From Planotetraspora silvatica (GTDB taxonomy: Bacteria; Actinomycetota; Actinomycetes; Streptosporangiales; Streptosporangiaceae), in the NCBI RefSeq assembly GCF_016863315.1, contig NZ_BOOQ01000019.1, positions 186,001-250,000 of the forward strand: a stretch of DNA of 64,000 nt, given 5' to 3'. The notes beneath the pieces were generated by a model. That model was not told the origin of the DNA. It worked only from the letters and a program-made list of their open reading frames with translations, and searched no databases. Shown piece after piece: positions 1 through 64,000 of this stretch; the first letter of the stretch is position 1; the number at the start of each line of letters is the position of its first letter. Both the position numbers and the translations under genes were made by a program.

Positions 1-2
1 CC

Positions 3-1520
3 GCCGCAGCCGAGGCCGGGCATACCACGGAGCCTTTCCTGCTCGGAGTCGCAAGCGGTGATCCGCTGCCGAACCAAGTAGTGCTGTGGACGCGCCTCGT
101 CCGCAACTTCGCCGCCGCCGCGTTCTCGACACGGCCGGTGCCGGTGAGCTGGCAGGTGGCCCACGACGAGCGGTTCCGGCGGCTCGCCCGCACCGGAGTC
201 ACCGTCGCCCGTCCCGAACTGGCCCACTCGGTGCATGTCGACGTCACCGGGCTGGAGCCGGGCCGCGAGTACTTCTATCGCTTCAAGGCCGACGGCGACG
301 TCAGTCCGGTGGGTCGCACCAAAACAGCGGCGGCCCGCTGGGCCGATCCGTCCCGGCTCCGCCTGGGCATCGTCAACTGCCAGGACTTCCAGAACGGGTA
401 CTGGCCGGCGTATTGGGGCTTGGCCGAGGAGGACCTCGACGTCGTCTTCCACCTCGGCGACTACATCTACGAGTACGACCCGCGCAGCCGCTTTCCCGAC
501 CGCGCGCACACGACGCCGGAAACGCTGGGCAACGATCAGCTCACCACGCTCAGCGACTATCGGAACCGGCACGCACAGTACAAGTCGGACCCTGCGCTGC
601 GCGCCGCGCACGCCGCCTTCCCCTGGGTGGTCACCTGGGACGATCACGAGACCGAGAACAACTACGCGGCCCTGACCGACGAGATCGACGACGCGGGCCC
701 GGCCAAGCAGACGCGCAAGCAGTTCGCCGCGCAGCGGGCCAACGCCTACCAGGCGTACTACGAGCACATGCCCATCCGGGCCGACCTGCGCATCGGCAGC
801 AGCGACCTGCGTATCTTCCGGCGCTTCGACTTCGGCCGTCTGGCCCGCTTCAACGTGCTCGACACGCGGCAGTACCGTACCGACCAGCCCGGGGGCTTCT
901 CCGGTGACTTCGGGTTACCTGCCGCGGGCACGGCTAACTCCGCAGGGACGCTCACCGGTGAGGATCAGGAACGCTGGCTCTCCGCCGGACTGCTCGGCTC
1001 GCACGCGCGATGGAACGTGATCGCCCAGCAGGTGATGATGTCCCGCACGCTGTTCCCCAACCCCACCGGCAGCCCTGTCCCGCCGACGCTGGCCAACCTC
1101 GACCAATGGGACGGCTATGCCCCGCAGCGCACCCGTCTGCTGCGACTGCTGGCCGAGGCCAAGATCTCCAATCCGGTGGTGTTCGCCGGCGACATCCACT
1201 CCACTTGGTTCAGCGAACTGAAAGTGGACTTCGATCGCCCCGAATCGCGCTCGGTCGCCGTCGAGTTCGTCGCCACGTCGGTCAGTTCGGATTTCCCCAC
1301 CGCGTTCGACGCACCTCTCAAGGCCGTCAATCCCACGCTCAACCCGCACGTCCGCTACTTCGACGGGCTCAAGCGGGGCTACCTGCGCTGCGATGTGCGG
1401 CGCGACACCTGGCGCACCGACGTACGCGTCGTCGACACCATCGAGGTCCGTCAGGCACCGGTGAGCACCAGCGCGTCGTACACCGTGGAGGCCGGTAGGT
1501 CCACCCTGGTGACCACCTGA
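3..1520 (+). CDS. phoD: PhoD-family alkaline phosphatase/phosphodiesterase, 5' end outside the window
   Basis: Secreted phosphomonoesterase or phosphodiesterase of the PhoD family, expected to release phosphate from organic esters outside the cell. The frame is open from base 3 and begins with the family's usual N-terminal core ([12 protein letters not shown], then VVLWTRL), so the start codon and any Tat signal lie upstream of the window. GTG at 81 is an internal valine, not the start. Metal-site motifs follow in order: GDYIYEYD near base 457, [10 protein letters not shown] near 640 and GDIHSTW near 1190. The C-terminus ends in a short beta-rich stretch. About 505 residues are visible, close to a full PhoD protein. 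It is convergent with the next gene across a strong hairpin. Confidence 0.93.
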
Positions 1521-1550
1521 GGCACCAGGTGGGAATTTCAGCGTTCTCAG

Positions 1551-1595
1551 CGGTGCCGGTCTGGTCCGTGACAGTTCCGGACCAGACCGGCACCG
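1551..1595. terminator. Perfect 18-bp hairpin, bidirectional terminator
   Basis: The arms at 1551-1568 and 1578-1595 are exact reverse complements around a 9-base loop. There is no T-tract, as is common in actinomycetes. It sits between the convergent phoD-like gene and the CMD-family gene, so it probably stops transcription from both sides. Confidence 0.8.
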
Positions 1596-1659
1596 ACCTC
1601 CTCACCGCCCTCGGTCACGGCAGGTATCGAGCACTGAACCGCAGCCGTCCGGACGGCCC

Positions 1660-2070
1660 TCAGCCGACAGGCAGCAGGCCGCGTTCGCCGAAGACCTTCT
1701 TGGCGACGAAGGTGGCGTTGAGCGCCTTGGGCATGCCGCAGTAGACCGCGGAGTGCAGCAGCGCTTCGACGATCTCTTCGGGGGTGAGTCCGACGTTCAG
1801 GGCGGCGTTGATGTGGACGTCGAGTTGGGGCTCACAGCCGCCGAGGGCGGTGAGCATGCCGAGAGTGACCAACTGCCGGTCGCGGGGCGCCAGACCTGGG
1901 CGGTCGTAGATGTCGCCGAAGGCCCAGGCGACGACCTGGTGGCCGAGTTCGGGGGAGATGTCGGCGAGGGAGTCGATGACCTTCTGCCCTCCCTCCCCGT
2001 CGACGCGGGTGAGGACCTCCAAGCCGCGGTCGAATCGGTCCTGGCGGGTCTCGGCGGGGGCGGTGTTCAT
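1660..2070 (-). CDS. Carboxymuconolactone decarboxylase (CMD) family protein
   Basis: A 136-residue all-helical protein of the CMD/AhpD superfamily. The central LAPRDRQLVTLGMLTALGG and the following LNVGLTPEEIVEALLHSAVYCG match the gamma-carboxymuconolactone decarboxylase signature. Only one cysteine is present in the VYCG segment, so the CxxC of AhpD peroxidases is missing and peroxidase activity is not expected. Members act as decarboxylases or have unknown roles. Its start overlaps the MerR gene's stop by 4 bases, so the two are translated together. The regulator probably controls this enzyme in response to a small molecule. The substrate is unknown. Confidence 0.85.
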   Translation of the reverse strand: MNTAPAETRQDRFDRGLEVLTRVDGEGGQKVIDSLADISPELGHQVVAWAFGDIYDRPGLAPRDRQLVTLGMLTALGGCEPQLDVHINAALNVGLTPEEIVEALLHSAVYCGMPKALNATFVAKKVFGERGLLPVG

Positions 2071-2483
2071 ATGCGTTCCGTTTCCGGCCGCGGGGACAGC
2101 AGCCGTTCATAGTGGTCGATCTTCTTGTCCAGCGCGTCCGCGTTCTGCTGGAGGGCCCGGATGCGCTCGTCGAGCCCGCTGCGGTGCTCGCGCAGGACGG
2201 CCAGCCGATCGGCGACGGTGGCCTTGCCGTCGGCGCGCAGCCGGGCGAACCGCTGCATGTCGGCGATGGACATCCCGGTCGTCCGCAGCCGCAGCAGGAA
2301 CTCCACCCAGTCGAGGTCGGTCGCCGCATAGCGGCGTTGATTGCCTGCGCTGCGCCCGACCGGCTCGATCAGCCCTGCCTTCTCGTAGTAGCGCAGAGTG
2401 TCGGCCGACAGCCCGGTTCGCTCCGCCATCTGGGCGATGGTGAGCGGCGCCTCCTCCTGCGAGAGAGCGTCTTCGCTGTTCAT
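2067..2483 (-). CDS. MerR-family transcriptional regulator
   Basis: A 138-residue MerR-type activator. The N-terminal winged helix holds LTIAQMAERTGLSADTLRYY and the wing motif EKAGLIEPVGRSAGNQRRYA (residues 15-55). A long dimerisation helix follows (about 85-125), with little effector domain behind it. No cysteine cluster is seen, so it is not an obvious metal sensor. It resembles the short MerR proteins that sit beside reductases or CMD enzymes. It shares an operon with the CMD gene. Its own promoter has the 19-bp spacer typical of MerR control, and the predicted transcript starts at or beside the ATG, so the mRNA may be leaderless. Confidence 0.88.
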   Translation of the reverse strand: MNSEDALSQEEAPLTIAQMAERTGLSADTLRYYEKAGLIEPVGRSAGNQRRYAATDLDWVEFLLRLRTTGMSIADMQRFARLRADGKATVADRLAVLREHRSGLDERIRALQQNADALDKKIDHYERLLSPRPETERI

Positions 2484-2489
2484 GAGGCG

Positions 2490-2520
2490 AGACTAGAACT
2501 TGGAGTGCACTCCAGGTCAA
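2490..2520 (-). promoter_or_regulatory. MerR-type promoter with 19-bp spacer and central palindrome
   Basis: Read on the minus strand, a -35 TTGACC (2515-2520) and a -10 TAGTCT (2490-2495) are separated by 19 bases. The spacer contains the dyad TGGAGTGCACTCCA. MerR regulators typically bind and untwist such overlong spacers. The -10 ends only 6 bases before the ATG, so transcription should begin at or beside the start codon. Confidence 0.75.
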
Positions 2521-2588
2521 ATGGAGCGATGGGGGCCGCAGGACAGCTGAGGGCCGGGCCGGACGACGTCTGTGGTACACACCGTTCC

Positions 2589-2978
2589 ATGAGCTCACCC
2601 GCTGCCCAGCACCTGGGCGTCGTGCCGTCCGTGTTCGCCGTCCAGCACCTGCCGCAGGCCACGTTCCCCGAAGACGACGAGTGGATCGCGCTGGTCCGCG
2701 CCCCGGAGGGCCTCACCGTCGTCCGCGAGACCTGGCCGACCGGCTCCGGCGAGCGATGGATCGGCCTGTACGGCGGGGCGCACGGCATGGGCGTCCCGGG
2801 CATGCTGGCCGCGATCGTCGGACCGCTGGCCGATGCGGCGATCCCCGTTTTCGTGGCCTCGACGTTCCACGCCGACCTGGTCCTGGTGCCCGAACCGAGG
2901 GTCAAGGAGGCCGTCGCCGTCCTGGAGGAGGCCGGGCATCGGGTGGACACCAAGAATCTGCGGTCAGCCGACATCTAG
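2589..2978 (+). CDS. ACT-domain protein
   Basis: A 129-residue protein with two ACT-like halves. The C-terminal half (GMLAAIVGPLADAAIPVFVAS, then FHADLVLVPEPRVKEAVAVLEEAGH) is a clear ACT fold of the amino-acid-sensing type. The N-terminal half (FAVQHLPQATFPEDDEWIALVRAPEGLTVV) matches the partner domain of CASTOR-like bacterial ACT proteins. ATG 2589 is chosen because it opens the conserved part. The frame is open further upstream but that stretch shadows the MerR gene on the other strand. It is divergent from the MerR gene. A ligand-binding role is likely, but the ligand is unknown. Confidence 0.8.
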   Translation: MSSPAAQHLGVVPSVFAVQHLPQATFPEDDEWIALVRAPEGLTVVRETWPTGSGERWIGLYGGAHGMGVPGMLAAIVGPLADAAIPVFVASTFHADLVLVPEPRVKEAVAVLEEAGHRVDTKNLRSADI

Positions 2979-3053
2979 CGAGACACGACCTAGCAGCCGA
3001 CCCGGTCGGGATATTCGGTGGCCGACGCTGCGAGGGCCGTACAAACTGGCGGG

Positions 3054-4253
3054 ATGGGACGGACTGTCAGCGCGTGGGTGACCACGGGCGAGGAGCATCT
3101 CGGCGTCCTCGGGCCGTTTCCGGTGAACGTGCCCTGGTGGTCGCAGGTCGAGCCGGTCGTCGCGCACGTGGGACACGTTCTGGAGGTTCCGGTCCTGGTG
3201 CTGCGGCTGCTGTCCGTCGACGGCGGGGAGGGCGGCCGCGACGGTCATGTGACTTACCACATCGAAGCGCTGGAGCGGCCCGCGCCGGGGCGGCTGACCG
3301 CACTGCCCGTCGACCAGGCCTCCCTCACGAAGCCCGAGGCCCTGCGTTCGCCGTGGGCCGGGATGAAGGGTCTGCGGGAGATGCTCACCTGGGCGTCCGG
3401 CGCGCTGGCCACCGCGGGGCGCCCGGTCACCGGGCCGGTCGAGCAGCACAAGACGTGGAATCTGGCCGGGTTGTTCCGCCTGCCCACCGATCAGGGCCCG
3501 GTCTGGCTGAAGACCACGCCGCGCTTCGCCGCGGACGAGGCCGGCGTCATCGCCGCCTTCGCCCGTGTGGACCCGGGCCTGGTCCCGGCGGTCATCGCGG
3601 CCGGGGAAGGGCGGGTCCTGCTGGAGCACCTGCCCGGCGAGGACTGCTGGCAGGCCTCGCCCGAGACGATCACCAGTGCGGTGAGCCGCCTCGTCGCCGC
3701 GCAGGCGGCGGTGGCCGGCCTAGCCGACGGACTTCCGCCCGATCTGTGCGACCGGCGCACGCCCGTCATCGCCGAGCAGGCGCGCGAACTCCTCGCCGGC
3801 CAGGTCGCCCGGGAGCTCACCGCCGACGAGTTGCGGGCCGCGCGCGCACTGGTCGAACGGTGGCCGGCACTGGACGAGTGCGGGCTGCCGGACACGCTCG
3901 TGCACGGCGACTTCCACCCCGGCAACTGGCGCGCCGACGGCGGCCCGCCGGTCGTGGTGGACTTCGCCGACGCGCATCTCGGCAACCCGGTGCTGGACGG
4001 ACTGCGGGTCTGCGACTTCCTGCCCGAGGCGACGCAGGCCGCGGCCACCCGCGCGTGGATCGACGCTTGGGAACTCCAGGTCCCCGGCTGCGACCCGGCC
4101 CGCGCGCTGGCCGTCGCCGAGCCGCTCGCGCACCTGTCGTACGCGGTGCGCTACCAGGAGTTCCTGGACGGCATCGAGCCGTCTGAGAGGATCTACCACC
4201 TCGGCGATCCCGCCGCGTCGATCCGTGCCGCCCTGCGCTGCGCACAGGGGTGA
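3054..4253 (+). CDS. Aminoglycoside-phosphotransferase-like (APH family) kinase
   Basis: A protein of about 399 residues. The C-terminal two thirds are a protein-kinase-like APH fold: ATP-side residues in PVWLKTTPRFAADEAGVI, the catalytic loop LVHGDFHPGNW and the metal-binding VVDFADAHLGNPVLDG. The first ~110 residues form an extra domain not typical of drug kinases. Such stand-alone actinobacterial members are usually small-molecule kinases of unknown substrate, and resistance cannot be claimed. ATG 3054 is preferred; GTG 3018 would add 12 residues. A TACAAA hexamer about 9 bases upstream of the ATG hints at a leaderless transcript. Confidence 0.82.
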   Translation: MGRTVSAWVTTGEEHLGVLGPFPVNVPWWSQVEPVVAHVGHVLEVPVLVLRLLSVDGGEGGRDGHVTYHIEALERPAPGRLTALPVDQASLTKPEALRSPWAGMKGLREMLTWASGALATAGRPVTGPVEQHKTWNLAGLFRLPTDQGPVWLKTTPRFAADEAGVIAAFARVDPGLVPAVIAAGEGRVLLEHLPGEDCWQASPETITSAVSRLVAAQAAVAGLADGLPPDLCDRRTPVIAEQARELLAGQVARELTADELRAARALVERWPALDECGLPDTLVHGDFHPGNWRADGGPPVVVDFADAHLGNPVLDGLRVCDFLPEATQAAATRAWIDAWELQVPGCDPARALAVAEPLAHLSYAVRYQEFLDGIEPSERIYHLGDPAASIRAALRCAQG

Positions 4254-4269
4254 ACCCACCAGGCCCGGA

Positions 4270-4698
4270 TCAGACGGCCACGATGGTGGCCGCGCCGCAC
4301 AAGATCAAGCACATCGGGGTGTACACGGTGAGGTTGAGCCGGTAGAACGCCGAATTCCGATCGGCGCCGATGCCCAGTGCCCAGACGACGCCGGCGCCGC
4401 CGCGCAGGAGCGCCCCGACGGCGACGGCGGCCGCCCCGGCGGCCGCGATCCAGCCGGGCATCCAGTCACCCAACTGGCCGGCCTTGGCGAGGACCGCGGT
4501 CCCCCCGGCGACCAGGATGAGAACGATCGGCGCCAGCACGCGGGGGGTGAACGGCACCTCGAAGTTGAGCACCATCTGGGACAGCGTGCGTGTGTCGCGG
4601 GCCGGCCAGGTGCGGCCGGTCATCCAGTAGACATGTACGAGGGCGTCGGCGCCCAGGATCGCGGCCACCACGATGGCCGCCAGTTCGTGAATCCTCAT
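4270..4698 (-). CDS. DUF3995-family integral membrane protein
   Basis: A 142-residue protein with four predicted membrane helices (about residues 5-25, 55-75, 80-103 and 118-140). The N-terminal DALVHVYWMTGRTWP and the C-terminal GADRNSAFYRLNLTVYTPMCL match DUF3995 proteins, small bacterial membrane proteins of unknown function. ATG 4698 is used because it starts just before the first helix. An upstream in-frame ATG at 4749 would run into the neighbouring remnant. It is convergent with the phosphotransferase gene, with 16 bases between the stops. Confidence 0.75.
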   Translation of the reverse strand: MRIHELAAIVVAAILGADALVHVYWMTGRTWPARDTRTLSQMVLNFEVPFTPRVLAPIVLILVAGGTAVLAKAGQLGDWMPGWIAAAGAAAVAVGALLRGGAGVVWALGIGADRNSAFYRLNLTVYTPMCLILCGAATIVAV

Positions 4699-4720
4699 AC
4701 CTGGGAGAGAGATCCACCGC

Positions 4721-5062
4721 TCACATCGACCGGCCTCCGGGCTCGCCATCGGATGCGAACCGCGTGACGAAACGGCGAACGACGACTCGGCCGAGGAGCC
4801 GGTTGGCCGGGGCGAGCAGTGGCCCGAGGATACGCATGCCCGGCAGCCGGAAGCCTGCCATGTAGCCGAACCGGGTTCCGTCTCCGGCCGGCACGACGGC
4901 GATCCCGAACGACACGAAGCGGCTCTGCATGAGACACCAGCCGGGCCGCAGGATGCCGTCGAACGGCGCGCGGAGTCCGGACCGGCCTCGAATCATCGCC
5001 CGGAACCGTTCACCGTGCTGCTCGGTGACGCGAACCGATCGGACCCCGGCGCTTCCACGCAT
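4721..5062 (-). pseudogene. N-terminally truncated SRPBCC/polyketide-cyclase-like remnant
   Basis: The 113-residue frame looks like the C-terminal half of an SRPBCC (START-like) lipid-binding protein: PFDGILRPGWCLMQSRFVSFGIAVVPAGDG, then a final helix rich in arginine (LLGRVVVRRFVTRFA). The family's first ~60 residues, with the usual 'PxxxVW' opening, are missing, and the open frame upstream of ATG 5062 runs only about 25 more codons before a TGA. I therefore read it as a decayed gene. A functional short protein cannot be excluded. Confidence 0.42.
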
Positions 5063-5137
5063 GGAGTTTGTCGGGATTGAGAATGATCCATCGCGATCCC
5101 GGCCGAGCCGGCCGCTCGGTGGCGGTCCGGAATTTCG

Positions 5138-5704
5138 TCACCAGGGGCTGCTGCGGTCCTGTTCGAGTTGCCGCACCATCACCCGGCAGACTTCGGGCCG
5201 ACGTTCACGCGCACCGTCAGGGTGGTAGACGACCTCCGTCGTGGACAGCAGGCCGTGCGGCCATTCGGTGTAGCCGAGGCGCAGGTACAGACGTTGGGCT
5301 TCATGGTTGTCCAGATTCACCCCCAGAGCGACGCGTTTGTAACCCCTCTCCCACAGCTCACGCTCGGCCACCTGCAGAAGTTCGGTGCCGATCCCCTCGT
5401 TGCGCCGTCCGGCGACGACCTCCAGATGAGTGAGCAACGGGACATCGGGAAGATAGGTGCGCAGGTCCGGCTCCTCAGCGGCGGCCAGCCACACGTAGAC
5501 GTCCCCCACCGCCCTGCCGTCGTCCCACGCGAGCAGCAGCAGACCGTGCCCCGACGCCTGCCGGACGAGCCGGTCGGCGAAGTACTCCTCTTGCCCGAGC
5601 GACCAGACCACGGCAGGGAGATCCTCATCAACAGCCTGGCGAATAGCCGATGCCCCCACAAACAAACACATTCCCGGCCAAAGGGCTGGTAAATCAAGAC
5701 CCAT
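5138..5704 (-). CDS. GNAT-family N-acetyltransferase
   Basis: A 188-residue GCN5-related acetyltransferase. The acetyl-CoA motif A is visible as LEVVAGRRNEGIGTELLQVAE (about residues 93-113), followed by YKRVALGVNLDNHEAQRLYLRLGY, the typical C-terminal beta-bulge region. The preceding WDDGRAVGDVYVWL strand matches motif C/D. It is the last gene of a three-gene operon: its ATG directly follows the glycosyltransferase stop codon, so translation is probably coupled. An in-frame ATG at 5671 is an alternative start. The context suggests it acetylates the glycosyltransferase product, but the substrate is unknown. Confidence 0.87.
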   Translation of the reverse strand: MGLDLPALWPGMCLFVGASAIRQAVDEDLPAVVWSLGQEEYFADRLVRQASGHGLLLLAWDDGRAVGDVYVWLAAAEEPDLRTYLPDVPLLTHLEVVAGRRNEGIGTELLQVAERELWERGYKRVALGVNLDNHEAQRLYLRLGYTEWPHGLLSTTEVVYHPDGARERRPEVCRVMVRQLEQDRSSPW

Positions 5705-6859
5705 CTACATCCGGCATCTCACGACGTTCAGCGGGCTCTCCCCGTCCTTGATCAACCATTTCAGGGCATCGCCGACACCGGAGGCGAGAACAGGAATCCG
5801 CTTGAGGTGGTCCGCCCACCGGCCGCGGTCTTCCTCCCACGCTTTGACGTAGCCGACGCAATGCTCGGGTTCGATGCTCCGGAGCCGGCCGAGAGCCGCG
5901 AGCAACGATGCCTCCATGGCCCCGAGGTCCGGATCCGCCCCTGCCGGAAGGCTCCTGACCCGCCGCAGCACGGCTTCGATGAAGTCCCTCCGTTTGCGGA
6001 GGAAGTGCTTCCAGTGCAGCCGGTCGGCGGCATCCCGCCAGTTTGCGCCGGTCTGCCCGTCAAGGAGCCAATAGATTCCCTCCGCGAGCACGTCACCGAA
6101 CTCCTGATCCCGGGCGCGGCCAGGACGGTCGAAGGGATCGTACGGCCGTTGCTTCACCATGCCCGTCACCGCGAGCGGGCGTAGCGCCTTGTCGCCCAGC
6201 AGGTAGAACCAGTCCTCGTTGTACACGTTCGGAAAGAAGGACGGGTTACGGGTCGTCTGCACCACGAGAGCACCACCTCCCACGAATGAGCCCTGGTCCC
6301 CTCCGGTCCGCCTGTGGGCGTGACACACCACCGAGTTGTCGGGATAGCCGCCGATGCGCATCCCGACCACGTCGTAGACGTTCAGCAGGCCCGCGGCTCG
6401 CGCGACCTCGTCATGGCCGCCGACCTCGATGTCGTCGTCCAGGAAGACGATGCGCCGCCACCCCATGAGACGCGCGAGGAGAAGCCCGACATTGCGTTTC
6501 GCGCTGAGATCGGTCCGTCGTTCGAACCGTGTGCCGCGCAGGAGAGCGGTCGTCGCGAGGTCCGGCAGATTGAGCCGATCCACATCGTCGATGTCGATGG
6601 CCAGGAGTTTCACGTCGGCCGGCAGAAAGGAGGCTGCCAGCCGTGCGCTGCTCCGACTCCGGCTGTGCAGGGATACGAGGGGACAATCCAGTTCGACGGC
6701 CAGACGAGCGGCGTGTCTCAGCCAGACCGGATGCCTGATCGTGGGGACGACGATGGCGTCGACGGTTCCTGTCTCCGCGGATCCGGACACTTCGTCGGCC
6801 AGATGCCGATGGTCGCCGTGATGATGCTCCGACGCGGCCGCTTCTATCTCGTTCTCCAT
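5705..6859 (-). CDS. GT-A-fold glycosyltransferase-like protein
   Basis: A 384-residue cytosolic protein. After an acidic and histidine-rich lead, VDAIVVPTIRHPVWLRHAA opens a Rossmann-like domain. KRNVGLLLARLMGW followed by IVFLDDDIEV carries the DxD-type metal and nucleotide-sugar motif of GT-A transferases (about residues 120-145). GGGALVVQTT and NEDWFYLLG resemble acceptor-side and catalytic ED segments. There are no membrane helices. It begins 7 bases after the XRE gene and abuts the GNAT gene, so the three form an operon. Base composition is visibly less GC-rich than in the flanking genes, which hints at transfer. Donor and acceptor cannot be predicted. Confidence 0.72.
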   Translation of the reverse strand: MENEIEAAASEHHHGDHRHLADEVSGSAETGTVDAIVVPTIRHPVWLRHAARLAVELDCPLVSLHSRSRSSARLAASFLPADVKLLAIDIDDVDRLNLPDLATTALLRGTRFERRTDLSAKRNVGLLLARLMGWRRIVFLDDDIEVGGHDEVARAAGLLNVYDVVGMRIGGYPDNSVVCHAHRRTGGDQGSFVGGGALVVQTTRNPSFFPNVYNEDWFYLLGDKALRPLAVTGMVKQRPYDPFDRPGRARDQEFGDVLAEGIYWLLDGQTGANWRDAADRLHWKHFLRKRRDFIEAVLRRVRSLPAGADPDLGAMEASLLAALGRLRSIEPEHCVGYVKAWEEDRGRWADHLKRIPVLASGVGDALKWLIKDGESPLNVVRCRM

Positions 6860-6866
6860 CGGTCAC

Positions 6867-7964
6867 TCAAGGCCATTCGTGCAGCCGGACGGCATCGAGG
6901 GTCCAGTCCGGCGTGACCACCACCCGGCCCTCGATCTCGACCCGCATGAGAACGCCGTAGGACTGCACATCGCCGAAGCGTTTTCTCAGGAACTCGGCGT
7001 TCCTGTCACGGAACCGTTCGTCGGTCAGCGCCCGGACCGCCCCGTACACGCCGCGGGGGTACATGCCGTTGCACATGGTCAGCGTGCGCTTGACGTTGTA
7101 GGGATTCTCACCGCGATAAAAGAACGCGACGTCTTCAAGCAGTCGCAGGTTATCGCCTGACCCGTGGACGAGTGGGTGATGCCGGCGCGTGTCGTCACCC
7201 TCGTCGACCTCGAAATACGTCCCTTGCTCTCTGTGCCAGTCGGCCACCTGCCGGACCGGCAGTTCGATCCGCTGAAGCACCGACTTCGTGATCCGGTTCC
7301 AGTCCACGCCGCCCAGCAACACCAGATGAGTGGTGAGGTCGTCCGACGTGAGCTCCTCGGTCGCCGCGCGCAGGGTCACCAGACTCCGGGGATTGGCCGC
7401 CCGAAGATGCCCGTGCAGTTCGAACAGCGAATCCAGATCCGAGTATTTGTAGAGGTCGATGTAATCGGGCTTCTCGGGGTCCGCGTACGGGATCTGCGCA
7501 CGGTCCGCGTCGGGGACCTCCGAACAGATGATCGTGATCGGCCTGCCGTCGCCGAAATGCCAGGGGCCCTCGATGAAGGCGGCCGGTAACGACGGGGACT
7601 CGTCATCGTCGGCCACACCGGCGTTCTGTGACCGCTGCGCGTCCCGGCGCAGCCGGGTCAGCTCGTCGACCAGTACGACGCGCTCGCTCAGTTCATCCTC
7701 GGTCAGATCGGACAGGGGCAACACCTGCGGCGTCTCATCCGCCATCGATCTCTCTGTCGCGAAGAACGACGCGTATCCCTCGATCCTGTCCAAAGGGGGG
7801 ATCTTGGGTGCGCGTACGGACTCCCATGACGAGATCAGCGGGACGCTGACGCCGAGCGCCTCGCTGAGTTGCGCCTGGGTGATCCGGGTTTCGCGCCATC
7901 GGCTGAAGCGAAGTTCACGCAGGCGCCGCGCCAGCCTGCCCGCCGCAGTGTCGTCGCCGCTCAT
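6867..7964 (-). CDS. XRE-family HTH regulator fused to an unknown alpha/beta domain
   Basis: About 365 residues. The N-terminal XRE helix-turn-helix is clear (TQAQLSEALGVSVPLISSWES, about residues 28-50). A linker is followed by a domain I cannot name: ITIICSEVPDADR, PDYIDLYKYSDLDSLFELHGHLRAANP, LTSDDLTTHLVLLGGVDWN, and a C-terminal small barrel (GVLMRVEIEGRVVV). The middle part reads like a Rossmann-type nucleotide or ligand fold. ATG 7964 has GAGG six bases upstream; ATG 7976 is the longer alternative. It heads the operon with the glycosyltransferase and acetyltransferase and probably regulates it through the palindromes just upstream. Confidence 0.78.
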   Translation of the reverse strand: MSGDDTAAGRLARRLRELRFSRWRETRITQAQLSEALGVSVPLISSWESVRAPKIPPLDRIEGYASFFATERSMADETPQVLPLSDLTEDELSERVVLVDELTRLRRDAQRSQNAGVADDDESPSLPAAFIEGPWHFGDGRPITIICSEVPDADRAQIPYADPEKPDYIDLYKYSDLDSLFELHGHLRAANPRSLVTLRAATEELTSDDLTTHLVLLGGVDWNRITKSVLQRIELPVRQVADWHREQGTYFEVDEGDDTRRHHPLVHGSGDNLRLLEDVAFFYRGENPYNVKRTLTMCNGMYPRGVYGAVRALTDERFRDRNAEFLRKRFGDVQSYGVLMRVEIEGRVVVTPDWTLDAVRLHEWP

Positions 7965-7980
7965 CTTTCGCCTCATTCAT

Positions 7981-7991
7981 CTGAACTTCAG
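7981..7991. promoter_or_regulatory. Candidate XRE operator CTGAACTTCAG
   Basis: An odd-centred palindrome (CTGAA-C-TTCAG) 16 bases upstream of the XRE gene's start. It shares its half-site with the longer palindrome at 8181-8195, so both may bind the same regulator and allow autoregulation. Confidence 0.5.
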
Positions 7992-8180
7992 CTATCCAAC
8001 TAAACACTAAACCAAAGAGGGTCCGATGAAGAATCCGCAGCTGATGAGTAACGAAAGGATCCAGCTAGCGGACCGACGCGCGAGCGGAGCCCACTCTAGC
8101 CAGCTCCCCGTCTCAATCGCACAGGAATGCTTGGGTTCAGCAAGGGGAATCCAACTACTAGAGATTCGGTAAAGAAAATG

Positions 8181-8195
8181 AACTTCACTGAAGTT
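8181..8195. promoter_or_regulatory. Candidate XRE operator AACTTCACTGAAGTT
   Basis: A perfect 7-1-7 palindrome in the AT-rich gap between the XRE operon and the small membrane protein gene. Its arms repeat the ACTTCA/TGAAGT element seen at 7981-7991. Confidence 0.55.
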
Positions 8196-8281
8196 AAGAG
8201 AAGAGGGAACCCGTGCGTGAGACCTGAGACCGACGAGACCCAGCGGCGAGCAGTGCTCCCGCCAGATGACACAACGACCGC

Positions 8282-8299
8282 GGACACCTCCCGGTGTCC
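8282..8299 (+). other. Leader hairpin upstream of the small membrane protein
   Basis: GGACACC (8282-8288) pairs exactly with GGTGTCC (8293-8299) around a TCCC tetraloop, 45 bases before the ATG at 8345. It could be a leader structure or an attenuator, or the end of a short RNA. There is no T-tract. Confidence 0.4.
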
Positions 8300-8344
8300 A
8301 CACGGAAGGCCTCCATCCAGCACGTATTCACACCAGGGAACCTG

Positions 8345-8569
8345 ATGAAGACACTGACCCTCCACCCGATGGTGGAAACCCTCAACCCCGAAGACAGCCG
8401 GACCCTGACCCTCCTCATTCTCACGATCATGATCACGCTGGTGGTGGCCGCCATCCGCTGGATGGTCCGGCGGACACGGGTCGTCCTCATGATCAGCGGA
8501 AGCGGCATCCTGCTCGTGGTCCTCACCATCCTGATCACGGCCTACCTCGTCGCCTACGGAACGATCTGA
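8345..8569 (+). CDS. Small two-helix membrane protein
   Basis: A 74-residue protein that I do not recognise. Residues about 17-36 (TLTLLILTIMITLVVAAIRW) and 44-68 (VLMISGSGILLVVLTILITAYLV) are strongly hydrophobic, with the basic turn RRTRR-like (MVRRTRV) between them, so both ends probably face outward. AGGGA about 6 bases upstream supports ATG 8345; an upstream in-frame ATG at 8294 lacks a site. It is divergent from the XRE operon and shares its AT-rich promoter region, so it may be controlled by the same regulator. Confidence 0.62.
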   Translation: MKTLTLHPMVETLNPEDSRTLTLLILTIMITLVVAAIRWMVRRTRVVLMISGSGILLVVLTILITAYLVAYGTI

Positions 8570-8598
8570 ACTGAACGCGATCCGCCTGCTCAGGACGT

Positions 8599-8617
8599 CG
8601 GCGATCGCATATCGCCG
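8599..8617. terminator. Short hairpin between convergent genes
   Basis: CGGCGAT (8599-8605) pairs with ATCGCCG (8611-8617) around a 5-base loop. It lies between the convergent small membrane protein gene and the secreted protein gene, so a bidirectional terminator is plausible. Confidence 0.5.
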
Positions 8618-8686
8618 GGTGCGCGAGATCGTGAAGGTGCGCCGGTCTGGTCATGGTCGCCGTGGGGCGGCCCTGTGGTCCGATCG

Positions 8687-9469
8687 TCAAAACCCCGGGA
8701 ACTTACGGACTCCGAGCGGCTCGAAATCATAGAGCGATCCGTTGACCTGCAGCCCGTCGACCGCGCCGACGAAAGGCCCGTCATTGGGGCCCTTGTTGAT
8801 CGACAGACTGTAAGTGATCACCGCATCGGGCAGTAGGGCCTTGAGTTCGGCGAACGAGCACGGATTGGTTTGCCTGCACGAGGTCAGCACGCCGGGGTTG
8901 GTCATGAACCACTTGCTGCCGGCTGCGCCGGCGTCGTACTGCTGCCAGACATTGGGCGCGGGGGTTGAGGGAGCCGACGGGCTGACAGAGGTGTTGCCCA
9001 CGTAGACCAAGCTCGTGTAGTCCACTGCACCGACGTTGGGATCGACCTCCATGTTGAGGGTCGGCCGGTTGATGGTCGGGAACACGTCCGCGTCGACCCC
9101 GGTGAAGATCCAGTACTTCAGGACGTTGATGTCCGCCAGTCTCACTCCGGCGAAGTCGGTCTCGTTGCCGAACTGGATATGGTCCGCGCTGCTGCCCACG
9201 ATGAGTCCGAGGCTGCCGAGGCCGTAGGGCGGCGGCGCGTCTGCCGAGGGGTTGCCGGCACTGCTGTGTCCCCACGGCCCAAGACGCAGGACGGCGTTCG
9301 GGTTGCCCTTCGTGTTGCGGCCGATGACGCCCCACTTTCCCGAATAGTAATCACCGGCTTGCGCCTGTCCGCCGGCCGCCGCGGTGCCCGTGCTGTTCAC
9401 GGTCAACGCGACCGCACCCGCGGCAGTGATGCCGGACGTGGCCAATGCCAGGAATTTTGAAAATCTCAT
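8687..9469 (-). CDS. Secreted protein of unknown function
   Basis: 260 residues with an N-terminal signal peptide (MRFSKFLALATSGITAAGAVALTV, cleavage likely after the TAAAGG region near residue 33). The mature part is beta-rich and aromatic, with conserved-looking blocks: GLGSLGLIVGSSADHIQFGNETDFAGVRL, LKYWIFTGVDAD and CRQTNPCSFAELKALLPDAVI. Two cysteines close together (about residue 200) could form a disulphide. I recognise no catalytic motif. A GGGAGACC element precedes the ATG. It lies near a second secreted protein on the same strand, separated by about 180 bases. Confidence 0.72.
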   Translation of the reverse strand: MRFSKFLALATSGITAAGAVALTVNSTGTAAAGGQAQAGDYYSGKWGVIGRNTKGNPNAVLRLGPWGHSSAGNPSADAPPPYGLGSLGLIVGSSADHIQFGNETDFAGVRLADINVLKYWIFTGVDADVFPTINRPTLNMEVDPNVGAVDYTSLVYVGNTSVSPSAPSTPAPNVWQQYDAGAAGSKWFMTNPGVLTSCRQTNPCSFAELKALLPDAVITYSLSINKGPNDGPFVGAVDGLQVNGSLYDFEPLGVRKFPGF

Positions 9470-9651
9470 GGAGAGGTCTCCCGAAACAAGCTCGCAGAAC
9501 CCCTTGTTCGGGGTTGCCTGGACTGGCCGGGAGGCGAAATGGACAGGCCACCGCGCCTCACTTGCCCTGGTCGAAAGTGCGGGGCGAAGCCCTCAGCCGG
9601 CATATACGCGGTTCTGGCGCGGCGCTCGAGCGGCGCCGGCACGAGCCGTCG

Positions 9652-10215
9652 TTAGTTGGGGAGAAGCGCCCAAGGGGTGCACGGCAGGGGCCCCGAAGTC
9701 GGGAGCGGAATACTGAGCGTGGTCAGATTGCCGAGCCGGCACACGGTGAAGTAGATGCCGCCGACGGTCCGTGCCGTGACCTTCAGAGCGGAGGTGGTGA
9801 AGGGATCGGGAGTGTAATTGGCGTAGAAATCTTCCGCGACGGTGATGTCGGTTACGGCACCGCCCTGACTGCCCGGCACCCTTTGCAGGCTCTGCCAGCT
9901 GGGAGAGCTGCGAGGATCCCTGATCCAGGGAATTCCGGCGTTGGCCGAGACCGTGAAGACGACCGGCGCATTCGGTAGAGAGTAAATGGTCGCCGAGTCG
10001 AGCCACGTGCTCGCTTTCTGCGTGCTCTTCGTCGTATTCCGCTTCGCCTGTTCGCCGGCGGAGGTGGTCTTCGTCATGAAGGCGCCGGCGTCCGCGGAGG
10101 CCGCCGAAGCCGGCGACCCCACGGTTCCGCTGGCCATCCCCGCGGCGACGGCCAGCGCAAGCAGACGACTGGCGGCATGCGACTGTGCAGCCGAGCCGGG
10201 CCTACGAGAAATCAA
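9652..10215 (-). CDS. Secreted protein of unknown function, TTG start
   Basis: 187 residues. The start is set at TTG 10215 because an excellent GGAGGAA lies six bases upstream and the coding begins directly with an arginine-containing signal peptide (ISRRPGSAAQSHAASRLLALAVAAG), cleaved near SPASAAS. The mature part has VFTVSANAGIPWIRDP, DFYANYTPDPFTTSALKVTARTVGG and a C-terminal proline-rich SIPLPTSGPLPCTPW. Two cysteines in the last 25 residues may be bonded. No family recognised. It is upstream of the other secreted gene and may share its expression. Confidence 0.68.
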   Translation of the reverse strand: MISRRPGSAAQSHAASRLLALAVAAGMASGTVGSPASAASADAGAFMTKTTSAGEQAKRNTTKSTQKASTWLDSATIYSLPNAPVVFTVSANAGIPWIRDPRSSPSWQSLQRVPGSQGGAVTDITVAEDFYANYTPDPFTTSALKVTARTVGGIYFTVCRLGNLTTLSIPLPTSGPLPCTPWALLPN

Positions 10216-10220
10216 TTGAT

Positions 10221-10227
10221 TTCCTCC
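10221..10227 (-). promoter_or_regulatory. Strong ribosome-binding site selecting a TTG start
   Basis: On the minus strand GGAGGAA lies 5 bases upstream of TTG 10215. The only other upstream in-frame start (GTG 10254) would place this site inside the coding region, so the rare TTG start is preferred. Confidence 0.7.
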
Positions 10228-10611
10228 ATGGCGATGATTGGAAATTCCAGGCACACCGCGTCGTGCGATGCGAGCTCAAAATTACCCGTGCACGAAACGC
10301 GGACGCCCGAGCGAATTCTCAATGACGGCAAACGTATGCTAGGCGATTATTAAAATCGTCCGCCCGGCTGGCACATTTCATGCATTGTGGCATTTGACGC
10401 GAATGCCGCCGCGACACGCCCACGGCCGGGGTGATCGGCAGGAACACGGCGGTCGTGGTGACCTTGAGTCCACCGGCGAGGGGCGCAACCGCGGACGAGC
10501 CTCACTCGCCTGCCATGACCGTACAAAACAGATCATTGACCGGGACTTGACAAAAAGTTACATTACGTCGGCAGATCGGGGGTCCCAGGTGCTCGAAGGG
10601 AGAACCGTTCT
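10228..10611. other. Divergent promoter region without a gene
   Basis: About 385 bases between the secreted protein gene and the M1-like peptidase gene. It has AT-rich patches near 10260-10380 and 10520-10570. A TTGACA at 10547-10552 has no good -10 partner at the usual distance, so I do not call a promoter there. No gene-like frame is seen. Confidence 0.5.
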
Positions 10612-11949
10612 ATGGTCCGACGCGTTCTGATCGCCGTCGCAGCCGTACTCCTGCTCGTCTGGGGTGTCCAACCAGCCGCATCCGCGGCGGACGGCACCCG
10701 AACTCCATCGGCGCCCACCTACACGGTCACCCTGACCAGCAACGCCTCGGGCAGCACCTGGACGGGACACGAGAGCGTCACCTTCACCAACCCCTCCGCG
10801 GACCCGTTGACGGAGGTCTACCTCCGGCTGTGGGACAACTACCACGGGACGTGCCCGTCCACGCCGATCACCGTGACCAACGTGACCGGGGGAACGCCGT
10901 CCCCGTTGTCCGTCTCCTGCACCGCGCTGAAGATCACGCTGCCCACTCCGCTGAACCAGAACCAGAGCACCTCGCTCGGGTTCGACCTGAGCATCGTGGT
11001 GCCCGCCGGCGCGGACCGGTTCGGCCGCGACGGGTCCTACAACTTCATCGGCAACGCGCTGCCGGTCCTGGCGGTACGCGACGCGAGCGGCTGGCACCTC
11101 GACCCGTACTCCAACAACGGTGAGTCCTTCTACTCCCTCATCAGCAACTACTCGGTCACGCTCGACCACCCGACCTCGCTGCTCGTGCCCGCGACCGGCA
11201 CCTCCGTCGACACGCCGGGGACGTCCGGCCGTACGGTCACCAAGGCCACCGCCGCCAACGTCCGCGAGTTCGCGTGGGCGGCCGGGCCGTTCGTGAAGAC
11301 CACCAGCACCACCACCACGGGTGTCACGGTGAACGTCTATCGGGTGAGCTCGATCAGTTCGAGCAGCGCCAACTCGATGATGACCACCGCGAAGAACTCG
11401 CTCGTCGCCCATGCCGGCCGCTTCGGGGCCTACCCGTACGGCGAGGCGGACGTGGTGCTCGACAACAACTTCTGGTTCGGCGGCATGGAGTACCCCGGTT
11501 TCGTGCTCGACGTGGTCAGTTCCACGGCGCTGGCGCACGAACTGGCCCACCAATGGTGGTACGGCATCGTCGGCGACGACGAGTACAACAGCCCCTGGCT
11601 GGACGAGTCGTTCACCGACTACGCGACCGACCTGTACAACAACGTCTCGGGCACCAACTGCTGGAACAACGTCACCTGGCAGTCATCGGCCGAGAAGATC
11701 AGCAACTCGATGGCCTACTGGGACGCCCATTCGAGCCGGTACGGAACCGTGGTCTACACCTACGGAAAGTGCGCGCTGCACGACCTGCGGCGCACGATCG
11801 GCACGACGGCGATGACGAACCTGCTGAAGAACTACGCCACCGCCCACTGGTACGGGATCTCGACCACCGCGGACTTCAAGGCCGCCGCCCAGGCCGCGAC
11901 CACGGTCAACCTGTCGTCGTTCTGGACCACCCACCGCATCGACGGCTGA
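10612..11949 (+). CDS. Secreted M1-like (gluzincin) zinc metallopeptidase
   Basis: 445 residues with a Sec signal peptide (VLIAVAAVLLLVWGVQPAASA). An N-terminal beta-sandwich of the aminopeptidase N type (about 35-230) is followed by the thermolysin-like domain. The zinc motif HELAH is at 309-313 with the third ligand E332 (HExxH-18-E). GGMEYPG stands where typical M1 aminopeptidases have GAMEN, a variant common in secreted actinobacterial members. The protein ends soon after the catalytic domain, so the large C-terminal helical domain of classic M1 enzymes is missing. AAGGGAG precedes the ATG. It probably cleaves peptides outside the cell. Endo- versus aminopeptidase activity is unclear. Confidence 0.9.
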   Translation: MVRRVLIAVAAVLLLVWGVQPAASAADGTRTPSAPTYTVTLTSNASGSTWTGHESVTFTNPSADPLTEVYLRLWDNYHGTCPSTPITVTNVTGGTPSPLSVSCTALKITLPTPLNQNQSTSLGFDLSIVVPAGADRFGRDGSYNFIGNALPVLAVRDASGWHLDPYSNNGESFYSLISNYSVTLDHPTSLLVPATGTSVDTPGTSGRTVTKATAANVREFAWAAGPFVKTTSTTTTGVTVNVYRVSSISSSSANSMMTTAKNSLVAHAGRFGAYPYGEADVVLDNNFWFGGMEYPGFVLDVVSSTALAHELAHQWWYGIVGDDEYNSPWLDESFTDYATDLYNNVSGTNCWNNVTWQSSAEKISNSMAYWDAHSSRYGTVVYTYGKCALHDLRRTIGTTAMTNLLKNYATAHWYGISTTADFKAAAQAATTVNLSSFWTTHRIDG

Positions 11950-11952
11950 GCG

Positions 11953-11968
11953 GCCCGGCCCACCGGGC
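11953..11968. terminator. GC-rich hairpin between convergent genes
   Basis: GCCCGG (11953-11958) pairs with CCGGGC (11963-11968) around a 4-base loop just after the peptidase stop. It is short but very GC-rich and lies between convergent genes. Confidence 0.5.
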
Positions 11969-12026
11969 TCATCGGCTCAACCGAAGGGACAGCAAACTGG
12001 CCTGGACACCCTCGAACGGGCAGGCG

Positions 12027-12962
12027 TCACGCGAACCAGGCGATCGACTGCCCGTGCCCTCGGGTCCAGGCCAGCGGTGTCCGGTCCAGCGCGAGCACAT
12101 TGTGCAGCGACTCGTCCGGTGGCTGCGGCAGCGCGTCATAGGACAGCACGTCGGGGGCCTCGTTCGCGATCCAGTGCCCGGGCAGCCCGCGTACGACCTC
12201 GACGAACGCCTCCCGGCGCGGAGGGGGCACCTGGTACAGCACGGACGTGTGGAACACCACCAGCGTCGCACCGGCCGGTGCCCGCTCGGCCAGCGCCGGC
12301 AGGTCGTCCACCAGGTCTCCGCGGACCAGCAGCGGCGGGTCCGCCGCGGCGACGGCCGCCGCGGCGCGCAGCCGGGCCCGGCGGTGGGCGTGCTCCGGCC
12401 AGATGAGAGCGTCAAGCCAGGCGACGTCCGCCGGGTCGGTCACGTCGAGCGGGTTCAGATCGAGGCCGGCCCGCCACACCACATCCGGCAGGCAGGCCGG
12501 TGGCGTGAGTCCGGTGGCCACGCAATCGAGGATCGGCGGGCCCGAACCGACAGTGTGATCGCCGTAGCGGTAGGCGTACCGGTCGGGGTAGAGGCACAAC
12601 CCGGCGGACGCGCCGACCTCCAGGAGCGCGAGCGGCTGCGGCAACGCCGCGAGCACCGGCAACAGCAGGGCACACCGTCCGGCCTCGTTCGTCTGCGTGG
12701 CCCGGGTGCGCGACTCCGCCTCGATCGCCGGCCAGTTCTCCACGACGAACTCGTGGAACGCGGCAGGGTCGTCGACTGGACCGCCGAGGAACCGCACGAC
12801 GCCGAACAGCAGAGTCGGCTGCCTCTTGCCCGGCGGCAGCGTGCCGAGCAGCGCCACGACCTCGTCGTCGCGGGAGACCGCCAGCGACAGACGCTCGTAG
12901 GCGGGTGATACGCCGCGCGCCTCACGTACGGCGAACTCGGCGTAGGTCATGGCGATCGTCAT
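12027..12962 (-). CDS. DUF2332-family protein
   Basis: 311 residues, soluble. It matches the DUF2332 family: an N-terminal helical part (YAEFAVREARGVSPAYERLSLAVSRDDEVVALL), the core LPVLAALPQPLALLEVGASAGLCLYPDRYAYRYGD, and VVFHTSVLYQVPPPRREAFVEVV. The LLEVGASAGL segment resembles the glycine-rich motif I of SAM-dependent methyltransferases, so a Rossmann-type methyltransferase-like fold is plausible, but activity is unproven. ATG 12950 is an alternative start four codons downstream. No operon partner is evident. Confidence 0.82.
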   Translation of the reverse strand: MTIAMTYAEFAVREARGVSPAYERLSLAVSRDDEVVALLGTLPPGKRQPTLLFGVVRFLGGPVDDPAAFHEFVVENWPAIEAESRTRATQTNEAGRCALLLPVLAALPQPLALLEVGASAGLCLYPDRYAYRYGDHTVGSGPPILDCVATGLTPPACLPDVVWRAGLDLNPLDVTDPADVAWLDALIWPEHAHRRARLRAAAAVAAADPPLLVRGDLVDDLPALAERAPAGATLVVFHTSVLYQVPPPRREAFVEVVRGLPGHWIANEAPDVLSYDALPQPPDESLHNVLALDRTPLAWTRGHGQSIAWFA

Positions 12963-13020
12963 ATCGTCATGATTTCAGCGACGCCCGCCCTCCTGCTCTC
13001 GAAGAGCACAGACGCTCGGG

Positions 13021-14298
13021 TCATGCCGGGCCGATGCGAAGCGGCAGCGTCCGCGGCCCGCGGACCTGACCCGCGGCCCAGGTCACCGCCGCCGGGTCGT
13101 GAAGGCCGAAGTCCGGGATCCGTTCGAGCCAGACCTCGAGGGCGACCCGAAGCTCCATGCGGGCCAGGTGCGAGCCCACGCAGCGGTGGATGCCGAGGCC
13201 GAACGCCACGTGCCGGTTGACCTCACGGTCGATGACCACCTCGCCGGCCCGGTCGAACTGGGCCGGATCGCGGTTGGCCGCCGGGAACGACAGCAGCACC
13301 CAGTCCTCGGCCTTCATGTCCACACCGTTCCAGTGCATGTCCTCCTTCACCAGCCGCGCCATCGTCACCGGTGCATAGACCCGCAGGAACTCCTCCATCG
13401 CGGTCGGCAGCAACTCCGGCTCCGCCACCAGCCGCTCCCGATCAGCCGGCGTCTTCGCCAGATGCCACAGCGACGCGCCGATCGCGCTCCACGTCGTGTC
13501 GATGCCGGCGATGAGCAGCAGCGCCATCGTGCCGGCCACGTGCGACGGGTCGAGCTTGCGGCCGTAGAGCTCCGCGTTGATGAGATACGTCGTCAGGTCG
13601 TCGCGGGGATTGTCGACGTGGTCGCGGATCTGGGCCAGCAGATAGTCGAAGAGCTGCCCCATCCGCTCCATGCGCTCCTCCGGAGGGAGGTTGACGCCTT
13701 CGAGCGAGTTCTCGATGAACTCACGGAATTGCGGCCCGTCCTCCGGCGGGAAGCCGAGCATGTCGGCGATGACCCGCATGGGGATGTACTGCGCGTAGTC
13801 ACGGGCGGCGTCGACGGAATGCTGTCCGTCGAAGGCGTCGATGAGCGAGTGGCACAGCGCTCTCGTCGCCTCCTCCCGCTTGGCGACCGCGTTCTTGGTG
13901 AACACCGGGAGCAACAGCTTGCGCGCGTCGTGGTGGAACGGCGGGTCGGAGGAGATCGGCGGTGTGCCGCCCACGGGCGCCAGCTCGCGGGGCGGACGGA
14001 AGTTGCTCATGATGATCGACCGTGAGGAGAAGCGCTCGGTGTCGTAGGCGACCGCCGCGACGTCCTCATAGCGCGTCGGCAACCACCCGCCGCCGAAACG
14101 GTCGGTGTGCGCGACGGGGCAACGCTGCCGCAGGTCGTCCTGGATCGGGTACGGGTCGGCGGCCCACTCGGGCTCGAGGTGGGAGAAGTCGGTCGCCCAG
14201 TCCGTGACCGGGCCGGTGACGATCTCGTTGCGCGTACCGAGGGGTTGGTCTCCCCTCGTCTCCCGGAAGTCTCGGGTGAAGCGGTCGTCGAGAGTCAT
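13021..14298 (-). CDS. Cytochrome P450
   Basis: 425 residues, a soluble bacterial class I P450 monooxygenase. The I-helix oxygen-activation motif AGIDTT is at 264-269, the ExxR pair at E303/R306 (EEFLR), and the heme loop FGLGIHRCVG has the axial ligand Cys373. The frame continues upstream, but ATG 14298 is the first codon of the conserved protein and lies one base after the ferredoxin stop. The ferredoxin gene immediately upstream should supply electrons, while a ferredoxin reductase is not encoded nearby. The TetR regulator leads the same operon, suggesting induction by a substrate. The substrate cannot be deduced. Confidence 0.95.
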   Translation of the reverse strand: MTLDDRFTRDFRETRGDQPLGTRNEIVTGPVTDWATDFSHLEPEWAADPYPIQDDLRQRCPVAHTDRFGGGWLPTRYEDVAAVAYDTERFSSRSIIMSNFRPPRELAPVGGTPPISSDPPFHHDARKLLLPVFTKNAVAKREEATRALCHSLIDAFDGQHSVDAARDYAQYIPMRVIADMLGFPPEDGPQFREFIENSLEGVNLPPEERMERMGQLFDYLLAQIRDHVDNPRDDLTTYLINAELYGRKLDPSHVAGTMALLLIAGIDTTWSAIGASLWHLAKTPADRERLVAEPELLPTAMEEFLRVYAPVTMARLVKEDMHWNGVDMKAEDWVLLSFPAANRDPAQFDRAGEVVIDREVNRHVAFGLGIHRCVGSHLARMELRVALEVWLERIPDFGLHDPAAVTWAAGQVRGPRTLPLRIGPA

Positions 14299-14299
14299 G

Positions 14300-14500
14300 T
14301 CAGGCCTCCTCGACCAGGTCGATCGCTCTTTCGGGACAGTTGGACACCGCCAGGCGCGCCACGTGCTCCTGGTCCGGCGGCACGGCGCTGTCGCCGGCGA
14401 CTTGCCCGTAGCCCTCGTCGTCCTCGCTGAAGAGGCCGGGGGCGAGGTCGTAGCAGCGGCCATGTCCATGGCACCGCTGGGGGTCGATCTGCACTTTCAC
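14300..14500 (-). CDS. Small ferredoxin, P450 partner
   Basis: 66 residues beginning at GTG 14500, with AGGAGAG about 7 bases upstream. The cluster ligands follow the CxxHxxC...CP pattern (CHGHGRC near residue 11, then SNCPERAI near the C-terminus). In P450-linked ferredoxins this variant usually holds a [3Fe-4S] or variant [4Fe-4S] cluster because a histidine replaces the second cysteine. The GTG overlaps the TetR stop by 4 bases and the stop is followed one base later by the P450 start, so all three are translated together. Confidence 0.92.
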   Translation of the reverse strand: MKVQIDPQRCHGHGRCYDLAPGLFSEDDEGYGQVAGDSAVPPDQEHVARLAVSNCPERAIDLVEEA

Positions 14501-15117
14501 TGAGTGGCTCTCCTCTGAGCAGTGATGTCGGTGGGGGCGAGGGCGGCCACGACCCGGGTGAGCAACGCGGTCCACTCCTCGTCGTCGACCGCATGCAGGT
14601 CCGGCGGGATGAGCGCGCTGCCCATCGAGAGCAGGAGGCAGAAGTGGGCGAGCGCGTTCGGCGACAGCGCCGAGTCGAGCTCGCCGCCGGCCTGACCGGT
14701 GCGCACCAGATCCGCGACCCAGTCGGCGCGTTCGCCGACGTAGTCGCGCATCGGCCCGGCGACGTCCTCGTCGCGACGCGACGCGACCAGCGCCTCGACG
14801 ATGAGGTAGCCGCGGGCGTCGCGACGACGGGGAAGCCAGCGGCCGATGACGAGAAGGAACTCCGTGATCGACCGGTCGGGGTCGGCGGCGAACACGGTGG
14901 CGAGCATCCGCCGCCCATGAGCGCGCAGCGCCGCCACGAGCAGTTCGCCCTTGGAGCCGAAGTGCGCGTACAGGGCGCCGTTGCTCACCCCTGCCGCAGC
15001 GGCGATGTCGGCCACGCGCGTGCCGTCGTACCCGCGCTGGGCGAAGACGTCGGCCGCCGCGCTCAACAACCGATCGCGCGTTTCAGCCGCCGTGACGCCC
15101 GCTATCCGCCCCATCAA
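14497..15117 (-). CDS. TetR-family regulator of the P450 operon
   Basis: 206 residues. The N-terminal HTH is typical: TRDRLLSAAADVFAQRGYDGTRVADIAAAAGVSNGALYAHFGSKGELL (about 12-58). The remainder is a helical ligand-binding domain. It is the first gene of the operon with ferredoxin and P450, so it probably represses its own transcript until a ligand binds. The 20-base gap upstream is AT-rich and contains GAACGGTC-type half-sites that could be its operator. It may also influence the MFS exporter gene that ends 22 bases upstream on the same strand. Confidence 0.9.
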   Translation of the reverse strand: MMGRIAGVTAAETRDRLLSAAADVFAQRGYDGTRVADIAAAAGVSNGALYAHFGSKGELLVAALRAHGRRMLATVFAADPDRSITEFLLVIGRWLPRRRDARGYLIVEALVASRRDEDVAGPMRDYVGERADWVADLVRTGQAGGELDSALSPNALAHFCLLLSMGSALIPPDLHAVDDEEWTALLTRVVAALAPTDITAQRRATQ

Positions 15118-15138
15118 CGAATTAAAAGACCGTTCATT

Positions 15139-16566
15139 TCATTCGTCAAGGGAGCCGGTGGGAGTCTCCGGCGAAGAATTTCCGGGGCGTCGCGCCGTCC
15201 CGCGGGCGAACCAGGCTGCCGAGGCTGCGCATACCAAGGCCGCGAGCAGGAACGCATACGCCGATCCGGCCCCGGCGCCAAGGCTGACGCTCGCGCCCAT
15301 CGCGGCGACGCCGAGAGTGGCCCCCGTCTGGCGGGTGGCGTTGAGAAGACCGCTGACGGCTCCGGCCGTGCCTTCCGGGGCGACGCCCATGACCGCTGTG
15401 ACCAGCGCGGGCAACGCGAACGAAACACCGAGTCCGGTGAGCAGCAGGCCGAGTGCCAGCCAGCCGTATCCGGCACCGGACCGGACGGCGCAGCCGAGCA
15501 CCACGCCTCCGCCGGTCATCAGGGTCATCCCCGCCAGGATGGGCGGGCGCGCGCCGAGCCGTACCACGATTCTGCCGGTGACCGGCGGGTTGAGCGCGAA
15601 CGGCAGCGTGAGCGGGAGGAACGCCAGACCGGTGGCGATCGGGCCGAGCCGGCGCTCCTGCTGGAGCAGCAGCGGCAGAACGAAGAGGCCACCGGAGAGC
15701 GTGAAGTTCACCGCTGCGCCGACGGAGAGGCCTGCCCCTACTCCTTTGGCCCTCAGCAGTGCCCGGTTGAGGGCCGGAGCCGGGCTGCGCCATTCCACCA
15801 GCACGAACACGGCCCCCGCGAGCACCGCCGCCGCCCCGGAGCCGGCGGCGTGGGGCCACGAGCGCGAACCCGCGGCGATGAGCGCGTCGGTCGACGACGC
15901 CAGCACCATGCAGCCCGTCACCTGTGCGGCCCAGTCGATCCGCCGATCACCGCGCGGGCGGTGGACCGCCCGCCCGGCGGTGAGCACCAGCACCAAGGCC
16001 GCGATCGGGACGTTGACGAGGAAGATCGCCCGCCAGCCCGCCAGCCCGACCAGGGCTCCGCCGACGATCGGACCCGCGGCCATCGCGGCTCCACTCGTGG
16101 CCGCCCACGTCGCCACGGCGCGGGTCCGTTCGGCCGCGTCCGGATAGAGTCGCGTGATCATCGCCATCGAGGCGGGTACGCAGGCCGCCGCCGCCACACC
16201 GAGCACCACTCGCAACGCGACCAGGATTCCCAGTGTCGGCGCGAGGGCGCACAGCAGCGAGCCGGCCCCGAACACGACGACTCCGGAGCGGAAGACCCGG
16301 TCCGCACCGTAGCGGTCGGCGACCGCCCCGGAGGACAGCAGCAGCGCGGCGAACACCACCGTGTAGCCGGTGGTGGCCCACTGCAGACCGGCGATCGAGG
16401 TGCGCAGCGAGGCGGCCAGATCCGGCTCGGCGACCGAGAGCACGGTCATGTCCAGCAACACCATGAAATATCCCAGCGAGATGCCGAGCAGTGTGGCCGC
16501 CCGACGACGTGGCCGCAGAGCGGCCCGCGCATGCCCGGCGGGGAGAGAAGATTCGAGGGTGGTCAT
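15139..16566 (-). CDS. MFS drug exporter, DHA2 (14-helix) type
   Basis: 475 residues with about 14 hydrophobic helices. The first helix carries LGYFMVLLDMTVLSVAEPDLA, and the loop DRYGADRVFRSG and motif C-like PIVGGALVGLAGWRAIFLVNVPI are characteristic of the EmrB/QacA proton-drug antiporter group. Inner membrane, predicted to export small hydrophobic compounds. ATG 16566 is chosen over a GTG three codons upstream. It is divergently transcribed from a LysR regulator whose candidate binding site lies between them, so the regulator probably controls this exporter. Confidence 0.92.
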   Translation of the reverse strand: MTTLESSLPAGHARAALRPRRRAATLLGISLGYFMVLLDMTVLSVAEPDLAASLRTSIAGLQWATTGYTVVFAALLLSSGAVADRYGADRVFRSGVVVFGAGSLLCALAPTLGILVALRVVLGVAAAACVPASMAMITRLYPDAAERTRAVATWAATSGAAMAAGPIVGGALVGLAGWRAIFLVNVPIAALVLVLTAGRAVHRPRGDRRIDWAAQVTGCMVLASSTDALIAAGSRSWPHAAGSGAAAVLAGAVFVLVEWRSPAPALNRALLRAKGVGAGLSVGAAVNFTLSGGLFVLPLLLQQERRLGPIATGLAFLPLTLPFALNPPVTGRIVVRLGARPPILAGMTLMTGGGVVLGCAVRSGAGYGWLALGLLLTGLGVSFALPALVTAVMGVAPEGTAGAVSGLLNATRQTGATLGVAAMGASVSLGAGAGSAYAFLLAALVCAASAAWFARGTARRPGNSSPETPTGSLDE

Positions 16567-16623
16567 GCAGCCCACTGTCCGGCCCCGGCGCCGGAGGCTC
16601 CACCGGAGCGCCCGTACACTCCG

Positions 16624-16638
16624 TTCGGAAATCCCGAA
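16624..16638. promoter_or_regulatory. Candidate LysR box TTCGGAAATCCCGAA
   Basis: An interrupted dyad TTCGG-N5-CCGAA that also fits the T-N11-A rule of LysR operators. It lies 26 bases before the LysR start and 57 bases before the MFS start, between the divergent genes. Confidence 0.6.
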
Positions 16639-16664
16639 TCCTCCTCGCGGGGCTGGAGAGTGGC

Positions 16665-17543
16665 ATGGAACTGCGTCAGTTGCGGACCTTTGAGGCGGTG
16701 GTGCGGCACGGTACGGTGACCGATGCCGCCAACGTCCTCGACCTGGCGCCCTCCACCGTGTCCGAGCAGATTCGCATCCTGGAACGATCGCTGGGCGTGG
16801 CGTTGTTCGAGCGGACGGCCAGAGGGATGCGGCCGACCGACCAGGGAGAGGTGCTGCTGCGCTGGGCCCGCAGCATCCTGGACCAGGCCGAACAGGCGCA
16901 CCGCGAGGTGACCGGTCGAGGCCGGGCGGTACGGCTCGGCGCGCTGGAGACCATCGCCGCCACCTATGTGCCGCGGGTGCTGGCCAGAGTCGCCGGACGC
17001 CGCCCGGGCATCACCGTCGACGTCCGTTCGGCAACGAACCGGGACACGCTGCTCGCCGAAGTGACCGCCGGGCAGCTGGAGGCGGCGCTTCTCTTGGACA
17101 CCGGGGACGCCCTCGGCGATCTCGGCTTCCCTCTACCTGCCGCGCCGCTGACCTTTCTCGACCTCGATCCGGTGCCGCTCGTCCTGGTCGCCGCACCCGA
17201 TCACCGGCTCCGTGACCGCCGCCACCTGGGGCCTCAGGATCTGACCAGCGAAAAACTACTGGTCAATGTGCCGAACTGCTCCTTCCGGATGGCCGCCGAC
17301 AAGCTCCTCGGCCCCGGCCCGCAGCGAATCCAAGCAGGCGGGGTCGCGGTGATGCGCGCCTGGGTGGAGCAGGGCCTGGGCATATCGCTCCTCCCCCGAT
17401 TCGCGGTGTCGGCCGCCCTGGAGTCCGGCACACTCACCGGCCTCGACTTCGCCGCCCCGGACCTCAGCCTCCGGTTGATCTGGCGCTCCGACAGGGAGGA
17501 CCTCCCCGGATTGCGTGACGTCCTCTACGCCGCCGGCGCCTGA
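16665..17543 (+). CDS. LysR-family transcriptional regulator
   Basis: 292 residues. The winged HTH opens directly at ATG 16665 (MELRQLRTFEAVVRHGTVTD, then AANVLDLAPSTVSEQIRILE). The effector domain begins near residue 85 (VRLGALETIAATYVPRVLARV) and contains the usual two alpha/beta halves. The frame extends upstream of 16665 but this runs over the promoter region. It is divergent from the MFS exporter and is its likely regulator. A strong hairpin follows. Confidence 0.92.
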   Translation: MELRQLRTFEAVVRHGTVTDAANVLDLAPSTVSEQIRILERSLGVALFERTARGMRPTDQGEVLLRWARSILDQAEQAHREVTGRGRAVRLGALETIAATYVPRVLARVAGRRPGITVDVRSATNRDTLLAEVTAGQLEAALLLDTGDALGDLGFPLPAAPLTFLDLDPVPLVLVAAPDHRLRDRRHLGPQDLTSEKLLVNVPNCSFRMAADKLLGPGPQRIQAGGVAVMRAWVEQGLGISLLPRFAVSAALESGTLTGLDFAAPDLSLRLIWRSDREDLPGLRDVLYAAGA

Positions 17544-17554
17544 CGACTGGCCGG

Positions 17555-17585
17555 GAGCACAACCGGCTGCGAAGCCGGCGTGCTC
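17555..17585. terminator. 12-bp interrupted hairpin, bidirectional terminator
   Basis: GAGCAC/GTGCTC (17555-17560 with 17580-17585) encloses CCGGCT/AGCCGG (17563-17568 with 17573-17578) around a GCGA tetraloop, with a small bulge. It separates the convergent LysR and methyltransferase genes and overlaps the methyltransferase stop codon by two bases. Confidence 0.72.
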
Positions 17586-18456
17586 AGCCTCTTTGCCGGG
17601 TCGCGGTGACCAGCCAGTGACTCCCGTCCAGCCGGACGCCGCCGGGTCCCTCGTGGGACACGAGGTTGGCGGTGACCGCCTCGCGCGCCTGGGTGACCGC
17701 CCGAGGATCGGCATCGCGGAGGTTGAAGCGCATCGGTCCCATGTCGAAGATGAACCCGGCCGCGTCGACGGCGTCCCTGCCGAAGATCATGGGCGCCGTG
17801 ACGTCGTCGTGGGTCACGCCGGTGAAGCCGGCGTTCGTCAGCACCTGGCGAATCCGGTCCGGGTCGGCCAGCGAGGCCGGCCCCTGCCGCGAATCGCCGG
17901 AACCCCCCGCGGGTGCGCGCTCGGCCAGCAGCGCGTACAGGGGACGAAGCGCGCGGGCGAAGTACTCGCCGGCATCCGCACTCCGCATGCAGATGAAGGC
18001 CAGGCGTCCCTCTGGCCGCAACGCGCGCCCGATGTTGGTGAACGCGGCGACCGGATCGGCGAAGAACATGATCCCGAACCGGCTGAGCGCGACGTCGAAG
18101 GCGCTGTGCGCGAACGGGTGAACCTGGGCGTCCCCCTGCTCGAAGGCGACATTGGTGATCGCCTCCTCGACCGCGGTGGCACGCGCCCGCTCCAGCATGG
18201 GAGCCGACAGGTCGACGCCGAGGGCTCGTCCCTGTGGTGCCCGGCGAGCGGCCAGCCGGGTGATCTGCCCGTTGCCGCATCCGATGTCGAGCACGTGGTC
18301 GCGTTCGCCGATCGACGCCGCGGCGAGAAGCGGTTCGTTGAAGCCGCTGTTCATGGCGTCGTAGCGGTCCCGGTGCTGAGCCCAGTGAACCCCTTCGTAG
18401 CCGTTCCACGCCTCGGCCTGGTGGGTGTTGACGACGTCTGTGCCCTGGGCGCTCAC
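17584..18456 (-). CDS. Class I SAM-dependent methyltransferase
   Basis: 290 residues. Motif I is DHVLDIGCGNGQITRLAAR (about residues 45-63), followed by GVDLSAPMLERARA and FEQGDAQVHPF, the SAM-binding acidic loops of UbiE-like methyltransferases. The start is GTG 18456 with AAGGAG eight bases upstream. It overlaps the stop of the tautomerase-like gene by 4 bases and must be co-translated with it. A close relative is encoded at 44458-45294, sharing the opening HxAEAWNGxEGVHWAQ and the internal LSAPMLERARA-type blocks. Substrate unknown. Confidence 0.9.
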   Translation of the reverse strand: MSAQGTDVVNTHQAEAWNGYEGVHWAQHRDRYDAMNSGFNEPLLAAASIGERDHVLDIGCGNGQITRLAARRAPQGRALGVDLSAPMLERARATAVEEAITNVAFEQGDAQVHPFAHSAFDVALSRFGIMFFADPVAAFTNIGRALRPEGRLAFICMRSADAGEYFARALRPLYALLAERAPAGGSGDSRQGPASLADPDRIRQVLTNAGFTGVTHDDVTAPMIFGRDAVDAAGFIFDMGPMRFNLRDADPRAVTQAREAVTANLVSHEGPGGVRLDGSHWLVTATRQRG

Positions 18457-18935
18457 TGTGCCATCTCCTTCTGTGGCTCCTCGGCGAAGGCGCGACGGCG
18501 CCCTGTGCCGTTGACGATCATCATGATGATGTCGGTCGATCGCATCACCCGTCCCGACCTGCCATAGCCGCCCTCGGGTACGCCGATGACCTGCACCCAG
18601 ACGACCGGCTCCGCGTTGACGCGCTGGGCATCGGAGTCGGCCAGCACCCGCGTGACGCGTGAGATGAGTTCGGCGGCGGCCTCCTCGCGCCATGCCCTGG
18701 GGAGGCTGACGCGGACGAGGTATCGCGGCGGCACTCCCGGATCAGGCGCTCCGTCGCCGGTGATCCATGTGCCGGGTTCGTGGAAGACCACCTGAACCAG
18801 GGCGCGGCCGGCGGCGATGACCGCGGCCGGTGCGCTCTCCTCGTACGTCAACTCGGCCGACAGTCGCTCGCCGAGATGGCGGCGCTGTTCGTGGCCGAGC
18901 GCTCCCTTCGGTGCGAACACCTCGATGAACATCAT
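18453..18935 (-). CDS. Tautomerase-like protein
   Basis: 160 residues from ATG 18935, preceded by an AAGGGG element. The first half (MMFIEVFAPKGALGHEQRRHLGERLSAELTYEE) and the second half (RYLVRVSLPRAWREEAAAELISRVTRVLAD) each look like the beta-alpha-beta unit of the 4-oxalocrotonate tautomerase superfamily, so it would be a tandem-repeat member. The catalytic N-terminal proline of active tautomerases is absent, which argues for another role or an inactive enzyme. It leads the two-gene operon with the methyltransferase. Confidence 0.68.
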   Translation of the reverse strand: MMFIEVFAPKGALGHEQRRHLGERLSAELTYEESAPAAVIAAGRALVQVVFHEPGTWITGDGAPDPGVPPRYLVRVSLPRAWREEAAAELISRVTRVLADSDAQRVNAEPVVWVQVIGVPEGGYGRSGRVMRSTDIIMMIVNGTGRRRAFAEEPQKEMAQ

Positions 18936-19450
18936 GACGTTCGGTGCCCCTTCCCTGAGGTCTCCGTCGATGCCGTCGACATCGGATCGGCACCGACCAG
19001 ACCGATGGCGGCCACGGAGGGATTCGTGAGCAGCGGCCGACGCCGACGTGCGGACAGGTCCATGACAACAATGCTGACGCCCCGGCCGGTCGCCGTCATC
19101 GCACATGGGGAGGCGGTCGCGGGTACTTCGGTGGGCCGCGATTCCGCAAGGTCGCTACTTCGCCGGGAGTAGCACCGGGCTCGTCCCATCGGGCGGGTGG
19201 ACCCTCCGATGCGGAAAGGCGGCCCGGCTCCATCCGGCCGTCGCCGAAGTGTCGGGCGGTCAGCGTCGGTGTAGTGAGCCGAGTCTCCGGTCACGTCGAC
19301 GAACTCGTCAGTTTTGCCTGATCAGAGGCGTGGCAGTGGATGACGCGGAGCGGCCCTGGCGTGATCCTCCGAGGATGCGATCGCTTTCCGGCCGCCGTCT
19401 CTCGGCGGCGCCGACCGGTGGCGGACATCCCATGTCAAGGAGGCAGGACG
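18936..19450. other. 515-base gap between divergent genes
   Basis: No gene-like frame is convincing here. Open frames on both strands are short, lack ribosome-binding sites and match nothing I know. A weak dyad CGATG-N7-CATCG lies at 18968-18984, near the tautomerase start. AAGGAGG before 19451 belongs to the dehalogenase gene. Confidence 0.45.
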
Positions 19451-20200
19451 ATGAACCAGAACAAGGACGTCACTCCGCGAGGGCCTGGCACGCATCACGA
19501 CGAGTGGATCGGCGGCGAACCTTCCGTCCTCGTGTTCGACGTCAATGAAACACTGATCGACTTCGAGTCGATGAACCCTCTTTTCGAGAGGATCTTCGGT
19601 GACAGGCGCGTGATGCGCGAGTGGCTCGGCCACCTGGTCATGTACTCCATGACGATCACCCTGTCCGGCCTGTACGAGGGGTTCTTCACCCTCGGCCAGG
19701 GACTGCTCAGGATGGTCGGCGACATCCACGGCGTCGAGGTCACCGACGCCGACATCGAGGAGATCAGGAACGCGATGTTGACGATGCCGGCGCACCCCGA
19801 CGTCGAGGCAGGCCTGAATCAGCTGAAGGACGCCGGATTCCGCATGGTGACGCTGACGAACTCCCCGCCGAACCCGAAGGGACCGAGCCCACTCGAGCAC
19901 GCCGGCCTCGCCCACTTCTTCGAGCGGCAGTTCACCATCGAGACCACCCGCGCCTACAAGCCCGCCCCGCAGACGTATCACCTGGTGGCGCAGGCCCTGG
20001 AGGTCCCTCCGTCCACGTGCTTCATGGTCGCGGCGCATGTCTGGGACACGGTGGGAGCACAGAGCGCCGGCTATACCGCGGGGCTTCTCACGCGGCCGGG
20101 CAACGCTCCCCTGCCTGTCCGCTCGCTGCCGCAGCCCAACCTCGTCGCGCCGGACCTCCCCGCCCTGGCCACCCAACTCATCGAACGCCGGCGTTCCTGA
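19451..20200 (+). CDS. Haloacid dehalogenase type II family hydrolase
   Basis: 249 residues from ATG 19451, which has AAGGAGGCAGG just upstream. The HAD motifs are complete: nucleophile Asp30 in LVFDVNETLID, motif II TLTNSPPN, the lysine in AYKPAPQTY, and the distal FMVAAHVWDTVGAQSAGYTAG block that is typical of 2-haloacid dehalogenases (type II). It may hydrolyse a 2-haloalkanoic acid or another small ester, and the natural substrate is unknown. The N-terminal 22 residues are an extra polar extension. It is convergent with the LacI gene downstream. Confidence 0.88.
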   Translation: MNQNKDVTPRGPGTHHDEWIGGEPSVLVFDVNETLIDFESMNPLFERIFGDRRVMREWLGHLVMYSMTITLSGLYEGFFTLGQGLLRMVGDIHGVEVTDADIEEIRNAMLTMPAHPDVEAGLNQLKDAGFRMVTLTNSPPNPKGPSPLEHAGLAHFFERQFTIETTRAYKPAPQTYHLVAQALEVPPSTCFMVAAHVWDTVGAQSAGYTAGLLTRPGNAPLPVRSLPQPNLVAPDLPALATQLIERRRS

Positions 20201-20265
20201 GCGCAAGACGCCGGGACGGGGACCCAGGGGGGATCGGAGGCTGCCTGCGGCGTCGGGAACCGGGC

Positions 20266-21300
20266 TCAGCCAGGCACCCCCGCGAACGACACGGGCGCGG
20301 TCGACCCCCGCACGACCAGTTCGGTGGCCAACTCGACATGGTGGGAGTCGATCTTCTCCCCTGCCGCCAGGCGCAGCGCCGTACGCATCGCGACGCCGCC
20401 CATCTCCCGCAGGGGCTGGCGAACGGTGGTCAGTGGCGGCGAACCCATCCGGGCGACCTGGGTGTCGTCGAAACCCACGATGCTGAGGTCTTCGGGGATG
20501 CGCAGGCCCCGCGCCCGGGCGGCCTCGATGATTCCGAGGGCGGTCTCGTCGCTGCCCGCGAATATCGCCGTCGGGGCCTCCGGCAGGTCGAGCAGCGCCG
20601 CGCCCGACTCCACGCCGTCGTTGTAGAGGAAGTGCCCCTCCCGCACATAGCCGGGGACCACGGGCGCCCCCGCGGCCTCCATGGCGGCCCGGTAGCCGTG
20701 CATGCGCGCCTGGTTGCAGGCCGCGGTCGCCGGGCCGCCCAGGTAGGCGATGCGGCGGTGGCCGAGGGAGAGCAGGTGCTGGGTCGCGGCGAGGCCGCCG
20801 GCGAAGTTGGTCGACCCGACGCTGGTCACGTCGGTGCGCGGCAGGTTGAGCGGGTCGATCACCACCAGCGGCAGGTTGGCCCGCGACAGTGCGGCCAGCT
20901 GCCTGGCGGTCATTTCGGCCGTGACGGCGATCACCGCCCTCCGCCCGGCGGAGACCAGGTCGCGGGCCCACACGGTGGTCCGGTCCGCGCCCCTCCGGAT
21001 GCTCACGACGACCCCGACGCCGACCTCGGCCCCGGCGTCGACGGCGCCCTGGATGATCTCGGTGGAGTACGCGTTGATGTCCGTGTCGAACTCGACCTCG
21101 ATCGTGCCTGCCGCGGTCGCGTCGCCCCGCCGCGGCGACGGAGCGACGTAGTCGTGCTGCAGCAGCAGCGACTGCACCAGTGAGCGTGTCGTCGGTGCGA
21201 CGTCGCTGCGGCCGTTGAGCACCTTGGACACCGTCGCGACGGACACCCCGGCCGAGGCCGCGACGGTGGCCAGAGTGGCGCGCCTAGGATTGACCGGCAT
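20266..21300 (-). CDS. LacI-family regulator of the GH3/ABC locus
   Basis: 344 residues. The HTH and hinge helix are intact: TLATVAASAGVSVATVSKVLNGRSDV (about 9-34). A periplasmic-binding-protein-like sensor follows, with AIFAGSDETALGIIEAARARGL and LSIVGFDDTQVARMGSPPLTTVRQP near the end. Its start lies 17 bases inside the 3' end of the GH3 gene, so it is in the same transcript. It should sense a sugar derived from GH3 substrates and bind the two TCGCAA-type operators that flank the GH3/ABC divergent promoters. Confidence 0.93.
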   Translation of the reverse strand: MPVNPRRATLATVAASAGVSVATVSKVLNGRSDVAPTTRSLVQSLLLQHDYVAPSPRRGDATAAGTIEVEFDTDINAYSTEIIQGAVDAGAEVGVGVVVSIRRGADRTTVWARDLVSAGRRAVIAVTAEMTARQLAALSRANLPLVVIDPLNLPRTDVTSVGSTNFAGGLAATQHLLSLGHRRIAYLGGPATAACNQARMHGYRAAMEAAGAPVVPGYVREGHFLYNDGVESGAALLDLPEAPTAIFAGSDETALGIIEAARARGLRIPEDLSIVGFDDTQVARMGSPPLTTVRQPLREMGGVAMRTALRLAAGEKIDSHHVELATELVVRGSTAPVSFAGVPG

Positions 21301-23764
21301 CTCTTCCCTCCTGCTGCCCGGCGGCTGTGCCAGACGCCGGAACCACGTCCACCGGTGTGACGAGCCGTCTGTCGTGGCCGACGACCCGCAACGGCCCGGT
21401 CAGCCGGACGCCGCCGCGGCACGGAAGGTCGGCCGCCGAAGTGCCGACGAGCACCTCGACGTCTCCGGGCTCGACGATCCGCCGCAGGTCGCGGCCGGTG
21501 AACGCGGTCCGGTCGGCATGCACCTGGAACCGCACCTCCGCGCTCGCACCGGGCTCGAGATGAACTCGCTTGAACCCGGTCAGCTGCTTCACCGGCCGGG
21601 TGACCTGGGCGACGACGTCGCGCAGGTACAGCTGGACGACCTCGTCACCCGCTCGGCCGCCCGTGTTGGTGACGCGGACCGACACGGTGAACTCGCCGTC
21701 GGTGGGCACCTCCGTGCCGTCGACGCACAGGCCGTCGACCTCGAAGGTGGTGTACGAGGCGCCGTACCCGAACGGGAACAGCGGGGTCGGGTCGACGTTG
21801 CTGATGCCGTGGCTGTCGTCCCCCAGCGGCGGCTGCAGGTAGGTGCCCGGCTGCCCGCCGGGCCTGCGGGGGATCCGCACCGGCAGCTTGCCGCCCGGCT
21901 GGACACGGCCGGAAAGGACGCCGGCGATCGCCACCGCTCCCTCCTCACCGGGCATGAACGCCTGAACGAGCGCGGCGGCCCCGGCGTGCACGTCGCCCAG
22001 GGCGTACGGCCGGCCGGAGACGACGACCACGACGACCGGGGTTCCCGTCGCGGCGAGCTCGGCCAGCAGGTCCGCCTGCACACCGGGCAGCCGGAGGTCC
22101 TCGGCGTCACAGCCCTCGCCCGAGGTGCCGTGCCCGAACAGGCCGGCGAGGTCACCCACGACGGCGACGCACAGGTCCGCGTCGCGGGCCGCGGCCGTCG
22201 CCGCGGCGAAGCCCGAGCGGTCCGCGCTCTGAACGTCACAGCCCCGCTCGTGGACGATCTCGGCGTCCGGCAGTTCGGCGCGCAGCGCGTCGAGCACGGT
22301 GGGCGCGGCGATGCCGAGACCGAGGCCGGGGTGGCGGGGCAGGACGTGGTTGGGGAAGGCGTAGCACCCCATGAAGGTGCGCGGGTCGTCCGCGGACGGT
22401 CCGACCACGGCCACGCGATGCGGCGCCGGACGTCCCTCTCCGAGCAGGGGCAGCGCGGTTCCCGCGTCGAGCAGGACGATGGAGCGCTCGGCCATCTCGA
22501 GGGCCAGGGCGCGGTTGGACGGCGAGTCCAGATCCGTCGCGGCGGCCGCGGCCACCGACCCCTCAGGCGTCCAGTCCTCGTCGAGCAGCCCGAGTTGCAC
22601 CTTCTGGGTGAGCAGGCGGCGCGCCGCGCGGTCCACCAGGGACTCCGGCATCTCTCCCCGGCGCACCCGCTCGACCAGATGCTGCCCGAAGCCGAGGGTG
22701 TCGGGGAGTTCGACGTCGACGCCCGCGGTGAGCGCCTGGACACCGGCGTCGTCGGTGTCGGCTGCGACCCCGTGCATCGTCGCGAGGAACGGCACGGCCC
22801 AGTAGTCCGACACGACGGTCCCGGTGAATCCCCACTCGTCGCGCAGCACCTCGGTCAGCAGCCACGGGTCGGCCCCGGCCGGGACACCGTCCACGTCGGA
22901 GTAGGAGCACATCACCGAGCGGGCGCCGCCGAGGGCGACGGCGGCCTCGAACGGCGGCAGGATCATGTCCATGAGCTCCCGGCGCCCCATCGGGACGGGA
23001 CCGTGGTTGCGGGCCGCCCGCGACGCGGAGTACCCGGCGAAGTGCTTGAGGGTGGCGATGATCCCCGTGCTCTCCAGGCCGCGGACGTACGCGGCGCCGA
23101 GCATCGCGACGAGATGGGGGTCCTCACCGATCGTCTCCTCGACCCTCCCCCAGCGGTAGTCGCGGACGACGTCGAGCAGCGGCGACAACCCCTGGTGCAC
23201 CCCCACGGCCCGCATGTCCCGCCCGATGGCGGCGGACATCCGCTCCACCAGATCGGGGTCGAACGTCGCGCCCCATGCGATGGCCGCCGGGTAGACGGTC
23301 GCGCCGTAGGTCGTGAATCCGGTCAGGCACTCCTCGTGGACGAGGGCCGGGATGCCGAGCCGGGACCGCTCGATGACCGCCCGCTGCAGCCGGACGACCT
23401 CCGCGGCGCCTTCCGCCGGGGTCACCGGGCCGCTTCCGAAGACGCGGGTCAGATGACCGAGCCCGAACCGGGCCGCCTCCTCGATGGGGATGGTCCCCGA
23501 GGCCGCGAACACGTCCTGCATCGGTGCGACGTTCAAGGCCCCGGCGGCATCGGCCGCCTCCGTCTCCGGACCGGCGTCGGCACTCGGCTCCGGCGCGCCG
23601 GCCTCCATGTCGTTGCCGACCCACCGGCTGCCGAGCTGGGCGACCTTCTCCTCCAGGGTCATCTCTTCAAGGAGGGCATCGACCCGGGCGGCCACGGGAA
23701 GCGTCGGGTCCTGCCACGAGCGGAGGACCCGGTCCGACGTCGGGGTCCGGTCTAGAGCCGTCAT
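21284..23764 (-). CDS. GH3-family beta-glycosidase
   Basis: 826 residues, no signal peptide, so probably cytosolic. The GH3 (alpha/beta)8 domain contains LKHFAGYSAS (near 239) and the nucleophile Asp320 in VVSDYWAVPFL. The alpha/beta sandwich follows from about 400, and the C-terminus is a fibronectin-III-like domain (GDEVVQLYLRDVVAQVTRPVKQLTGFKRV). Members hydrolyse beta-glucosides, beta-xylosides or related non-reducing-end sugars. ATG 23764 has GAGAG upstream, while the longer TTG frame runs into the promoter. It is divergent from an ABC sugar importer, which probably delivers its substrate, and is co-transcribed with a LacI regulator. Confidence 0.94.
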   Translation of the reverse strand: MTALDRTPTSDRVLRSWQDPTLPVAARVDALLEEMTLEEKVAQLGSRWVGNDMEAGAPEPSADAGPETEAADAAGALNVAPMQDVFAASGTIPIEEAARFGLGHLTRVFGSGPVTPAEGAAEVVRLQRAVIERSRLGIPALVHEECLTGFTTYGATVYPAAIAWGATFDPDLVERMSAAIGRDMRAVGVHQGLSPLLDVVRDYRWGRVEETIGEDPHLVAMLGAAYVRGLESTGIIATLKHFAGYSASRAARNHGPVPMGRRELMDMILPPFEAAVALGGARSVMCSYSDVDGVPAGADPWLLTEVLRDEWGFTGTVVSDYWAVPFLATMHGVAADTDDAGVQALTAGVDVELPDTLGFGQHLVERVRRGEMPESLVDRAARRLLTQKVQLGLLDEDWTPEGSVAAAAATDLDSPSNRALALEMAERSIVLLDAGTALPLLGEGRPAPHRVAVVGPSADDPRTFMGCYAFPNHVLPRHPGLGLGIAAPTVLDALRAELPDAEIVHERGCDVQSADRSGFAAATAAARDADLCVAVVGDLAGLFGHGTSGEGCDAEDLRLPGVQADLLAELAATGTPVVVVVVSGRPYALGDVHAGAAALVQAFMPGEEGAVAIAGVLSGRVQPGGKLPVRIPRRPGGQPGTYLQPPLGDDSHGISNVDPTPLFPFGYGASYTTFEVDGLCVDGTEVPTDGEFTVSVRVTNTGGRAGDEVVQLYLRDVVAQVTRPVKQLTGFKRVHLEPGASAEVRFQVHADRTAFTGRDLRRIVEPGDVEVLVGTSAADLPCRGGVRLTGPLRVVGHDRRLVTPVDVVPASGTAAGQQEGRDAGQS

Positions 23765-23804
23765 GTGCCGCTCTCTTTCAAAGGGGGGTTTCTGTCGCAA
23801 ATTC

Positions 23805-23818
23805 TCGCAACATTTCGG
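23805..23818. promoter_or_regulatory. Candidate LacI operator TCGCAACATTTCGG
   Basis: An imperfect dyad TCGcAA-N2-TTtCG located 41 bases before the GH3 start. The same TCGcAA...TTtCG pattern recurs at 23985-23999 on the ABC side, which supports a shared regulator. Confidence 0.55.
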
Positions 23819-23936
23819 CGCCGTGAAGCGATCCCGCGCGCGAGACCTCCTTGACCCAAGTCGACCAGCTTGACGCCCGTGAGAGCGTACCCCACAGGCC
23901 TCACCGAACCCAGTCCAATCCTGTGAGTCAGAGGTA

Positions 23937-23965
23937 TTGACACACCATCAGCCGAAATCTAAATT
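23937..23965 (+). promoter_or_regulatory. Sigma-70-type promoter of the ABC operon
   Basis: TTGACA (23937-23942) and TAAATT (23960-23965) are separated by 17 bases. Transcription would start near 23972, and the LacI-type dyad at 23985-23999 lies just downstream, a repressing position. Confidence 0.6.
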
Positions 23966-23984
23966 GACGACCCGCGCGGTCATG

Positions 23985-23999
23985 TCGCAAATGTTTCGA
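23985..23999. promoter_or_regulatory. Candidate LacI operator TCGCAAATGTTTCGA
   Basis: A 15-base imperfect dyad (TCGcAA-N3-TTtCGA) about 15-25 bases downstream of the predicted transcription start of the ABC operon. It matches the site before GH3. Confidence 0.6.
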
Positions 24000-24122
24000 G
24001 AAGCTTGCTCAAGGAGGAATTGAAGAGCGGCATCGGGGGGTGCTGATCCATGACCGCCGGCCGACGCATCCGATGGTCAACGAGCCGCGGCCAGCCCCCG
24101 GCATTCAAGTACGGAGATCAGC

Positions 24123-25463
24123 GTGGATTCCAATACAACCTCTCGCCGTAAATTCCTCCTCCTCTCCATGGGCGTCCCCCTGGGTGCCGCGCTCGCCGCC
24201 TGCGGCGGAACCGCCGGCCCCGGCAGCGCCGGCGGCAGTAGCGGCGGTGGCGCCAAGGCCACTTACTGGTATCTGTCCGTGCAGCCGCAGGAAGGCGTGC
24301 GCACCAGGGCCGTGGAGCGGTTCAACAAGGCCAACCCCGGCGGCACGATCACGGGGACGCCCTTCCAGAACGACGCGTACAAGACGAAGATCAAGACGGC
24401 GATCGGCGCGGGGCAGGCGCCCACCATCATCTGGGGCTGGGGCGGCGGAACCCTGCGCACGTACGTGCAGGCCGGACAGGTCGAGGACCTCACCTCGTGG
24501 TTCGAGCAGAACGCGGCGGTGAAGGACCGGCTGTTCCCCTCGTCCTTCGGCGCGGCGACGATCGACGGCAAGATCTACGCGATGCCGTGCGAGACCGTGC
24601 AGCCCATCGTCCTGTTCTACAACAAGACGGCGTTCGAGAAGATCGGTGCCCAGCCGCCCACGTCGTGGGGCGACATCATGGACCTGGTCCCCAAGTTCAA
24701 CAAGGCCGGCATCGCCCCGTTCTCCCTCGGCGGCCAGTCCCGCTGGACGAACATGATGTGGCTGGAGTTCCTCCTCGACCGCATCGGCGGCACCGAGGTG
24801 TTCCAGGCGGTGTTCGACGGCACGAAGGACGCCTGGTCGCACCCCGCGGTCCTCGACATGCTGACCAAGGTGCAGGACCTCGTCAAGGCGGGCGGGTTCA
24901 TCAAGGGCTTCTCCTCGATCACCGCCGACTCCAACGCCGACCAGGCCCTGCTGTACACCGGCAAGGCGGCGATGATGCTGCACGGCACCTGGACGTACGG
25001 CGGCATGTCCCAGGACGGCGGCGACTTCGTCCCCGGCGGCCACCTCGGCTACATGAACTTCCCGCCGGTCGAGGGCGGCAAGGGCGACCCCAGCAACACC
25101 GTCGGCAACCCCGGCCAGTACCTGTCGATCTCCTCCAAGGCGACCCCGGAGCAGAAGGAGATCGCCAAGAAGTTCTTCGCCACCGGGGTGCTCACCGACC
25201 AGGAAGGGAAGGAGTGGGTGGAAACGGGCGGCGTGCCCATCGTCAAGGGCTCTGACGCGGCGTGGGCCGGCTCCAAGGACGCCGACTTCCTGAACTTCGT
25301 CTACGGCATCGCGAGCAACGCCAAGGTGTTCGCCCAGTCCTGGGACCAGGCGCTCAGCCCGACCGCCGCCGAGGTGCTGCTGGACAACATCGCCAAGCTG
25401 TTCCAGCTGTCGATCACGCCGCAGCAGTGGGTGGACAACATGAACGCGGTCATCGGCCAGTGA
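24123..25463 (+). CDS. ABC sugar transporter substrate-binding lipoprotein, Tat type
   Basis: 446 residues. The N-terminus combines a twin-arginine signal (TSRRKFLLLSMG) with a lipobox (LAAC, Cys at about 27), so it is exported folded and anchored by lipid outside the membrane. The mature part is a family-1 solute-binding protein: GQAPTIIWGWGGGTLRTYVQAGQVEDL, VQPIVLFYNKTAFEKIG, and GKAAMMLHGTWTYGGM. The start is GTG 24123 with GGAGA upstream. It heads a three-gene operon with two permeases. No ATPase gene is nearby, so a shared MsiK-type ATPase elsewhere probably energises it. Confidence 0.94.
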   Translation: MDSNTTSRRKFLLLSMGVPLGAALAACGGTAGPGSAGGSSGGGAKATYWYLSVQPQEGVRTRAVERFNKANPGGTITGTPFQNDAYKTKIKTAIGAGQAPTIIWGWGGGTLRTYVQAGQVEDLTSWFEQNAAVKDRLFPSSFGAATIDGKIYAMPCETVQPIVLFYNKTAFEKIGAQPPTSWGDIMDLVPKFNKAGIAPFSLGGQSRWTNMMWLEFLLDRIGGTEVFQAVFDGTKDAWSHPAVLDMLTKVQDLVKAGGFIKGFSSITADSNADQALLYTGKAAMMLHGTWTYGGMSQDGGDFVPGGHLGYMNFPPVEGGKGDPSNTVGNPGQYLSISSKATPEQKEIAKKFFATGVLTDQEGKEWVETGGVPIVKGSDAAWAGSKDADFLNFVYGIASNAKVFAQSWDQALSPTAAEVLLDNIAKLFQLSITPQQWVDNMNAVIGQ

Positions 25464-26386
25464 CAGCGTTCGCACCCCCCGCCCGGACCGGGCCGCCGCC
25501 CGCCGCCACGCGTGAGGCGCGTGGCGGCGTCCTGCCGTGGCTGGCCGTACCGGCCCTGGTGATCTTCGTGGGCTTCGGAGTGATCCCGCTCATCGGGGTC
25601 CTGTTCCTCAGCTTCACGTCCTGGGACGGGCTCGGTGAGATTCACCTGTCGGGGCTGACGAGCTGGCGGGCCGTGCTCGCCGACCCCGGGCTGCCGCACG
25701 CGCTGTGGGTGACATTCCTGGTGATGGCCGCCTCCTGGGCGTTCCAGACGCCGGCCAGCATCCTGATCGGCGTGTTCCTGGCAGGGCGCCAGCGCTACCG
25801 TGCGGTGCTCGCGGTGGTGTTCTTCATCCCCCTGCTGCTCAGCCAGGCGGCCATCGCCATCGCCTACAAGGCGCTGCTCGATCCGAACTTCGGGCTCGGC
25901 GCGGGGCTGCACATCGATCTGCTCTCACAGGACTGGCTCGGCAGGCCCGTCCTCGCCTTCAGCACTGTGATCTTCGTGGTGTCGTGGCAGTTCATCCCGT
26001 TCCACTCGCTGATCTATCAGGGCGGCGCGCGGCAGATTCCGGACTCCATGTACGAAGCCGCGGAGCTGGACGGCGCGGGGCGGGTGCGCAAGTTCTTCAG
26101 CATCACGCTGCCGCAGCTCAAGTACACGATCATCACGTCCTCCACGCTCATGGTCGTCGGCTCGCTGACCTTCTTCGACCTGATCTTCGTGCTGACCGCG
26201 GGCGGCCCTGGAGACGCCACCCGGGTGCTCGCGCTCGACATGTACAAACGCGGATTCCAGGCCAACCTCATGGGGCCGGCGAGCGCGATCGCCGTCATCC
26301 TCGTCCTCGTGGGCCTCGCACTGGCGTTGCTGCTGCGCCGGCTCGGCGGCCGCAACCCCGACGCCAGCCAGCTGGAAGGGGCCTGA
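25460..26386 (+). CDS. ABC sugar permease (MalF-like)
   Basis: 308 residues with six predicted helices. The first helix is WLAVPALVIFVGFGVIPLIGVLFL. The EAA loop contacting the ATPase is visible as YEAAELDGAGRVRKFFSITLPQL. The start is GTG 25460, overlapping the lipoprotein stop by 4 bases; the longer frame upstream shadows that gene. It pairs with the MalG-like permease downstream to form the channel that imports the sugar bound by the lipoprotein. Confidence 0.92.
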   Translation: MTAFAPPARTGPPPAATREARGGVLPWLAVPALVIFVGFGVIPLIGVLFLSFTSWDGLGEIHLSGLTSWRAVLADPGLPHALWVTFLVMAASWAFQTPASILIGVFLAGRQRYRAVLAVVFFIPLLLSQAAIAIAYKALLDPNFGLGAGLHIDLLSQDWLGRPVLAFSTVIFVVSWQFIPFHSLIYQGGARQIPDSMYEAAELDGAGRVRKFFSITLPQLKYTIITSSTLMVVGSLTFFDLIFVLTAGGPGDATRVLALDMYKRGFQANLMGPASAIAVILVLVGLALALLLRRLGGRNPDASQLEGA

Positions 26387-26388
26387 GC

Positions 26389-27282
26389 GTGAGCGTGACC
26401 CAGACGACTAAGCGGGAGCCGACCGCCACGTCCGGAACGCACCGGCGCCCGCAGGGCAGGAGTGGCGAGCGGCCGAACTGGCTGGGCGCGGCCGTGAGCT
26501 GGCTGTGGCTGGCCGTGGTGATCGTCCCGATCTACTGGATCGTCATCACCAGCTTCAAGGCGCAGAGCACCTACTACGCGTCGAACCCGCTGGCACCGCC
26601 CAGTGAGCCGACCCTGGCCAACTACAAGATGGTCATCGAGTCCGACTTCCCGCTGTACTTCCTCAACAGCCTCATCGTCACCATCGGCGCGGTCGTCCCG
26701 GCGGTCGCGGTCGCGTTCATGGCGGCGTACGCGATCGTCCGGGGGGGCGCCGGCCGCTTCCTGCGCGGGGTCAACTCGCTGTTCCTCATGGGGCTGGCCA
26801 TTCCTCTGCAGGCGACCATCATCCCGGTCTACCTGATCATCATCAGGCTGCACCTGTACGACTCGCTGATGGGGCTGATCCTGCCGTCGATCGCGTTCGC
26901 GATCCCGCTGTCCGTGCTGGTCCTGTCCAACTTCATCCGCGACGTCCCCAAGGAGCTGTTCGAGTCGATGCGGCTGGACGGCGCGAGCGAGGTGACGACG
27001 CTTTGGCGCCTGGCGTTCCCGCTGACCCGGCCGGCCGTGGTGACGGTGACGATCTACAACGCGCTGACGATCTGGAACGGATTCCTGCTGCCGCTGATCC
27101 TCACCCAGAGCCCCGACAAGCGCACGCTGCCACTTGCCCTGTGGTCCTTCCAGGGGCAGTTCAGCGTGAACGTGCCGGCGGTGCTCGCCTCCGTCGTGCT
27201 GACCTCGCTGCCCATCCTGATCCTCTACGTGGTGGGCCGGCGCCAGCTCCTCAGCGGCCTGACCGCGGGGTTCAGCAAGTGA
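26389..27282 (+). CDS. ABC sugar permease (MalG-like)
   Basis: 297 residues, starting at GTG 26389, two bases after the previous stop. The N-terminal polar tail is followed by six helices. The EAA loop reads FESMRLDGASEVTTLWRLAFPLTRP, and the end RRQLLSGLTAGFSK is the usual GLTAGAVKG-like terminus of this family. It is the last gene of the importer operon, and a strong hairpin follows about 100 bases later. Confidence 0.92.
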   Translation: MSVTQTTKREPTATSGTHRRPQGRSGERPNWLGAAVSWLWLAVVIVPIYWIVITSFKAQSTYYASNPLAPPSEPTLANYKMVIESDFPLYFLNSLIVTIGAVVPAVAVAFMAAYAIVRGGAGRFLRGVNSLFLMGLAIPLQATIIPVYLIIIRLHLYDSLMGLILPSIAFAIPLSVLVLSNFIRDVPKELFESMRLDGASEVTTLWRLAFPLTRPAVVTVTIYNALTIWNGFLLPLILTQSPDKRTLPLALWSFQGQFSVNVPAVLASVVLTSLPILILYVVGRRQLLSGLTAGFSK

Positions 27283-27378
27283 TCGCTCTTCGGCCGTCTT
27301 GCCGCGGGACCGTGCCCTCGGCCACGAGAGCCGAGGAGAGAGGGCGAGCCCGCCCGGGCATCAGGTGACGTCATCCAG

Positions 27379-27406
27379 GGGCTGGACCGAGAACCCGGTC
27401 CAGCCC
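27379..27406. terminator. Perfect 11-bp hairpin after the ABC operon
   Basis: GGGCTGGACCG (27379-27389) pairs exactly with CGGTCCAGCCC (27396-27406) around a 6-base loop. It lies between the convergent permease and HAD genes and probably terminates both. Confidence 0.75.
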
Positions 27407-27483
27407 TGACCGGCTCCGGTCGAGCACGTGGCGAGCTCGACAGGGTGCCCGGCCGGACGCAGCGTCTGACTCCTTGCGGCCGG

Positions 27484-28107
27484 TCAGGACGCCGCCCCAC
27501 CGTTCAGCAGCGGGGCGAGGGCCTCCCGGAGATCTCGCGGATCCCGGTAGAGGACACCGGTCATGCCGAGTTCCTCCGATACCCGCACGTTGTCGGCATG
27601 GTCGTCGATGAACAGGCAACGGTCCGTTGAGACCCCGGCCCGATCCGCGGCGATCTCGTAGATCCGCCGGTCGGGCTTCGCCACGCCGACGGCGGAGCTG
27701 TTGACGATCGCATCGACGGCGTCGAGCAGCCCCACTCGGGCGAGGTCGCGTTCCAGACGGGTCGTGGCGTTGGTGACCAGCACCACGGGCACCCGCTCAC
27801 GCACGCGTGTCAGCAGATCCAGCACCGGCGCGTCGACCCGGTGCGGCGCCTCGACGAAGGCCCGCACGAGTCGCGCGGCGCCTTCCGCGGACCCGCACAA
27901 CGCGGTGAGCCTGTCCCCGATGGCCGCCTGCCACTCCTCGTCGGTGATGTCACCGGTCAGGGCTCGATGCACCAGATCGGGAGCGAACGCCACGGAGGTG
28001 ACGGTGCCCGCCTCCAGCCCGAAGTCGCGTTCCAGCGCCAGCCCGTCCGGATCGTAAATCCTCAGCACACCATCGAGATCGCACAACACCGCGTCGAAAC
28101 GCCTCAC
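27484..28107 (-). CDS. HAD-superfamily hydrolase
   Basis: 207 residues. The HAD motifs are present: LCDLDGVLRIYD (DxD nucleophile), VVLVTNATTRLE, AKPDRRIYEIAA and CLFIDDHADNV. GTG 28107 is used because GAGGGAG lies 5 bases upstream; the frame is open further but without a site. The cap is a small helical C1-type insertion. Such enzymes are often phosphosugar or nucleotide phosphatases. It lies downstream of the arabinoside-locus LacI gene on the same strand, 162 bases away, so it could be part of the same sugar system. Confidence 0.85.
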   Translation of the reverse strand: MRRFDAVLCDLDGVLRIYDPDGLALERDFGLEAGTVTSVAFAPDLVHRALTGDITDEEWQAAIGDRLTALCGSAEGAARLVRAFVEAPHRVDAPVLDLLTRVRERVPVVLVTNATTRLERDLARVGLLDAVDAIVNSSAVGVAKPDRRIYEIAADRAGVSTDRCLFIDDHADNVRVSEELGMTGVLYRDPRDLREALAPLLNGGAAS

Positions 28108-28195
28108 CAGGACTCCCTCGTTCCGCCTCACCTTCCGCTCTACTGTCACCCGGCGCGAGCCTCCCGGCCAGATCCAGCCACCACCCGTGTCGTGG

Positions 28196-28226
28196 CCCCG
28201 CCTGTTCACGACGTTCTACGGCGGGG
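28196..28226 (-). terminator. Possible hairpin after the LacI copy A gene
   Basis: CCCCGCC (28196-28202) pairs with GGCGGGG (28220-28226) with a 17-base loop, between the LacI gene's stop and the HAD gene. The long loop makes it uncertain. Confidence 0.35.
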
Positions 28227-28269
28227 ACGCGCACGGCGCCACCGATGACCCGCTCCTGCGACCGGGCGG

Positions 28270-29295
28270 TCAGCGGGGGGTGGGCGGCGCGGCCGAGTCT
28301 CTGATGACCAGACGGCACGGCATGCGGTGGACGCCGCTGGTGGCCCGTCCCTCTATGGCGGCGAACAGGTGCTGCGCGGCCGTACGGCCCAGCAGTTCCA
28401 GGTTCATGTCCATGGTGGTCAGCGGTGGCCGCGTCTCCTCCGACAACACCTCCCAGTTGTCGTAGCCGACCACCGCGATGTCGTCGGGCACCCGCCGCCC
28501 CCGTTCGCGCGCCGCCTCGATCAGCCCCGCCGCGATCTGGTCGCTGCCGCAGAAGACGGCGTCCACGTCAGGATCCGCGTTGAGCACGATCTCGGCCGCG
28601 TGCCGTCCCCAGCGCTGGGACCAGGCGCCGTAGACGACGCGGTCTCCCGACAGGGGAAGTCCGGCCGCCTTCAGCGCACCCAGGGCCCCCTCCGCGCGCT
28701 CTCGTGCCGCCGTGTAGTGCGTCGGCCCCGTGACGTGGGCGATCCTCCGGCGCCCCAGCGCGATCAGGTGCCGTACGGCGTCGCCGGAGCCGGCCACGTC
28801 ATCGGGGACGAACGACACGTCCTCCGGGTCGTCGGACGGCGCGTAGGCGTAGACGACCGGGATGGACAGGTCGCGGCTGATGGAGGGCCGCGGGTCGGTG
28901 CTCTCCCCCACGACGATCAGCCCGTCGACCCGCCTGGCGAGCAGCGTGCGCAGGTAGTGCTGCTCGCGGAAGGCGTCACCCCGGGCGTCGCACAGCAAGA
29001 CCGCGGTCTCGCCTGAGCCGAACGCGTCCTCTGCGCCGAGCATGACGGGGATGCCGAATCGGCCGACGCTGTCGCTCGTCAGCAACCCCACCGTCCGGGT
29101 CTGGCCGGTCACCAGACTGCGGGCCAGGGGGTTCGGCTGGAAGGACAGCTCGCGCGCGGCGGCGAACACCCGGTCTCGGGTCTCCGCGCGTACCTGTCCC
29201 CGGCCGTTGAGCGCCTTGGACGCGGTCGCGATCGAAACTCCGGCCAGAGCCGCAACGTCATTGATCGTCACCGCGCGTGGTCGCTCAGAAGGCAT
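28270..29295 (-). CDS. LacI-family regulator, arabinoside locus copy A
   Basis: 341 residues. HTH and hinge: TINDVAALAGVSIATASKALNGRGQV (about 9-34). The sensor domain contains CDARGDAFREQHYLRTLLARRVDG and AVVGYDNWEVLSEETRPPLTTMDM. The C-terminal sensor is very similar along its whole length to that of the regulator at 38933-39982, so the two are probably duplicates sensing the same or related ligands. An operator-like sequence ends 3 bases before its ATG. It is divergent from the lipoprotein/permease/GH127 operon and should repress it. Confidence 0.93.
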   Translation of the reverse strand: MPSERPRAVTINDVAALAGVSIATASKALNGRGQVRAETRDRVFAAARELSFQPNPLARSLVTGQTRTVGLLTSDSVGRFGIPVMLGAEDAFGSGETAVLLCDARGDAFREQHYLRTLLARRVDGLIVVGESTDPRPSISRDLSIPVVYAYAPSDDPEDVSFVPDDVAGSGDAVRHLIALGRRRIAHVTGPTHYTAARERAEGALGALKAAGLPLSGDRVVYGAWSQRWGRHAAEIVLNADPDVDAVFCGSDQIAAGLIEAARERGRRVPDDIAVVGYDNWEVLSEETRPPLTTMDMNLELLGRTAAQHLFAAIEGRATSGVHRMPCRLVIRDSAAPPTPR

Positions 29296-29297
29296 TG

Positions 29298-29310
29298 CGA
29301 AAACCTTTTC
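29298..29310. promoter_or_regulatory. Regulon operator before LacI copy A
   Basis: CGAAAACCTTTTC lies 2 bases upstream of the ATG of the LacI gene (read on the minus strand as GAAAAGGTTTTCG followed by CA and ATG). It matches the core of the full dyad at 38789-38804, indicating autoregulation. Confidence 0.7.
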
Positions 29311-29409
29311 TTCGGGAACATCACTGTCGCCAGAAAGCTCGATCGACCGTTCACGCAGACCATAACGGTCGCGCCGACATCACGGCAACCAGCGGGCCCG
29401 CCGCGCCCA

Positions 29410-29438
29410 TTGACAGCTCATCAGATGACGTTTACGTT
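29410..29438 (+). promoter_or_regulatory. Promoter of the arabinoside importer operon
   Basis: TTGACA (29410-29415), a 17-base spacer and TACGTT (29433-29438) form a good sigma-70-type promoter. The LacI-type operator begins one base after the -10 and covers the predicted start of transcription. Confidence 0.62.
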
Positions 29439-29439
29439 T

Positions 29440-29453
29440 CCGAAAACCTTTTA
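29440..29453. promoter_or_regulatory. Regulon operator at the importer promoter
   Basis: CCGAAAACCTTTTA, one mismatch-prone end short of the full dyad at 38789-38804. It directly follows the -10 of the importer promoter, so a bound repressor would block RNA polymerase. Confidence 0.72.
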
Positions 29454-29563
29454 TTTTGCTTCACGCCGGTGCGATCGCAAGCAGTTGCTTGGTTGGGGCG
29501 CGAGCACCGGGCATCCGCCGCCGTCATGGACGGCAACCCCCCCAGAAGTGCAAGGAGCAGGAC

Positions 29564-30841
29564 ATGGCAAAAAGGTTTTCTGCGGCGATAGCCGCTGGGC
29601 TCTTGGTGACAGCGCTGGCCGCGTGCGGCGGCGGCGAGCAGACGGAGGGCGGAGCGTCCGGAGCCCCCGACAGCGGGACGACGATCACGATGTGGACCCG
29701 CGCCGCCACGCAGGCCCAGAGCCAGCGGCTCGTGGACGCCTACAACAAGTCCCACAAGAACCAGGTCAAGCTGACCGTGATCCCGATCGACAACTACCAG
29801 CCGCGCATCGCCGCCGCGGCCGGCGCCGGGCAGCTTCCCGACATCTTCGCCGCCGACGTGATCTTCGTGCCGAACTACACGTCGCAGGGGCTGTACCTGG
29901 ACATCACCGACCGGATCGCGAAGCTGCCCTTCAAGGACTCGCTCGCCGCCTCGCACATGAGGCTCGGCACGTACGAGAACCGGATGTACACCCTCCCGCA
30001 CACGCTCGACCTGTCGGTCTGGTTCTGGAACAAGGACCTCTACAAGAAGGCCGGGCTCGACCCGGAGAAGGGCCCGACGACCCTGAAGGAGTTCGCCGCG
30101 CAGGCGACCACGGTCCAGGACAAGCTCGGCAAGGACGGCAAGGTCCACGGCACGTTCTTCGGCGGCAACTGCGGCGGCTGCTACGTCTTCACCTTCTGGC
30201 CCTCGGTCTGGGCCGCCGGCGGCCAGGTCATGAACGAGCAGGGCACCAAGTCGCTGGTGAACCAGACGCCGATGACCGACGTCTTCCAGATCTACAAGGA
30301 CCTGTACGCCAAGGGCATCAGTGGGCCGACCACGAAGGAGGAGCAAGGCGCGACCTGGACGGGCTTCTTCCCCAAGGGGGAGATCGGCGTCATGCCCATG
30401 CCGTCCACGACGCTCGGCTCCATGCCCGCTGACATGAACATCGGCGTCACCCCGATCGCCGGCCCCGACGGCGGCGAGTCCACGTTCGTCGGCGGCGACT
30501 CGGTCGGCATCTCCGCCACCACCAAGCACGCGGACGCGGCCTGGGACTTCCTGTCCTGGACTGTCGGCGACGAAGCCCAGGTCGAGGTCCTCGCGAAGAA
30601 CAAGGACGTGCTGGCCAGGACCGACCTCGCCAGCAACAAGTACTCCGAGGCCGACCCCCGCGTCGTCTTGATCAACTCCCTGGTCGCCAAGGGGCAGACG
30701 CCGTACGCCCTGCGCTTCGGCCAGACCTTCAACGACCCGCAGGGTCCGTGGCTGCGCTTCGCCCGTGAGGCCGTCTTCGGTGATCCCGCCAAGCTGGCCG
30801 AACTCAACGTCGCCGTCGACAAGTCGCTCGCCCAGTCATGA
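29564..30841 (+). CDS. ABC sugar transporter substrate-binding lipoprotein
   Basis: 425 residues. A Sec lipoprotein signal (AKRFSAAIAAGLLVTALAAC, lipobox LAAC, Cys22) is followed by a family-1 solute-binding protein: TITMWTRAATQAQSQRLVDAYN, AAGAGQLPDIFAADVIFVPNY, and GFFPKGEIGVMPMPSTTLG. ATG 29564 has AAGGAG upstream. It would bind an arabino- or related oligosaccharide at the outer face of the membrane. It leads the operon with two permeases and the GH127 enzyme; no ATPase gene is nearby. Confidence 0.94.
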   Translation: MAKRFSAAIAAGLLVTALAACGGGEQTEGGASGAPDSGTTITMWTRAATQAQSQRLVDAYNKSHKNQVKLTVIPIDNYQPRIAAAAGAGQLPDIFAADVIFVPNYTSQGLYLDITDRIAKLPFKDSLAASHMRLGTYENRMYTLPHTLDLSVWFWNKDLYKKAGLDPEKGPTTLKEFAAQATTVQDKLGKDGKVHGTFFGGNCGGCYVFTFWPSVWAAGGQVMNEQGTKSLVNQTPMTDVFQIYKDLYAKGISGPTTKEEQGATWTGFFPKGEIGVMPMPSTTLGSMPADMNIGVTPIAGPDGGESTFVGGDSVGISATTKHADAAWDFLSWTVGDEAQVEVLAKNKDVLARTDLASNKYSEADPRVVLINSLVAKGQTPYALRFGQTFNDPQGPWLRFAREAVFGDPAKLAELNVAVDKSLAQS

Positions 30842-31755
30842 CCCGACTCGCCTCGCCCCGCGCGGGCCGCGACCTTGACCGGGTCGCGGCCCGCGCGGCC
30901 CACGCCCGCGGCCGTCCCCGCTCGCGTAGATACATCGGGATGCTCTACGCGGCTCCGACCGCCGTCATCGTCGGGGTGCTGTTCCTCGCCCCCCTCGCGC
31001 TCGTCGTCTGGATGTCGTTGAACAAGTGGCCGCTGCTGGGCCAGCCGAGGTTCAACGCGCCGGAGAACTACGCCAAGATCTCCGATGACCCGTTGTTCGT
31101 GGACTCGGTGTTCTTCACGCTGAAGTACACCCTGATCATCACCGTCCTGCTGTCGGCGGTGGCGCTCGGCCTCGCCCTGCTCGTGCAGAACCGCAGGCCA
31201 GGGGTCACCTTCTTCCGCACGGCCTTCTTCCTGCCGGGTGCGGTCGGCTTCGCGGCGGCCTCGCTGCTGTTCTACGGCATGCTCAATCCCGACTTCGGGC
31301 CCCTCGGGTTCATGGACGTGAAGTGGATCGGCACGCCGAACATGGCGCTGTTCTCCACGATCGCGCTGGTCCTGTGGAGGTTCGCCGGGTTCAACATGCT
31401 GATCCTGCTCACCGGTCTGCAGGCGATCCCGGTCCAGGTCTACGAGGCCGCCAGGACCGACGGGGCGAGCAGGTGGCAGACCTTCACCAAGATCACTCTG
31501 CCGTTGCTGCGCCCGACGATCGCGCTGATGCTGATCCTGAGCATCACCGGCTCGCTGCTGGCCTTCGACCAGTTCTTCATCTTCACCAACGGCGGCCCCG
31601 ACAACAGCACGGTGTCCATGGTCATGGTCATCTACCGCAACGCGTTCTTCCGCTTCGACCTCGGCGGCGCCGCGGCGCTGTCGGTCGTGCTGCTGGCAGC
31701 GCTGGTCGCGCTGAACGCCCTGCAGTTGCGGGTTCTCAGGGGAGGCGACAAATGA
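30838..31755 (+). CDS. ABC sugar permease (MalF-like)
   Basis: 305 residues with six helices after a basic N-terminal tail. The EAA loop reads YEAARTDGASRWQTFTKITLPLL. ATG 30838 overlaps the lipoprotein stop by 4 bases, so it is translationally coupled. It pairs with the next permease. Confidence 0.92.
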   Translation: MTRLASPRAGRDLDRVAARAAHARGRPRSRRYIGMLYAAPTAVIVGVLFLAPLALVVWMSLNKWPLLGQPRFNAPENYAKISDDPLFVDSVFFTLKYTLIITVLLSAVALGLALLVQNRRPGVTFFRTAFFLPGAVGFAAASLLFYGMLNPDFGPLGFMDVKWIGTPNMALFSTIALVLWRFAGFNMLILLTGLQAIPVQVYEAARTDGASRWQTFTKITLPLLRPTIALMLILSITGSLLAFDQFFIFTNGGPDNSTVSMVMVIYRNAFFRFDLGGAAALSVVLLAALVALNALQLRVLRGGDK

Positions 31756-32558
31756 GGCGCACCGGCTCGTATTCCGCCACGTCGGCGCTGGCCGTCCTGT
31801 TCCTGTTCCCGCTGCTCTGGAGCGGGTGGTCGTCCCTGAAGGGGCAGCCGGGCAGCGGGCAGACCAACGGGTACGGCTTCGGCAACTACACGAGGATGGC
31901 CCACTTCGGCGAGGGGCTGACCTCCTACCTGACCAACAGCCTGCTGGTGTCGGCGATGACCGTCGCGGGAACGCTGCTGGTCTCTGCGCTGGGGGGCTAC
32001 GCGTTCGCCAGGTTCGCCTTCCCCGGCAAGAACCTGCTGTTCCTGGCGACGCTGGCGATCCTCATGGTTCCGTACGCGACGATCCTGATCCCGCTCTATG
32101 TCCTGCTGGGCAAGATCGGCCTGCAGAACTCCCTGGTCGGGCTCAGCCTCGTCTTCGTGATGTTCCAGTTGCCGTTCGCGCTCTACATGATGCGCAACTC
32201 GTTCGAAGCGGTGCCGCGGGAGCTGGACGAGTCGGCGATGGTCGACGGATGCGGCACCTTCCGCGCCTTCACCCTGATCCTGCTCCCCGCGGTACGGCCG
32301 GGCCTGGTCACCGTCGGACTGTTCGCCTTCCTCGCTTCGTGGAACGACTTCCTCGCCCCCCTGATCCTGCTCAACGACGGGGCCAGCTTCCCGCTCCCGG
32401 TGGCCGTCTGGAGCATGACGCAGCGCACGTTCGGGGCGATCGACTACGGGATGCTGGAAGCCGGGGTCATGGTCATGGCCATTCCCTGTCTGCTCCTGTT
32501 CATCGTGCTCCAGCGCTACTACGTGCGCGGATTCATGTCAGGCGCGCTGCGCGGCTAG
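31752..32558 (+). CDS. ABC sugar permease (MalG-like)
   Basis: 268 residues starting at ATG 31752, a 4-base overlap with the previous stop, with GGAGG just upstream. The EAA loop is visible as LDESAMVDGCGTFRAFTLILLP, and six helices are predicted. A cysteine replaces the usual alanine in the DGA motif, a minor variation. It completes the importer. Confidence 0.92.
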   Translation: MRRTGSYSATSALAVLFLFPLLWSGWSSLKGQPGSGQTNGYGFGNYTRMAHFGEGLTSYLTNSLLVSAMTVAGTLLVSALGGYAFARFAFPGKNLLFLATLAILMVPYATILIPLYVLLGKIGLQNSLVGLSLVFVMFQLPFALYMMRNSFEAVPRELDESAMVDGCGTFRAFTLILLPAVRPGLVTVGLFAFLASWNDFLAPLILLNDGASFPLPVAVWSMTQRTFGAIDYGMLEAGVMVMAIPCLLLFIVLQRYYVRGFMSGALRG

Positions 32559-32596
32559 CGGCTTCTCTTCGCATGAGAACTCTGAAAAGGACAAAT

Positions 32597-34555
32597 GTGA
32601 CTGGCATCGTCGAAAGACACACCTCCCCTGTCGCCCCCGTCGTCCCGCGCGGCGGGGTGTTCACCCCGCTCGGTCTTGATGAATCCCGGCTCGCCGGAGG
32701 ATTCTGGGGGGAGCGCCAGGAGCTCAACCATGACGCGATCATCCCGCACGCTCTCCATTGGCTGGAGCGGGCGGGCTGGGTGGGGAACTTCGACGACGCG
32801 GCCTCCGGCCGGCCGTACGAGCACCGGGGCATGGAGTTCGCCGACTCGGAGATATACAAGATCATCGAGGCGATCTCCTGGGATCGGGCGAGAACCGGCC
32901 CGGGCGGCGCCGACCTCCACGCCCACCTCGACGCCGCGCTCGACGGGCTCGTCGACCGGCTGGCGGCGGCGCAGGACGCCGACGGCTACCTTCACACGCT
33001 GTTCGGCCGGGCCTGGCAACGCCCTCGCTACTCGGACCTCTCCTGGGGGCACGAGCTCTACTGTTTCGGGCATCTCCTCCAGTCGGCGGTCGCCAACGCG
33101 CGTGCGGGGGCCAACGCCAAGTACCTCCAGGTGGCGACGGCGCTGGCCGATCACGTCTGCGTGATGTTCGGGGAGAACGGGCTGCGCATGGTGTGCGGTC
33201 ACGCCGAGATCGAGCTCGGCCTGGTCGAGCTCTACCGGCTCACCGGCGTGCGCCGCTACCTGGACCAGGCGGCCCTGTTCATCGATCGGCGCGGCGCTGG
33301 AACGCTCCCTCGCATCGAGTACGGCAGCGCCTACGCCCAGGACGACATGCCGGTGCGCGAGGCCACCGTGCTGCGCGGCCACGTCGTGCGGGCCCTCTAT
33401 CTGTCGGCCGGCGCCACGGACGTCGCCGTGGAGACCGGCGACGCGGAACTGCTGCGTGTGCTCGAGACCCAGTGGGCCAACACCGTCGCGACCCGTGTCT
33501 ACGTCACGGGCGGGATGGGATCCCACCACAACGACGAGGCGTTCGGCCTCGACTACGTCCTGCCGCCTGATCGTTCCTACTGCGAGACGTGCGCGGGCGT
33601 CGCCTCCATCATGTTCAGCTGGCGGCTTCTCCTGGCCACCGGGAAGAGCCGGTATGCCGACCTGATCGAGCGCACGCTGTACAACGTCCTGGCCGCGTCT
33701 CCAGCGCGCGACGGCAGGGCCTTCTTCTACGCCAACACGCTGCACCAGCGTTCGGTGAGCGTGCCAGCGCCGGTCAACGCCGACGGCCTGTGCCTGAGAG
33801 GCGCGAGCAGCCGGCGCGAGGCCTGGTTCGAGGCCTCCTGCTGTCCGACCAACCTGGCCAGGACTCTGGCGAGCCTCGGCGCGCTCTGGGCGACCAAGGA
33901 CGCCGAGGGCGTGCAGATCCACCAGTACGGCGGCGCGTCGGTCGACACGGTCCTGGCGGACGGACGACGTGTCGGCCTCGACATGGAGACCGAGTTCCCG
34001 CACGCCGGCACGGTCACGATCACGATCCGGGAGTCCCCCGGCACCCCGTGGACGCTCTCGTTGCGCGTCCCCGAATGGGCGGAGGGCGCGAGCGTGTCGG
34101 TGAACGGGGTCGCGGAGGAGGCGGCGCCGGGGGTCGCCTCGGTCACGAGGCCGTTCGCCGCCGGGGACACGGTCGTGCTGGAGTTGCCGATCGAGGCGCG
34201 GTTCGTCTTCCCGCACCCTCGCGTCGACGCGGTCAGGGGCTGTGTCGCGGTCCAGCGCGGCCCCGTCGTCTACGCCCTGGAGTCGGTCGACCTCCCCCAT
34301 GGCTGGAGCACGGAGGCGACGGTCGTCGACGTGTCGAAACCACCCATGTCGGACAGCGACGGCGTGCGCGTCCACCTCTCCTCGGCCGACTCCCCCGCGC
34401 GCGACTTCCCCTACTCGGTCAGCGCCGCGGACGTCGCCCCCGACCTCGCGGCCTCGGCCGAAGTGCCGCTGACGCCCTATCACGACTGGGCGAACAGGGG
34501 CCCCTCCACCATGCGCGTCTGGATCCCCACGAGTCCCGTCGGCACGGCCGAGTGA
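32597..34555 (+). CDS. GH127 beta-L-arabinofuranosidase
   Basis: 652 residues from GTG 32597, which has AAAAGGAC seven bases upstream; ATG 32573 is a weaker alternative. No signal peptide, so cytosolic. The (alpha/alpha)6 barrel carries the complete zinc-thiolate centre of the bifidobacterial HypBA1 enzyme: Glu330 and Cys332 in YCETCA, and the Cys415-Cys416 pair in EASCCPTN, the first of which would be the nucleophile. Glu314 (HHNDEAFG) aligns with the HypBA1 acid/base. It should remove terminal beta-L-arabinofuranose from imported oligosaccharides. It is the last gene of the importer operon and is followed by a perfect hairpin. Confidence 0.93.
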   Translation: MTGIVERHTSPVAPVVPRGGVFTPLGLDESRLAGGFWGERQELNHDAIIPHALHWLERAGWVGNFDDAASGRPYEHRGMEFADSEIYKIIEAISWDRARTGPGGADLHAHLDAALDGLVDRLAAAQDADGYLHTLFGRAWQRPRYSDLSWGHELYCFGHLLQSAVANARAGANAKYLQVATALADHVCVMFGENGLRMVCGHAEIELGLVELYRLTGVRRYLDQAALFIDRRGAGTLPRIEYGSAYAQDDMPVREATVLRGHVVRALYLSAGATDVAVETGDAELLRVLETQWANTVATRVYVTGGMGSHHNDEAFGLDYVLPPDRSYCETCAGVASIMFSWRLLLATGKSRYADLIERTLYNVLAASPARDGRAFFYANTLHQRSVSVPAPVNADGLCLRGASSRREAWFEASCCPTNLARTLASLGALWATKDAEGVQIHQYGGASVDTVLADGRRVGLDMETEFPHAGTVTITIRESPGTPWTLSLRVPEWAEGASVSVNGVAEEAAPGVASVTRPFAAGDTVVLELPIEARFVFPHPRVDAVRGCVAVQRGPVVYALESVDLPHGWSTEATVVDVSKPPMSDSDGVRVHLSSADSPARDFPYSVSAADVAPDLAASAEVPLTPYHDWANRGPSTMRVWIPTSPVGTAE

Positions 34556-34576
34556 TCGGTCGCACGGAATCGGGGG

Positions 34577-34600
34577 TCGCGATGGCGTGAGCCATCGCGA
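34577..34600 (+). terminator. Perfect 10-bp hairpin after the GH127 gene
   Basis: TCGCGATGGC (34577-34586) and GCCATCGCGA (34591-34600) pair exactly around a GTGA tetraloop, 21 bases after the GH127 stop. It should terminate the importer operon before the epimerase gene. Confidence 0.82.
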
Positions 34601-34824
34601 GATTGAACGGCCGGCCTCCGTGAGCCGCAGACGGGTCCCTTGCGCAGCCCGTCGAGCATGGTTCGCGGATCGACCGGTTCGGACGCCCGGGGCCGGGTTC
34701 GCCTCTGAGCCCCGCCCCGGGCCGCCGTCCGCCCGGGATCGGTTCCGCCGCGCGGCCGACAAATGCCTGGCGACCAGGCCTGGCGACAAGACGGAGATCT
34801 TGCCTGCCCCTAGGCTCCCTACCC

Positions 34825-35754
34825 ATGCGCATACTTGTGACCGGCGGAGCCGGGTTCATCGGCTCCCACCTGACCGACGCCTTCCTGGCCAGGGGTGACG
34901 AGGTCGCCGTGCTCGACGACCTGTCCTCCGGCAGGCTGACCCGGCTGGACCCCCGGGTGGCGGCGCACAGGGCCTCCGTCGCCGACCCCGGCGCGCTGGC
35001 CGCGGTCGTCGCCCGGGTCCGGCCCCAGCTGATCTGCCACCTCGCGGCGCAGATCGACGTGCGGGCCTCGGTCGCCGATCCGGCGGGCGACGCCCAGACC
35101 AACGTCATCGGCACCATCAACGTGCTGGAGGCGGCGCGCGTCGCCGGAGCACGGGTGCTGTTCGCCTCAACCGGCGGCGCCCTGTACGGCAAGGACGCGG
35201 TGATCCCCTCGGACGAGGACCAGCGGCCCGAGCCCGAGGCGCCGTACGGCACGGCCAAATACTGCGCCGAGCAGTACATCGGCCTGTCCAACCGCCTCCA
35301 CGGGACCACCCACTCGGTGCTCCGGCTCGGCAACGTCTACGGACCGCGTCAGGACCCGGCCGGAGAGGCGGGAGTGGTCGCCATCTTCTGCGGCAAGGCC
35401 ATGCGGGAGGAGCGGCCCGTCATCTACGGCGACGGCACCCAGACGCGGGACTACGTCTACGTCGGCGACGTCGCCACGGCCTTCCTCGCCGCGGCCGACT
35501 CCTCCATCGCGGGGGTGTGGAACATCGGCACCGGCGTCGAGACCAGCATCCTCACTCTGGCCGACGTCATCGGCCAGGTCACGGGCCGGAGCATTGAGCC
35601 GGAGTTCGGGCCCGCGCGGCCCGGGGAGCTCCGGCGCAGCGCGCTCGATGTGGCACGCGTCGCCGGTCAGCTGGGTTGGAAGGCGGCCACCTCGCTGTCC
35701 GAGGGCGTCGCGAGCACCTTCGCGTGGGTGCGAGACGGCGGGCCCGACAGGTAG
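34825..35754 (+). CDS. NAD-dependent nucleotide-sugar epimerase (GalE-like extended SDR)
   Basis: 309 residues. The NAD site is MRILVTGGAGFIGSHL at the very start, the catalytic YGTAK lysine is near residue 140-144, and the C-terminal part has the typical LRLGNVYGPRQDP and GDGTQTRDYVYVGDV of UDP-sugar 4-epimerases. Substrate could be UDP-glucose/galactose or UDP-arabinose/xylose. Placement between two arabinoside loci favours a role in pentose or galactose metabolism, but this is inference. It is convergent with the secreted glycosidase gene across a perfect hairpin. Confidence 0.9.
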   Translation: MRILVTGGAGFIGSHLTDAFLARGDEVAVLDDLSSGRLTRLDPRVAAHRASVADPGALAAVVARVRPQLICHLAAQIDVRASVADPAGDAQTNVIGTINVLEAARVAGARVLFASTGGALYGKDAVIPSDEDQRPEPEAPYGTAKYCAEQYIGLSNRLHGTTHSVLRLGNVYGPRQDPAGEAGVVAIFCGKAMREERPVIYGDGTQTRDYVYVGDVATAFLAAADSSIAGVWNIGTGVETSILTLADVIGQVTGRSIEPEFGPARPGELRRSALDVARVAGQLGWKAATSLSEGVASTFAWVRDGGPDR

Positions 35755-35778
35755 AGCTCGGACCGCACGCGGAGTGGA

Positions 35779-35809
35779 GTGGCGGAGGAGGGGTGACCTC
35801 CTCCGCCAC
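35779..35809. terminator. Perfect 13-bp bidirectional hairpin
   Basis: GTGGCGGAGGAGG (35779-35791) pairs exactly with CCTCCTCCGCCAC (35797-35809) around GGTGA. It lies 25 bases after the epimerase stop and 20 bases beyond the glycosidase stop, between convergent genes. Confidence 0.85.
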
Positions 35810-35829
35810 GGGAGCGGACCGCCGTTACC

Positions 35830-38688
35830 TCAGCGGTTGTAGATCTTGATTTCGGTCAGGCCGGACTTCGCACCGGAGGCGTTGGTCATCAGCACTCGCA
35901 CCCGCTGCGCGCTGACCGGCGTGAACCGGACCACGTTGTAGTTGCCCTGCGGTGTGCTCGGTGTCTTGACCTGGGCCGCGGCGTTGGTCCAGGTGCTGCC
36001 GTTGAGGTACTGGATCTGGTAGGCGGACGGCGGGCGGTAGGTGGCGCTCGCCGGACGGCTGTCCTTGAAGTAGAGCCGGACCTCGTCGAGGGTCTTGGCG
36101 CTGCCGAAGTTCACCTCGTACCAGTCCTGGGCATTGGGCGAGCCGCCCGCACCCCAGTAGGGCTCGTTGACGGGGTAGCCGTCCACCGCGCCGCCGGTGC
36201 TGGTGCCGCCGCCGGTGTAGGAGGCCGACACGGTGGCGCCCTGGGCGAGGTTGGTCAGGTTGGCGGTGAGGTCGACTCCGGCCTTGGCGAGTTCGTCGAC
36301 GACGCGCGCGTCGGACTGGACGACCTGTTGCGGCGACCGGAGCCCCGCGATCGCGGTGCTGAAGGCCACGGTCCCTGCGGTGCCGCTGAAGGTGACCGCG
36401 CCGGTGTCGGGGTTCCACACGAAGGGCACGAGCTGGTTCACCGTCGCGGCACGGGTGCCGTTGATGTAGATGGAGTATCCCTGGGGAACCCCGGGGTACT
36501 TGACCACGCCGTCGGCCGGGTCGTCCCAGACGATGGACAGGTCGGCGTTGCGGTAGCGGATGTTGTTGACCGCGAAGTTGGACCAGCCGATGTTGATCGG
36601 CGAGAGCTCCACCCTGTTGTCGTTGCGGGGGCGCAGCCCGGCGACGTCCTCGATCAGCGTCCAGTTGCTGCTGCCGAGGATGTTGTGGTGGATCCACGAG
36701 CGGTAGGTGATGGACGAGCCGTTCCAGTTGGCCCAGAACTCGTTGGCGTCGGGCCACTGGGTGTTGCCCCCGACGTACTGGGCCCAGGTGTTCCAGTAGA
36801 GCAGCTTCTTGTAGTCGTCGGTGGTGATGTAGGAGCTGGGGTAGTTGCGCAGAGCCGACGAGAAGAGCCGGAACTGCACGGTGGAGTTGATCGTGGAGAA
36901 GTTGTTGCTGCCCGGGTTGCCGGCCGCTGCCGCCGCCGCCTTGTCCTTCTGGTTGGCGGTGTAGAACGGGAAGACCGGGTATTCGGCCGGGTCGGTGAAC
37001 AGCCGCAGCGCCTCGCGGTAGGTCGCGGTGTTGGGCATCAGCCCCACGGCGTACGGATAGAAGTTGTTGATCTCCTTCCACGGGTCGAGCGTGTTGGTCG
37101 ACACGTGGCGGTGTTGCAGCACGCGCGCGGTCGGGTTCCACAGCACGTTGACGACCGCGTTCTGCACGCGGGTGGCGAGCGTGCGCATCTCGGCCGCCTT
37201 GGTGGTGTTGCCGATCGCGTCGTACGCCTGCGCCGCGGCGAGGGCCCCGCTGTAGACGTACGCGGACTCGGTGCGATCGAGGTTGCCGCTGCGCCAGTGG
37301 AAGGAGACCGCGTCGGCGTCGTTGCCGGTCAGCGCGCCCCAGTCGTACTCGATCAGGCCGTTGTTGTCGTGGTCGTAGAAGCTGAGCTGGCCCTTCGCGT
37401 CGCCTTCCGCGTACTTGGCGAGGTTGGCCGCGATGCCGGGCTGACCACCGTGGATCTGGTAGCTGCGCCAGGCCGCCTCACCGATGTACTGCGTGTAGCT
37501 GTTCGACCAGTTGGCCGGGTCCCCGGGGTTGTCGAGGAACCTGCCGCCCTTGGAGACCTGACCGACCGAGAGCCAGTCGCCGTAGGCGTACAGCGGAGTG
37601 CGGAGGTACTTGAGATCGTCGATGTGCATCGGCTGGGTGAGCACGATGGCGTTGTTGTACCCGAGCGCGCCCTCGACCGAGGTGGGGAACTGGTAGGTCT
37701 GGCCGGGCAGGTTGGCGTCGAGGTTGTTGAACCTCATCAGCCACCACCGGTAGTAGTAGTTCTTCTTGATGGCCGGCTCAGGCGAGTCGAAGTACGGGAT
37801 GTTCTGCGCCCACCACAGGTTGTAGGCCCGCACGTGCGTGGCGAACGCGGTGGCGTTGGTGTAGCCCTTGTACGCGTTGTACTCGGTCAGCGACTCGGGG
37901 ATCTCGTTGGTGACGAAACCCATCACGACCTTGGCGGTGACGGTGGCGCCCGCGGCGACGGTGACCGAGCGGTTGAGTCCCCCGCTGGTGACGGTGAACC
38001 CGTCGCCGGACAGACGCGGGGACAAAGTGGTGAGGTTGTTGAAGGCGCTGCGGCTGCCGGTCAGCTCGTTGCCGCTGCCCGAGGTCGCGTACGGCGAGGT
38101 CGCCCGCAGTTGCAGGGTCGTCGCGGAGGTGCCCGTGTTGGTGATCGAGAAGTTCGCCACCGCGACGTTGTTCTGAGTGATGAACTTGGTCTGCTCGACG
38201 CGGACCGCACCACTCGTGTGCACGCTCTTGAAGTAGCTCGGCGCCTGCCAGCGCTGGGAGACCTGCTCGGTGAAGGTGCCGGGCGTGATCGCCACGGTGA
38301 ACGCGCTCTGGTTGCTGATGCTCTCGATGTAGGCCACGTTGCCGGCGAAGCCGAGCGTCCCGGGGTTGTGGGTCTTCATGAACAGCGCCCGGCCGCGTGT
38401 CATCAGGATGCCGCCGTCGGCGTCGGACGGATCGCTGCCGGAGCGGCTGAGCAGCCGGTCGATCCAGAAGTTGGTGCCTGCGCTCTCCGAGTCGTAGATG
38501 GCCTGCATCATGTTGCCGGTGTTGTAGGCGACCGGCGGCGCGGGTACGGCGGGGCCGCTGAAGGTCGGGTATCCGATGGTCTGGGCCGCGGACGCTTGCC
38601 GTCCTGGGGCCACGAGCGCGCTGGCGACAAGGCAGAGTATGGCCACCATGACCAATGATCTCGACCTGGAGCGGGCGTACACCAGCAT
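35830..38688 (-). CDS. Secreted (alpha/alpha)6-barrel glycoside hydrolase with F5/8-type-C domain
   Basis: 952 residues from ATG 38688, preceded by a perfect AAGGAGGTGA. The signal peptide covers about 1-35 (RQASAA cleavage). Domains: N-terminal beta-sandwich (about 90-265), an (alpha/alpha)6 barrel of the MGH1/GH63-like group (about 300-700; YYYRWWLMRFNNLD, QFPTSVEGALGYNNAIVL, YDHDNNGLIEYDW), a second beta-sandwich (about 700-785) and a C-terminal F5/8-type-C carbohydrate-binding domain (about 812-950). I cannot assign a CAZy family. Context suggests release of arabinose-containing oligosaccharides, like the extracellular HypBA2 (GH121) in bifidobacteria. Its promoter carries the full regulon operator. 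Confidence 0.82.
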   Translation of the reverse strand: MLVYARSRSRSLVMVAILCLVASALVAPGRQASAAQTIGYPTFSGPAVPAPPVAYNTGNMMQAIYDSESAGTNFWIDRLLSRSGSDPSDADGGILMTRGRALFMKTHNPGTLGFAGNVAYIESISNQSAFTVAITPGTFTEQVSQRWQAPSYFKSVHTSGAVRVEQTKFITQNNVAVANFSITNTGTSATTLQLRATSPYATSGSGNELTGSRSAFNNLTTLSPRLSGDGFTVTSGGLNRSVTVAAGATVTAKVVMGFVTNEIPESLTEYNAYKGYTNATAFATHVRAYNLWWAQNIPYFDSPEPAIKKNYYYRWWLMRFNNLDANLPGQTYQFPTSVEGALGYNNAIVLTQPMHIDDLKYLRTPLYAYGDWLSVGQVSKGGRFLDNPGDPANWSNSYTQYIGEAAWRSYQIHGGQPGIAANLAKYAEGDAKGQLSFYDHDNNGLIEYDWGALTGNDADAVSFHWRSGNLDRTESAYVYSGALAAAQAYDAIGNTTKAAEMRTLATRVQNAVVNVLWNPTARVLQHRHVSTNTLDPWKEINNFYPYAVGLMPNTATYREALRLFTDPAEYPVFPFYTANQKDKAAAAAAGNPGSNNFSTINSTVQFRLFSSALRNYPSSYITTDDYKKLLYWNTWAQYVGGNTQWPDANEFWANWNGSSITYRSWIHHNILGSSNWTLIEDVAGLRPRNDNRVELSPINIGWSNFAVNNIRYRNADLSIVWDDPADGVVKYPGVPQGYSIYINGTRAATVNQLVPFVWNPDTGAVTFSGTAGTVAFSTAIAGLRSPQQVVQSDARVVDELAKAGVDLTANLTNLAQGATVSASYTGGGTSTGGAVDGYPVNEPYWGAGGSPNAQDWYEVNFGSAKTLDEVRLYFKDSRPASATYRPPSAYQIQYLNGSTWTNAAAQVKTPSTPQGNYNVVRFTPVSAQRVRVLMTNASGAKSGLTEIKIYNR

Positions 38689-38788
38689 CGCGTCACCTCC
38701 TTCGGGGTGGGACTGGCGGGGGGGTGCGAAGTAGCGAGGGATCCGTGCCGACGCGCCCGGGATGCGCCGCTTCCGTTCACGATCGGCT

Positions 38789-38804
38789 CCGAAAAGGTTT
38801 TCGG
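38789..38804. promoter_or_regulatory. Full regulon operator CCGAAAAGGTTTTCGG at the secreted glycosidase promoter
   Basis: Symmetrical except for the central GG. On the minus strand it reads CCGAAAACCTTTTCGG and directly follows a TAACGTTG element (-10-like TAACGT, 38807-38812), the same layout as TACGTTT-CCGAAAACC at 29433-29448. It represents the best copy of the motif. Confidence 0.8.
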
Positions 38805-38908
38805 CAACGTTAAATTTCGATAACGAGAGCCCGGCGACGGGGTGTTGTATCGGACGGATCTTCGACATAAGCTCAGGACACGCGCCCCTCCCGACTTTGT
38901 CGGCATCT

Positions 38909-38933
38909 CGAAACGCTTTCGAAAGGTTTTCGG
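38909..38933. promoter_or_regulatory. Double regulon operator before LacI copy B
   Basis: Two overlapping dyads: CGAAACGCTTTCG (38909-38921) and CGAAAGGTTTTCGG (38920-38933). The second one ends on the first base of the GTG start codon of the LacI copy B gene, mirroring the operator position at copy A. Confidence 0.72.
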
Positions 38934-39982
38934 TGGGCCGACGTCGTTCCGAACTGGTGACCCTGGCCGACGTGGCCAAACTGGCCGGGGTTTCCGTCGC
39001 GACGGCGTCCAAGGCGCTCAACGGACGGCCTGAGGTCGCGGACGCGACCCGGTCGCGGGTGCGCCACGCCGCCGCGGAGTTGGCCTTCCATCCCAACCCG
39101 CTCGCCCGCGGGCTGATCGGCGGCCGCACCCGCACCATCGGACTGCTCACCGACGAGCTCGGCGGGCGCTTCTCCATGCCGGTGCTGCTCGGCGTGGAGA
39201 ACGCCCTGGGCAACGAGGAGATGTCGGTGGTGCTCTGCGACGCGCGCGGCGACTCCATCCGCCGCCAGCACTACATCCGCACCCTGGTGGCCAGGCAGGT
39301 CGACGGATTCATCATCCTCGGCGAGAGCAACGACCTGCGCCCGTCGCTGACCCGCGACATCCCGGTGCCGGTGGTGTACGTGTACGGGGAATCCAGCGAC
39401 CCCGGGGATCTGTCGATCCTCGCCGACGACGAGGGCGGCGCACGCCTCGCCGCCGAGCACCTCATATCCCTACAAAGGCGTCACGTCGGGCACATCACCG
39501 GCCCAGAGCTGTACCGTGCCGCGCGCGACCGGGCGGCCGCTCTGCGCCGCGCGCTGCACGACTCCGGTCTGGACCTGGCCGGTGGAGAACCCTTCCACGG
39601 CGAATGGTCACGCCGCTGGGGCCGGCATGCGGCGCACATGCTGCTCACCGCCGACCCCGACGTGGACGCCATCTTCTGCGGCAACGACCAGATCGCGGAC
39701 GGCGCCTGCGAGGCGCTGACGTACCTCGGGCGGCGCATCCCCGACGACGTCGCGGTGGTGGGCTACGACAACTGGGAGACGCTGGCGGCCGACTGCCGTC
39801 CGCCGCTGACCACCATCGACCTGAATCTGGAGCAGTTGGGCGCCATCGCGGTGGAGCATCTGTCCGCGGCCCTGGACGGACACCGCACCACCGGCGTCAT
39901 CCGCCATCCGGGACGGCTGGTGGTCCGCGAATCGACCGGCCCGCCGTCCCTTCGCCCGTCGCCGGCCGCCACACGAGGCTGA
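38933..39982 (+). CDS. LacI-family regulator, arabinoside locus copy B
   Basis: 349 residues from GTG 38933 (GTG 38957 is a shorter option). HTH and hinge: TLADVAKLAGVSVATASKALNGRPEV. The sensor domain repeats the copy A blocks: CDARGDSIRRQHYIRTLVARQVDG, GYDNWETLAADCRPPLTTIDL, and GEWSRRWGRHAAHMLLTADPDVDAIFCGNDQIA. It is divergent from the secreted glycosidase, whose promoter has the operator shared with copy A. The two regulators are therefore likely to act on one regulon, with a common ligand or with division of labour. Confidence 0.94.
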   Translation: MGRRRSELVTLADVAKLAGVSVATASKALNGRPEVADATRSRVRHAAAELAFHPNPLARGLIGGRTRTIGLLTDELGGRFSMPVLLGVENALGNEEMSVVLCDARGDSIRRQHYIRTLVARQVDGFIILGESNDLRPSLTRDIPVPVVYVYGESSDPGDLSILADDEGGARLAAEHLISLQRRHVGHITGPELYRAARDRAAALRRALHDSGLDLAGGEPFHGEWSRRWGRHAAHMLLTADPDVDAIFCGNDQIADGACEALTYLGRRIPDDVAVVGYDNWETLAADCRPPLTTIDLNLEQLGAIAVEHLSAALDGHRTTGVIRHPGRLVVRESTGPPSLRPSPAATRG

Positions 39983-40021
39983 GACGCGGCCGCGGGGCTC
40001 ACCGTGCCACCGGCCGCAGGC

Positions 40022-40726
40022 TCACCGTGGCACCCGGTGCGGATCGCGCTCCGCCGTCTGGAGTTGCGGGCGCCGACCCTCGCGCCGGTAGAGGATCGCA
40101 CGCGCGGCGACCGTGACACAGCAGACGCCGAGCAACAGGCCCCAGATGACGTCGGTGGGGAAGTGCATGCCCCGGTACAGGCGAGAGAAGCCGACGATGA
40201 GCGGGACGGCGACGGCGACCATCCAGATCGCCACCCGCGACGCCCTGTCGCGGATGTGCGAGGTCAGGATGAGCGCGATCGCGCAGTAGAACCCGACGGC
40301 GGCGCTGACGTGGCCCGAGGGGAAGCTGGAGGTCGGCGGAGCGGGGTCGAGGTGCGGCACCGGCGGCCGGCGCCGGCCGATGAACTCGGTGGTGGCGAGG
40401 AAGACGAGCGACTGACCCCAGACGGACACGATGAGGAAGGCCGATTCGCGCCAGCGTTTGCAGACGAGCCTGAACACGATAACGGCCACCAAGGTGAGCA
40501 CCACGATGTACGGCATGTCCGACAGGCTGGTGCCGTAGTCCGTGAGCGTGTTCAACAGCGAGGTGCGGTCGGCGGCCAGGCCCCGGTTCACGGCCGCCTC
40601 ACCGGTCGGCCACCTGAGGATCAGCTCGCCCACGCCGTAGGTCGCCGCGGCCAGCAGGAGCAGCGGCACGACGATCGACAACGCGTAGTACCTCACGTGC
40701 CCGATCATGGCTGTGGGCGTATTCAC
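40022..40726 (-). CDS. PAP2-family membrane phosphatase
   Basis: 234 residues from GTG 40726, which overlaps the stop of the upstream PAP2 gene by 4 bases; ATG 40708 is a shorter option. Six helices are likely. The lipid-phosphatase signature is present as GRRRPPVPHLD, SSFPSGHVSAAVGF and SRLYRGMHFPTDVIWG (KxxxxxxRP-type, PSGH, SRxxxxxHxxxD, with the first motif less exact). Typical roles are dephosphorylation of phosphatidic acid or undecaprenyl pyrophosphate, with the active site outside the membrane. Confidence 0.87.
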   Translation of the reverse strand: MNTPTAMIGHVRYYALSIVVPLLLLAAATYGVGELILRWPTGEAAVNRGLAADRTSLLNTLTDYGTSLSDMPYIVVLTLVAVIVFRLVCKRWRESAFLIVSVWGQSLVFLATTEFIGRRRPPVPHLDPAPPTSSFPSGHVSAAVGFYCAIALILTSHIRDRASRVAIWMVAVAVPLIVGFSRLYRGMHFPTDVIWGLLLGVCCVTVAARAILYRREGRRPQLQTAERDPHRVPR

Positions 40727-41445
40727 CGGCTCGGCTCCATTCCCTCGGTCAGCGGCGCGGCCGGCCTGCGGCCCTGCTCTCGCCGCCACGTCTCGAACGC
40801 CGCCGCGGTGGCGGCGACCACGGCTGTGCCGAGCACGATCCCGGCGACCACGTCGCTCACCCAATGCACGCCGAGGGCGATCCTGGTGTAGCCGACCGAC
40901 AGGACCAGGAACCACGCGACGGCCCAGGCGACGCGCCGCCCCCACCGGGGCAGCATGGGCAGGACGAGCAGGACGATGACGCCCGCTCCCAGCGTCACGT
41001 TGACGGCGTGGCCCGACGGGAACGACTCACCCGGCGCCAACGCGACGGGATCCGGCAGGTGTGGCCTGGCCCGCGCGACGATCACCTTGAGCGCGAGGCC
41101 GAGCAGCCCGCCCACGGTCACGGTGGTGAGCGCCCATACGGCCAGCCTGGGCGCGCCCTTTTGCAGCAGCCAGACGGCGAACGCGGCGACCGCGATGCGC
41201 CACGGCCACGGCCCGAACAGGTCGGTCCACACGACGAGCAGCCTGGTCACTCCGGGATGCGCGAGCGCGTACACGTGCAGGTCCTCGGCGACCTCCGCGT
41301 CCAGCCGGTTGACCGGCATCTTGGCGATGACGAGCAACACGGTGAAGGGGACCATGGCGAGCGCCACGGCGAGCCCGGCGACCGTCAGCCGCAACCCCAG
41401 AGTGCGGTCACGCCCGGCATACGCCTTCAACCACGGATGTGTCAC
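40723..41445 (-). CDS. PAP2-family membrane phosphatase
   Basis: 240 residues, about six helices. All three PAP2 motifs are clear: KVIVARARPHLPD, ESFPSGHAVNVTLG and YTRIALGVHWVSDVVAG. It is the first gene of a two-gene operon with another PAP2 protein. It is divergent from a diacylglycerol-kinase-like gene, so the three together look like a lipid phosphate turnover cassette. Confidence 0.9.
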   Translation of the reverse strand: MTHPWLKAYAGRDRTLGLRLTVAGLAVALAMVPFTVLLVIAKMPVNRLDAEVAEDLHVYALAHPGVTRLLVVWTDLFGPWPWRIAVAAFAVWLLQKGAPRLAVWALTTVTVGGLLGLALKVIVARARPHLPDPVALAPGESFPSGHAVNVTLGAGVIVLLVLPMLPRWGRRVAWAVAWFLVLSVGYTRIALGVHWVSDVVAGIVLGTAVVAATAAAFETWRREQGRRPAAPLTEGMEPSR

Positions 41446-41582
41446 CGTCCGGCTCCTTCGCGATCGGAGTGGTCCTTGATCCGCATCCGCTCACGGCTAC
41501 CCGGGCAGAAGGCGCTGACTCCTGTTCTGCTCTACCGGTGTGGATCATCTTTGAAACCCGTCGCCGAGGGTAGCCGGGGAGC

Positions 41583-42476
41583 ATGTCCCCCACCGTGGCG
41601 GTTGTCGCGCACCGCAAGAAGACTCTCGGCGCCGGCCTGGACAGGCTGCGTGTGCTGGTCAGCGAACAGGACGTCGGCGACCTGCTCTGGTACGAGGTGC
41701 CCAAGAGCAGGAAGGCGCGCAAGAAGGTCCGTGACGCGCTCAGGCGGGGCGCCGACCTGGTGTTCGTCTGGGGTGGCGACGGCATGGTCCAGCGGTGCGC
41801 CGACGCGATGGCCACCTCCGGCGTGCCGATGGCGATCCTCCCGGCGGGGACCGCGAACCTGTTCGCGGGCAACCTCGGCATCCCCGCCGACCTTGAGGAG
41901 GCGGTGCGCATCGGATTCAACGGCCGTCGGGAGAAGCTGGACCTCGGGGTGCTGAACGGCGAGCATTTCGCGGTGATGGCCGGTGCCGGATTCGAGGCCG
42001 AGATGATCGCCGACGCCGACGGGCAGGCGAAGAAGCGGCTCGGGAGGCTGAGCTATGTCAAGGCGGCCGTCCGGCATGTCGGCGGCCCGCTCGTGCCGAT
42101 GAAGATCAAGGTCGATGGCGTGACCTGGTTCGACGGGGAGGCGAGTTGCCTGCTGCTGGGCAACGTCGGCACGATCGCCGGCGGCATCGAGGCGTTCGGC
42201 GACGCCCGGCCCGACGACGGCTGGCTGGAGGTGGGCGTCTCCACGGCCACGGGACCGGTGCAGTGGGCCCGGGTGCTCGGGACGATGGCGACAGGACGCT
42301 CCGAGGAGTCACCGTTCGTCCGGATCACCCGCGCGAGAACCGTCTCCGTCCGGTTCGGCTCCCCCCTGATGTACGAGCTCGACGGCGGCGAACGCGGGGC
42401 CACCACTCGGCTCAAGGCCAAGGCCGTCCCGGGTGCGTTGACCGTCTGCCTTCCCCGCACGGGCGAGGGCTCCTGA
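41583..42476 (+). CDS. Diacylglycerol-kinase-like lipid kinase
   Basis: 297 residues with the DAG kinase/NAD kinase fold: LVFVWGGDGMVQRCADAM (GGDG nucleotide site, near residue 60-75), PAGTANLFAGNLGIP, and GAGFEAEMIADADG. The C-terminal beta-sandwich holds LGNVGTIAGGIEAFGDARPDDGWLEV. It would phosphorylate diacylglycerol or another lipid alcohol at the membrane. It is divergent from the two PAP2 phosphatases, which catalyse the opposite reaction. GGGGAG close to the ATG serves as ribosome-binding site. Confidence 0.9.
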   Translation: MSPTVAVVAHRKKTLGAGLDRLRVLVSEQDVGDLLWYEVPKSRKARKKVRDALRRGADLVFVWGGDGMVQRCADAMATSGVPMAILPAGTANLFAGNLGIPADLEEAVRIGFNGRREKLDLGVLNGEHFAVMAGAGFEAEMIADADGQAKKRLGRLSYVKAAVRHVGGPLVPMKIKVDGVTWFDGEASCLLLGNVGTIAGGIEAFGDARPDDGWLEVGVSTATGPVQWARVLGTMATGRSEESPFVRITRARTVSVRFGSPLMYELDGGERGATTRLKAKAVPGALTVCLPRTGEGS

Positions 42477-42482
42477 CGCGAA

Positions 42483-42506
42483 GGCGCGGGCGGTGACGTC
42501 CGCGCC
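42483..42506. terminator. Hairpin between convergent lipid kinase and MFS genes
   Basis: GGCGCGG (42483-42489) pairs with CCGCGCC (42500-42506) around a 10-base loop in the 40-base space between two convergent genes. Confidence 0.5.
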
Positions 42507-42516
42507 GGGCCGTCCC

Positions 42517-43749
42517 TCAGGACGTGACGTCGGATGCGGCCTCTGCCCGGGCGACACCGGCGGCCCGCCGGTCGCCTGTGCGGAGCACGCCGGCGAACAC
42601 GGCGAGCCCGCAGGCGAGCGCCGTCACCACTGCGAAGGACACCACCAGGCTGGTCGCGTCGGCGATCGTGCCGATGACGAACGGGGCGATGAGTCCCGAG
42701 GTGTAGGTGACGGTGGCGACGCCCGCGATGGCCTGGCTCGGGTTCGGGCCCTTGCGTCCCGCCGCGGCGAACGCCAGCGGCACGACGACCGCGATGCCGA
42801 CGCCCAGCAGCGCGAAGCCGGCCATCGCGACCAGCGGATGCCAGGCGGTCATCACCAGCAGGCCGCCGACGGCGGCGATCACGCCGCTGGCCCGCACGGT
42901 GCGCACCGCTCCGAACCGGTCCACCAGGGCGTCGCCGGCGATCCTGGCCACGGCCATGGTGAGCGTGAAGCCCGTGGTCGTCGCGGCCGCCACACCCGCC
43001 GAGGCCGTCAGGACGTCTCGCAGGTAAACCGCGGACCAGTCCAGGCTCGCCCCCTCACCGAAGGTGGCGCAGAACGCGACCGCGCCGATGAGCAGCGCCG
43101 ACTTGGGCGGCAGCGCGAACCGCGGAGGCGGCTCCTCGTCCTGGTCCGGGCGCAGGTCGAGCACGTAGTGGCACGCCACGAGTCCGACGACAGTGAGAGT
43201 CCCCGCCGCCAGCGCGTGGTGCAGTTGGGCGCTCACCTCGAGGTGCGCGGCGAGCGTGCCCACCGCGGAGCCGATCAGCGCGCCGACGCTCCACATGCCG
43301 TGCAGCCCGGACATGATCGACTTGTCGAGCCGCCTTTCGACGTCGACGCCCAGCGCGTTCATCGCCACGTCGCACGTCCCCGCGCTCGCTCCGAAGACGA
43401 ACAACGCCAGGCACAACGTGGGCATGTTCGGCGCCAGTGACGGCGGGATCAGGGCCAGCGTCCACAGGGTGAGGAGGCCGCGGAGTGCGGCACGGGCGCC
43501 GAAGCGATGGCTCAGCCGGGCCGCGAGCGGCATCGTCAACGCGGCGCCGATCGCCGGGAAGGCCAGAGCGATCCCCAACTGACCCGCGCTGACCGCGGCA
43601 TGTTCCTGAATCCACGGGACCCGGGTCGCGAAGGACCCGGTCACCGAGCCGTGGACGCAGAACACGGCGGCCACCGCGTATCGCCCCCGCCGCACGGTGC
43701 GCTGGTCGTAGCGTGCCAACAGGAGACCCCCGGTGTCCGATCGGCCCAT
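42517..43749 (-). CDS. MFS transporter, 12-helix
   Basis: 410 residues with about 12 helices. It opens with RRGRYAVAAVFCVHGSVTGSFATRVPWIQEH, and the loop RLSHRFGARAALRG is the MFS motif A region. The halves are related (second motif A: DALVDRFGAVRTVRASG). It resembles the YbjJ-like group, whose substrates are poorly known. ATG 43749 begins the protein; the longer frame would cross the operator. It is divergent from a TetR regulator with a clear dyad between them, so it is probably derepressed by a TetR ligand and exports it. Confidence 0.9.
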   Translation of the reverse strand: MGRSDTGGLLLARYDQRTVRRGRYAVAAVFCVHGSVTGSFATRVPWIQEHAAVSAGQLGIALAFPAIGAALTMPLAARLSHRFGARAALRGLLTLWTLALIPPSLAPNMPTLCLALFVFGASAGTCDVAMNALGVDVERRLDKSIMSGLHGMWSVGALIGSAVGTLAAHLEVSAQLHHALAAGTLTVVGLVACHYVLDLRPDQDEEPPPRFALPPKSALLIGAVAFCATFGEGASLDWSAVYLRDVLTASAGVAAATTTGFTLTMAVARIAGDALVDRFGAVRTVRASGVIAAVGGLLVMTAWHPLVAMAGFALLGVGIAVVVPLAFAAAGRKGPNPSQAIAGVATVTYTSGLIAPFVIGTIADATSLVVSFAVVTALACGLAVFAGVLRTGDRRAAGVARAEAASDVTS

Positions 43750-43779
43750 ATCGGCCGCCCCAGAGAACTGTAAGCTCAA

Positions 43780-43799
43780 TACCGACCAAGTGGTAGGTA
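43780..43799. promoter_or_regulatory. Candidate TetR operator TACCGACCAAGTGGTAGGTA
   Basis: A 20-base dyad of the form TACCnACCAnnTGGTnGGTA (16 of 20 positions symmetrical), 16 bases before the TetR start and 31 bases before the MFS start. Confidence 0.75.
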
Positions 43800-43815
43800 T
43801 CTGACCGCCGAAAGA

Positions 43816-44424
43816 GTGAAGACAGTGACCGCCGGGGCTCAGCACGGTTACGAGAAGGGCCGCGCCAAGCGACGTGAGATCATCGATCGCGCCGTGACGC
43901 TGTTCGGCGAGGCCGGTTACCGCGGCGCGTCCCTGCGCGAGATCGCCGCCCGCTGCGGCATCTCGCATCCCGGCCTGCTCCACCACTTCCCGACGAAGGA
44001 GTCGCTGCTGCTCGCCGTCCTCGAGCACCGTGACGAGGTGGACGGGAAGTGGTTGTCGATCGACGGCGCCACCGGCATGGAGTCGCTGCGCCGGCTGGTC
44101 GGCCTCGTCTCGCTCAACGCCGCACGCCGGGGCATCGTCGAACTGTTCGCCGTGCTGTCCGCGGAGGCGACGTCTGCCACGCATCCCGCCCACGACTACT
44201 TCGTCGAGCGCTACCGGACGTCCGTCGACACCTTCGAGCAGGCCTACACGCGGGCCCGTGACGAGGGGATCCTGCGGCCCGGCATCGATCCGGGCACGGC
44301 GGGGCGGCAGCTCGTCGCCCTCATGGACGGCCTGCAGGTGCAGTGGTTGCTGGACGACTGTGTGACGGACATGGCGGGCATCGTCCGGGCACACGTCCAG
44401 GGTCAGCTGACCGTGCCGCTCTAA
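43816..44424 (+). CDS. TetR-family regulator of the MFS gene
   Basis: 202 residues from GTG 43816 (GTG 43825 is an alternative). HTH: RAKRREIIDRAVTLFGEAGYRGASLREIAARCGISHPGLLHHFPTKESLL. The ligand domain is helical with a C-terminal dimer interface (FEQAYTRARDEGILRPGIDP). It is divergent from the MFS transporter and should bind the dyad at 43780-43799 and repress both genes. Confidence 0.92.
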   Translation: MKTVTAGAQHGYEKGRAKRREIIDRAVTLFGEAGYRGASLREIAARCGISHPGLLHHFPTKESLLLAVLEHRDEVDGKWLSIDGATGMESLRRLVGLVSLNAARRGIVELFAVLSAEATSATHPAHDYFVERYRTSVDTFEQAYTRARDEGILRPGIDPGTAGRQLVALMDGLQVQWLLDDCVTDMAGIVRAHVQGQLTVPL

Positions 44425-44435
44425 CCCGCACGACT

Positions 44436-44461
44436 CTGAGCGGCCCGCCCGAGGGGCTCAG
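44436..44461. terminator. Hairpin between convergent TetR and methyltransferase genes
   Basis: CTGAGC (44436-44441) pairs with GCTCAG (44456-44461), with an inner CCC/GGG stack after a 2-base bulge. It overlaps the last codons of the methyltransferase. Confidence 0.55.
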
Positions 44462-45294
44462 GGGCGGACGGCGCTCACCAGCCAGACGGCGCCGGGGATG
44501 CGGACGCCCACTGAGGTCTCGTAGGCCCCGAGCCCCTCTCGCAGTTCCTCCCGAGTCCGTTCGACGACGGCCCGGTCGACCCCGTCCAGGTTGAAGCGGA
44601 CCGGCCCCTGACTGAGGATGAACTCGGCCGCGTCGACGGCGTCGCGGCCGTAATCCATCAGCGCCTCGACCGGAGTGACGTTCACGTCGGCGAACCCGGC
44701 CTCACCGAGCACCTCGTGGATGCGGGCCGACTCGACCAGGGATCCCATCCCCCGCGCGGCGGGCGACGGCCCGCGCATCAGCGGTTTCAGCGCCGCGGTG
44801 GCACGGGCGTAGTCACTGTCAGGGGCGCCGCCCTGCGGCCCCATGAACGCGAGCCGCCCACCTGGCCTCAGCCCTCGCCGGATGTTGGCGAAGGCGGCCA
44901 CCAGGTCGCCGAAGAACATGACGCCGCCACGGCTGATCGCGACGTCGAAGCCATCGTCGGGAAAGTGGTGGACCTGGGCGTCCCCCTGCTCGAACCTGAC
45001 ATTGGCGACACCTTGCTCCGCCGCGTCGGCGCGGGCGCGCTCCAGCATCGGCGCCGAGATGTCGACGCCGACGACGTGTCCCCGGGACGCCCGGCGTGCC
45101 GCCAGCAGCGTGATCTGGCCCGTCCCGCAGCCGACGTCGAGGACGCGGTCGTTCTCGACGATCGCGGCGACCTGGAAGAAGTCGTGGTTGAAGGCGGCGA
45201 CCATCGCGTTGTAGCGGGCGGGATTCTGTGCCCAGTGGACGCCTTCCCAGCCGTTCCACGCCTCCGCGTGCCAGGTGTTGACGATTTCCTGCAT
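44458..45294 (-). CDS. Class I SAM-dependent methyltransferase
   Basis: 278 residues from ATG 45294, with AGGAGGAGAGG upstream. Motif I is DRVLDVGCGTGQITLLAAR and the following acidic loops are GVDISAPMLERARA and FEQGDAQVHHF. It is a paralogue of the gene at 17584-18456, alike along its whole length including EAWNGxEGVHWAQ near the start. It is divergent from a TetR regulator, with a perfect 21-bp palindrome between the two. The substrate is unknown; linkage to a TetR sensor suggests it modifies the inducer. Confidence 0.9.
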   Translation of the reverse strand: MQEIVNTWHAEAWNGWEGVHWAQNPARYNAMVAAFNHDFFQVAAIVENDRVLDVGCGTGQITLLAARRASRGHVVGVDISAPMLERARADAAEQGVANVRFEQGDAQVHHFPDDGFDVAISRGGVMFFGDLVAAFANIRRGLRPGGRLAFMGPQGGAPDSDYARATAALKPLMRGPSPAARGMGSLVESARIHEVLGEAGFADVNVTPVEALMDYGRDAVDAAEFILSQGPVRFNLDGVDRAVVERTREELREGLGAYETSVGVRIPGAVWLVSAVRP

Positions 45295-45320
45295 GGGTCC
45301 TCTCCTCCTGCGATTCACCT

Positions 45321-45341
45321 CACTAGAGTTGAACTCTAGTG
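45321..45341. promoter_or_regulatory. Perfect 21-bp palindrome, TetR operator
   Basis: CACTAGAGTT, a central G, and AACTCTAGTG: ten base pairs on each side match exactly. It is 26 bases from the start codon of each of the two divergent genes, so one bound regulator could cover both promoters. Confidence 0.85.
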
Positions 45342-45367
45342 TCGACATCTAGAGATAAGCTACAGCC

Positions 45368-46000
45368 ATGGGTCAGGTCAAGGGCGAGGACAAGCGGGCC
45401 CGCAAGGCGAAGGAGACGCGCCGGCGGATGCTGGAGGCCGCGAGCGAGCTGTTCGTCCAGCATGGATACGGTGCGACGACGCTTCAGGAGATCGCCGATC
45501 GGGCCGGCGTCGCCGTACAGACGATCTACTTCACGTTCGGCAACAAGCGCGTGCTTCTCAAAGAGCTGATCGACGTGTCGATCGCGGGAGACCACGAGCC
45601 GATCGCGACGATGGATCGGCCGTGGTTCCACGGGGCCCTCACCGCGGAGACCGCCGCCGCCCACGTGCGGCTCCACGTTCGGGGCACTCGGGGAATCCTG
45701 GAACGGGTCGCGCCGGTCATCGAGATGCTGCGCGCCGCCACCTCGGCCGATCCCGGCATCGCCGACCTCTGGGACCAGGACACCGACCCGAGGTTCACCG
45801 TCCACGCGGCGGCCGCCCGGTCACTGGTGACCAAGCCGGGAATCCTCCCTGGCGTGACGGCCGAGCACGCCGCCGACCTGCTGTTCGGCCTGCTCAGCCC
45901 GGAGCTCTATCTGCTGTTCGTCCGCGACCGCGGCTGGTCGCCCGATCAGTGGGAGCACTGGTCATTCGAGACTCTGACCGCCCAGCTCTGCATGGGGTGA
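45368..46000 (+). CDS. TetR-family regulator of the methyltransferase gene
   Basis: 210 residues. The HTH is RARKAKETRRRMLEAASELFVQHGYGATTLQEIADRAGVAVQTIYFTFGNKRVLL. The C-terminal part is helical with several aromatic residues near the end (FVRDRGWSPDQWEHWSFETL), possibly a hydrophobic ligand pocket. It is divergent from the methyltransferase and should bind the 21-bp palindrome. Confidence 0.92.
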   Translation: MGQVKGEDKRARKAKETRRRMLEAASELFVQHGYGATTLQEIADRAGVAVQTIYFTFGNKRVLLKELIDVSIAGDHEPIATMDRPWFHGALTAETAAAHVRLHVRGTRGILERVAPVIEMLRAATSADPGIADLWDQDTDPRFTVHAAAARSLVTKPGILPGVTAEHAADLLFGLLSPELYLLFVRDRGWSPDQWEHWSFETLTAQLCMG

Positions 46001-46108
46001 GACCGGCGCCGGCGACCTGCTCCGGCGCCTCCCGGCGCGGTCGTGTGCGCCACCGGTCCTCGGTTCACCGGTCCCGATGACCCTCTTTTCACCTGCACGC
46101 CCATCGGA

Positions 46109-46126
46109 ATACCCTGCGGGGGTACC
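46109..46126. promoter_or_regulatory. Candidate CsoR copper operator
   Basis: ATACCCTGCGGGGGTACC resembles the G-rich CsoR dyad (TACCC-N4-GGGGTA). It lies 39 bases before the csoR start, where copper-loaded CsoR would release the operon. Confidence 0.68.
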
Positions 46127-46165
46127 GTGTTCCATAATCGGGCAAACTGATTTCCAGGTGGAGAA

Positions 46166-46447
46166 ATGGCCGGATACACGGGAAGCAAAGAAGACCATCT
46201 CAGGCGGCTACGGCGCATCGAGGGCCAGGTCCGCGGCCTGGAGCGGATGGTCGACGAGGACAAGTACTGCATCGACGTCCTCACCCAGGTATCGGCCGCC
46301 AACAGGGCGCTTCAGGCTTTCGCACTGGAGTTGCTCGAGGAGCACATGGCGCACTGCGTCGCCGAAGCCGTCGCCAAGGGCGGGGCCGAGGCCGACGCCA
46401 AGGTCAAGGAAGCCTCCGACGCCATCGCCCGCCTCGTTCGTTCTTGA
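46166..46447 (+). CDS. csoR: CsoR-family copper-sensing repressor
   Basis: 93 residues, all-helical. The Cu(I) ligands are in place: Cys35 (KYCIDVLTQ), His60 and Cys64 (HMAHC), the C-H-C triad of CsoR. HLRRLRRIEGQVRGLERMV forms the DNA-binding helix. GGTGGAG precedes the ATG. It is the first gene of the copper operon with copZ, a secreted protein and copA, and should repress it when copper is low. Confidence 0.93.
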   Translation: MAGYTGSKEDHLRRLRRIEGQVRGLERMVDEDKYCIDVLTQVSAANRALQAFALELLEEHMAHCVAEAVAKGGAEADAKVKEASDAIARLVRS

Positions 46448-46472
46448 TCGACATAGAGCAGGAGTTCTTGGG

Positions 46473-46685
46473 ATGACCACCGCCACCTTCACCGTCAAAG
46501 GCATGACCTGCGGCCACTGCGTCAGTTCGGTCAAAGAAGAGGTCGGAGAGGTTGCCGGCGTCGCCGGCGTCCAGGTCGACCTCGCCACAGGCCTCATGAC
46601 AGTGGAGAGCGAATCCCCGATCGACGCGGCGCGGATCAGCACCGCCGTCGCCGAAGCCGGATACGAAGTGGCGGATCCGTCGTGA
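46473..46685 (+). CDS. copZ: CopZ-like copper chaperone
   Basis: 70 residues, a single heavy-metal-associated domain. The Cu(I) motif is GMTCGHC (Cys13, Cys16), in a ferredoxin-like fold (TFTVKG... VQVDLATGLMTVES ... AGYEV). It delivers copper to the ATPase CopA in the cytosol. ATG 46473 has AGCAGGAG upstream; the longer frame overlaps csoR. Its stop overlaps the start of the next gene by 4 bases. Confidence 0.92.
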   Translation: MTTATFTVKGMTCGHCVSSVKEEVGEVAGVAGVQVDLATGLMTVESESPIDAARISTAVAEAGYEVADPS

Positions 46686-47611
46686 ACGCCCCGATCAAGC
46701 TCGGCGTGTACGGTCTCGGCCTCGCGGTGATCTTCAGTGCGGCCGTCGGGGTCGGCAACGCGGTGGGCGCGGTGGGTCCGGCGCCGGTCAACACCGGCCA
46801 CGGCGCTCACGCGACCTCCTCACCGGCCCGGCAGAGCACGGAGCCAGTTCCCGGAGGGCTGCAGGTGTCGCAGGACGGCTACACCTTGACTCCGGAGACG
46901 ACGACGCTCACGCCGGGTGAGCGCACGGCGTTCCGGTTCACCGTGACGGGACCCGACGGCAGGCCGGTGACCCGCTACCAGATCGCTCACGGCAAGAAGC
47001 TGCACTTCATCGTGGTGAACCGCGACCTCGGCGACTTCCGGCACCTCCATCCCGCCGAGACCGGCGGCGGAGTCTGGTCGGTCCCCCTGTCGCTGCCCGA
47101 AGCCGGGACCTATCGCGCTTTCGCCGACTTCACCCCCGAAGGCCGCGAGGGGCTCACCCTCGGCACCGACCTCTACGCCGCGGGCGACTTCACCCCGCAG
47201 GCCTTGCCGGCCCCCGCCCGTACGGCCACCGTCGACGGCTACACCGTCGAACTCGACGGCGACCTGACCCCGGGTACGGCCGGCAGGCTCACGCTGAGGG
47301 TGAGCAGAGACGGCACGCCCGTGACCGACCTGGAACCCTACCTGGGCGCCTATGGTCACCTGGTCGCGCTGCGCGCGGGCGACCTGGCGTACCTGCACGT
47401 GCACCCTGACGGCGCCCCGGGCGACGGCAGGACCCCGTCCGGGCCGACGATCACCTTTCACGCCGAGGCTCCGAGCCGCGGCGACTACCGGCTCTTCCTC
47501 GACTTCCAGCACGAGGGAACCGTCCACACCGCCGCCTTCACCCTCCGGGCAGAGCAGTCGCCGACCAACGGAACGCCGGTCGAGCCCGACCATGGGCACT
47601 CCGGCCACTGA
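46682..47611 (+). CDS. Membrane-anchored or secreted His-rich protein of the copper operon
   Basis: 309 residues from GTG 46682. One N-terminal membrane segment (about 8-30, LGVYGLGLAVIFSAAVGVG) could be an uncleaved anchor or signal. The extracellular part contains beta-domains with histidine clusters: HFIVVNRDLGDFRHLHP, YLHVHPDG and the C-terminal DHGHSGH, plus HGAHA near the membrane. I know similar proteins in actinobacterial copper operons but no proven function. It may bind copper outside the cell. It is translationally coupled to copZ and followed by copA. Confidence 0.78.
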   Translation: MNAPIKLGVYGLGLAVIFSAAVGVGNAVGAVGPAPVNTGHGAHATSSPARQSTEPVPGGLQVSQDGYTLTPETTTLTPGERTAFRFTVTGPDGRPVTRYQIAHGKKLHFIVVNRDLGDFRHLHPAETGGGVWSVPLSLPEAGTYRAFADFTPEGREGLTLGTDLYAAGDFTPQALPAPARTATVDGYTVELDGDLTPGTAGRLTLRVSRDGTPVTDLEPYLGAYGHLVALRAGDLAYLHVHPDGAPGDGRTPSGPTITFHAEAPSRGDYRLFLDFQHEGTVHTAAFTLRAEQSPTNGTPVEPDHGHSGH

Positions 47612-47638
47612 CGCCCGGTACGCCGGAAAGGAGTGGTG

Positions 47639-49882
47639 ATGACCTCCACCACGCATGACAGACCGCAGGCCGCCCGCGGCGCGGTCGAACTCTCGATCGG
47701 GGGCATGACCTGCGCGTCCTGCGCCACCAGGATCGAGCGCAAGCTCAACAAGCTGGACGGCGTGACCGCGTCGGTCAACTACGCCACGGAGAAGGCCAAG
47801 GTGACCTTCCTCGAGGATCTCGACCCGCGGCAGCTCATCGCCGAGGTCGAGAAGGCCGGGTACACGGCCAGACTGCCCGAACCTCCCGGAAAGCCGGAGG
47901 AACCGGCGCCGGATGACGAGCTCCGGCCGCTGCGGACACGCTTGATCACGTCGGTGGTGCTGGCCGTTCCCGTGATCGCGATGGCGATGATCCCGCCACT
48001 GCAGTTCACGTACTGGCAGTGGCTCTCGCTGACGCTCGCGGCACCGATCGTGGTCTACGCCGGCCAGCCCTTCCACAAGGCCGCGTGGACCAACCTGCGG
48101 CATGGCGCGGCCACCATGGACACGCTGGTGTCGCTGGGCACGATCGCCGCGTTCGGCTGGTCGTTATGGGCGTTGTTCTTCGGTACGGCGGGCACCCCCG
48201 GCATGACCCACGGGTTCGACTTCACCATCGCACGCGGCGACGGGGCGGGCGCCATCTATTTCGAGGCCGCGGCGGGCGTGACGGCCTTCATCCTCGCGGG
48301 CCGCTACTTCGAGATCCGATCCAAGCGCCGCGCGGGCGCCGCGTTGCGGGCGTTGCTGGAGATGGGCGCCAAGGACGTCACGGTGCTCCGCGAGGGCACC
48401 GAGGAACGCGTCCCCGTCGACCGGCTGGCCGTGGCCGACCTCTTCGTCGTACGGCCAGGCGAGAAGATCGCCACCGACGGCGTGATCGAAGAGGGCACCT
48501 CGGCCGTCGACGCGAGCATGCTGACCGGCGAATCCGTCCCCGTCGAGGTCCGGCCGGGTGACGCCGTCACCGGCGCGACCGTGAACGCGGGAGGCCGGCT
48601 GGTCGTCCGGGCCACCAGAGTCGGAGCCGACACCCGGCTCGCCCAGATGGCCCGGCTCGTGGAGGAGGCGCAGACCGGCAAGGCCCAGGCCCAGCGGCTC
48701 GCGGACAAGATCTCGGCGGTCTTCGTGCCGACCGTGATCGCGCTTGCCGTCGGCACACTGGGCTTCTGGCTCGGCACCGGCGCGGGCGCGGGGGCGGCCT
48801 TCACCGCGGCGGTCGCCGTGCTCATCATCGCCTGCCCCTGCGCGCTCGGACTGGCCACCCCGACCGCTCTGCTGGTCGGCACCGGCAGAGGAGCCCAGCT
48901 CGGCATCCTCATCAAGGGGCCCGAGGTGCTGGAGTCCGCCCACGGGATCGACACCGTCGTCCTGGACAAGACCGGCACCGTCACCGAGGGCAGGATGACC
49001 CTGGTCAAGGTCGTCGCCGCCGAGGGTGAGGACCGCGGCGAGGTCCTGCGCCTGGCCGGGGCGCTGGAACACGCCTCAGAGCACCCGATCGCCCAGGCGA
49101 TCGCCCGGGGCGCCGCCGAACAGGTCGGGGAACTGCCCACTCCCGAGGACTTCGCCAACGTCGAGGGCCTCGGTGTGCAGGGCGTCGTGGACGGCCACGC
49201 CGTACTCGTCGGGCGGCCCAGGCTGCTCGCCGAGTGGTCGCAGCATCTGCCTGACGACCTGGAGCGCGCGCTGCACGCCGCGCAGGACGCCGGCCGTACG
49301 GCTGTCGCCGTCGGCTGGGACGGCAAGGCGCGCGCGGTCCTCGCGGTCGCCGACGTCGTCAAGCCCACCTCGGCGGAGGCCGTCTCCCGGTTGCGCGCGC
49401 TCGGCCTGACCCCGGTGCTGCTGACCGGCGACAACGAGACCGTCGCGCGGTCGGTCGCCGCCGAGGTCGGCATCGGCGCAGTCGTCGCGGAGGTGCTGCC
49501 CGCCGACAAGGTCGACGTCGTCAAGCGGCTCCAGGCCGAAGGGAAGGTCGTGGCGATGGTCGGCGACGGCGTCAACGACGCGGCCGCGCTCGCCCAGGCC
49601 GACCTCGGCCTGGCCATGGGCACCGGGGCCGATGTGGCCATCGAGGCCGCCGACCTGACGCTGGTCCGCGGTGACCTGCGCGTCGCCGCCGACGCGATCC
49701 GGCTGTCGCGACGGACGCTGCGCACGATCAAGGGCAACCTCTTCTGGGCCTTCGCCTACAACGTGGCCGCCCTGCCGCTGGCCGCACTCGGGTTGCTCAA
49801 CCCGATGATCGCCGGTGCGGCCATGGCGTTCTCCAGTGTGTTCGTGGTGAGCAACAGCCTCCGCCTGCGCCGCTTCCGATGA
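47639..49882 (+). CDS. copA: Copper-exporting P1B-type ATPase
   Basis: 747 residues. One N-terminal metal-binding domain has GMTCASC (Cys25, Cys28). About eight membrane helices carry the CPC motif (Cys399-Pro-Cys401). The phosphorylated aspartate is Asp443 in DKTGT, and SEHPIAQAI and [10 protein letters not shown] complete the P-type core. It exports Cu(I) to the outside, driven by ATP. Three start codons are close together; ATG 47639 fits GGAAAGGAG best. It closes the csoR-copZ-copA operon and is followed by a strong hairpin. Confidence 0.95.
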
Positions 49883-49892
49883 ATCCGGGCCG

Positions 49893-49924
49893 ACGGGCCT
49901 CCGGCAGTCGCCCCGGAGGCCCGT
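49893..49924 (+). terminator. Perfect 12-bp hairpin after copA
   Basis: ACGGGCCTCCGG (49893-49904) pairs exactly with CCGGAGGCCCGT (49913-49924) around an 8-base loop, 11 bases after the copA stop. Confidence 0.8.
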
Positions 49925-50158
49925 TGGTCTTGCCTGCGCTCGTATGGGTGACGCGACCCTCAGGAGTGCCGTCGCGTCACAGCTTGCGCATCGGTTTCAC
50001 CCACCCACGCGAGGCGTGCTCAGCCCCGGGCGGGTGGCGCGGCCGGTTCCTGATTCGAGGACGCGATAATCGTCGAGTAGCGGAAAACGGTGACACCCCA
50101 GGACTCATCCCCCAGCCGGACATCTGTGCCGCCGACCGACGACAGGAAGGCCGGACTC

Positions 50159-50527
50159 ATGGTGCGCAAATACACAGCGCGGATCGTCGAATCAGGCGGC
50201 GAGGGGATACGCCTCGAACCCACCGGCGATTCCACCATCCCGGATCAGCCCAACGAGATCAATCTGCTCGGCCTGGCCGTCGCCCTGGCGCTGGGCAGCG
50301 CGGGATACGAACATCACCCGGAGCCTCGGAACACGGAGCTCCAAACGATCGAGGGGTTGCTGGCCGGTACGGCCACCATGCCGTGGAGGGCCCGGTCCAC
50401 TGAGGCCACCCCTGCCGGCGACGAAGAGACGAGCGCGCCGGAAACCGCGGCCTTCGTCGTTTGCGAGCGCTCGGAAGCGGGCGTGTCGAGATGCAAGGTG
50501 GAACACCTTCCTGTCCCCACGCGGTAG
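50159..50527 (+). CDS. Hypothetical protein
   Basis: 122 residues from ATG 50159, with GGAAGG about 9 bases upstream. The first 60 residues (VRKYTARIVESGGEGIRLEP, then INLLGLAVALALGSAGYE) could form a small alpha/beta unit, while the last half is rich in glutamate, alanine and proline and ends with VVCERSEAG. No signal peptide or membrane helix. I do not recognise a family. The 275 bases upstream hold the copA hairpin and nothing else that I can see. Confidence 0.5.
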   Translation: MVRKYTARIVESGGEGIRLEPTGDSTIPDQPNEINLLGLAVALALGSAGYEHHPEPRNTELQTIEGLLAGTATMPWRARSTEATPAGDEETSAPETAAFVVCERSEAGVSRCKVEHLPVPTR

Positions 50528-50565
50528 ATGAGCTCGAACCGTGTGCCGGCAGTGCGCTCATCGCG

Positions 50566-50580
50566 AGGGCCCAAGGCCCT
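50566..50580. terminator. Short hairpin between convergent genes
   Basis: AGGGCC (50566-50571) pairs with GGCCCT (50575-50580) around a 3-base loop, between the hypothetical gene and the convergent ferredoxin gene. Confidence 0.45.
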
Positions 50581-50608
50581 GACGACAGGCCCAGAGGTGC
50601 CGCATCGA

Positions 50609-50803
50609 TCAGGCCCGGTCCACGGTGATGGCCTGGACGGGACACGCACGGGCGGCCTGTTCGACCGCGGGCCTCACGGCATCGCCGGGTGTGGCGTCGT
50701 ACACGAGTTCGTCGTCGTCATTGAGGGTGAACACCTCCGGAGCGGCGAACACGCATTGGGCGTGCGTCTCGCACAGTGTCATGTCCACACGGACGCGCAT
50801 CAT
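50609..50803 (-). CDS. Small ferredoxin without a P450 neighbour
   Basis: 64 residues. The cluster motif is CETHAQC near residue 11 and ACPVQAI near residue 54, the CxxHxxC...CP pattern of P450-type [3Fe-4S]/[4Fe-4S] ferredoxins. ATG 50803 has GGAAGGCA upstream and overlaps the stop of the preceding gene by 4 bases. No P450 or reductase is encoded nearby, so its electron partner is unclear; the adjacent flavin-fold protein is the obvious candidate. Confidence 0.9.
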   Translation of the reverse strand: MMRVRVDMTLCETHAQCVFAAPEVFTLNDDDELVYDATPGDAVRPAVEQAARACPVQAITVDRA

Positions 50804-51720
50804 GATTGCCTTCCAGTGCGGTGGGATTCGAGGCTTGTGGCGGGGTTGAACCGGGAGTACCCGCCGAACGACCAGCGCTCCGGGAGGGCTCCGGTGACCT
50901 GGACCACCTGTTCGATGTCGAAGTCGATGAGCCGGTGCGCACCGGGTGTCGCCGCCGCCCTGTCCTGGTCCCAGTCGGTACGGGCGCGGCCGGTCAGGTG
51001 CAGCGTGTGACCGTTCTCCCAGTCGAGGAAGAGCAGGCCGCAGCGTGGGTCGAGTTCGAGATTGCCCAGGGTCATGTACATCGAGTTGCCGGTGTAGTCC
51101 GGCCACGTCAGCCGCCGGTCGCCGGTCATCGTGACGAACCCGGGGTTTCCACCGCGGTGTGAGGCGTCGGCGCCCAGGCCCGCGGCATGGGTGGCGACGA
51201 AGAACGTGTCGGCGGAGGCGATCCATCGCCGATGGGCGGGGGTCGGCTCGCGGGTGACATGTGCCGACGCGTTCGCCGTCCGGGTGTCGTCCTCGATGGC
51301 CGTGCGGGTCTGGATGTACTTCGGGCAGTTCGCGTACACCTGCTCGGTGTGGATCCGAAGCCGGTCACCGTCCGCGTGGGCTCTGCCGTTGACCCGCATC
51401 CGCCTGCGACTGGCCTGCTCGATGGCAAGCATGCCGATGTCCGCTTCGGTGGTGAACCGCCCGGCGAGGGGATCGCCCGCGCCGGGCAAGCGGGCGGCGA
51501 CGATGGTGCGGTCGTCGGGTGTGGTGATGAAACCGGGCGGGCCTGTGAGCACACTGGCCCACACGGTGCCGTCGTCGACGGCGGCGATCACCAACATGCG
51601 CTGCAGGTTGAGGAAGTCGGCTGCCACCGGCGGAATGACCGCGCCCACACCGGCCGACCCGTGGGCCCCGACGGTGACGCCGGCACGGCGTTGCACCGTG
51701 CGTTCGCCTGGATGGAACAT
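50800..51720 (-). CDS. Pyridoxamine-phosphate-oxidase-like flavin-fold protein
   Basis: 306 residues. The second half is a split-barrel flavin-binding fold: SADTFFVATHAAG, GNPGFVTMTGDRRLTWPDYTGNSMYMTLGNLELDPRCGLLFLDW and HLTGRARTDWD, typical of the PNPOx-like family. The first half (VIAAVDDGTVWASVLTGPPGFI) looks like another split barrel, giving a two-domain protein. It could use FMN or F420. It is translationally coupled to the ferredoxin downstream, which hints at electron transfer between them. Confidence 0.82.
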   Translation of the reverse strand: MFHPGERTVQRRAGVTVGAHGSAGVGAVIPPVAADFLNLQRMLVIAAVDDGTVWASVLTGPPGFITTPDDRTIVAARLPGAGDPLAGRFTTEADIGMLAIEQASRRRMRVNGRAHADGDRLRIHTEQVYANCPKYIQTRTAIEDDTRTANASAHVTREPTPAHRRWIASADTFFVATHAAGLGADASHRGGNPGFVTMTGDRRLTWPDYTGNSMYMTLGNLELDPRCGLLFLDWENGHTLHLTGRARTDWDQDRAAATPGAHRLIDFDIEQVVQVTGALPERWSFGGYSRFNPATSLESHRTGRQS

Positions 51721-51782
51721 GGGAACTCCTTACGGGTCCCGGGCCGGACCACACGGCGCGGTCCGGCCCGGCGAGCGGATTT

Positions 51783-52232
51783 TTAGAAGAAACCGCAGGT
51801 CGGCGCGCCCTGGGTGGGTGCGGGCGCGAGTCCTGTCGCGGCCGGGGCGAAGATCTCCAGACGGATGCCGTCCGGATCGGTGAAGAACACTCCACCGGAG
51901 CTCGCACCTTCGCCGTGCGCGACGATGCCGTCGTAGATCAGTTCAGCGCCGATCTCGCGCAGCGTGGCCTCGGCCCGATGCACCGCGTCCAGGTCGGCGA
52001 CCTGGAAGGCCAGGTGATGAAGTCCGGGCTGGTCGGTGGCGAACGTGCCCCCGCTCTGCTGCCACAACGTGACCGTCGGCGTACCTTCCACGCCGAGGAA
52101 GGCGAACCTACGGTCTCCGTCGCTCTGCTGTCCGATGATCTCGAAACCGAAGACCTGGCGGTAGAAGGTGATCGAACGAGCCAGATCGGTCACGTTCAAC
52201 CCGACATGGCCGGTGTGCAAGGCGGCACCCAT
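51783..52232 (-). CDS. VOC-family (glyoxalase-like) protein
   Basis: 149 residues from ATG 52232, which has GGAGG seven bases upstream; an upstream ATG at 52253 lacks one. The two VOC modules are seen in HTGHVGLNVTDLARSITFYRQVFGFE and GLHHLAFQVADLDAVHRAEATLRE, with the metal-site glutamate in DPDGIRLEIFAP. Roles include glyoxalase, dioxygenase or antibiotic binding. It is the first gene of the operon with the flavin-fold protein and ferredoxin. The divergent CGNR-type regulator upstream may control it. Confidence 0.88.
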   Translation of the reverse strand: MGAALHTGHVGLNVTDLARSITFYRQVFGFEIIGQQSDGDRRFAFLGVEGTPTVTLWQQSGGTFATDQPGLHHLAFQVADLDAVHRAEATLREIGAELIYDGIVAHGEGASSGGVFFTDPDGIRLEIFAPAATGLAPAPTQGAPTCGFF

Positions 52233-52372
52233 GGAAAAACCTCCGGAATTCAAGTGATCGTCGCGAGTCGGGCGCCACCGCTTTCGCCTCTTCTAACGGT
52301 TGATGCGCCGCCGTACCGCTAGATAATGTTCGCACACTTCTCACGGAGTCAACAGCCAGGTACCATTAGAAA

Positions 52373-52966
52373 GTGGATGTGGCAGACCTCACCGATGGCG
52401 GAGCCCCGATCCTGGGGGAGCCGTTGCCGCTCGAACTCGGCAATACCGCATACGCGGTGCGAGGCCGTCCCCGGGACGGCCTGCAGACCGCCGAGCACCT
52501 CGCCGCCTGGCTGCGAAACGTGCGGACACGCCTGGAGATTCGCCTCACGGACGCCGACCTGCTCGCCGTGACCGACGACGACCTGGCCTCCGGCAGGGAA
52601 CTCCGCGACGCCATCCGGCTACTCGCGGTCGCGACCGCGGCGGGCCGGAGCGCCGACCCCGATGCGGTCGAAACGCTCAACCGTCACGCTCGGCAGACCC
52701 CGCGGTGGCATGAACTGCACCTCGCCCCCGAGCCGCACGTCACGGTGGGCACGGCGGGCCGGCCGGTCCCGGCCGTTCTCGCCATGATCGCCGAAGAGGC
52801 GGTGCACCTGTTCGCCGGGCCGCCGCGCCTGGAGGTATGCGCCTGCCAGGGACCCGGCTGCGTGCTGCACTTCGTCCGGGACACACCACGTCGGGAGTGG
52901 TGTTCGCCCGGCTGCGGCAACCGCGCACGCGCAGCCCGGCACTACGCCAAGGTACGGAAACCTTGA
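52373..52966 (+). CDS. CGNR zinc-finger (ABATE-type) regulator
   Basis: 197 residues from GTG 52373. The C-terminal zinc finger is CACQGPGCVLHF, then REWCSPGCGNRARAARHYAK, the CGNR signature. The N-terminal part (LPLELGNTAYAV, then the helical middle) matches the ABATE domain of stress-linked actinobacterial regulators. It is divergent from the VOC/flavin-fold/ferredoxin operon and is probably its regulator. Confidence 0.88.
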   Translation: MDVADLTDGGAPILGEPLPLELGNTAYAVRGRPRDGLQTAEHLAAWLRNVRTRLEIRLTDADLLAVTDDDLASGRELRDAIRLLAVATAAGRSADPDAVETLNRHARQTPRWHELHLAPEPHVTVGTAGRPVPAVLAMIAEEAVHLFAGPPRLEVCACQGPGCVLHFVRDTPRREWCSPGCGNRARAARHYAKVRKP

Positions 52967-53063
52967 GCCGACACGGCCGTGCACGAAGATGGCCGCCCCG
53001 GCCGGATCGAGCAGGCCGCGCCCGGTCGGTTGTCGTCCGCCTACGGACGCGAGGGGCAGGAAG

Positions 53064-53459
53064 TCACACCGCCGGTGGGAGGTGACGGTGTCCCGCGATG
53101 CGCCGGACGAGATCGGGTGTCCACTCCACGTACTCGATCTCGGCGCCGTCCGCGTGCCGGGCATAGAGGAACCTTCCGGTCTCGGCCGCGGTCGCGGGAA
53201 CGGTGATCCGCCCCCCGCGCGCCACGACCAGCCGGGAGATCTCGTCAAGGTCGGAGACGACCACGGTCGCGGAGGCCGGATACTTCGCCCGTTCCTCCGC
53301 CGGCACGTCGATGACCAGGAAGTGCCCGACAGCTGCGGCCTTGACGTTGTCGAACGCGAAATAGAGGTCCGGCTCTTCACCGACGAGCTCCCGCAGGACG
53401 GGCAGGGCCTGGTCCAGGTCGTCCACCCAGAGGCGGGCGTAGGTCCTGAGGACGCTCAT
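53064..53459 (-). CDS. VOC-family (glyoxalase-like) protein
   Basis: 131 residues. YARLWVDDLDQALPVLRELVGEEPD and ATVVVSDLDEISRLVVARGGRI give the two beta-alpha-beta modules, with ARHADGAEIEYVEW at the end. GGAG precedes the ATG. It is divergent from an HxlR regulator with a TACC/GGTA dyad between them, so the regulator probably controls it. It could bind or detoxify an electrophilic compound, but the substrate is unknown. Confidence 0.85.
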   Translation of the reverse strand: MSVLRTYARLWVDDLDQALPVLRELVGEEPDLYFAFDNVKAAAVGHFLVIDVPAEERAKYPASATVVVSDLDEISRLVVARGGRITVPATAAETGRFLYARHADGAEIEYVEWTPDLVRRIAGHRHLPPAV

Positions 53460-53490
53460 CGATTACTCCATGAGGTTTGATGGCATTTCA

Positions 53491-53503
53491 TACCTTTACG
53501 GTA
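53491..53503. promoter_or_regulatory. Candidate HxlR operator TACCTTTACGGTA
   Basis: TACC-N5-GGTA dyad 32 bases before the VOC start and 57 bases before the HxlR start. HxlR regulators often bind TAC-rich dyads of this type. Confidence 0.55.
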
Positions 53504-53559
53504 GATAAGTGAGTTTCAGTCCGGAAGAACGCACTTTTGGGTGAGAGGGGAACCCCGAG

Positions 53560-53976
53560 GTGACCAAGCAGGTGACCGACGGCATGGAGCCCGCCGAGGT
53601 GAAGCGGACCGAAGCACTGGCAGCCGAGATCTTCACCGACATCGCCAACAAGTGGGCGCTGCTGATCATCAACACGATCGGCGAGAGCACCCTGCGCTTC
53701 ACCGAACTGTGCGCCGCCGTCGAGGGCATCAGTCACAAGATGCTCGCGCAGACCCTGCGCATCCTGGAACGCGACGGCGTGGTGGACCGCCTCGTGTATC
53801 CGACGGTGCCACCTCGAGTCGACTACAGCCTCACCGACGCCGGGCTCGTGCTGCGTACGACGGTCAACGCCCTGTGCATATGGACCCGGCAGCACGTCGA
53901 CCACATCGACCAGGCCCGTCAGCGCTTCGACGAGCGGCAGGCCCGACCCTCGTCCACGGTCGCGCAGGAGACCTGA
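53560..53976 (+). CDS. HxlR-family transcriptional regulator
   Basis: 138 residues from GTG 53560. The winged HTH shows the family pattern: DIANKWALLIINTIGESTLRFTELCAAVEGISHKMLAQTLRILERDGVVDRLVYPTVPPRVDYSLTDAG. Two cysteines (in ELCAAVE and ALCIWT) could allow redox or electrophile sensing, but only by analogy. It is divergent from the VOC protein gene. Confidence 0.92.
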   Translation: MTKQVTDGMEPAEVKRTEALAAEIFTDIANKWALLIINTIGESTLRFTELCAAVEGISHKMLAQTLRILERDGVVDRLVYPTVPPRVDYSLTDAGLVLRTTVNALCIWTRQHVDHIDQARQRFDERQARPSSTVAQET

Positions 53977-54040
53977 AGGAAGCCGGAACCCGATCGTGGC
54001 GTCGTCCGTTGATCGCGGCGAGAAGCCAAGTGAGGGGTGA

Positions 54041-54814
54041 ATGGTGTTCCGGAAGTTGATGACCGCACTCGGGGCCGGCGTCGAGGTGGACACGGTGCTG
54101 AGCACACCGCAGGTGCGCCCGGGTGGGCTCCTTCAAGGCGAGGTCCGTTTCAAGGGAGGCTCCGCCGACCACAAGGTCGACGAGATCACCATCGACTTCA
54201 CCGCCGTCGTGGAGGTCGAGCACGGCGACAGCGAGCACCACGCCACCTACACCTTCCTGAGGTCCCGCGTCTCCGGCCCGTTCGAGCTCAGGTCAGGCGA
54301 GGCTCGGTCCCTCCCGTTCTCGATCCCCGTGCCATGGGAGACGCCCCTCAGCGCGATCGGCGGGCGACCGCTGCCGGGGATGCGGCTCGGGGTGGCCACC
54401 GAACTCGCACTCGCCGGGGCCCTCGACAAGGGCGACCTCGACCCGCTGTACGTCGAGCCCCTGCCGGAGCAGGGTCACCTGCTCGCCGCCCTTGACCGGA
54501 TGGGCTTCCGCTTCGGCCGCGCCGACCTGGAGAAGGGCACGCTGCGCGGCTCGTCGATGCCCTTCTACCAGGAGATCGAATATCACGCGGGCCCGGAATG
54601 GCGCCGTCACTTCAACCAGCTTGAGCTGACGTTCGTCGCCGGGCCGTCCTCGATGGACGTGATCCTCGAGGCCGACACGCGGGGCGGCTTCCTGACCTCC
54701 GGCCACGACGTCTACAACCGTTTCACGGTCCGGTACGGCGACCACCCGGGAGGGGTGGAGCAGTCGTTGCGCGACGGCCTCGCCGCCATGGCCCGCCGCC
54801 GCGGCTGGTTCTGA
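54041..54814 (+). CDS. Spo0M-like sporulation-control protein
   Basis: 257 residues of the SpoOM family (arrestin-like beta-sandwich fold): VFRKLMTALGAGVEVDTVLSTPQVRPGGLLQGEVRFKGG, RSLPFSIPVPWETPLSAI, and FYQEIEYHAGPEWRRHFNQLELTFVAGP. In Bacillus it affects sporulation and cell shape, and in actinomycetes the role is unclear. It lies 64 bases after the HxlR gene on the same strand and may be expressed alone. No membrane segments. Confidence 0.9.
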   Translation: MVFRKLMTALGAGVEVDTVLSTPQVRPGGLLQGEVRFKGGSADHKVDEITIDFTAVVEVEHGDSEHHATYTFLRSRVSGPFELRSGEARSLPFSIPVPWETPLSAIGGRPLPGMRLGVATELALAGALDKGDLDPLYVEPLPEQGHLLAALDRMGFRFGRADLEKGTLRGSSMPFYQEIEYHAGPEWRRHFNQLELTFVAGPSSMDVILEADTRGGFLTSGHDVYNRFTVRYGDHPGGVEQSLRDGLAAMARRRGWF

Positions 54815-54850
54815 CCGAACGGTCGTCTACTCGACCACCGGCTCAACGAC

Positions 54851-54889
54851 GCCGCAGCCCCCCGTCATCCGTACGTGGGGCGCTGCGGC
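54851..54889. terminator. Hairpin between convergent genes
   Basis: GCCGCAGC (54851-54858) pairs with GCTGCGGC (54882-54889), with a further CCCC/GGGG stack inside. It overlaps the last codons of the DUF899 gene, between it and the convergent Spo0M-like gene. Confidence 0.45.
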
Positions 54890-55494
54890 CAGCCGGGCGG
54901 GGAGTCCTCCCAGTCCTCCTGCCGGCCGTACGGGGTCAGGTCGAAGATGCTGTTGGCGAAGACGAGCCGATCCACGCCGCGCGAGGTGGTGTTGTACGTC
55001 CGGTAGACGTCCTCGCCGTCGCGGAGGAACACGCTGAGCATGAAGCCGCGGCCCGCGCCGCAGTCGTCCGCGAAGGACGTGCCGTGTGACGACACGAACG
55101 GCGGCGTCCAGCCCATCCGCGCCTTGTACGCCTCGATCTGGGCGAGCGGCATGTTCGACACGGTCACCCACGTGACCCCGCGCTCGGCCAGCCCGGCCAG
55201 CCCGCCCACGGGGACGTTGTTCGTCAACCAGGTGCAGCCGGGGCAGTAGTGGTCGGGCCCGTTGTCCATGAACTGATAGACGACCAGCTGTCCCCGGCCC
55301 TCGAAGAGGTCGAGCAGGGTCTTCGTGCCGCTGGGCGTGTCGAACGCGTACCCGTCGGCGAACTTGACCATCGGGAGGCGGCGACGCCGCGCGGCGAGCG
55401 CGTCCTGAGCCCGGGTGACTTCCTTCTCGGCCTTGAGCAGCTCGTCGCGGGCCTGCTCCCACTCCTCAGCCGAAACGATCGTTGGCTTCTCCAT
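54865..55494 (-). CDS. DUF899-family thioredoxin-like protein
   Basis: 209 residues from ATG 55494. The family signature is clear: EWEQARDELLKAEKEVTRAQDALAARRRRLPMV, then VYQFMDNGPDHYCPGCTWLTNNV. The CPGC pair sits where thioredoxins have CxxC, although function is not established for the family. A later cysteine is in ADDCGAGRG. The frame is open upstream but without a likely start. No clear partner genes. Confidence 0.88.
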   Translation of the reverse strand: MEKPTIVSAEEWEQARDELLKAEKEVTRAQDALAARRRRLPMVKFADGYAFDTPSGTKTLLDLFEGRGQLVVYQFMDNGPDHYCPGCTWLTNNVPVGGLAGLAERGVTWVTVSNMPLAQIEAYKARMGWTPPFVSSHGTSFADDCGAGRGFMLSVFLRDGEDVYRTYNTTSRGVDRLVFANSIFDLTPYGRQEDWEDSPPGWPQRPTYG

Positions 55495-55595
55495 GCGCCG
55501 ATTGTCCCCGCGGAGACCGACAAAATCTCGCAGACGCCAGACGCTCGCTCTGGGGACTCCCCCGCGGCGCGTCGCCGGCGTACGGGCCCCGGAAG

Positions 55596-55898
55596 TCACC
55601 GGCCGTGGGACGTCCGGATCCTCTGCGAGATGACGCAGGCGTGGCGGCCTCGGTTGCACAGAGCGGACTGGGTGTTGGTCTTCCCACTGATGCTGATCGA
55701 CACCTGTTGCTGGCCGTGCATGATGGTGGGGCTCCGCACCGCTGAATAATTCCGGTTCTTGACGCCGTTTCCGTTGCGCACGGGGCCATGGTCGTCAGCC
55801 GAGGCCGCGACCATGCCCGGTGTGCTCGCGCTCGCCGGCGGTGACGCCATGGCGCCCGCGATCACGATCATCAGCAGAGCGGATGTCAGCCGTCGCAT
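55596..55898 (-). CDS. Small secreted protein of unknown function
   Basis: 100 residues from ATG 55898, beginning with a signal peptide (RRLTSALLMIVIAGAMASPPASA). The mature part (about 75 residues) is polar and rich in asparagine, with GNGVKNRNYSAV, QQQVSISISGK and two cysteines in ALCNRGRHACVIS that could form a disulphide. I recognise no family. An upstream in-frame ATG at 55946 gives a longer variant. No ribosome-binding site is strong. Confidence 0.5.
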   Translation of the reverse strand: MRRLTSALLMIVIAGAMASPPASASTPGMVAASADDHGPVRNGNGVKNRNYSAVRSPTIMHGQQQVSISISGKTNTQSALCNRGRHACVISQRIRTSHGR

Positions 55899-56201
55899 GT
55901 CGACGACCACGCTGACAGACGGATTCCCCACAAGGCGACGGCTCATTTCTCTGCGCACCTGCCCCTGAAGTCATGTGGTGGCGGGTACTTCGGCATCAAT
56001 GGTGTCGACTTCCTACCCCGTGACACCGCGTCGGCCGTCCTCCCAACGGCCGGATGGCGCAATCTTGGGTGCGCGTTGTCCTGTCGACGACCAAGCCGAG
56101 GCCGGGGGGTGAAGGCCTCGTCGTGAGGCGCTGGTCTCACGTGATCCTCGGCGAGGTGCACCCGCCTGGCCGATCCGCGCGGCGGGGTTCGTCACGAGAG
56201 G
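55899..56201. other. Intergenic region of about 300 bases
   Basis: It lies between the small secreted protein gene and the SDR gene, both on the minus strand. It contains a few weak dyads (for example GCGCA...TGCGC near 56056-56075) and no convincing gene or terminator. Confidence 0.4.
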
Positions 56202-56996
56202 TCAGAAGTCCGCCAGCAGCTTCTGTGTCAGTTCGCTGAGACGCCGACGGTAGTCCGGGTCATAGGCCTCCTCGGAGGCACGCGCCTCCTTCTCTCCGTC
56301 GAAGTAGCGGCCGGTGACCTCGGCCAGTTCGGGTGCTTCCACCAGACGCCGGGTGGCCGCCACCCCCTTCTCCAGAGAGTCGACGATCTCCATGCCGGAT
56401 CTCCGGGACATGGCCGTCGGCATGTACGTCGCGGGATGGACACTGTTCACCGTGACGCCGCTCCCGTCGAGTTCCTCGGCCAGATCGTGGGTGTGGCTGA
56501 TGAGCGCGAGCTTGGAGCGGCAGTAGGCGGCGACGTCGGTGTATCCGCGCTCGAGTTGCGGATCGTCGAAGTCGATCGGCTGCTGGCCGATCGAGGCGAC
56601 GTTGACGATCCGGGCGGGTGCGGCTCGGCGGAGCAGGGGAAGCAGTTCCCGGGTGAGCAGCACAGGCGCGAGATAGTTGACCGCGAGGCGCAGCTCATGC
56701 CCGTCGGCCGACGATTGCCGCGTGGATCCTTCGACGTGGAATCCGATGCCGGCGTTGTTGACGAGGACGTCCAGCCGGTCGTGCGATTCGGCGATCTCCG
56801 CGGCGAGACGCCGCACGTCGGCGAGAGACGAGAAATCGGCTTTGAACGTTTCGCCCCCGGTGGCTTCGGCGACCTCGTCGAGGCGCCGGGCGTCTCGCCC
56901 GTGCAGCAGCAACCGGTGCCGCCCACCCGCCGCGAGGTCTTCCGCCAGAGCGCGGCCGAGTCCGTCCGAGGCGCCGGTGATGAGAATCAGTGCCAT
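56202..56996 (-). CDS. Short-chain dehydrogenase/reductase
   Basis: 264 residues from ATG 56996 (GTG 57005 is slightly longer). The NADP-binding LITGASDGLGRALAED opens the Rossmann fold. LVNNAGIGFH and the catalytic YCRSK with the preceding serine in NVASIGQQ complete the SDR triad. The loop after the cofactor motif carries LHGRDARRLDEV, with arginine residues favouring NADP. It is divergent from a LysR regulator, which probably controls it. The substrate is unknown. Confidence 0.9.
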   Translation of the reverse strand: MALILITGASDGLGRALAEDLAAGGRHRLLLHGRDARRLDEVAEATGGETFKADFSSLADVRRLAAEIAESHDRLDVLVNNAGIGFHVEGSTRQSSADGHELRLAVNYLAPVLLTRELLPLLRRAAPARIVNVASIGQQPIDFDDPQLERGYTDVAAYCRSKLALISHTHDLAEELDGSGVTVNSVHPATYMPTAMSRRSGMEIVDSLEKGVAATRRLVEAPELAEVTGRYFDGEKEARASEEAYDPDYRRRLSELTQKLLADF

Positions 56997-57092
56997 ATGT
57001 TCCACTCTTTTCCAGTAGATGGGGTTCCGTTCGCGGCAGGACGGACCATCAGGTCAGCCCGCGGGAACGTCTCGATCGTAGGTCGCCCATAC

Positions 57093-57106
57093 ATAGGAAA
57101 ACCAAT
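57093..57106. promoter_or_regulatory. Candidate LysR box ATAGGAAAACCAAT
   Basis: ATnGG-N4-CCnAT dyad 12 bases before the LysR start and about 97 bases before the SDR start. CATAGG recurs as an inverted CTATG at 57116-57121. Confidence 0.45.
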
Positions 57107-57118
57107 AGCCTTGCCTCT

Positions 57119-58069
57119 ATGAGCCATAGACATGCCGATACCTCAGCCACTCCCCTGGGCGATGGGGCGGATGGTGGGCCGCTGGACCTGATGTTGCTGC
57201 GGACGTTCCTCGCCGTGCACCGCGCGGGCTCCTTCACCGCGGCCGGCGCGCTGCTGGGGCTGTCCCAGCCGACGGTGACGAGCCAGATACGCGCTCTGGA
57301 GGCACAACTCGATCGCCGGCTGTTCGAGCGGCTGCCCCGGGGCGTGGTCGCCACGTCAGTGGCCGACGAGCTGGCCGTGCAGGTCGCCGGCCCTCTGGAC
57401 GAACTGGCGGAGGTGGCCGGACGAGGCCGCCCGGGTGGTGCGTCCTCCGAACCGGTGCATCTCGGCGGCCCGGCCGAGGTGCTGAGCATCCGGGTCCTGC
57501 CCGCCCTCGCCCCACTGGTCGAGCAGGGTCTGCGACTGCGGATCACCACCGGCCTCGCCGACGACCTGCTCGACGGCCTGCGCGCGGGGCGTTTCGACCT
57601 CGTCCTGTCCCCGATCCGCCCACGCGGGCGCTCCGTGGTCGCCGTGCCGCTCATGGACGAGGAGTTCGTGCTGGTGGCCACGCCTGTGTGGGCCGACAGG
57701 ATCGGTCCCGTCGGCTGCGACGACGCCGGCCCCCTGAACGACGCCCCGCTGGTCGCCTACGCGGAGGACCTGCCCATCGTCCGCCGGTATTGGCGCCACG
57801 TCTTCCGCGCGCGTCTGACCAGATCACCCGCCGTGGTCGTCCCCGACCTGCGTGGAGTGCTGGCGGCCGTCGTCGCCGGAGCCGGAGTCACCGTGCTCCC
57901 CCGCTATCTCTGTGCCCGTGAGCTCGGCACCGGCGAACTCGTGACGCTCCTCGACCCCGACGACCCGCCCATCAACACCGGCTTCCTCGCGCAACGCCCG
58001 GGCTCGCCCGAACGCCCCCACGTCACTCTCGTCCGCGACCGGCTGCTTCGCGCGGCCCGGTCCTGGTGA
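57119..58069 (+). CDS. LysR-family transcriptional regulator
   Basis: 316 residues from ATG 57119. The HTH is at about 22-60: LDLMLLRTFLAVHRAGSFTAAGALLGLSQPTVTSQIRALEAQLDRRLFERLPRG. The effector domain contains GLADDLLDGLRAGRFDLVLSPIRP and AGAGVTVLPRYLCAREL. The 20-residue polar lead before the HTH is unusual but open. It is divergent from the SDR gene. Confidence 0.92.
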   Translation: MSHRHADTSATPLGDGADGGPLDLMLLRTFLAVHRAGSFTAAGALLGLSQPTVTSQIRALEAQLDRRLFERLPRGVVATSVADELAVQVAGPLDELAEVAGRGRPGGASSEPVHLGGPAEVLSIRVLPALAPLVEQGLRLRITTGLADDLLDGLRAGRFDLVLSPIRPRGRSVVAVPLMDEEFVLVATPVWADRIGPVGCDDAGPLNDAPLVAYAEDLPIVRRYWRHVFRARLTRSPAVVVPDLRGVLAAVVAGAGVTVLPRYLCARELGTGELVTLLDPDDPPINTGFLAQRPGSPERPHVTLVRDRLLRAARSW

Positions 58070-58128
58070 GGGTGCTCCCCCGACTGGCCGCCCCGCGCAC
58101 GTGAACGTGGCGGCGCGGAGAGCCGCGG

Positions 58129-58938
58129 TCAGGGCGTCAGCGCCGTCCACTCACCGTGATCGGCGACGCGCAGGCGGGAGGTGAGCCCGGCGTCGTCGAA
58201 GGCCCGATCGATCTCGGCGTGCCCCTCGGAGAAATGGGCCCATCCGTCGTAATGCGCGGGAATGACGATGGGCGCATCCAGGACGGCCGCGGCCGCGGCG
58301 GCACGCTCGCTGGTGAGCGTGAGGGGCCGGCCGCGTTCTTTCGCCGGCACCCGTGCCCCACCGATGAAGAGGACGGCCACATCGACGGGGCCCACCCGGC
58401 GGGCGATCTCGGCGACCGCTCCCATCGACGCGTTGTCACCGCTGACGTAGACGGTGGGGAGGTCCTGGCCCGACAGCAGGAACCCGGTGACCTCGCAGTT
58501 CACATGACCGTCCTCGTCGCGGACGCCGTCCTGCGGACCATGTACGGCGGGCAGGGCCCGGACCTCCAGGAGTCCGCCGCCATCGGCCCGCGGAAGTTCA
58601 TGGGTGGTCCAGGGAGCGAGTCCGACGGCGGGCGGCCCCAGCCTCCGGGCGCTCACGGGCCCGGTCAGCAGCACCGGTGCGGCCAGAGCGAACGCCCGGC
58701 CACGCTCGTCGAGGTTGTCCGGATGGAGGTCGTGGCTGACCAGCGCCGCGTCCACCGGGCCGACGTCCGTCTCGGACGCGGCGGGGCCGGTGAGTTTGGT
58801 CAGGTACGCCTTCTGACCCGGGTCGTCGAAGGTGGGATCCGCGATGATCCGCAAACCACCGATGTCGATCACCGTCGTCGGCCCCCCGAGCACAGTGACG
58901 GCGCACCTGTGCCGTGTCGGCCCGATTCGATCTGTCAT
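58129..58938 (-). CDS. MBL-fold metallohydrolase (UlaG-like)
   Basis: 269 residues from ATG 58938, with GGGAGGAG upstream. The metallo-beta-lactamase motif appears as LVSHDLHPDNLD (HxHxDN instead of HxHxDH), with later metal positions in VHGP, YVSGDN and PAHYDGWAHF. This variant is common in UlaG-like or nucleotidyl-phosphodiesterase-type actinobacterial proteins. Substrate unknown. It is convergent with the LysR gene. Confidence 0.85.
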   Translation of the reverse strand: MTDRIGPTRHRCAVTVLGGPTTVIDIGGLRIIADPTFDDPGQKAYLTKLTGPAASETDVGPVDAALVSHDLHPDNLDERGRAFALAAPVLLTGPVSARRLGPPAVGLAPWTTHELPRADGGGLLEVRALPAVHGPQDGVRDEDGHVNCEVTGFLLSGQDLPTVYVSGDNASMGAVAEIARRVGPVDVAVLFIGGARVPAKERGRPLTLTSERAAAAAAVLDAPIVIPAHYDGWAHFSEGHAEIDRAFDDAGLTSRLRVADHGEWTALTP

Positions 58939-59169
58939 GACGGCTCCTCCCAAGCTGACGGGACCTCTTTATGACGCTCGTCCGCCGCCATATATGCCCT
59001 GGCCACCGCCGTCGGCGTCGTCACGCAGCCGGTCACGCAGTCGCAGCCGCTCACGCACGGCATCGCCACACCATCGCAGCCGAAACCGCAGACCTCGTCG
59101 TGCGAGCCCACCGCCCGTCTCGTGATGTGATGTCGTACTCACGACCGGACTGCAAGGGATGGTGGCCAG

Positions 59170-59529
59170 GTGGATGGCGAGGATGTCACAGGGCGGCTGC
59201 GGCACATCTGTCTGTCATTGCCGGAGGCGGTCGAGAAGCCGTTCGGCGGGCACACGGCGCCGTCGTTCCGCATACGCGACAAGCTTTTCCTGATGACCGG
59301 CGAGGACGGCGCTTCCATGACGTTCAAGGCAGGTCCGGGTGTGCAGGAGGCTCTGGTCTCGTCGGATCCCGAACGCTTCTTCGTCCCGGCATACGTGGGA
59401 GCCAAGGGCTGGGTGGGGGCTCGGCTCGACGTCGAGCAGGACTGGGACGAGATCGCCGGGCTGGTCGAAGACAGTTACCGGTTGATCGCGCCGAAGCGGC
59501 TCGTCGCGCTGCTCAACCGCCCGGTGTGA
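59170..59529 (+). CDS. MmcQ/YjbR-family DNA-binding-like protein
   Basis: 119 residues from GTG 59170. The family's pattern is visible: CLSLPEAVEKPFGGHTAPSFRIRDKLFLMTGEDGASMTFKAG, then VPAYVGAKGWVGARLDVEQDWDEIAGLVEDSYRLIAPKRL. YjbR-like proteins have a CyaY-type fold; their molecular role is not settled. It is convergent with the desaturase gene. Confidence 0.88.
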   Translation: MDGEDVTGRLRHICLSLPEAVEKPFGGHTAPSFRIRDKLFLMTGEDGASMTFKAGPGVQEALVSSDPERFFVPAYVGAKGWVGARLDVEQDWDEIAGLVEDSYRLIAPKRLVALLNRPV

Positions 59530-59572
59530 GGTCGACCATGGATCCGGCGCGGGCCTGAAGATCGATATCCGA

Positions 59573-60544
59573 TCATCCGCCTCGTGCCTGCTCGCCGCGC
59601 GCGAGGCGGGCGAGCCGGGCAGGCGTCGGCCACCGCACGTCGTGGACGAGACCGAGCTTCTCGAAGATCCAGATGAGCCGGGCCGAAATGTCGATCTGGC
59701 CGGGCCGTACACCGTGCCGGGCGCACGTCGGGTCGGCGTGGTGCAGGTTGTGCCAGGACTCGCCCATGCTCAGGATCGCCAGTGGCCAGAAGTTCGCCGA
59801 CCTGTCGCGCGTGGTGAACGGCCGATCGCCGATCATGTGGCAGATCGAGTTGACCGACCAGGTGACGTGGTGGAGCAACGCGATCCGGACCAGACCGGCC
59901 CAGAAGAAGGCGGTCACGGCCCCCCACCACGTCCAGGTGAGCAGACCGCCGAGGACGGCGGGCAGGATCAACGTGGCGGCGGTCAGCGGACCGAACAGCC
60001 GGTGGACCAGGCGGATGTCCCGGTCGGTCAGCAGGTCGGGGATGAACCGCTGCTGGTTGGTCAGGTCACGGTCGAGTACCCAGCCCATGTGGGCGTGCCA
60101 GAAGCCACGCGCCAACGCCGCCGGGGAGGTGCCGAACAGCCAGGGTGAGTGCGGGTCGCCCTCTTTGTCGGAGAAGGCGTGGTGGCGGCGGTGGTCGGCG
60201 ACCCAGTGCAGGATCGGGCCCTGCACCGCCATGCTGCCGACCACTGCCAGCGCGACCCGGAGGCCGCGGCGGGACTTGAAGGCGCCATGGGTGAAGTAGC
60301 GGTGGAAGCCGACCGTCACGCCGAGGCACGTCACCGTGTAGAAGAACGCGGCGAGGATGACGTCGACCCAGCCGAGTCCCCACCCCCAGGCGACCGGCAC
60401 AGCCACGATCACCGCCAGCAGCGGCACCGCGACGAAGGCGTAGACCGCCGCATGTGCCGGGAGCGGACGCTTGCCGTGGAGGATCGGTTTCGGACCGGGC
60501 GCGGTCCCCTCGGACAACAGTGGCTGGGCAACGACCTCGGCCAT
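59573..60544 (-). CDS. Acyl-CoA/acyl-lipid desaturase (Delta9-type)
   Basis: 323 residues from ATG 60544, with AAGGTGA upstream. About four helices cross the membrane. The three histidine boxes are HRYFTH (81-86), HRRHH (118-122) and HNLHH (about 258-262), which bind the diiron centre. It introduces a double bond into membrane fatty acids, typically to adjust fluidity. An electron donor is not encoded next to it. The neighbours are stress-response genes, which suits an adaptive role. Confidence 0.94.
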   Translation of the reverse strand: MAEVVAQPLLSEGTAPGPKPILHGKRPLPAHAAVYAFVAVPLLAVIVAVPVAWGWGLGWVDVILAAFFYTVTCLGVTVGFHRYFTHGAFKSRRGLRVALAVVGSMAVQGPILHWVADHRRHHAFSDKEGDPHSPWLFGTSPAALARGFWHAHMGWVLDRDLTNQQRFIPDLLTDRDIRLVHRLFGPLTAATLILPAVLGGLLTWTWWGAVTAFFWAGLVRIALLHHVTWSVNSICHMIGDRPFTTRDRSANFWPLAILSMGESWHNLHHADPTCARHGVRPGQIDISARLIWIFEKLGLVHDVRWPTPARLARLARGEQARGG

Positions 60545-60689
60545 AAACGTCACCTTTGCTCAGCAGCGGTTATGCCAGACCATAGCCCGCCGGAGCGTCC
60601 GCCACTCCGCTGTCCGACGAACCCTGGTGGGTCAGCACATGAACGCACCGGCACCGAAGACCCCGATCCAGATCCCCGGAGACCGCGTG

Positions 60690-61841
60690 TCAGCTGAGCT
60701 TGCCGGGATGGAGGACGACCTTCGTCCAGCCGAGATCCCGCCGGTCGAAATGTTCGTAACCCCGCGGCGCGTCGTCCAGGTCCAGTTCGTGCGAGACGAC
60801 CCAGGACGGCCGGGCCTTCCCCTCGTGGATGAGCGTCATGAGCGCCCGGTTGTAGCCCTTCACGTTGCACTGGCCGTTGGCCATCGTCTGGCCCTTGAAC
60901 CAGAACATCCCGTAGTCGAAGGCGATCTCCCCCTGCTTGTAGAGATCGTTCGGGCTACCGGGATCCGACGGGACGAAGACGCCGACGACACCGATGGTCC
61001 CGGTGAACTTGACCGATCTGACGAGGTCGTTGAGCGTCATGTTGGGGTGCTCGTGCCCCTGCGGGTCGTGCGCCTGGTAGCCCACGCACTCGCAGCCCCG
61101 GTCGGCGCCCAGGCCCTTGGTGAGCTCCATGACCTGATCGACCGGTGGCATCCGGGAGTCGTCGATCGCGATCGCGCCGATCTCCTCGGCCTTGGCGAGC
61201 CGGTCGGGGTGGCGGTCGACGACCATCACCTTGCTCGCGCTCCTGAGTACGGCGGAGTAGGCGGCCATCAGCCCGACGGGCCCCGCCCCGTAGATCACGA
61301 CCGAGTCGCCCGCCTCCACCTGGGCGAGCCGGGTCGCGTGCCAGCCGGTCGGCCAGATGTCGGCGAGCATCACGTAGTCGTTCTGCTTCTCCTTGGCGTC
61401 GTCCGGGAGGACGAGGCAGTTGACGTCGCCGTACGGCACGCGCAACAACTCGGCCTGGCCGCCGTCGTAGGGCCCCATGGCCGCGAAGCCGTACGCCGCC
61501 CCGGCCATGCCCGGCTCGGGATTGGTGGTGAGGCAGTAGGCCGTCAGGCCCTTTTCGCAGTTCGCGCAGAAGCCGCACGAGATGTTGAACGGGATGCAGA
61601 CCACGTCGCCGACGCGTACGTGGTCGACGGCCGATCCGACCTCGACCACCTCGCCGAGGTTCTCGTGACCGAGGACGCGGCCCGTCTCGAAGTCGGTCCG
61701 CCCTTCGTACATGTGCAGGTCCGACCCGCAGATGTTGGTCGTGGTGATGCGGACCAGGACATCGGTGGGCCGCTCTATGAGTGCGTCCGGGACTCTCTCG
61801 ACATTGACCTGCCGAGGTCCCTCGTACACCACGGCTCTCAT
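60690..61841 (-). CDS. Zinc-dependent alcohol/formaldehyde dehydrogenase (glutathione-independent type)
   Basis: 383 residues from ATG 61841, with GAGGGAA upstream. The catalytic zinc ligands are Cys38 (TNICGSDLH) and His59 (LGHENLGEVV). The structural zinc site has Cys88, Cys91, Cys94 and Cys102 (CGFCANCEKG, then AYC). VVIYGAGPVGLMAAYSA binds NAD. The long insertion with ECVGYQAHDPQGHEHP resembles glutathione-independent formaldehyde dehydrogenase (FdhA/Pseudomonas-type). It should oxidise formaldehyde or a related aldehyde. It starts 38 bases after the thioredoxin gene's stop in the same direction. Confidence 0.92.
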   Translation of the reverse strand: MRAVVYEGPRQVNVERVPDALIERPTDVLVRITTTNICGSDLHMYEGRTDFETGRVLGHENLGEVVEVGSAVDHVRVGDVVCIPFNISCGFCANCEKGLTAYCLTTNPEPGMAGAAYGFAAMGPYDGGQAELLRVPYGDVNCLVLPDDAKEKQNDYVMLADIWPTGWHATRLAQVEAGDSVVIYGAGPVGLMAAYSAVLRSASKVMVVDRHPDRLAKAEEIGAIAIDDSRMPPVDQVMELTKGLGADRGCECVGYQAHDPQGHEHPNMTLNDLVRSVKFTGTIGVVGVFVPSDPGSPNDLYKQGEIAFDYGMFWFKGQTMANGQCNVKGYNRALMTLIHEGKARPSWVVSHELDLDDAPRGYEHFDRRDLGWTKVVLHPGKLS

Positions 61842-61878
61842 GATTTCCCTCGCATGCGGTTGGTTGCGTTCGGAGAGG

Positions 61879-62322
61879 TCAGGCGGCCAGCGCGGCGTCC
61901 ACCCATTCGCGTAGGGCGGGAGCCGACGCCGCACCCGCCCGCCGGGTGACGACTCTCCCCTGATCGATCACTACAAGCGTCGGGATGGCCTGTACGGCGA
62001 AGCGTTCCGACAGCCGGGGCGCGTCGTCGACGTTCACCTTCACCAGCTTCAGGCGACCGGCCAGATCGGCCGCGATCTGCTCCAGCGCCGGGCTGACCTG
62101 GCGGCACGGCGCGCACCAGGGTGCCCAGAAGTCGACGACCACCGGCATTCGAGCCGCCTCGACGACATCGCTGAAGTCGTCGTCCCCCGCCTCGGTGACC
62201 CAGGGAAGCGGCTGGTGGCAGTCGCCGCACTGCGGGATCCCCGAGGCGGCACTGGGCAGCCGGTTCTTCCGTCCGCACTTCGAGCATCGGACGACGCTCG
62301 CGTCCTCGGCCTGTGACCGCAT
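61879..62322 (-). CDS. Zinc-ribbon thioredoxin (Trx2/TrxC type)
   Basis: 147 residues. An N-terminal zinc ribbon (Cys13, Cys16, Cys32, Cys35) precedes the thioredoxin fold, with the active site WCAPC (Cys70 and Cys73) and the cis-proline in IPTLVV. This is the TrxC layout, which in E. coli is induced by oxidative stress and loses or holds zinc with redox state. It starts two bases after the clpB stop, so the two are co-transcribed, and the aldehyde dehydrogenase follows. Confidence 0.94.
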   Translation of the reverse strand: MRSQAEDASVVRCSKCGRKNRLPSAASGIPQCGDCHQPLPWVTEAGDDDFSDVVEAARMPVVVDFWAPWCAPCRQVSPALEQIAADLAGRLKLVKVNVDDAPRLSERFAVQAIPTLVVIDQGRVVTRRAGAASAPALREWVDAALAA

Positions 62323-62324
62323 GG

Positions 62325-64000
<1,676 letters not shown>

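Follow-up and report, generated by a model that had tools for sequence, protein, structure and literature searches.

We analyzed a window of 64,000 nt from the soil actinobacterium Planotetraspora silvatica, to which all coordinates below refer. Within it, two related LacI-family genes, LacI-1 and LacI-2, flank a locus for the use of plant beta-arabinose sugars. The genes and candidate regulatory sites are as follows.

28270-29295, minus strand: LacI-1 regulator gene, 341 aa, helix IATASKALNGR (Pfam PF00356 plus Peripla_BP_3; tree clade of 45 rows)
29298-29311, minus strand: predicted 14-nt operator AGAAAAGGTTTTCG near the LacI-1 start, separated from the ATG by 2 bp, with AAAAGG as the likely SD sequence inside it
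29410-29438, plus strand: putative transport-operon promoter TTGACA-N17-TACGTT, identified by eye (of 13 aligned rows, 9 have TTGACA and 11 have TACGTT)
29441-29454, plus strand: predicted distal operator in the binding-protein promoter region, just 3' of the -10-like block, two mismatches to the core
29564-30841, plus strand: ABC sugar-binding protein (best PDB relative 6lce)
29568-29581, plus strand: possible accessory operator-like match in codons 2-6 of the binding-protein gene, two mismatches
30838-31755, plus strand: ABC permease A (domain search)
31752-32558, plus strand: ABC permease B (domain search)
32555-34555, plus strand: GH127 beta-L-arabinofuranosidase-like enzyme (Pfam PF07944; PDB 4qjy and 3wkw)
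35830-38688, minus strand: GH121 HypBA2-like beta-L-arabinobiosidase with a C-terminal F5/8-type domain (NF041578; PDB 6m5a)
38790-38803, no strand assigned: predicted distal operator CGAAAAGGTTTTCG, without mismatch, in the region that separates GH121 from LacI-2, just 3' of the TAACGTTG block of GH121
38909-38932, plus strand: predicted site at the LacI-2 start, made up of two 13-nt variants that overlap, the second adjoining the GTG, with GAAAGG as the likely SD sequence inside it
38933-39982, plus strand: LacI-2 regulator gene, 349 aa from the assumed GTG, helix VATASKALNGR (Pfam, HTH, tree)

Both regulators carry the PF00356 HTH and the PF13377 periplasmic-binding-like sensor domain that mark the LacI family; the LacI-2 start was taken as the GTG at 38933, within a longest frame that begins at 38762. 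The GH121 product matches NF041578 with 818 bits, below the 3200-bit cut-off, and PDB 6m5a with an E-value of 1e-184, while the sole NCBIfam match of the GH127-like enzyme is aceric acid hydrolase at 357 bits, below the 950-bit cut-off. The original prediction spoke of two sugar loci, but the gene content (GH127, GH121 and an ABC transporter) is that of a single predicted beta-L-arabino-oligosaccharide utilisation locus.

The predicted operator has the form CGAAAA-SS-TTTTCG (14 bp), and three sites with at most two mismatches lie across two intergenic regions. Against the 14-bp core CGAAAASSTTTTCG, the site at 38790-38803 has no mismatch, 29298-29311 has one, and 29441-29454 has two, with a weak right arm (..TTTTAT); the exact 16-mer has one copy in the window, at 38789-38804 on the minus strand. 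The LacI-2 start has no 14-mer within two mismatches and instead carries the 13-bp variants CGAAACGCTTTCG (38909-38921) and CGAAAGGTTTTCG (38920-38932), an odd-length site unlike the even 14-bp ones. All four motif stretches of the original prediction were thus found in place, with refinements, and the first and last do directly precede the LacI starts; its single motif holds for three of them, the fourth being a 13-bp spacing variant. The middle two sites come directly after TACGTTT and TAACGTTG, as had been proposed, and both -10-like blocks recur in relatives. A strict promoter scan found no promoter, and the promoter reading is by eye and by conservation. Activation rather than repression was set aside, the distal sites coming after the -10-like blocks. 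The match at 29568-29581, overlooked earlier, is present only in the closest of 53 relatives examined; it may be a coincidence inside the binding-protein gene, and we do not adopt it as a certain operator.

That such placement is hard to obtain by chance was borne out by 20,000 dinucleotide shuffles of the two intergenic regions, scored for 14-bp sites with at most two mismatches: none appeared in 19,448 shuffles, one in 547, two in 5, and the observed three in none. Across the 8.66-Mb genome the exact core NRAAAAGGNTTTCR is restricted to two places, both in the locus; within one mismatch, exact copies included, it has 26 places, versus 13 for a reversed control. A wider regulon was considered and rejected: the two near-palindromes opened outside the locus (L005 and L015) lie beside an aldo/keto-reductase-like gene and an OsmC-like gene, both named by eye, and the regulon is therefore treated as local. 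The remaining weak matches were judged only by overlap with open frames of high GC3, one (L140) being cut at a contig end, and several GAAAAGGG[CT]TTCG matches look by eye like cold-shock-protein codons.

By phylogenetic footprinting, the sites look like real operators. Allowing two mismatches, the distal site accompanies all 94 deduplicated related LacIs with the LacI-1/LacI-2 helix type, although these rows are akin to one another and the site counts not independent. Within one mismatch, GAAAAGGNTTTCG lies in the 400 nt upstream of 51 of 53 family LacIs with an A/S-type helix (A or S at the second helix position; shuffled mean 0.0), versus 3 of 43 in the sister clade, which has G there. LacIs of this helix type from named genomes, partly of the same species, have the site in 58 of 60 cases, in up to 330 nt of upstream DNA. 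Other genomes usually show one of the two LacIs, and only a few, P. silvatica among them, show both. LacI-1 without LacI-2 occurs in many family genomes, and LacI-2 without LacI-1 in stretches of Catellatospora, Hamadaea, Dactylosporangium and others, each with the same distal core ("without" meaning not found among at most 10 LacI candidates scored per genome). A third, Streptomyces-type clade shares the distal core as well. Among 30 family GH121 genes, a site with at most one arm mismatch was found within 1.3 kb upstream in only 7, which suggests that GH121 is often not a direct target.

LacI-1 and LacI-2 fall in separate clades of the tree, yet among the 33 LacI HTHs found in their own genome (150 of 193 candidates scored) only these two have an [IV]ATASK recognition helix. 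Helix positions 24, 26-28 and 30 are invariant across all three clades, and position 23 of the LacI-2 clade is A or S. Counting positions that differ between the LacI-1 and LacI-2 clades and are more than 85% conserved within each, 21 differences were found, of which 2 lie in the first 60 residues and 19 outside. The start-codon sites also split by clade, with 14-nt sites in 40/44 LacI-1 and 13-nt sites in 17/20 LacI-2 genes, and the GG of the site falls 6-12 nt before a possible start codon in 41/44 and 13/20, respectively. Because these sites are clade-specific and often hold the apparent ribosome-binding site, autoregulation may be private to each regulator, and with a 13-bp variant specific to the LacI-2 clade, one autoregulatory site may be unable to stand in for the other. 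The 13- versus 14-nt difference thus suggests a partial separation of the two regulators.

Two LacI repressors of different clades probably control this local beta-L-arabino-oligosaccharide locus through the common distal operator GAAAAGGNTTTCG, a reading built on the predicted sites, their placement and conservation, the helix match and the gene content. In this model, GAAAAGGNTTTCG, which has inverted-repeat arms, would be read by both repressors. When sugar is lacking, dimers of either LacI would occupy DNA just 3' of the -10 elements of GH121 and the transport/GH127 operon and prevent initiation; each regulator would also repress itself from a site that covers its own start codon and ribosome-binding site. 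A sugar containing arabinose, set free or taken up by the system, would then cause the repressors to let go. Overlapping recognition is likely because the operators are footprinted, the helices match, and either LacI type is found alone with the same operator at like loci. The original prediction is partly supported, and that both LacIs act on one gene set is an inference.

A special case of shared recognition is that the two regulators respond to different sugars at one operator, such as arabinobiose and a relative of greater or lesser length, which would make release graded or dependent on both signals; we regard this as possible, though not as the expected outcome. Clade differences at positions 74, 75, 129, 133 and usually 150 presumably lie near the expected LacI-family pocket, and arginine is found in 26/26 LacI-2 but 32/61 LacI-1 rows at the position that we take to correspond to R197 of LacI, which contacts the sugar. 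Both proteins of the window have R there, however; no row of the three clades departs from the residues that we take to be W225 and D279, and a single row departs at Q253, the mapping following LacI numbering rather than a structure. Slightly more tentative is the fuller scenario in which long-separate repressor lineages, each the sole controller of the pathway elsewhere, have met in one locus, with common distal operators, private 14- and 13-nt autoregulatory operators that double as SD sequences, and diverged sensors that integrate two sugar signals at one operator.

Two separate circuits are somewhat less likely still. Here LacI-1 would control the transport/GH127 operon and itself, LacI-2 would control GH121 and itself, and the operators would be alike through the regulators' common ancestor; common operators could indeed reflect inheritance without cross-binding. 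The clade split in start-proximal spacing, the adjacency of each regulator to its own targets, and the 19 clade differences outside the first 60 residues are consistent with this. But both clades have the same distal core and matching recognition helices; moreover, in one genome (G084) only a single LacI-1 match was found, on another contig, and both the transport operon and GH121 have the site, while LacI-2 alone was found adjoining a transporter operon in another (G060) and in Micromonosporaceae stretches. It is improbable that the start-codon sites are merely purine-rich ribosome-binding sites resembling an operator: the GG spacing would suit this, but the right arm, TTTC(G), is mostly retained as well, none of the 30 Streptomyces-type relatives has the proximal site, with a separate GGAG-type SD sequence in 29 of them, and the distal sites would be left unexplained. 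We give very little credence to use of the sites by a different regulator, for which nothing direct speaks, although another LacI gene (HTH at C45:56780) has a two-mismatch match about 200 nt upstream, since both exact sites of the genome lie in the locus and the sites accompany the A/S-type helix.

The sites provide a clear and testable operator code for a LacI subfamily that is represented in Streptomyces, Streptosporangiaceae and Micromonosporaceae and that gene content ties to plant beta-arabino-oligosaccharides. Moreover, A versus G at one recognition-helix position and 13- versus 14-nt spacing form a natural set for how paralogous repressors keep or lose cross-recognition. The arrangement itself appears from sequence to be well preserved but fairly ordinary. 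In Escherichia coli, GalR and GalS are LacI-family paralogues with a common operator set whose genes are unlinked; LacI-1 and LacI-2 likewise combine a matching recognition helix with a common operator sequence, but their genes flank one locus.

The BauR1 regulon of Bifidobacterium comprises bauR, hypBA1, hypBA2 and bauABC with predicted palindromic sites, BauR1 being present in 9 genomes and BauR2 in 5, 14 with a BauR in all (PMC5928203). By gene content, the P. silvatica locus resembles it in having a local LacI-family regulator next to genes for GH127, GH121 and a beta-arabino-oligosaccharide ABC transporter, but differs in being flanked by two regulators that belong to different clades. 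No HypBA2 above the NCBIfam cut-off was found in a class-wide search of 394 genomes, and no such regulon outside Bifidobacterium among the literature titles and abstracts listed; a full-text search for four 13-mers listed one paper, on CcpA in Streptococcus. As with LacI-family operators in general, the even 14-bp inverted repeats lie near promoters (read by eye) and local sugar genes. However, the start-proximal sites lie nearer than the -140 to -30 zone, where >75% of LacI-family sites fall, and the 13/14-nt spacing difference within one set is unlike those operators (PMC4052901). The operator centre is GG/CC rather than CG, a usual but not strictly defining feature found in 1173 of 1251 even-motif LacI-family TFs (49 have another centre and 29 are degenerate; PMC4052901), and CG occurs among the best distal sites of two A-type relatives (L272 and L150). 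In Bifidobacterium breve, two distinct LacI-type proteins, AraQ and MalR1, have sites in the same 47-48-bp segments by EMSA; these control central carbon metabolism and are partly thought to activate (PMC6882875), whereas the P. silvatica pair, presumed repressors, would control a small local set. LacI-1 and LacI-2 would be a further example of a known GalR/GalS- or AraQ/MalR1-like arrangement.

Two LacI-family regulators of the window (G000:C19:186001-250000, from an 8.66-Mb genome in 117 contigs) lie at either end of the following locus.

28270-29295, minus strand: LacI-1
29298-29311: start-proximal site of LacI-1
29441-29454: distal site
plus strand, in order: binding protein, two permeases, GH127
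34825-35754, plus strand: NAD-epimerase-like gene
minus strand: GH121
38790-38803: distal site
38909-38932: start-proximal site of LacI-2
38933-39982, plus strand: LacI-2

The GH121 protein scores 818 bits against the HypBA2 model, under its 3200-bit cut-off (the model is much longer), and matches the solved beta-L-arabinobiosidase 6m5a at E 1e-184. The GH127 protein matches solved beta-L-arabinofuranosidases, its sole NCBIfam match being aceric acid hydrolase, far under cut-off; the best solved relative of the binding protein is 6lce (E 1e-95), which we take to be a beta-arabinobiose-binding protein. On these matches the genes most likely form one pathway, for beta-L-arabino-oligosaccharides, in place of the two sugar loci of the original prediction. 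The nearest named relatives are other Planotetraspora, with GH121 identities of 99% (P. mira), 96% (P. phitsanulokensis) and 95% (P. kaengkrachanensis). The NAD-epimerase-like gene, between GH127 and GH121, may be a passenger since it is patchy in relatives: present in P. mira (G104), with short matches only in G125 and none in G077.

Measured against CGAAAASSTTTTCG, the site at 38790 has no mismatch, that at 29298 one, and those at 29441 and 29568 two each, the last falling within the binding-protein gene; the only remaining window match at up to two mismatches is at 59277. Three of the four sites originally proposed thus fit a common motif, and the fourth is instead a 13-bp variant. That such placement is hard to explain by chance was borne out, as three or more sites arose in 0 of 20,000 dinucleotide shuffles of the two intergenic regions, which hold three. 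The proposed whole-genome scan located NRAAAAGGNTTTCR exactly at two places, both within the locus. At up to one mismatch it occurs 26 times versus 13 for the reversed control, and CGAAAASSTTTTCG at up to two mismatches 65 times per strand versus 18 for the control; given these looser counts, most weak matches are taken as background. A two-mismatch match at C45:56563, about 200 nt upstream of a LacI helix-turn-helix (HTH; C45:56780) with a different helix, is probably chance. At the LacI-2 start, 38909-38932 holds a pair of 13-bp variants that overlap, offset by 11 bp, the upstream one kept imperfectly in Planotetraspora relatives. The window also holds a third LacI gene (20266-21300, minus strand; helix VATVSK), adjoining a GH3 gene (21284-23800, minus strand), and the window scan found no shared operator within two mismatches near it.

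LacI-1 and LacI-2 are 58-59% identical. Scoring 150 of 193 candidates gave 33 LacI HTHs in the genome, and no others than these two carry an [IV]ATASK recognition helix. Residues were compared across 61 LacI-1, 26 LacI-2 and 30 Streptomyces-type rows, some species appearing twice. Recognition-helix positions 24, 26, 27, 28 and 30 are invariant across the three clades. At position 23 every LacI-1 and Streptomyces-type row has A, as do 85% of LacI-2 rows; LacI-2 of P. phitsanulokensis and P. kaengkrachanensis has S there. LacI-1 and LacI-2 differ at 21 positions (each >85% conserved), two of them in the first 60 residues. Clade differences at positions 74, 75, 129 and 133 presumably lie near the sugar pocket, by LacI numbering. 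W225 and D279 are kept in all rows and Q253 in all but one. Position 198, taken as the counterpart of R197 in LacI, is R in 26/26 LacI-2 but only 32/61 LacI-1 and 17/30 Streptomyces-type rows, so the predicted pocket is not uniform, even inside LacI-1.

Across 200 family genomes, GAAAAGGNTTTCG occurs exactly at 118 places in 79 genomes versus 13 for the reversed control, although these need not all be operators, since many have the form GAAAAGGGTTTCG and come from genomes where the LacI-1 search (E <= 1e-60, up to ten candidates scored per genome; at least 64 of 200 genomes matched) gave no match. The fetched loci gave 101 LacI rows, or 100 without the repeat L094. The second residue of the helix is A or S in 53 of them and G in 43; four others stand outside the counts. 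These rows are kin to each other and their site counts not independent: GAAAAGGNTTTCG lies within 400 nt upstream of 32/53 A/S-type genes exactly, 51/53 at up to one mismatch and 53/53 at up to two (shuffled means 0.0, 0.0 and 0.55), versus 1/43, 3/43 and 21/43 G-type genes (0.0, 0.05 and 0.65). Exact GAATAGGTTTTC precedes 12/43 G-type and 0/53 A-type genes; at up to one mismatch the order flips (16/43 versus 22/53), as GAATAGGTTTTC and the A-type core differ by a single mismatch. Elsewhere in the G-type clade, sites of the form GAAAACG[AG]TTGCC or of a GCAAAG type occur. Operator and recognition helix thus appear to change together, in a comparison that mixes ancestry and function, and the G-type sister clade is a possible natural specificity switch. 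Its rows (L142-L144, L148, L149, L153, L155-L156, L159-L160, L182-L184, L187-L190 and others), with GAATAGGTTTTC or GAAAACG[AG]TTGCC sites, often stand beside another GH127.

A maximum-likelihood tree separates LacI-1 (45 rows, support 93/88), LacI-2 (8 rows, 100/93) and G-type LacIs (43 rows, 87/99) and leaves their branching order unsettled. When named genomes are added, a quick tree recovers three groups whose order is weakly supported: LacI-1, LacI-2 and 30 Streptomyces-type LacIs, of which 29 are from Streptomyces itself and one is from Amorphoplanes. Stretches reaching up to 10 kb to either side of the best 80 of 388 named GH121 loci contained a LacI at least 45% identical in 58 cases and none in 22. 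These 80 gave 63 LacIs, some from species already counted as family genomes, and the core at up to one mismatch accompanies 58/60 A-type and 0/3 G-type. The usual place of Streptomyces-type LacIs is between GH121 and transporter genes. Catellatospora, Hamadaea, Dactylosporangium and others have LacI-2 beside GH127, transporter and GH121, with LacI-1 not in the stretch; some of these loci carry a further distant LacI (36-40% identity). Both regulators occur together in the window, P. mira, P. phitsanulokensis, P. kaengkrachanensis, Sphaerisporangium corydalis and G154, where the GH121 match is in two pieces (L083, G154:C3:69230-71955), which suggests a frameshift or assembly error.

With up to ten candidates scored per genome, LacI-1 alone was found in G022, of the same genus, and a single LacI match in each of G084 and G060. 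In G084 it is of the LacI-1 clade, on a contig apart from the sugar genes, which carry GAAAAGGTTTTCG at the binding-protein operon and GAAAAGGATTTCG upstream of GH121; the LacI-1 gene's own sites are weaker (two mismatches). In G060 it belongs to the LacI-2 clade and diverges from a binding-protein/permease/GH127 cluster, with the related site CGAAATCGTTTTCG. From these two genomes, each regulator type occurs alone, as far as found, beside the kind of gene neighbouring its counterpart in the window. Against this, when one arm mismatch is allowed, only 7/30 family GH121 genes (L048-L077) carry a site in their 1.3-kb upstream region, and the lone-LacI searches covered up to ten candidates per genome or flanks of up to 10 kb; both points speak somewhat for two separate local circuits, one per LacI. 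Several genomes have GH121 downstream of LacI-1, where it may fall under LacI-1's own sites. With this GH121 count and search scope weighed in, which slightly lowers the likelihood of a shared operator and slightly raises that of separate circuits, we regard separate circuits as rather unlikely, and consider it probable that both LacIs recognise the same distal operator and repress one locus, with binding, repression and inducer predicted from sequence.

In 13 rows chosen from the LacI-1 group, the region upstream of the divergent gene has TTGACA (9/13), TACGTT (11/13) and then CCGAAAACCTTT (13/13), and upstream of GH121 the block CCGAAAAGSTTTTCGGCAACGTT is found in 6/6 rows, with a GC centre in L093. 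A strict promoter scan reported none. An operator just past the -10 would fit repression by blocked initiation. Upstream of the GH121 operator, the block 38804-38830 is conserved with slight variation, reads GTTAYCGAAA..TTAACGTT on the minus strand and has no clear -35.

After duplicate removal, 94 A-type LacIs, assigned to groups by sequence identity rather than tree position, comprised 44 LacI-1, 20 LacI-2 and 30 Streptomyces-type, and all 94 have the distal site at up to two mismatches. At the same threshold the proximal site is nearest a 14-nt form in 40/44 LacI-1 (13-nt in two, a tie in one, none in one) and a 13-nt form in 17/20 LacI-2 (none in three), and is missing in 30/30 Streptomyces-type. 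Its GG precedes a possible start codon by 6-12 nt in 41/44 LacI-1 and 13/20 LacI-2 genes, with another Shine-Dalgarno (SD)-like string in 8 and 2 of these; the remaining seven LacI-2 genes have a separate SD-like string in four and none in three. Streptomyces-type genes have a proximal-site GG in this position in 0/30 and a separate GGAG-type SD in 29/30. On these positions, the proximal operator would double as a ribosome-binding site.

GalR and GalS are a related precedent for paired regulators. BauR1 regulons are reported to hold bauR, hypBA1, hypBA2 and bauABC (PMC5928203), and AraQ and MalR1 operator sites to lie in the same segments (PMC6882875). In PMC4052901, 1251/1303 LacI-family motifs are even, 1173 having a central CG and 49 another centre, and spacing seldom varies inside an orthologous group. 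Given the BauR1, AraQ/MalR1 and GalR/GalS precedents, the arrangement is already known in kind; less usual are the GG at the centre of its operator, the overlap of operator and likely SD, and a spacing that depends on the clade.
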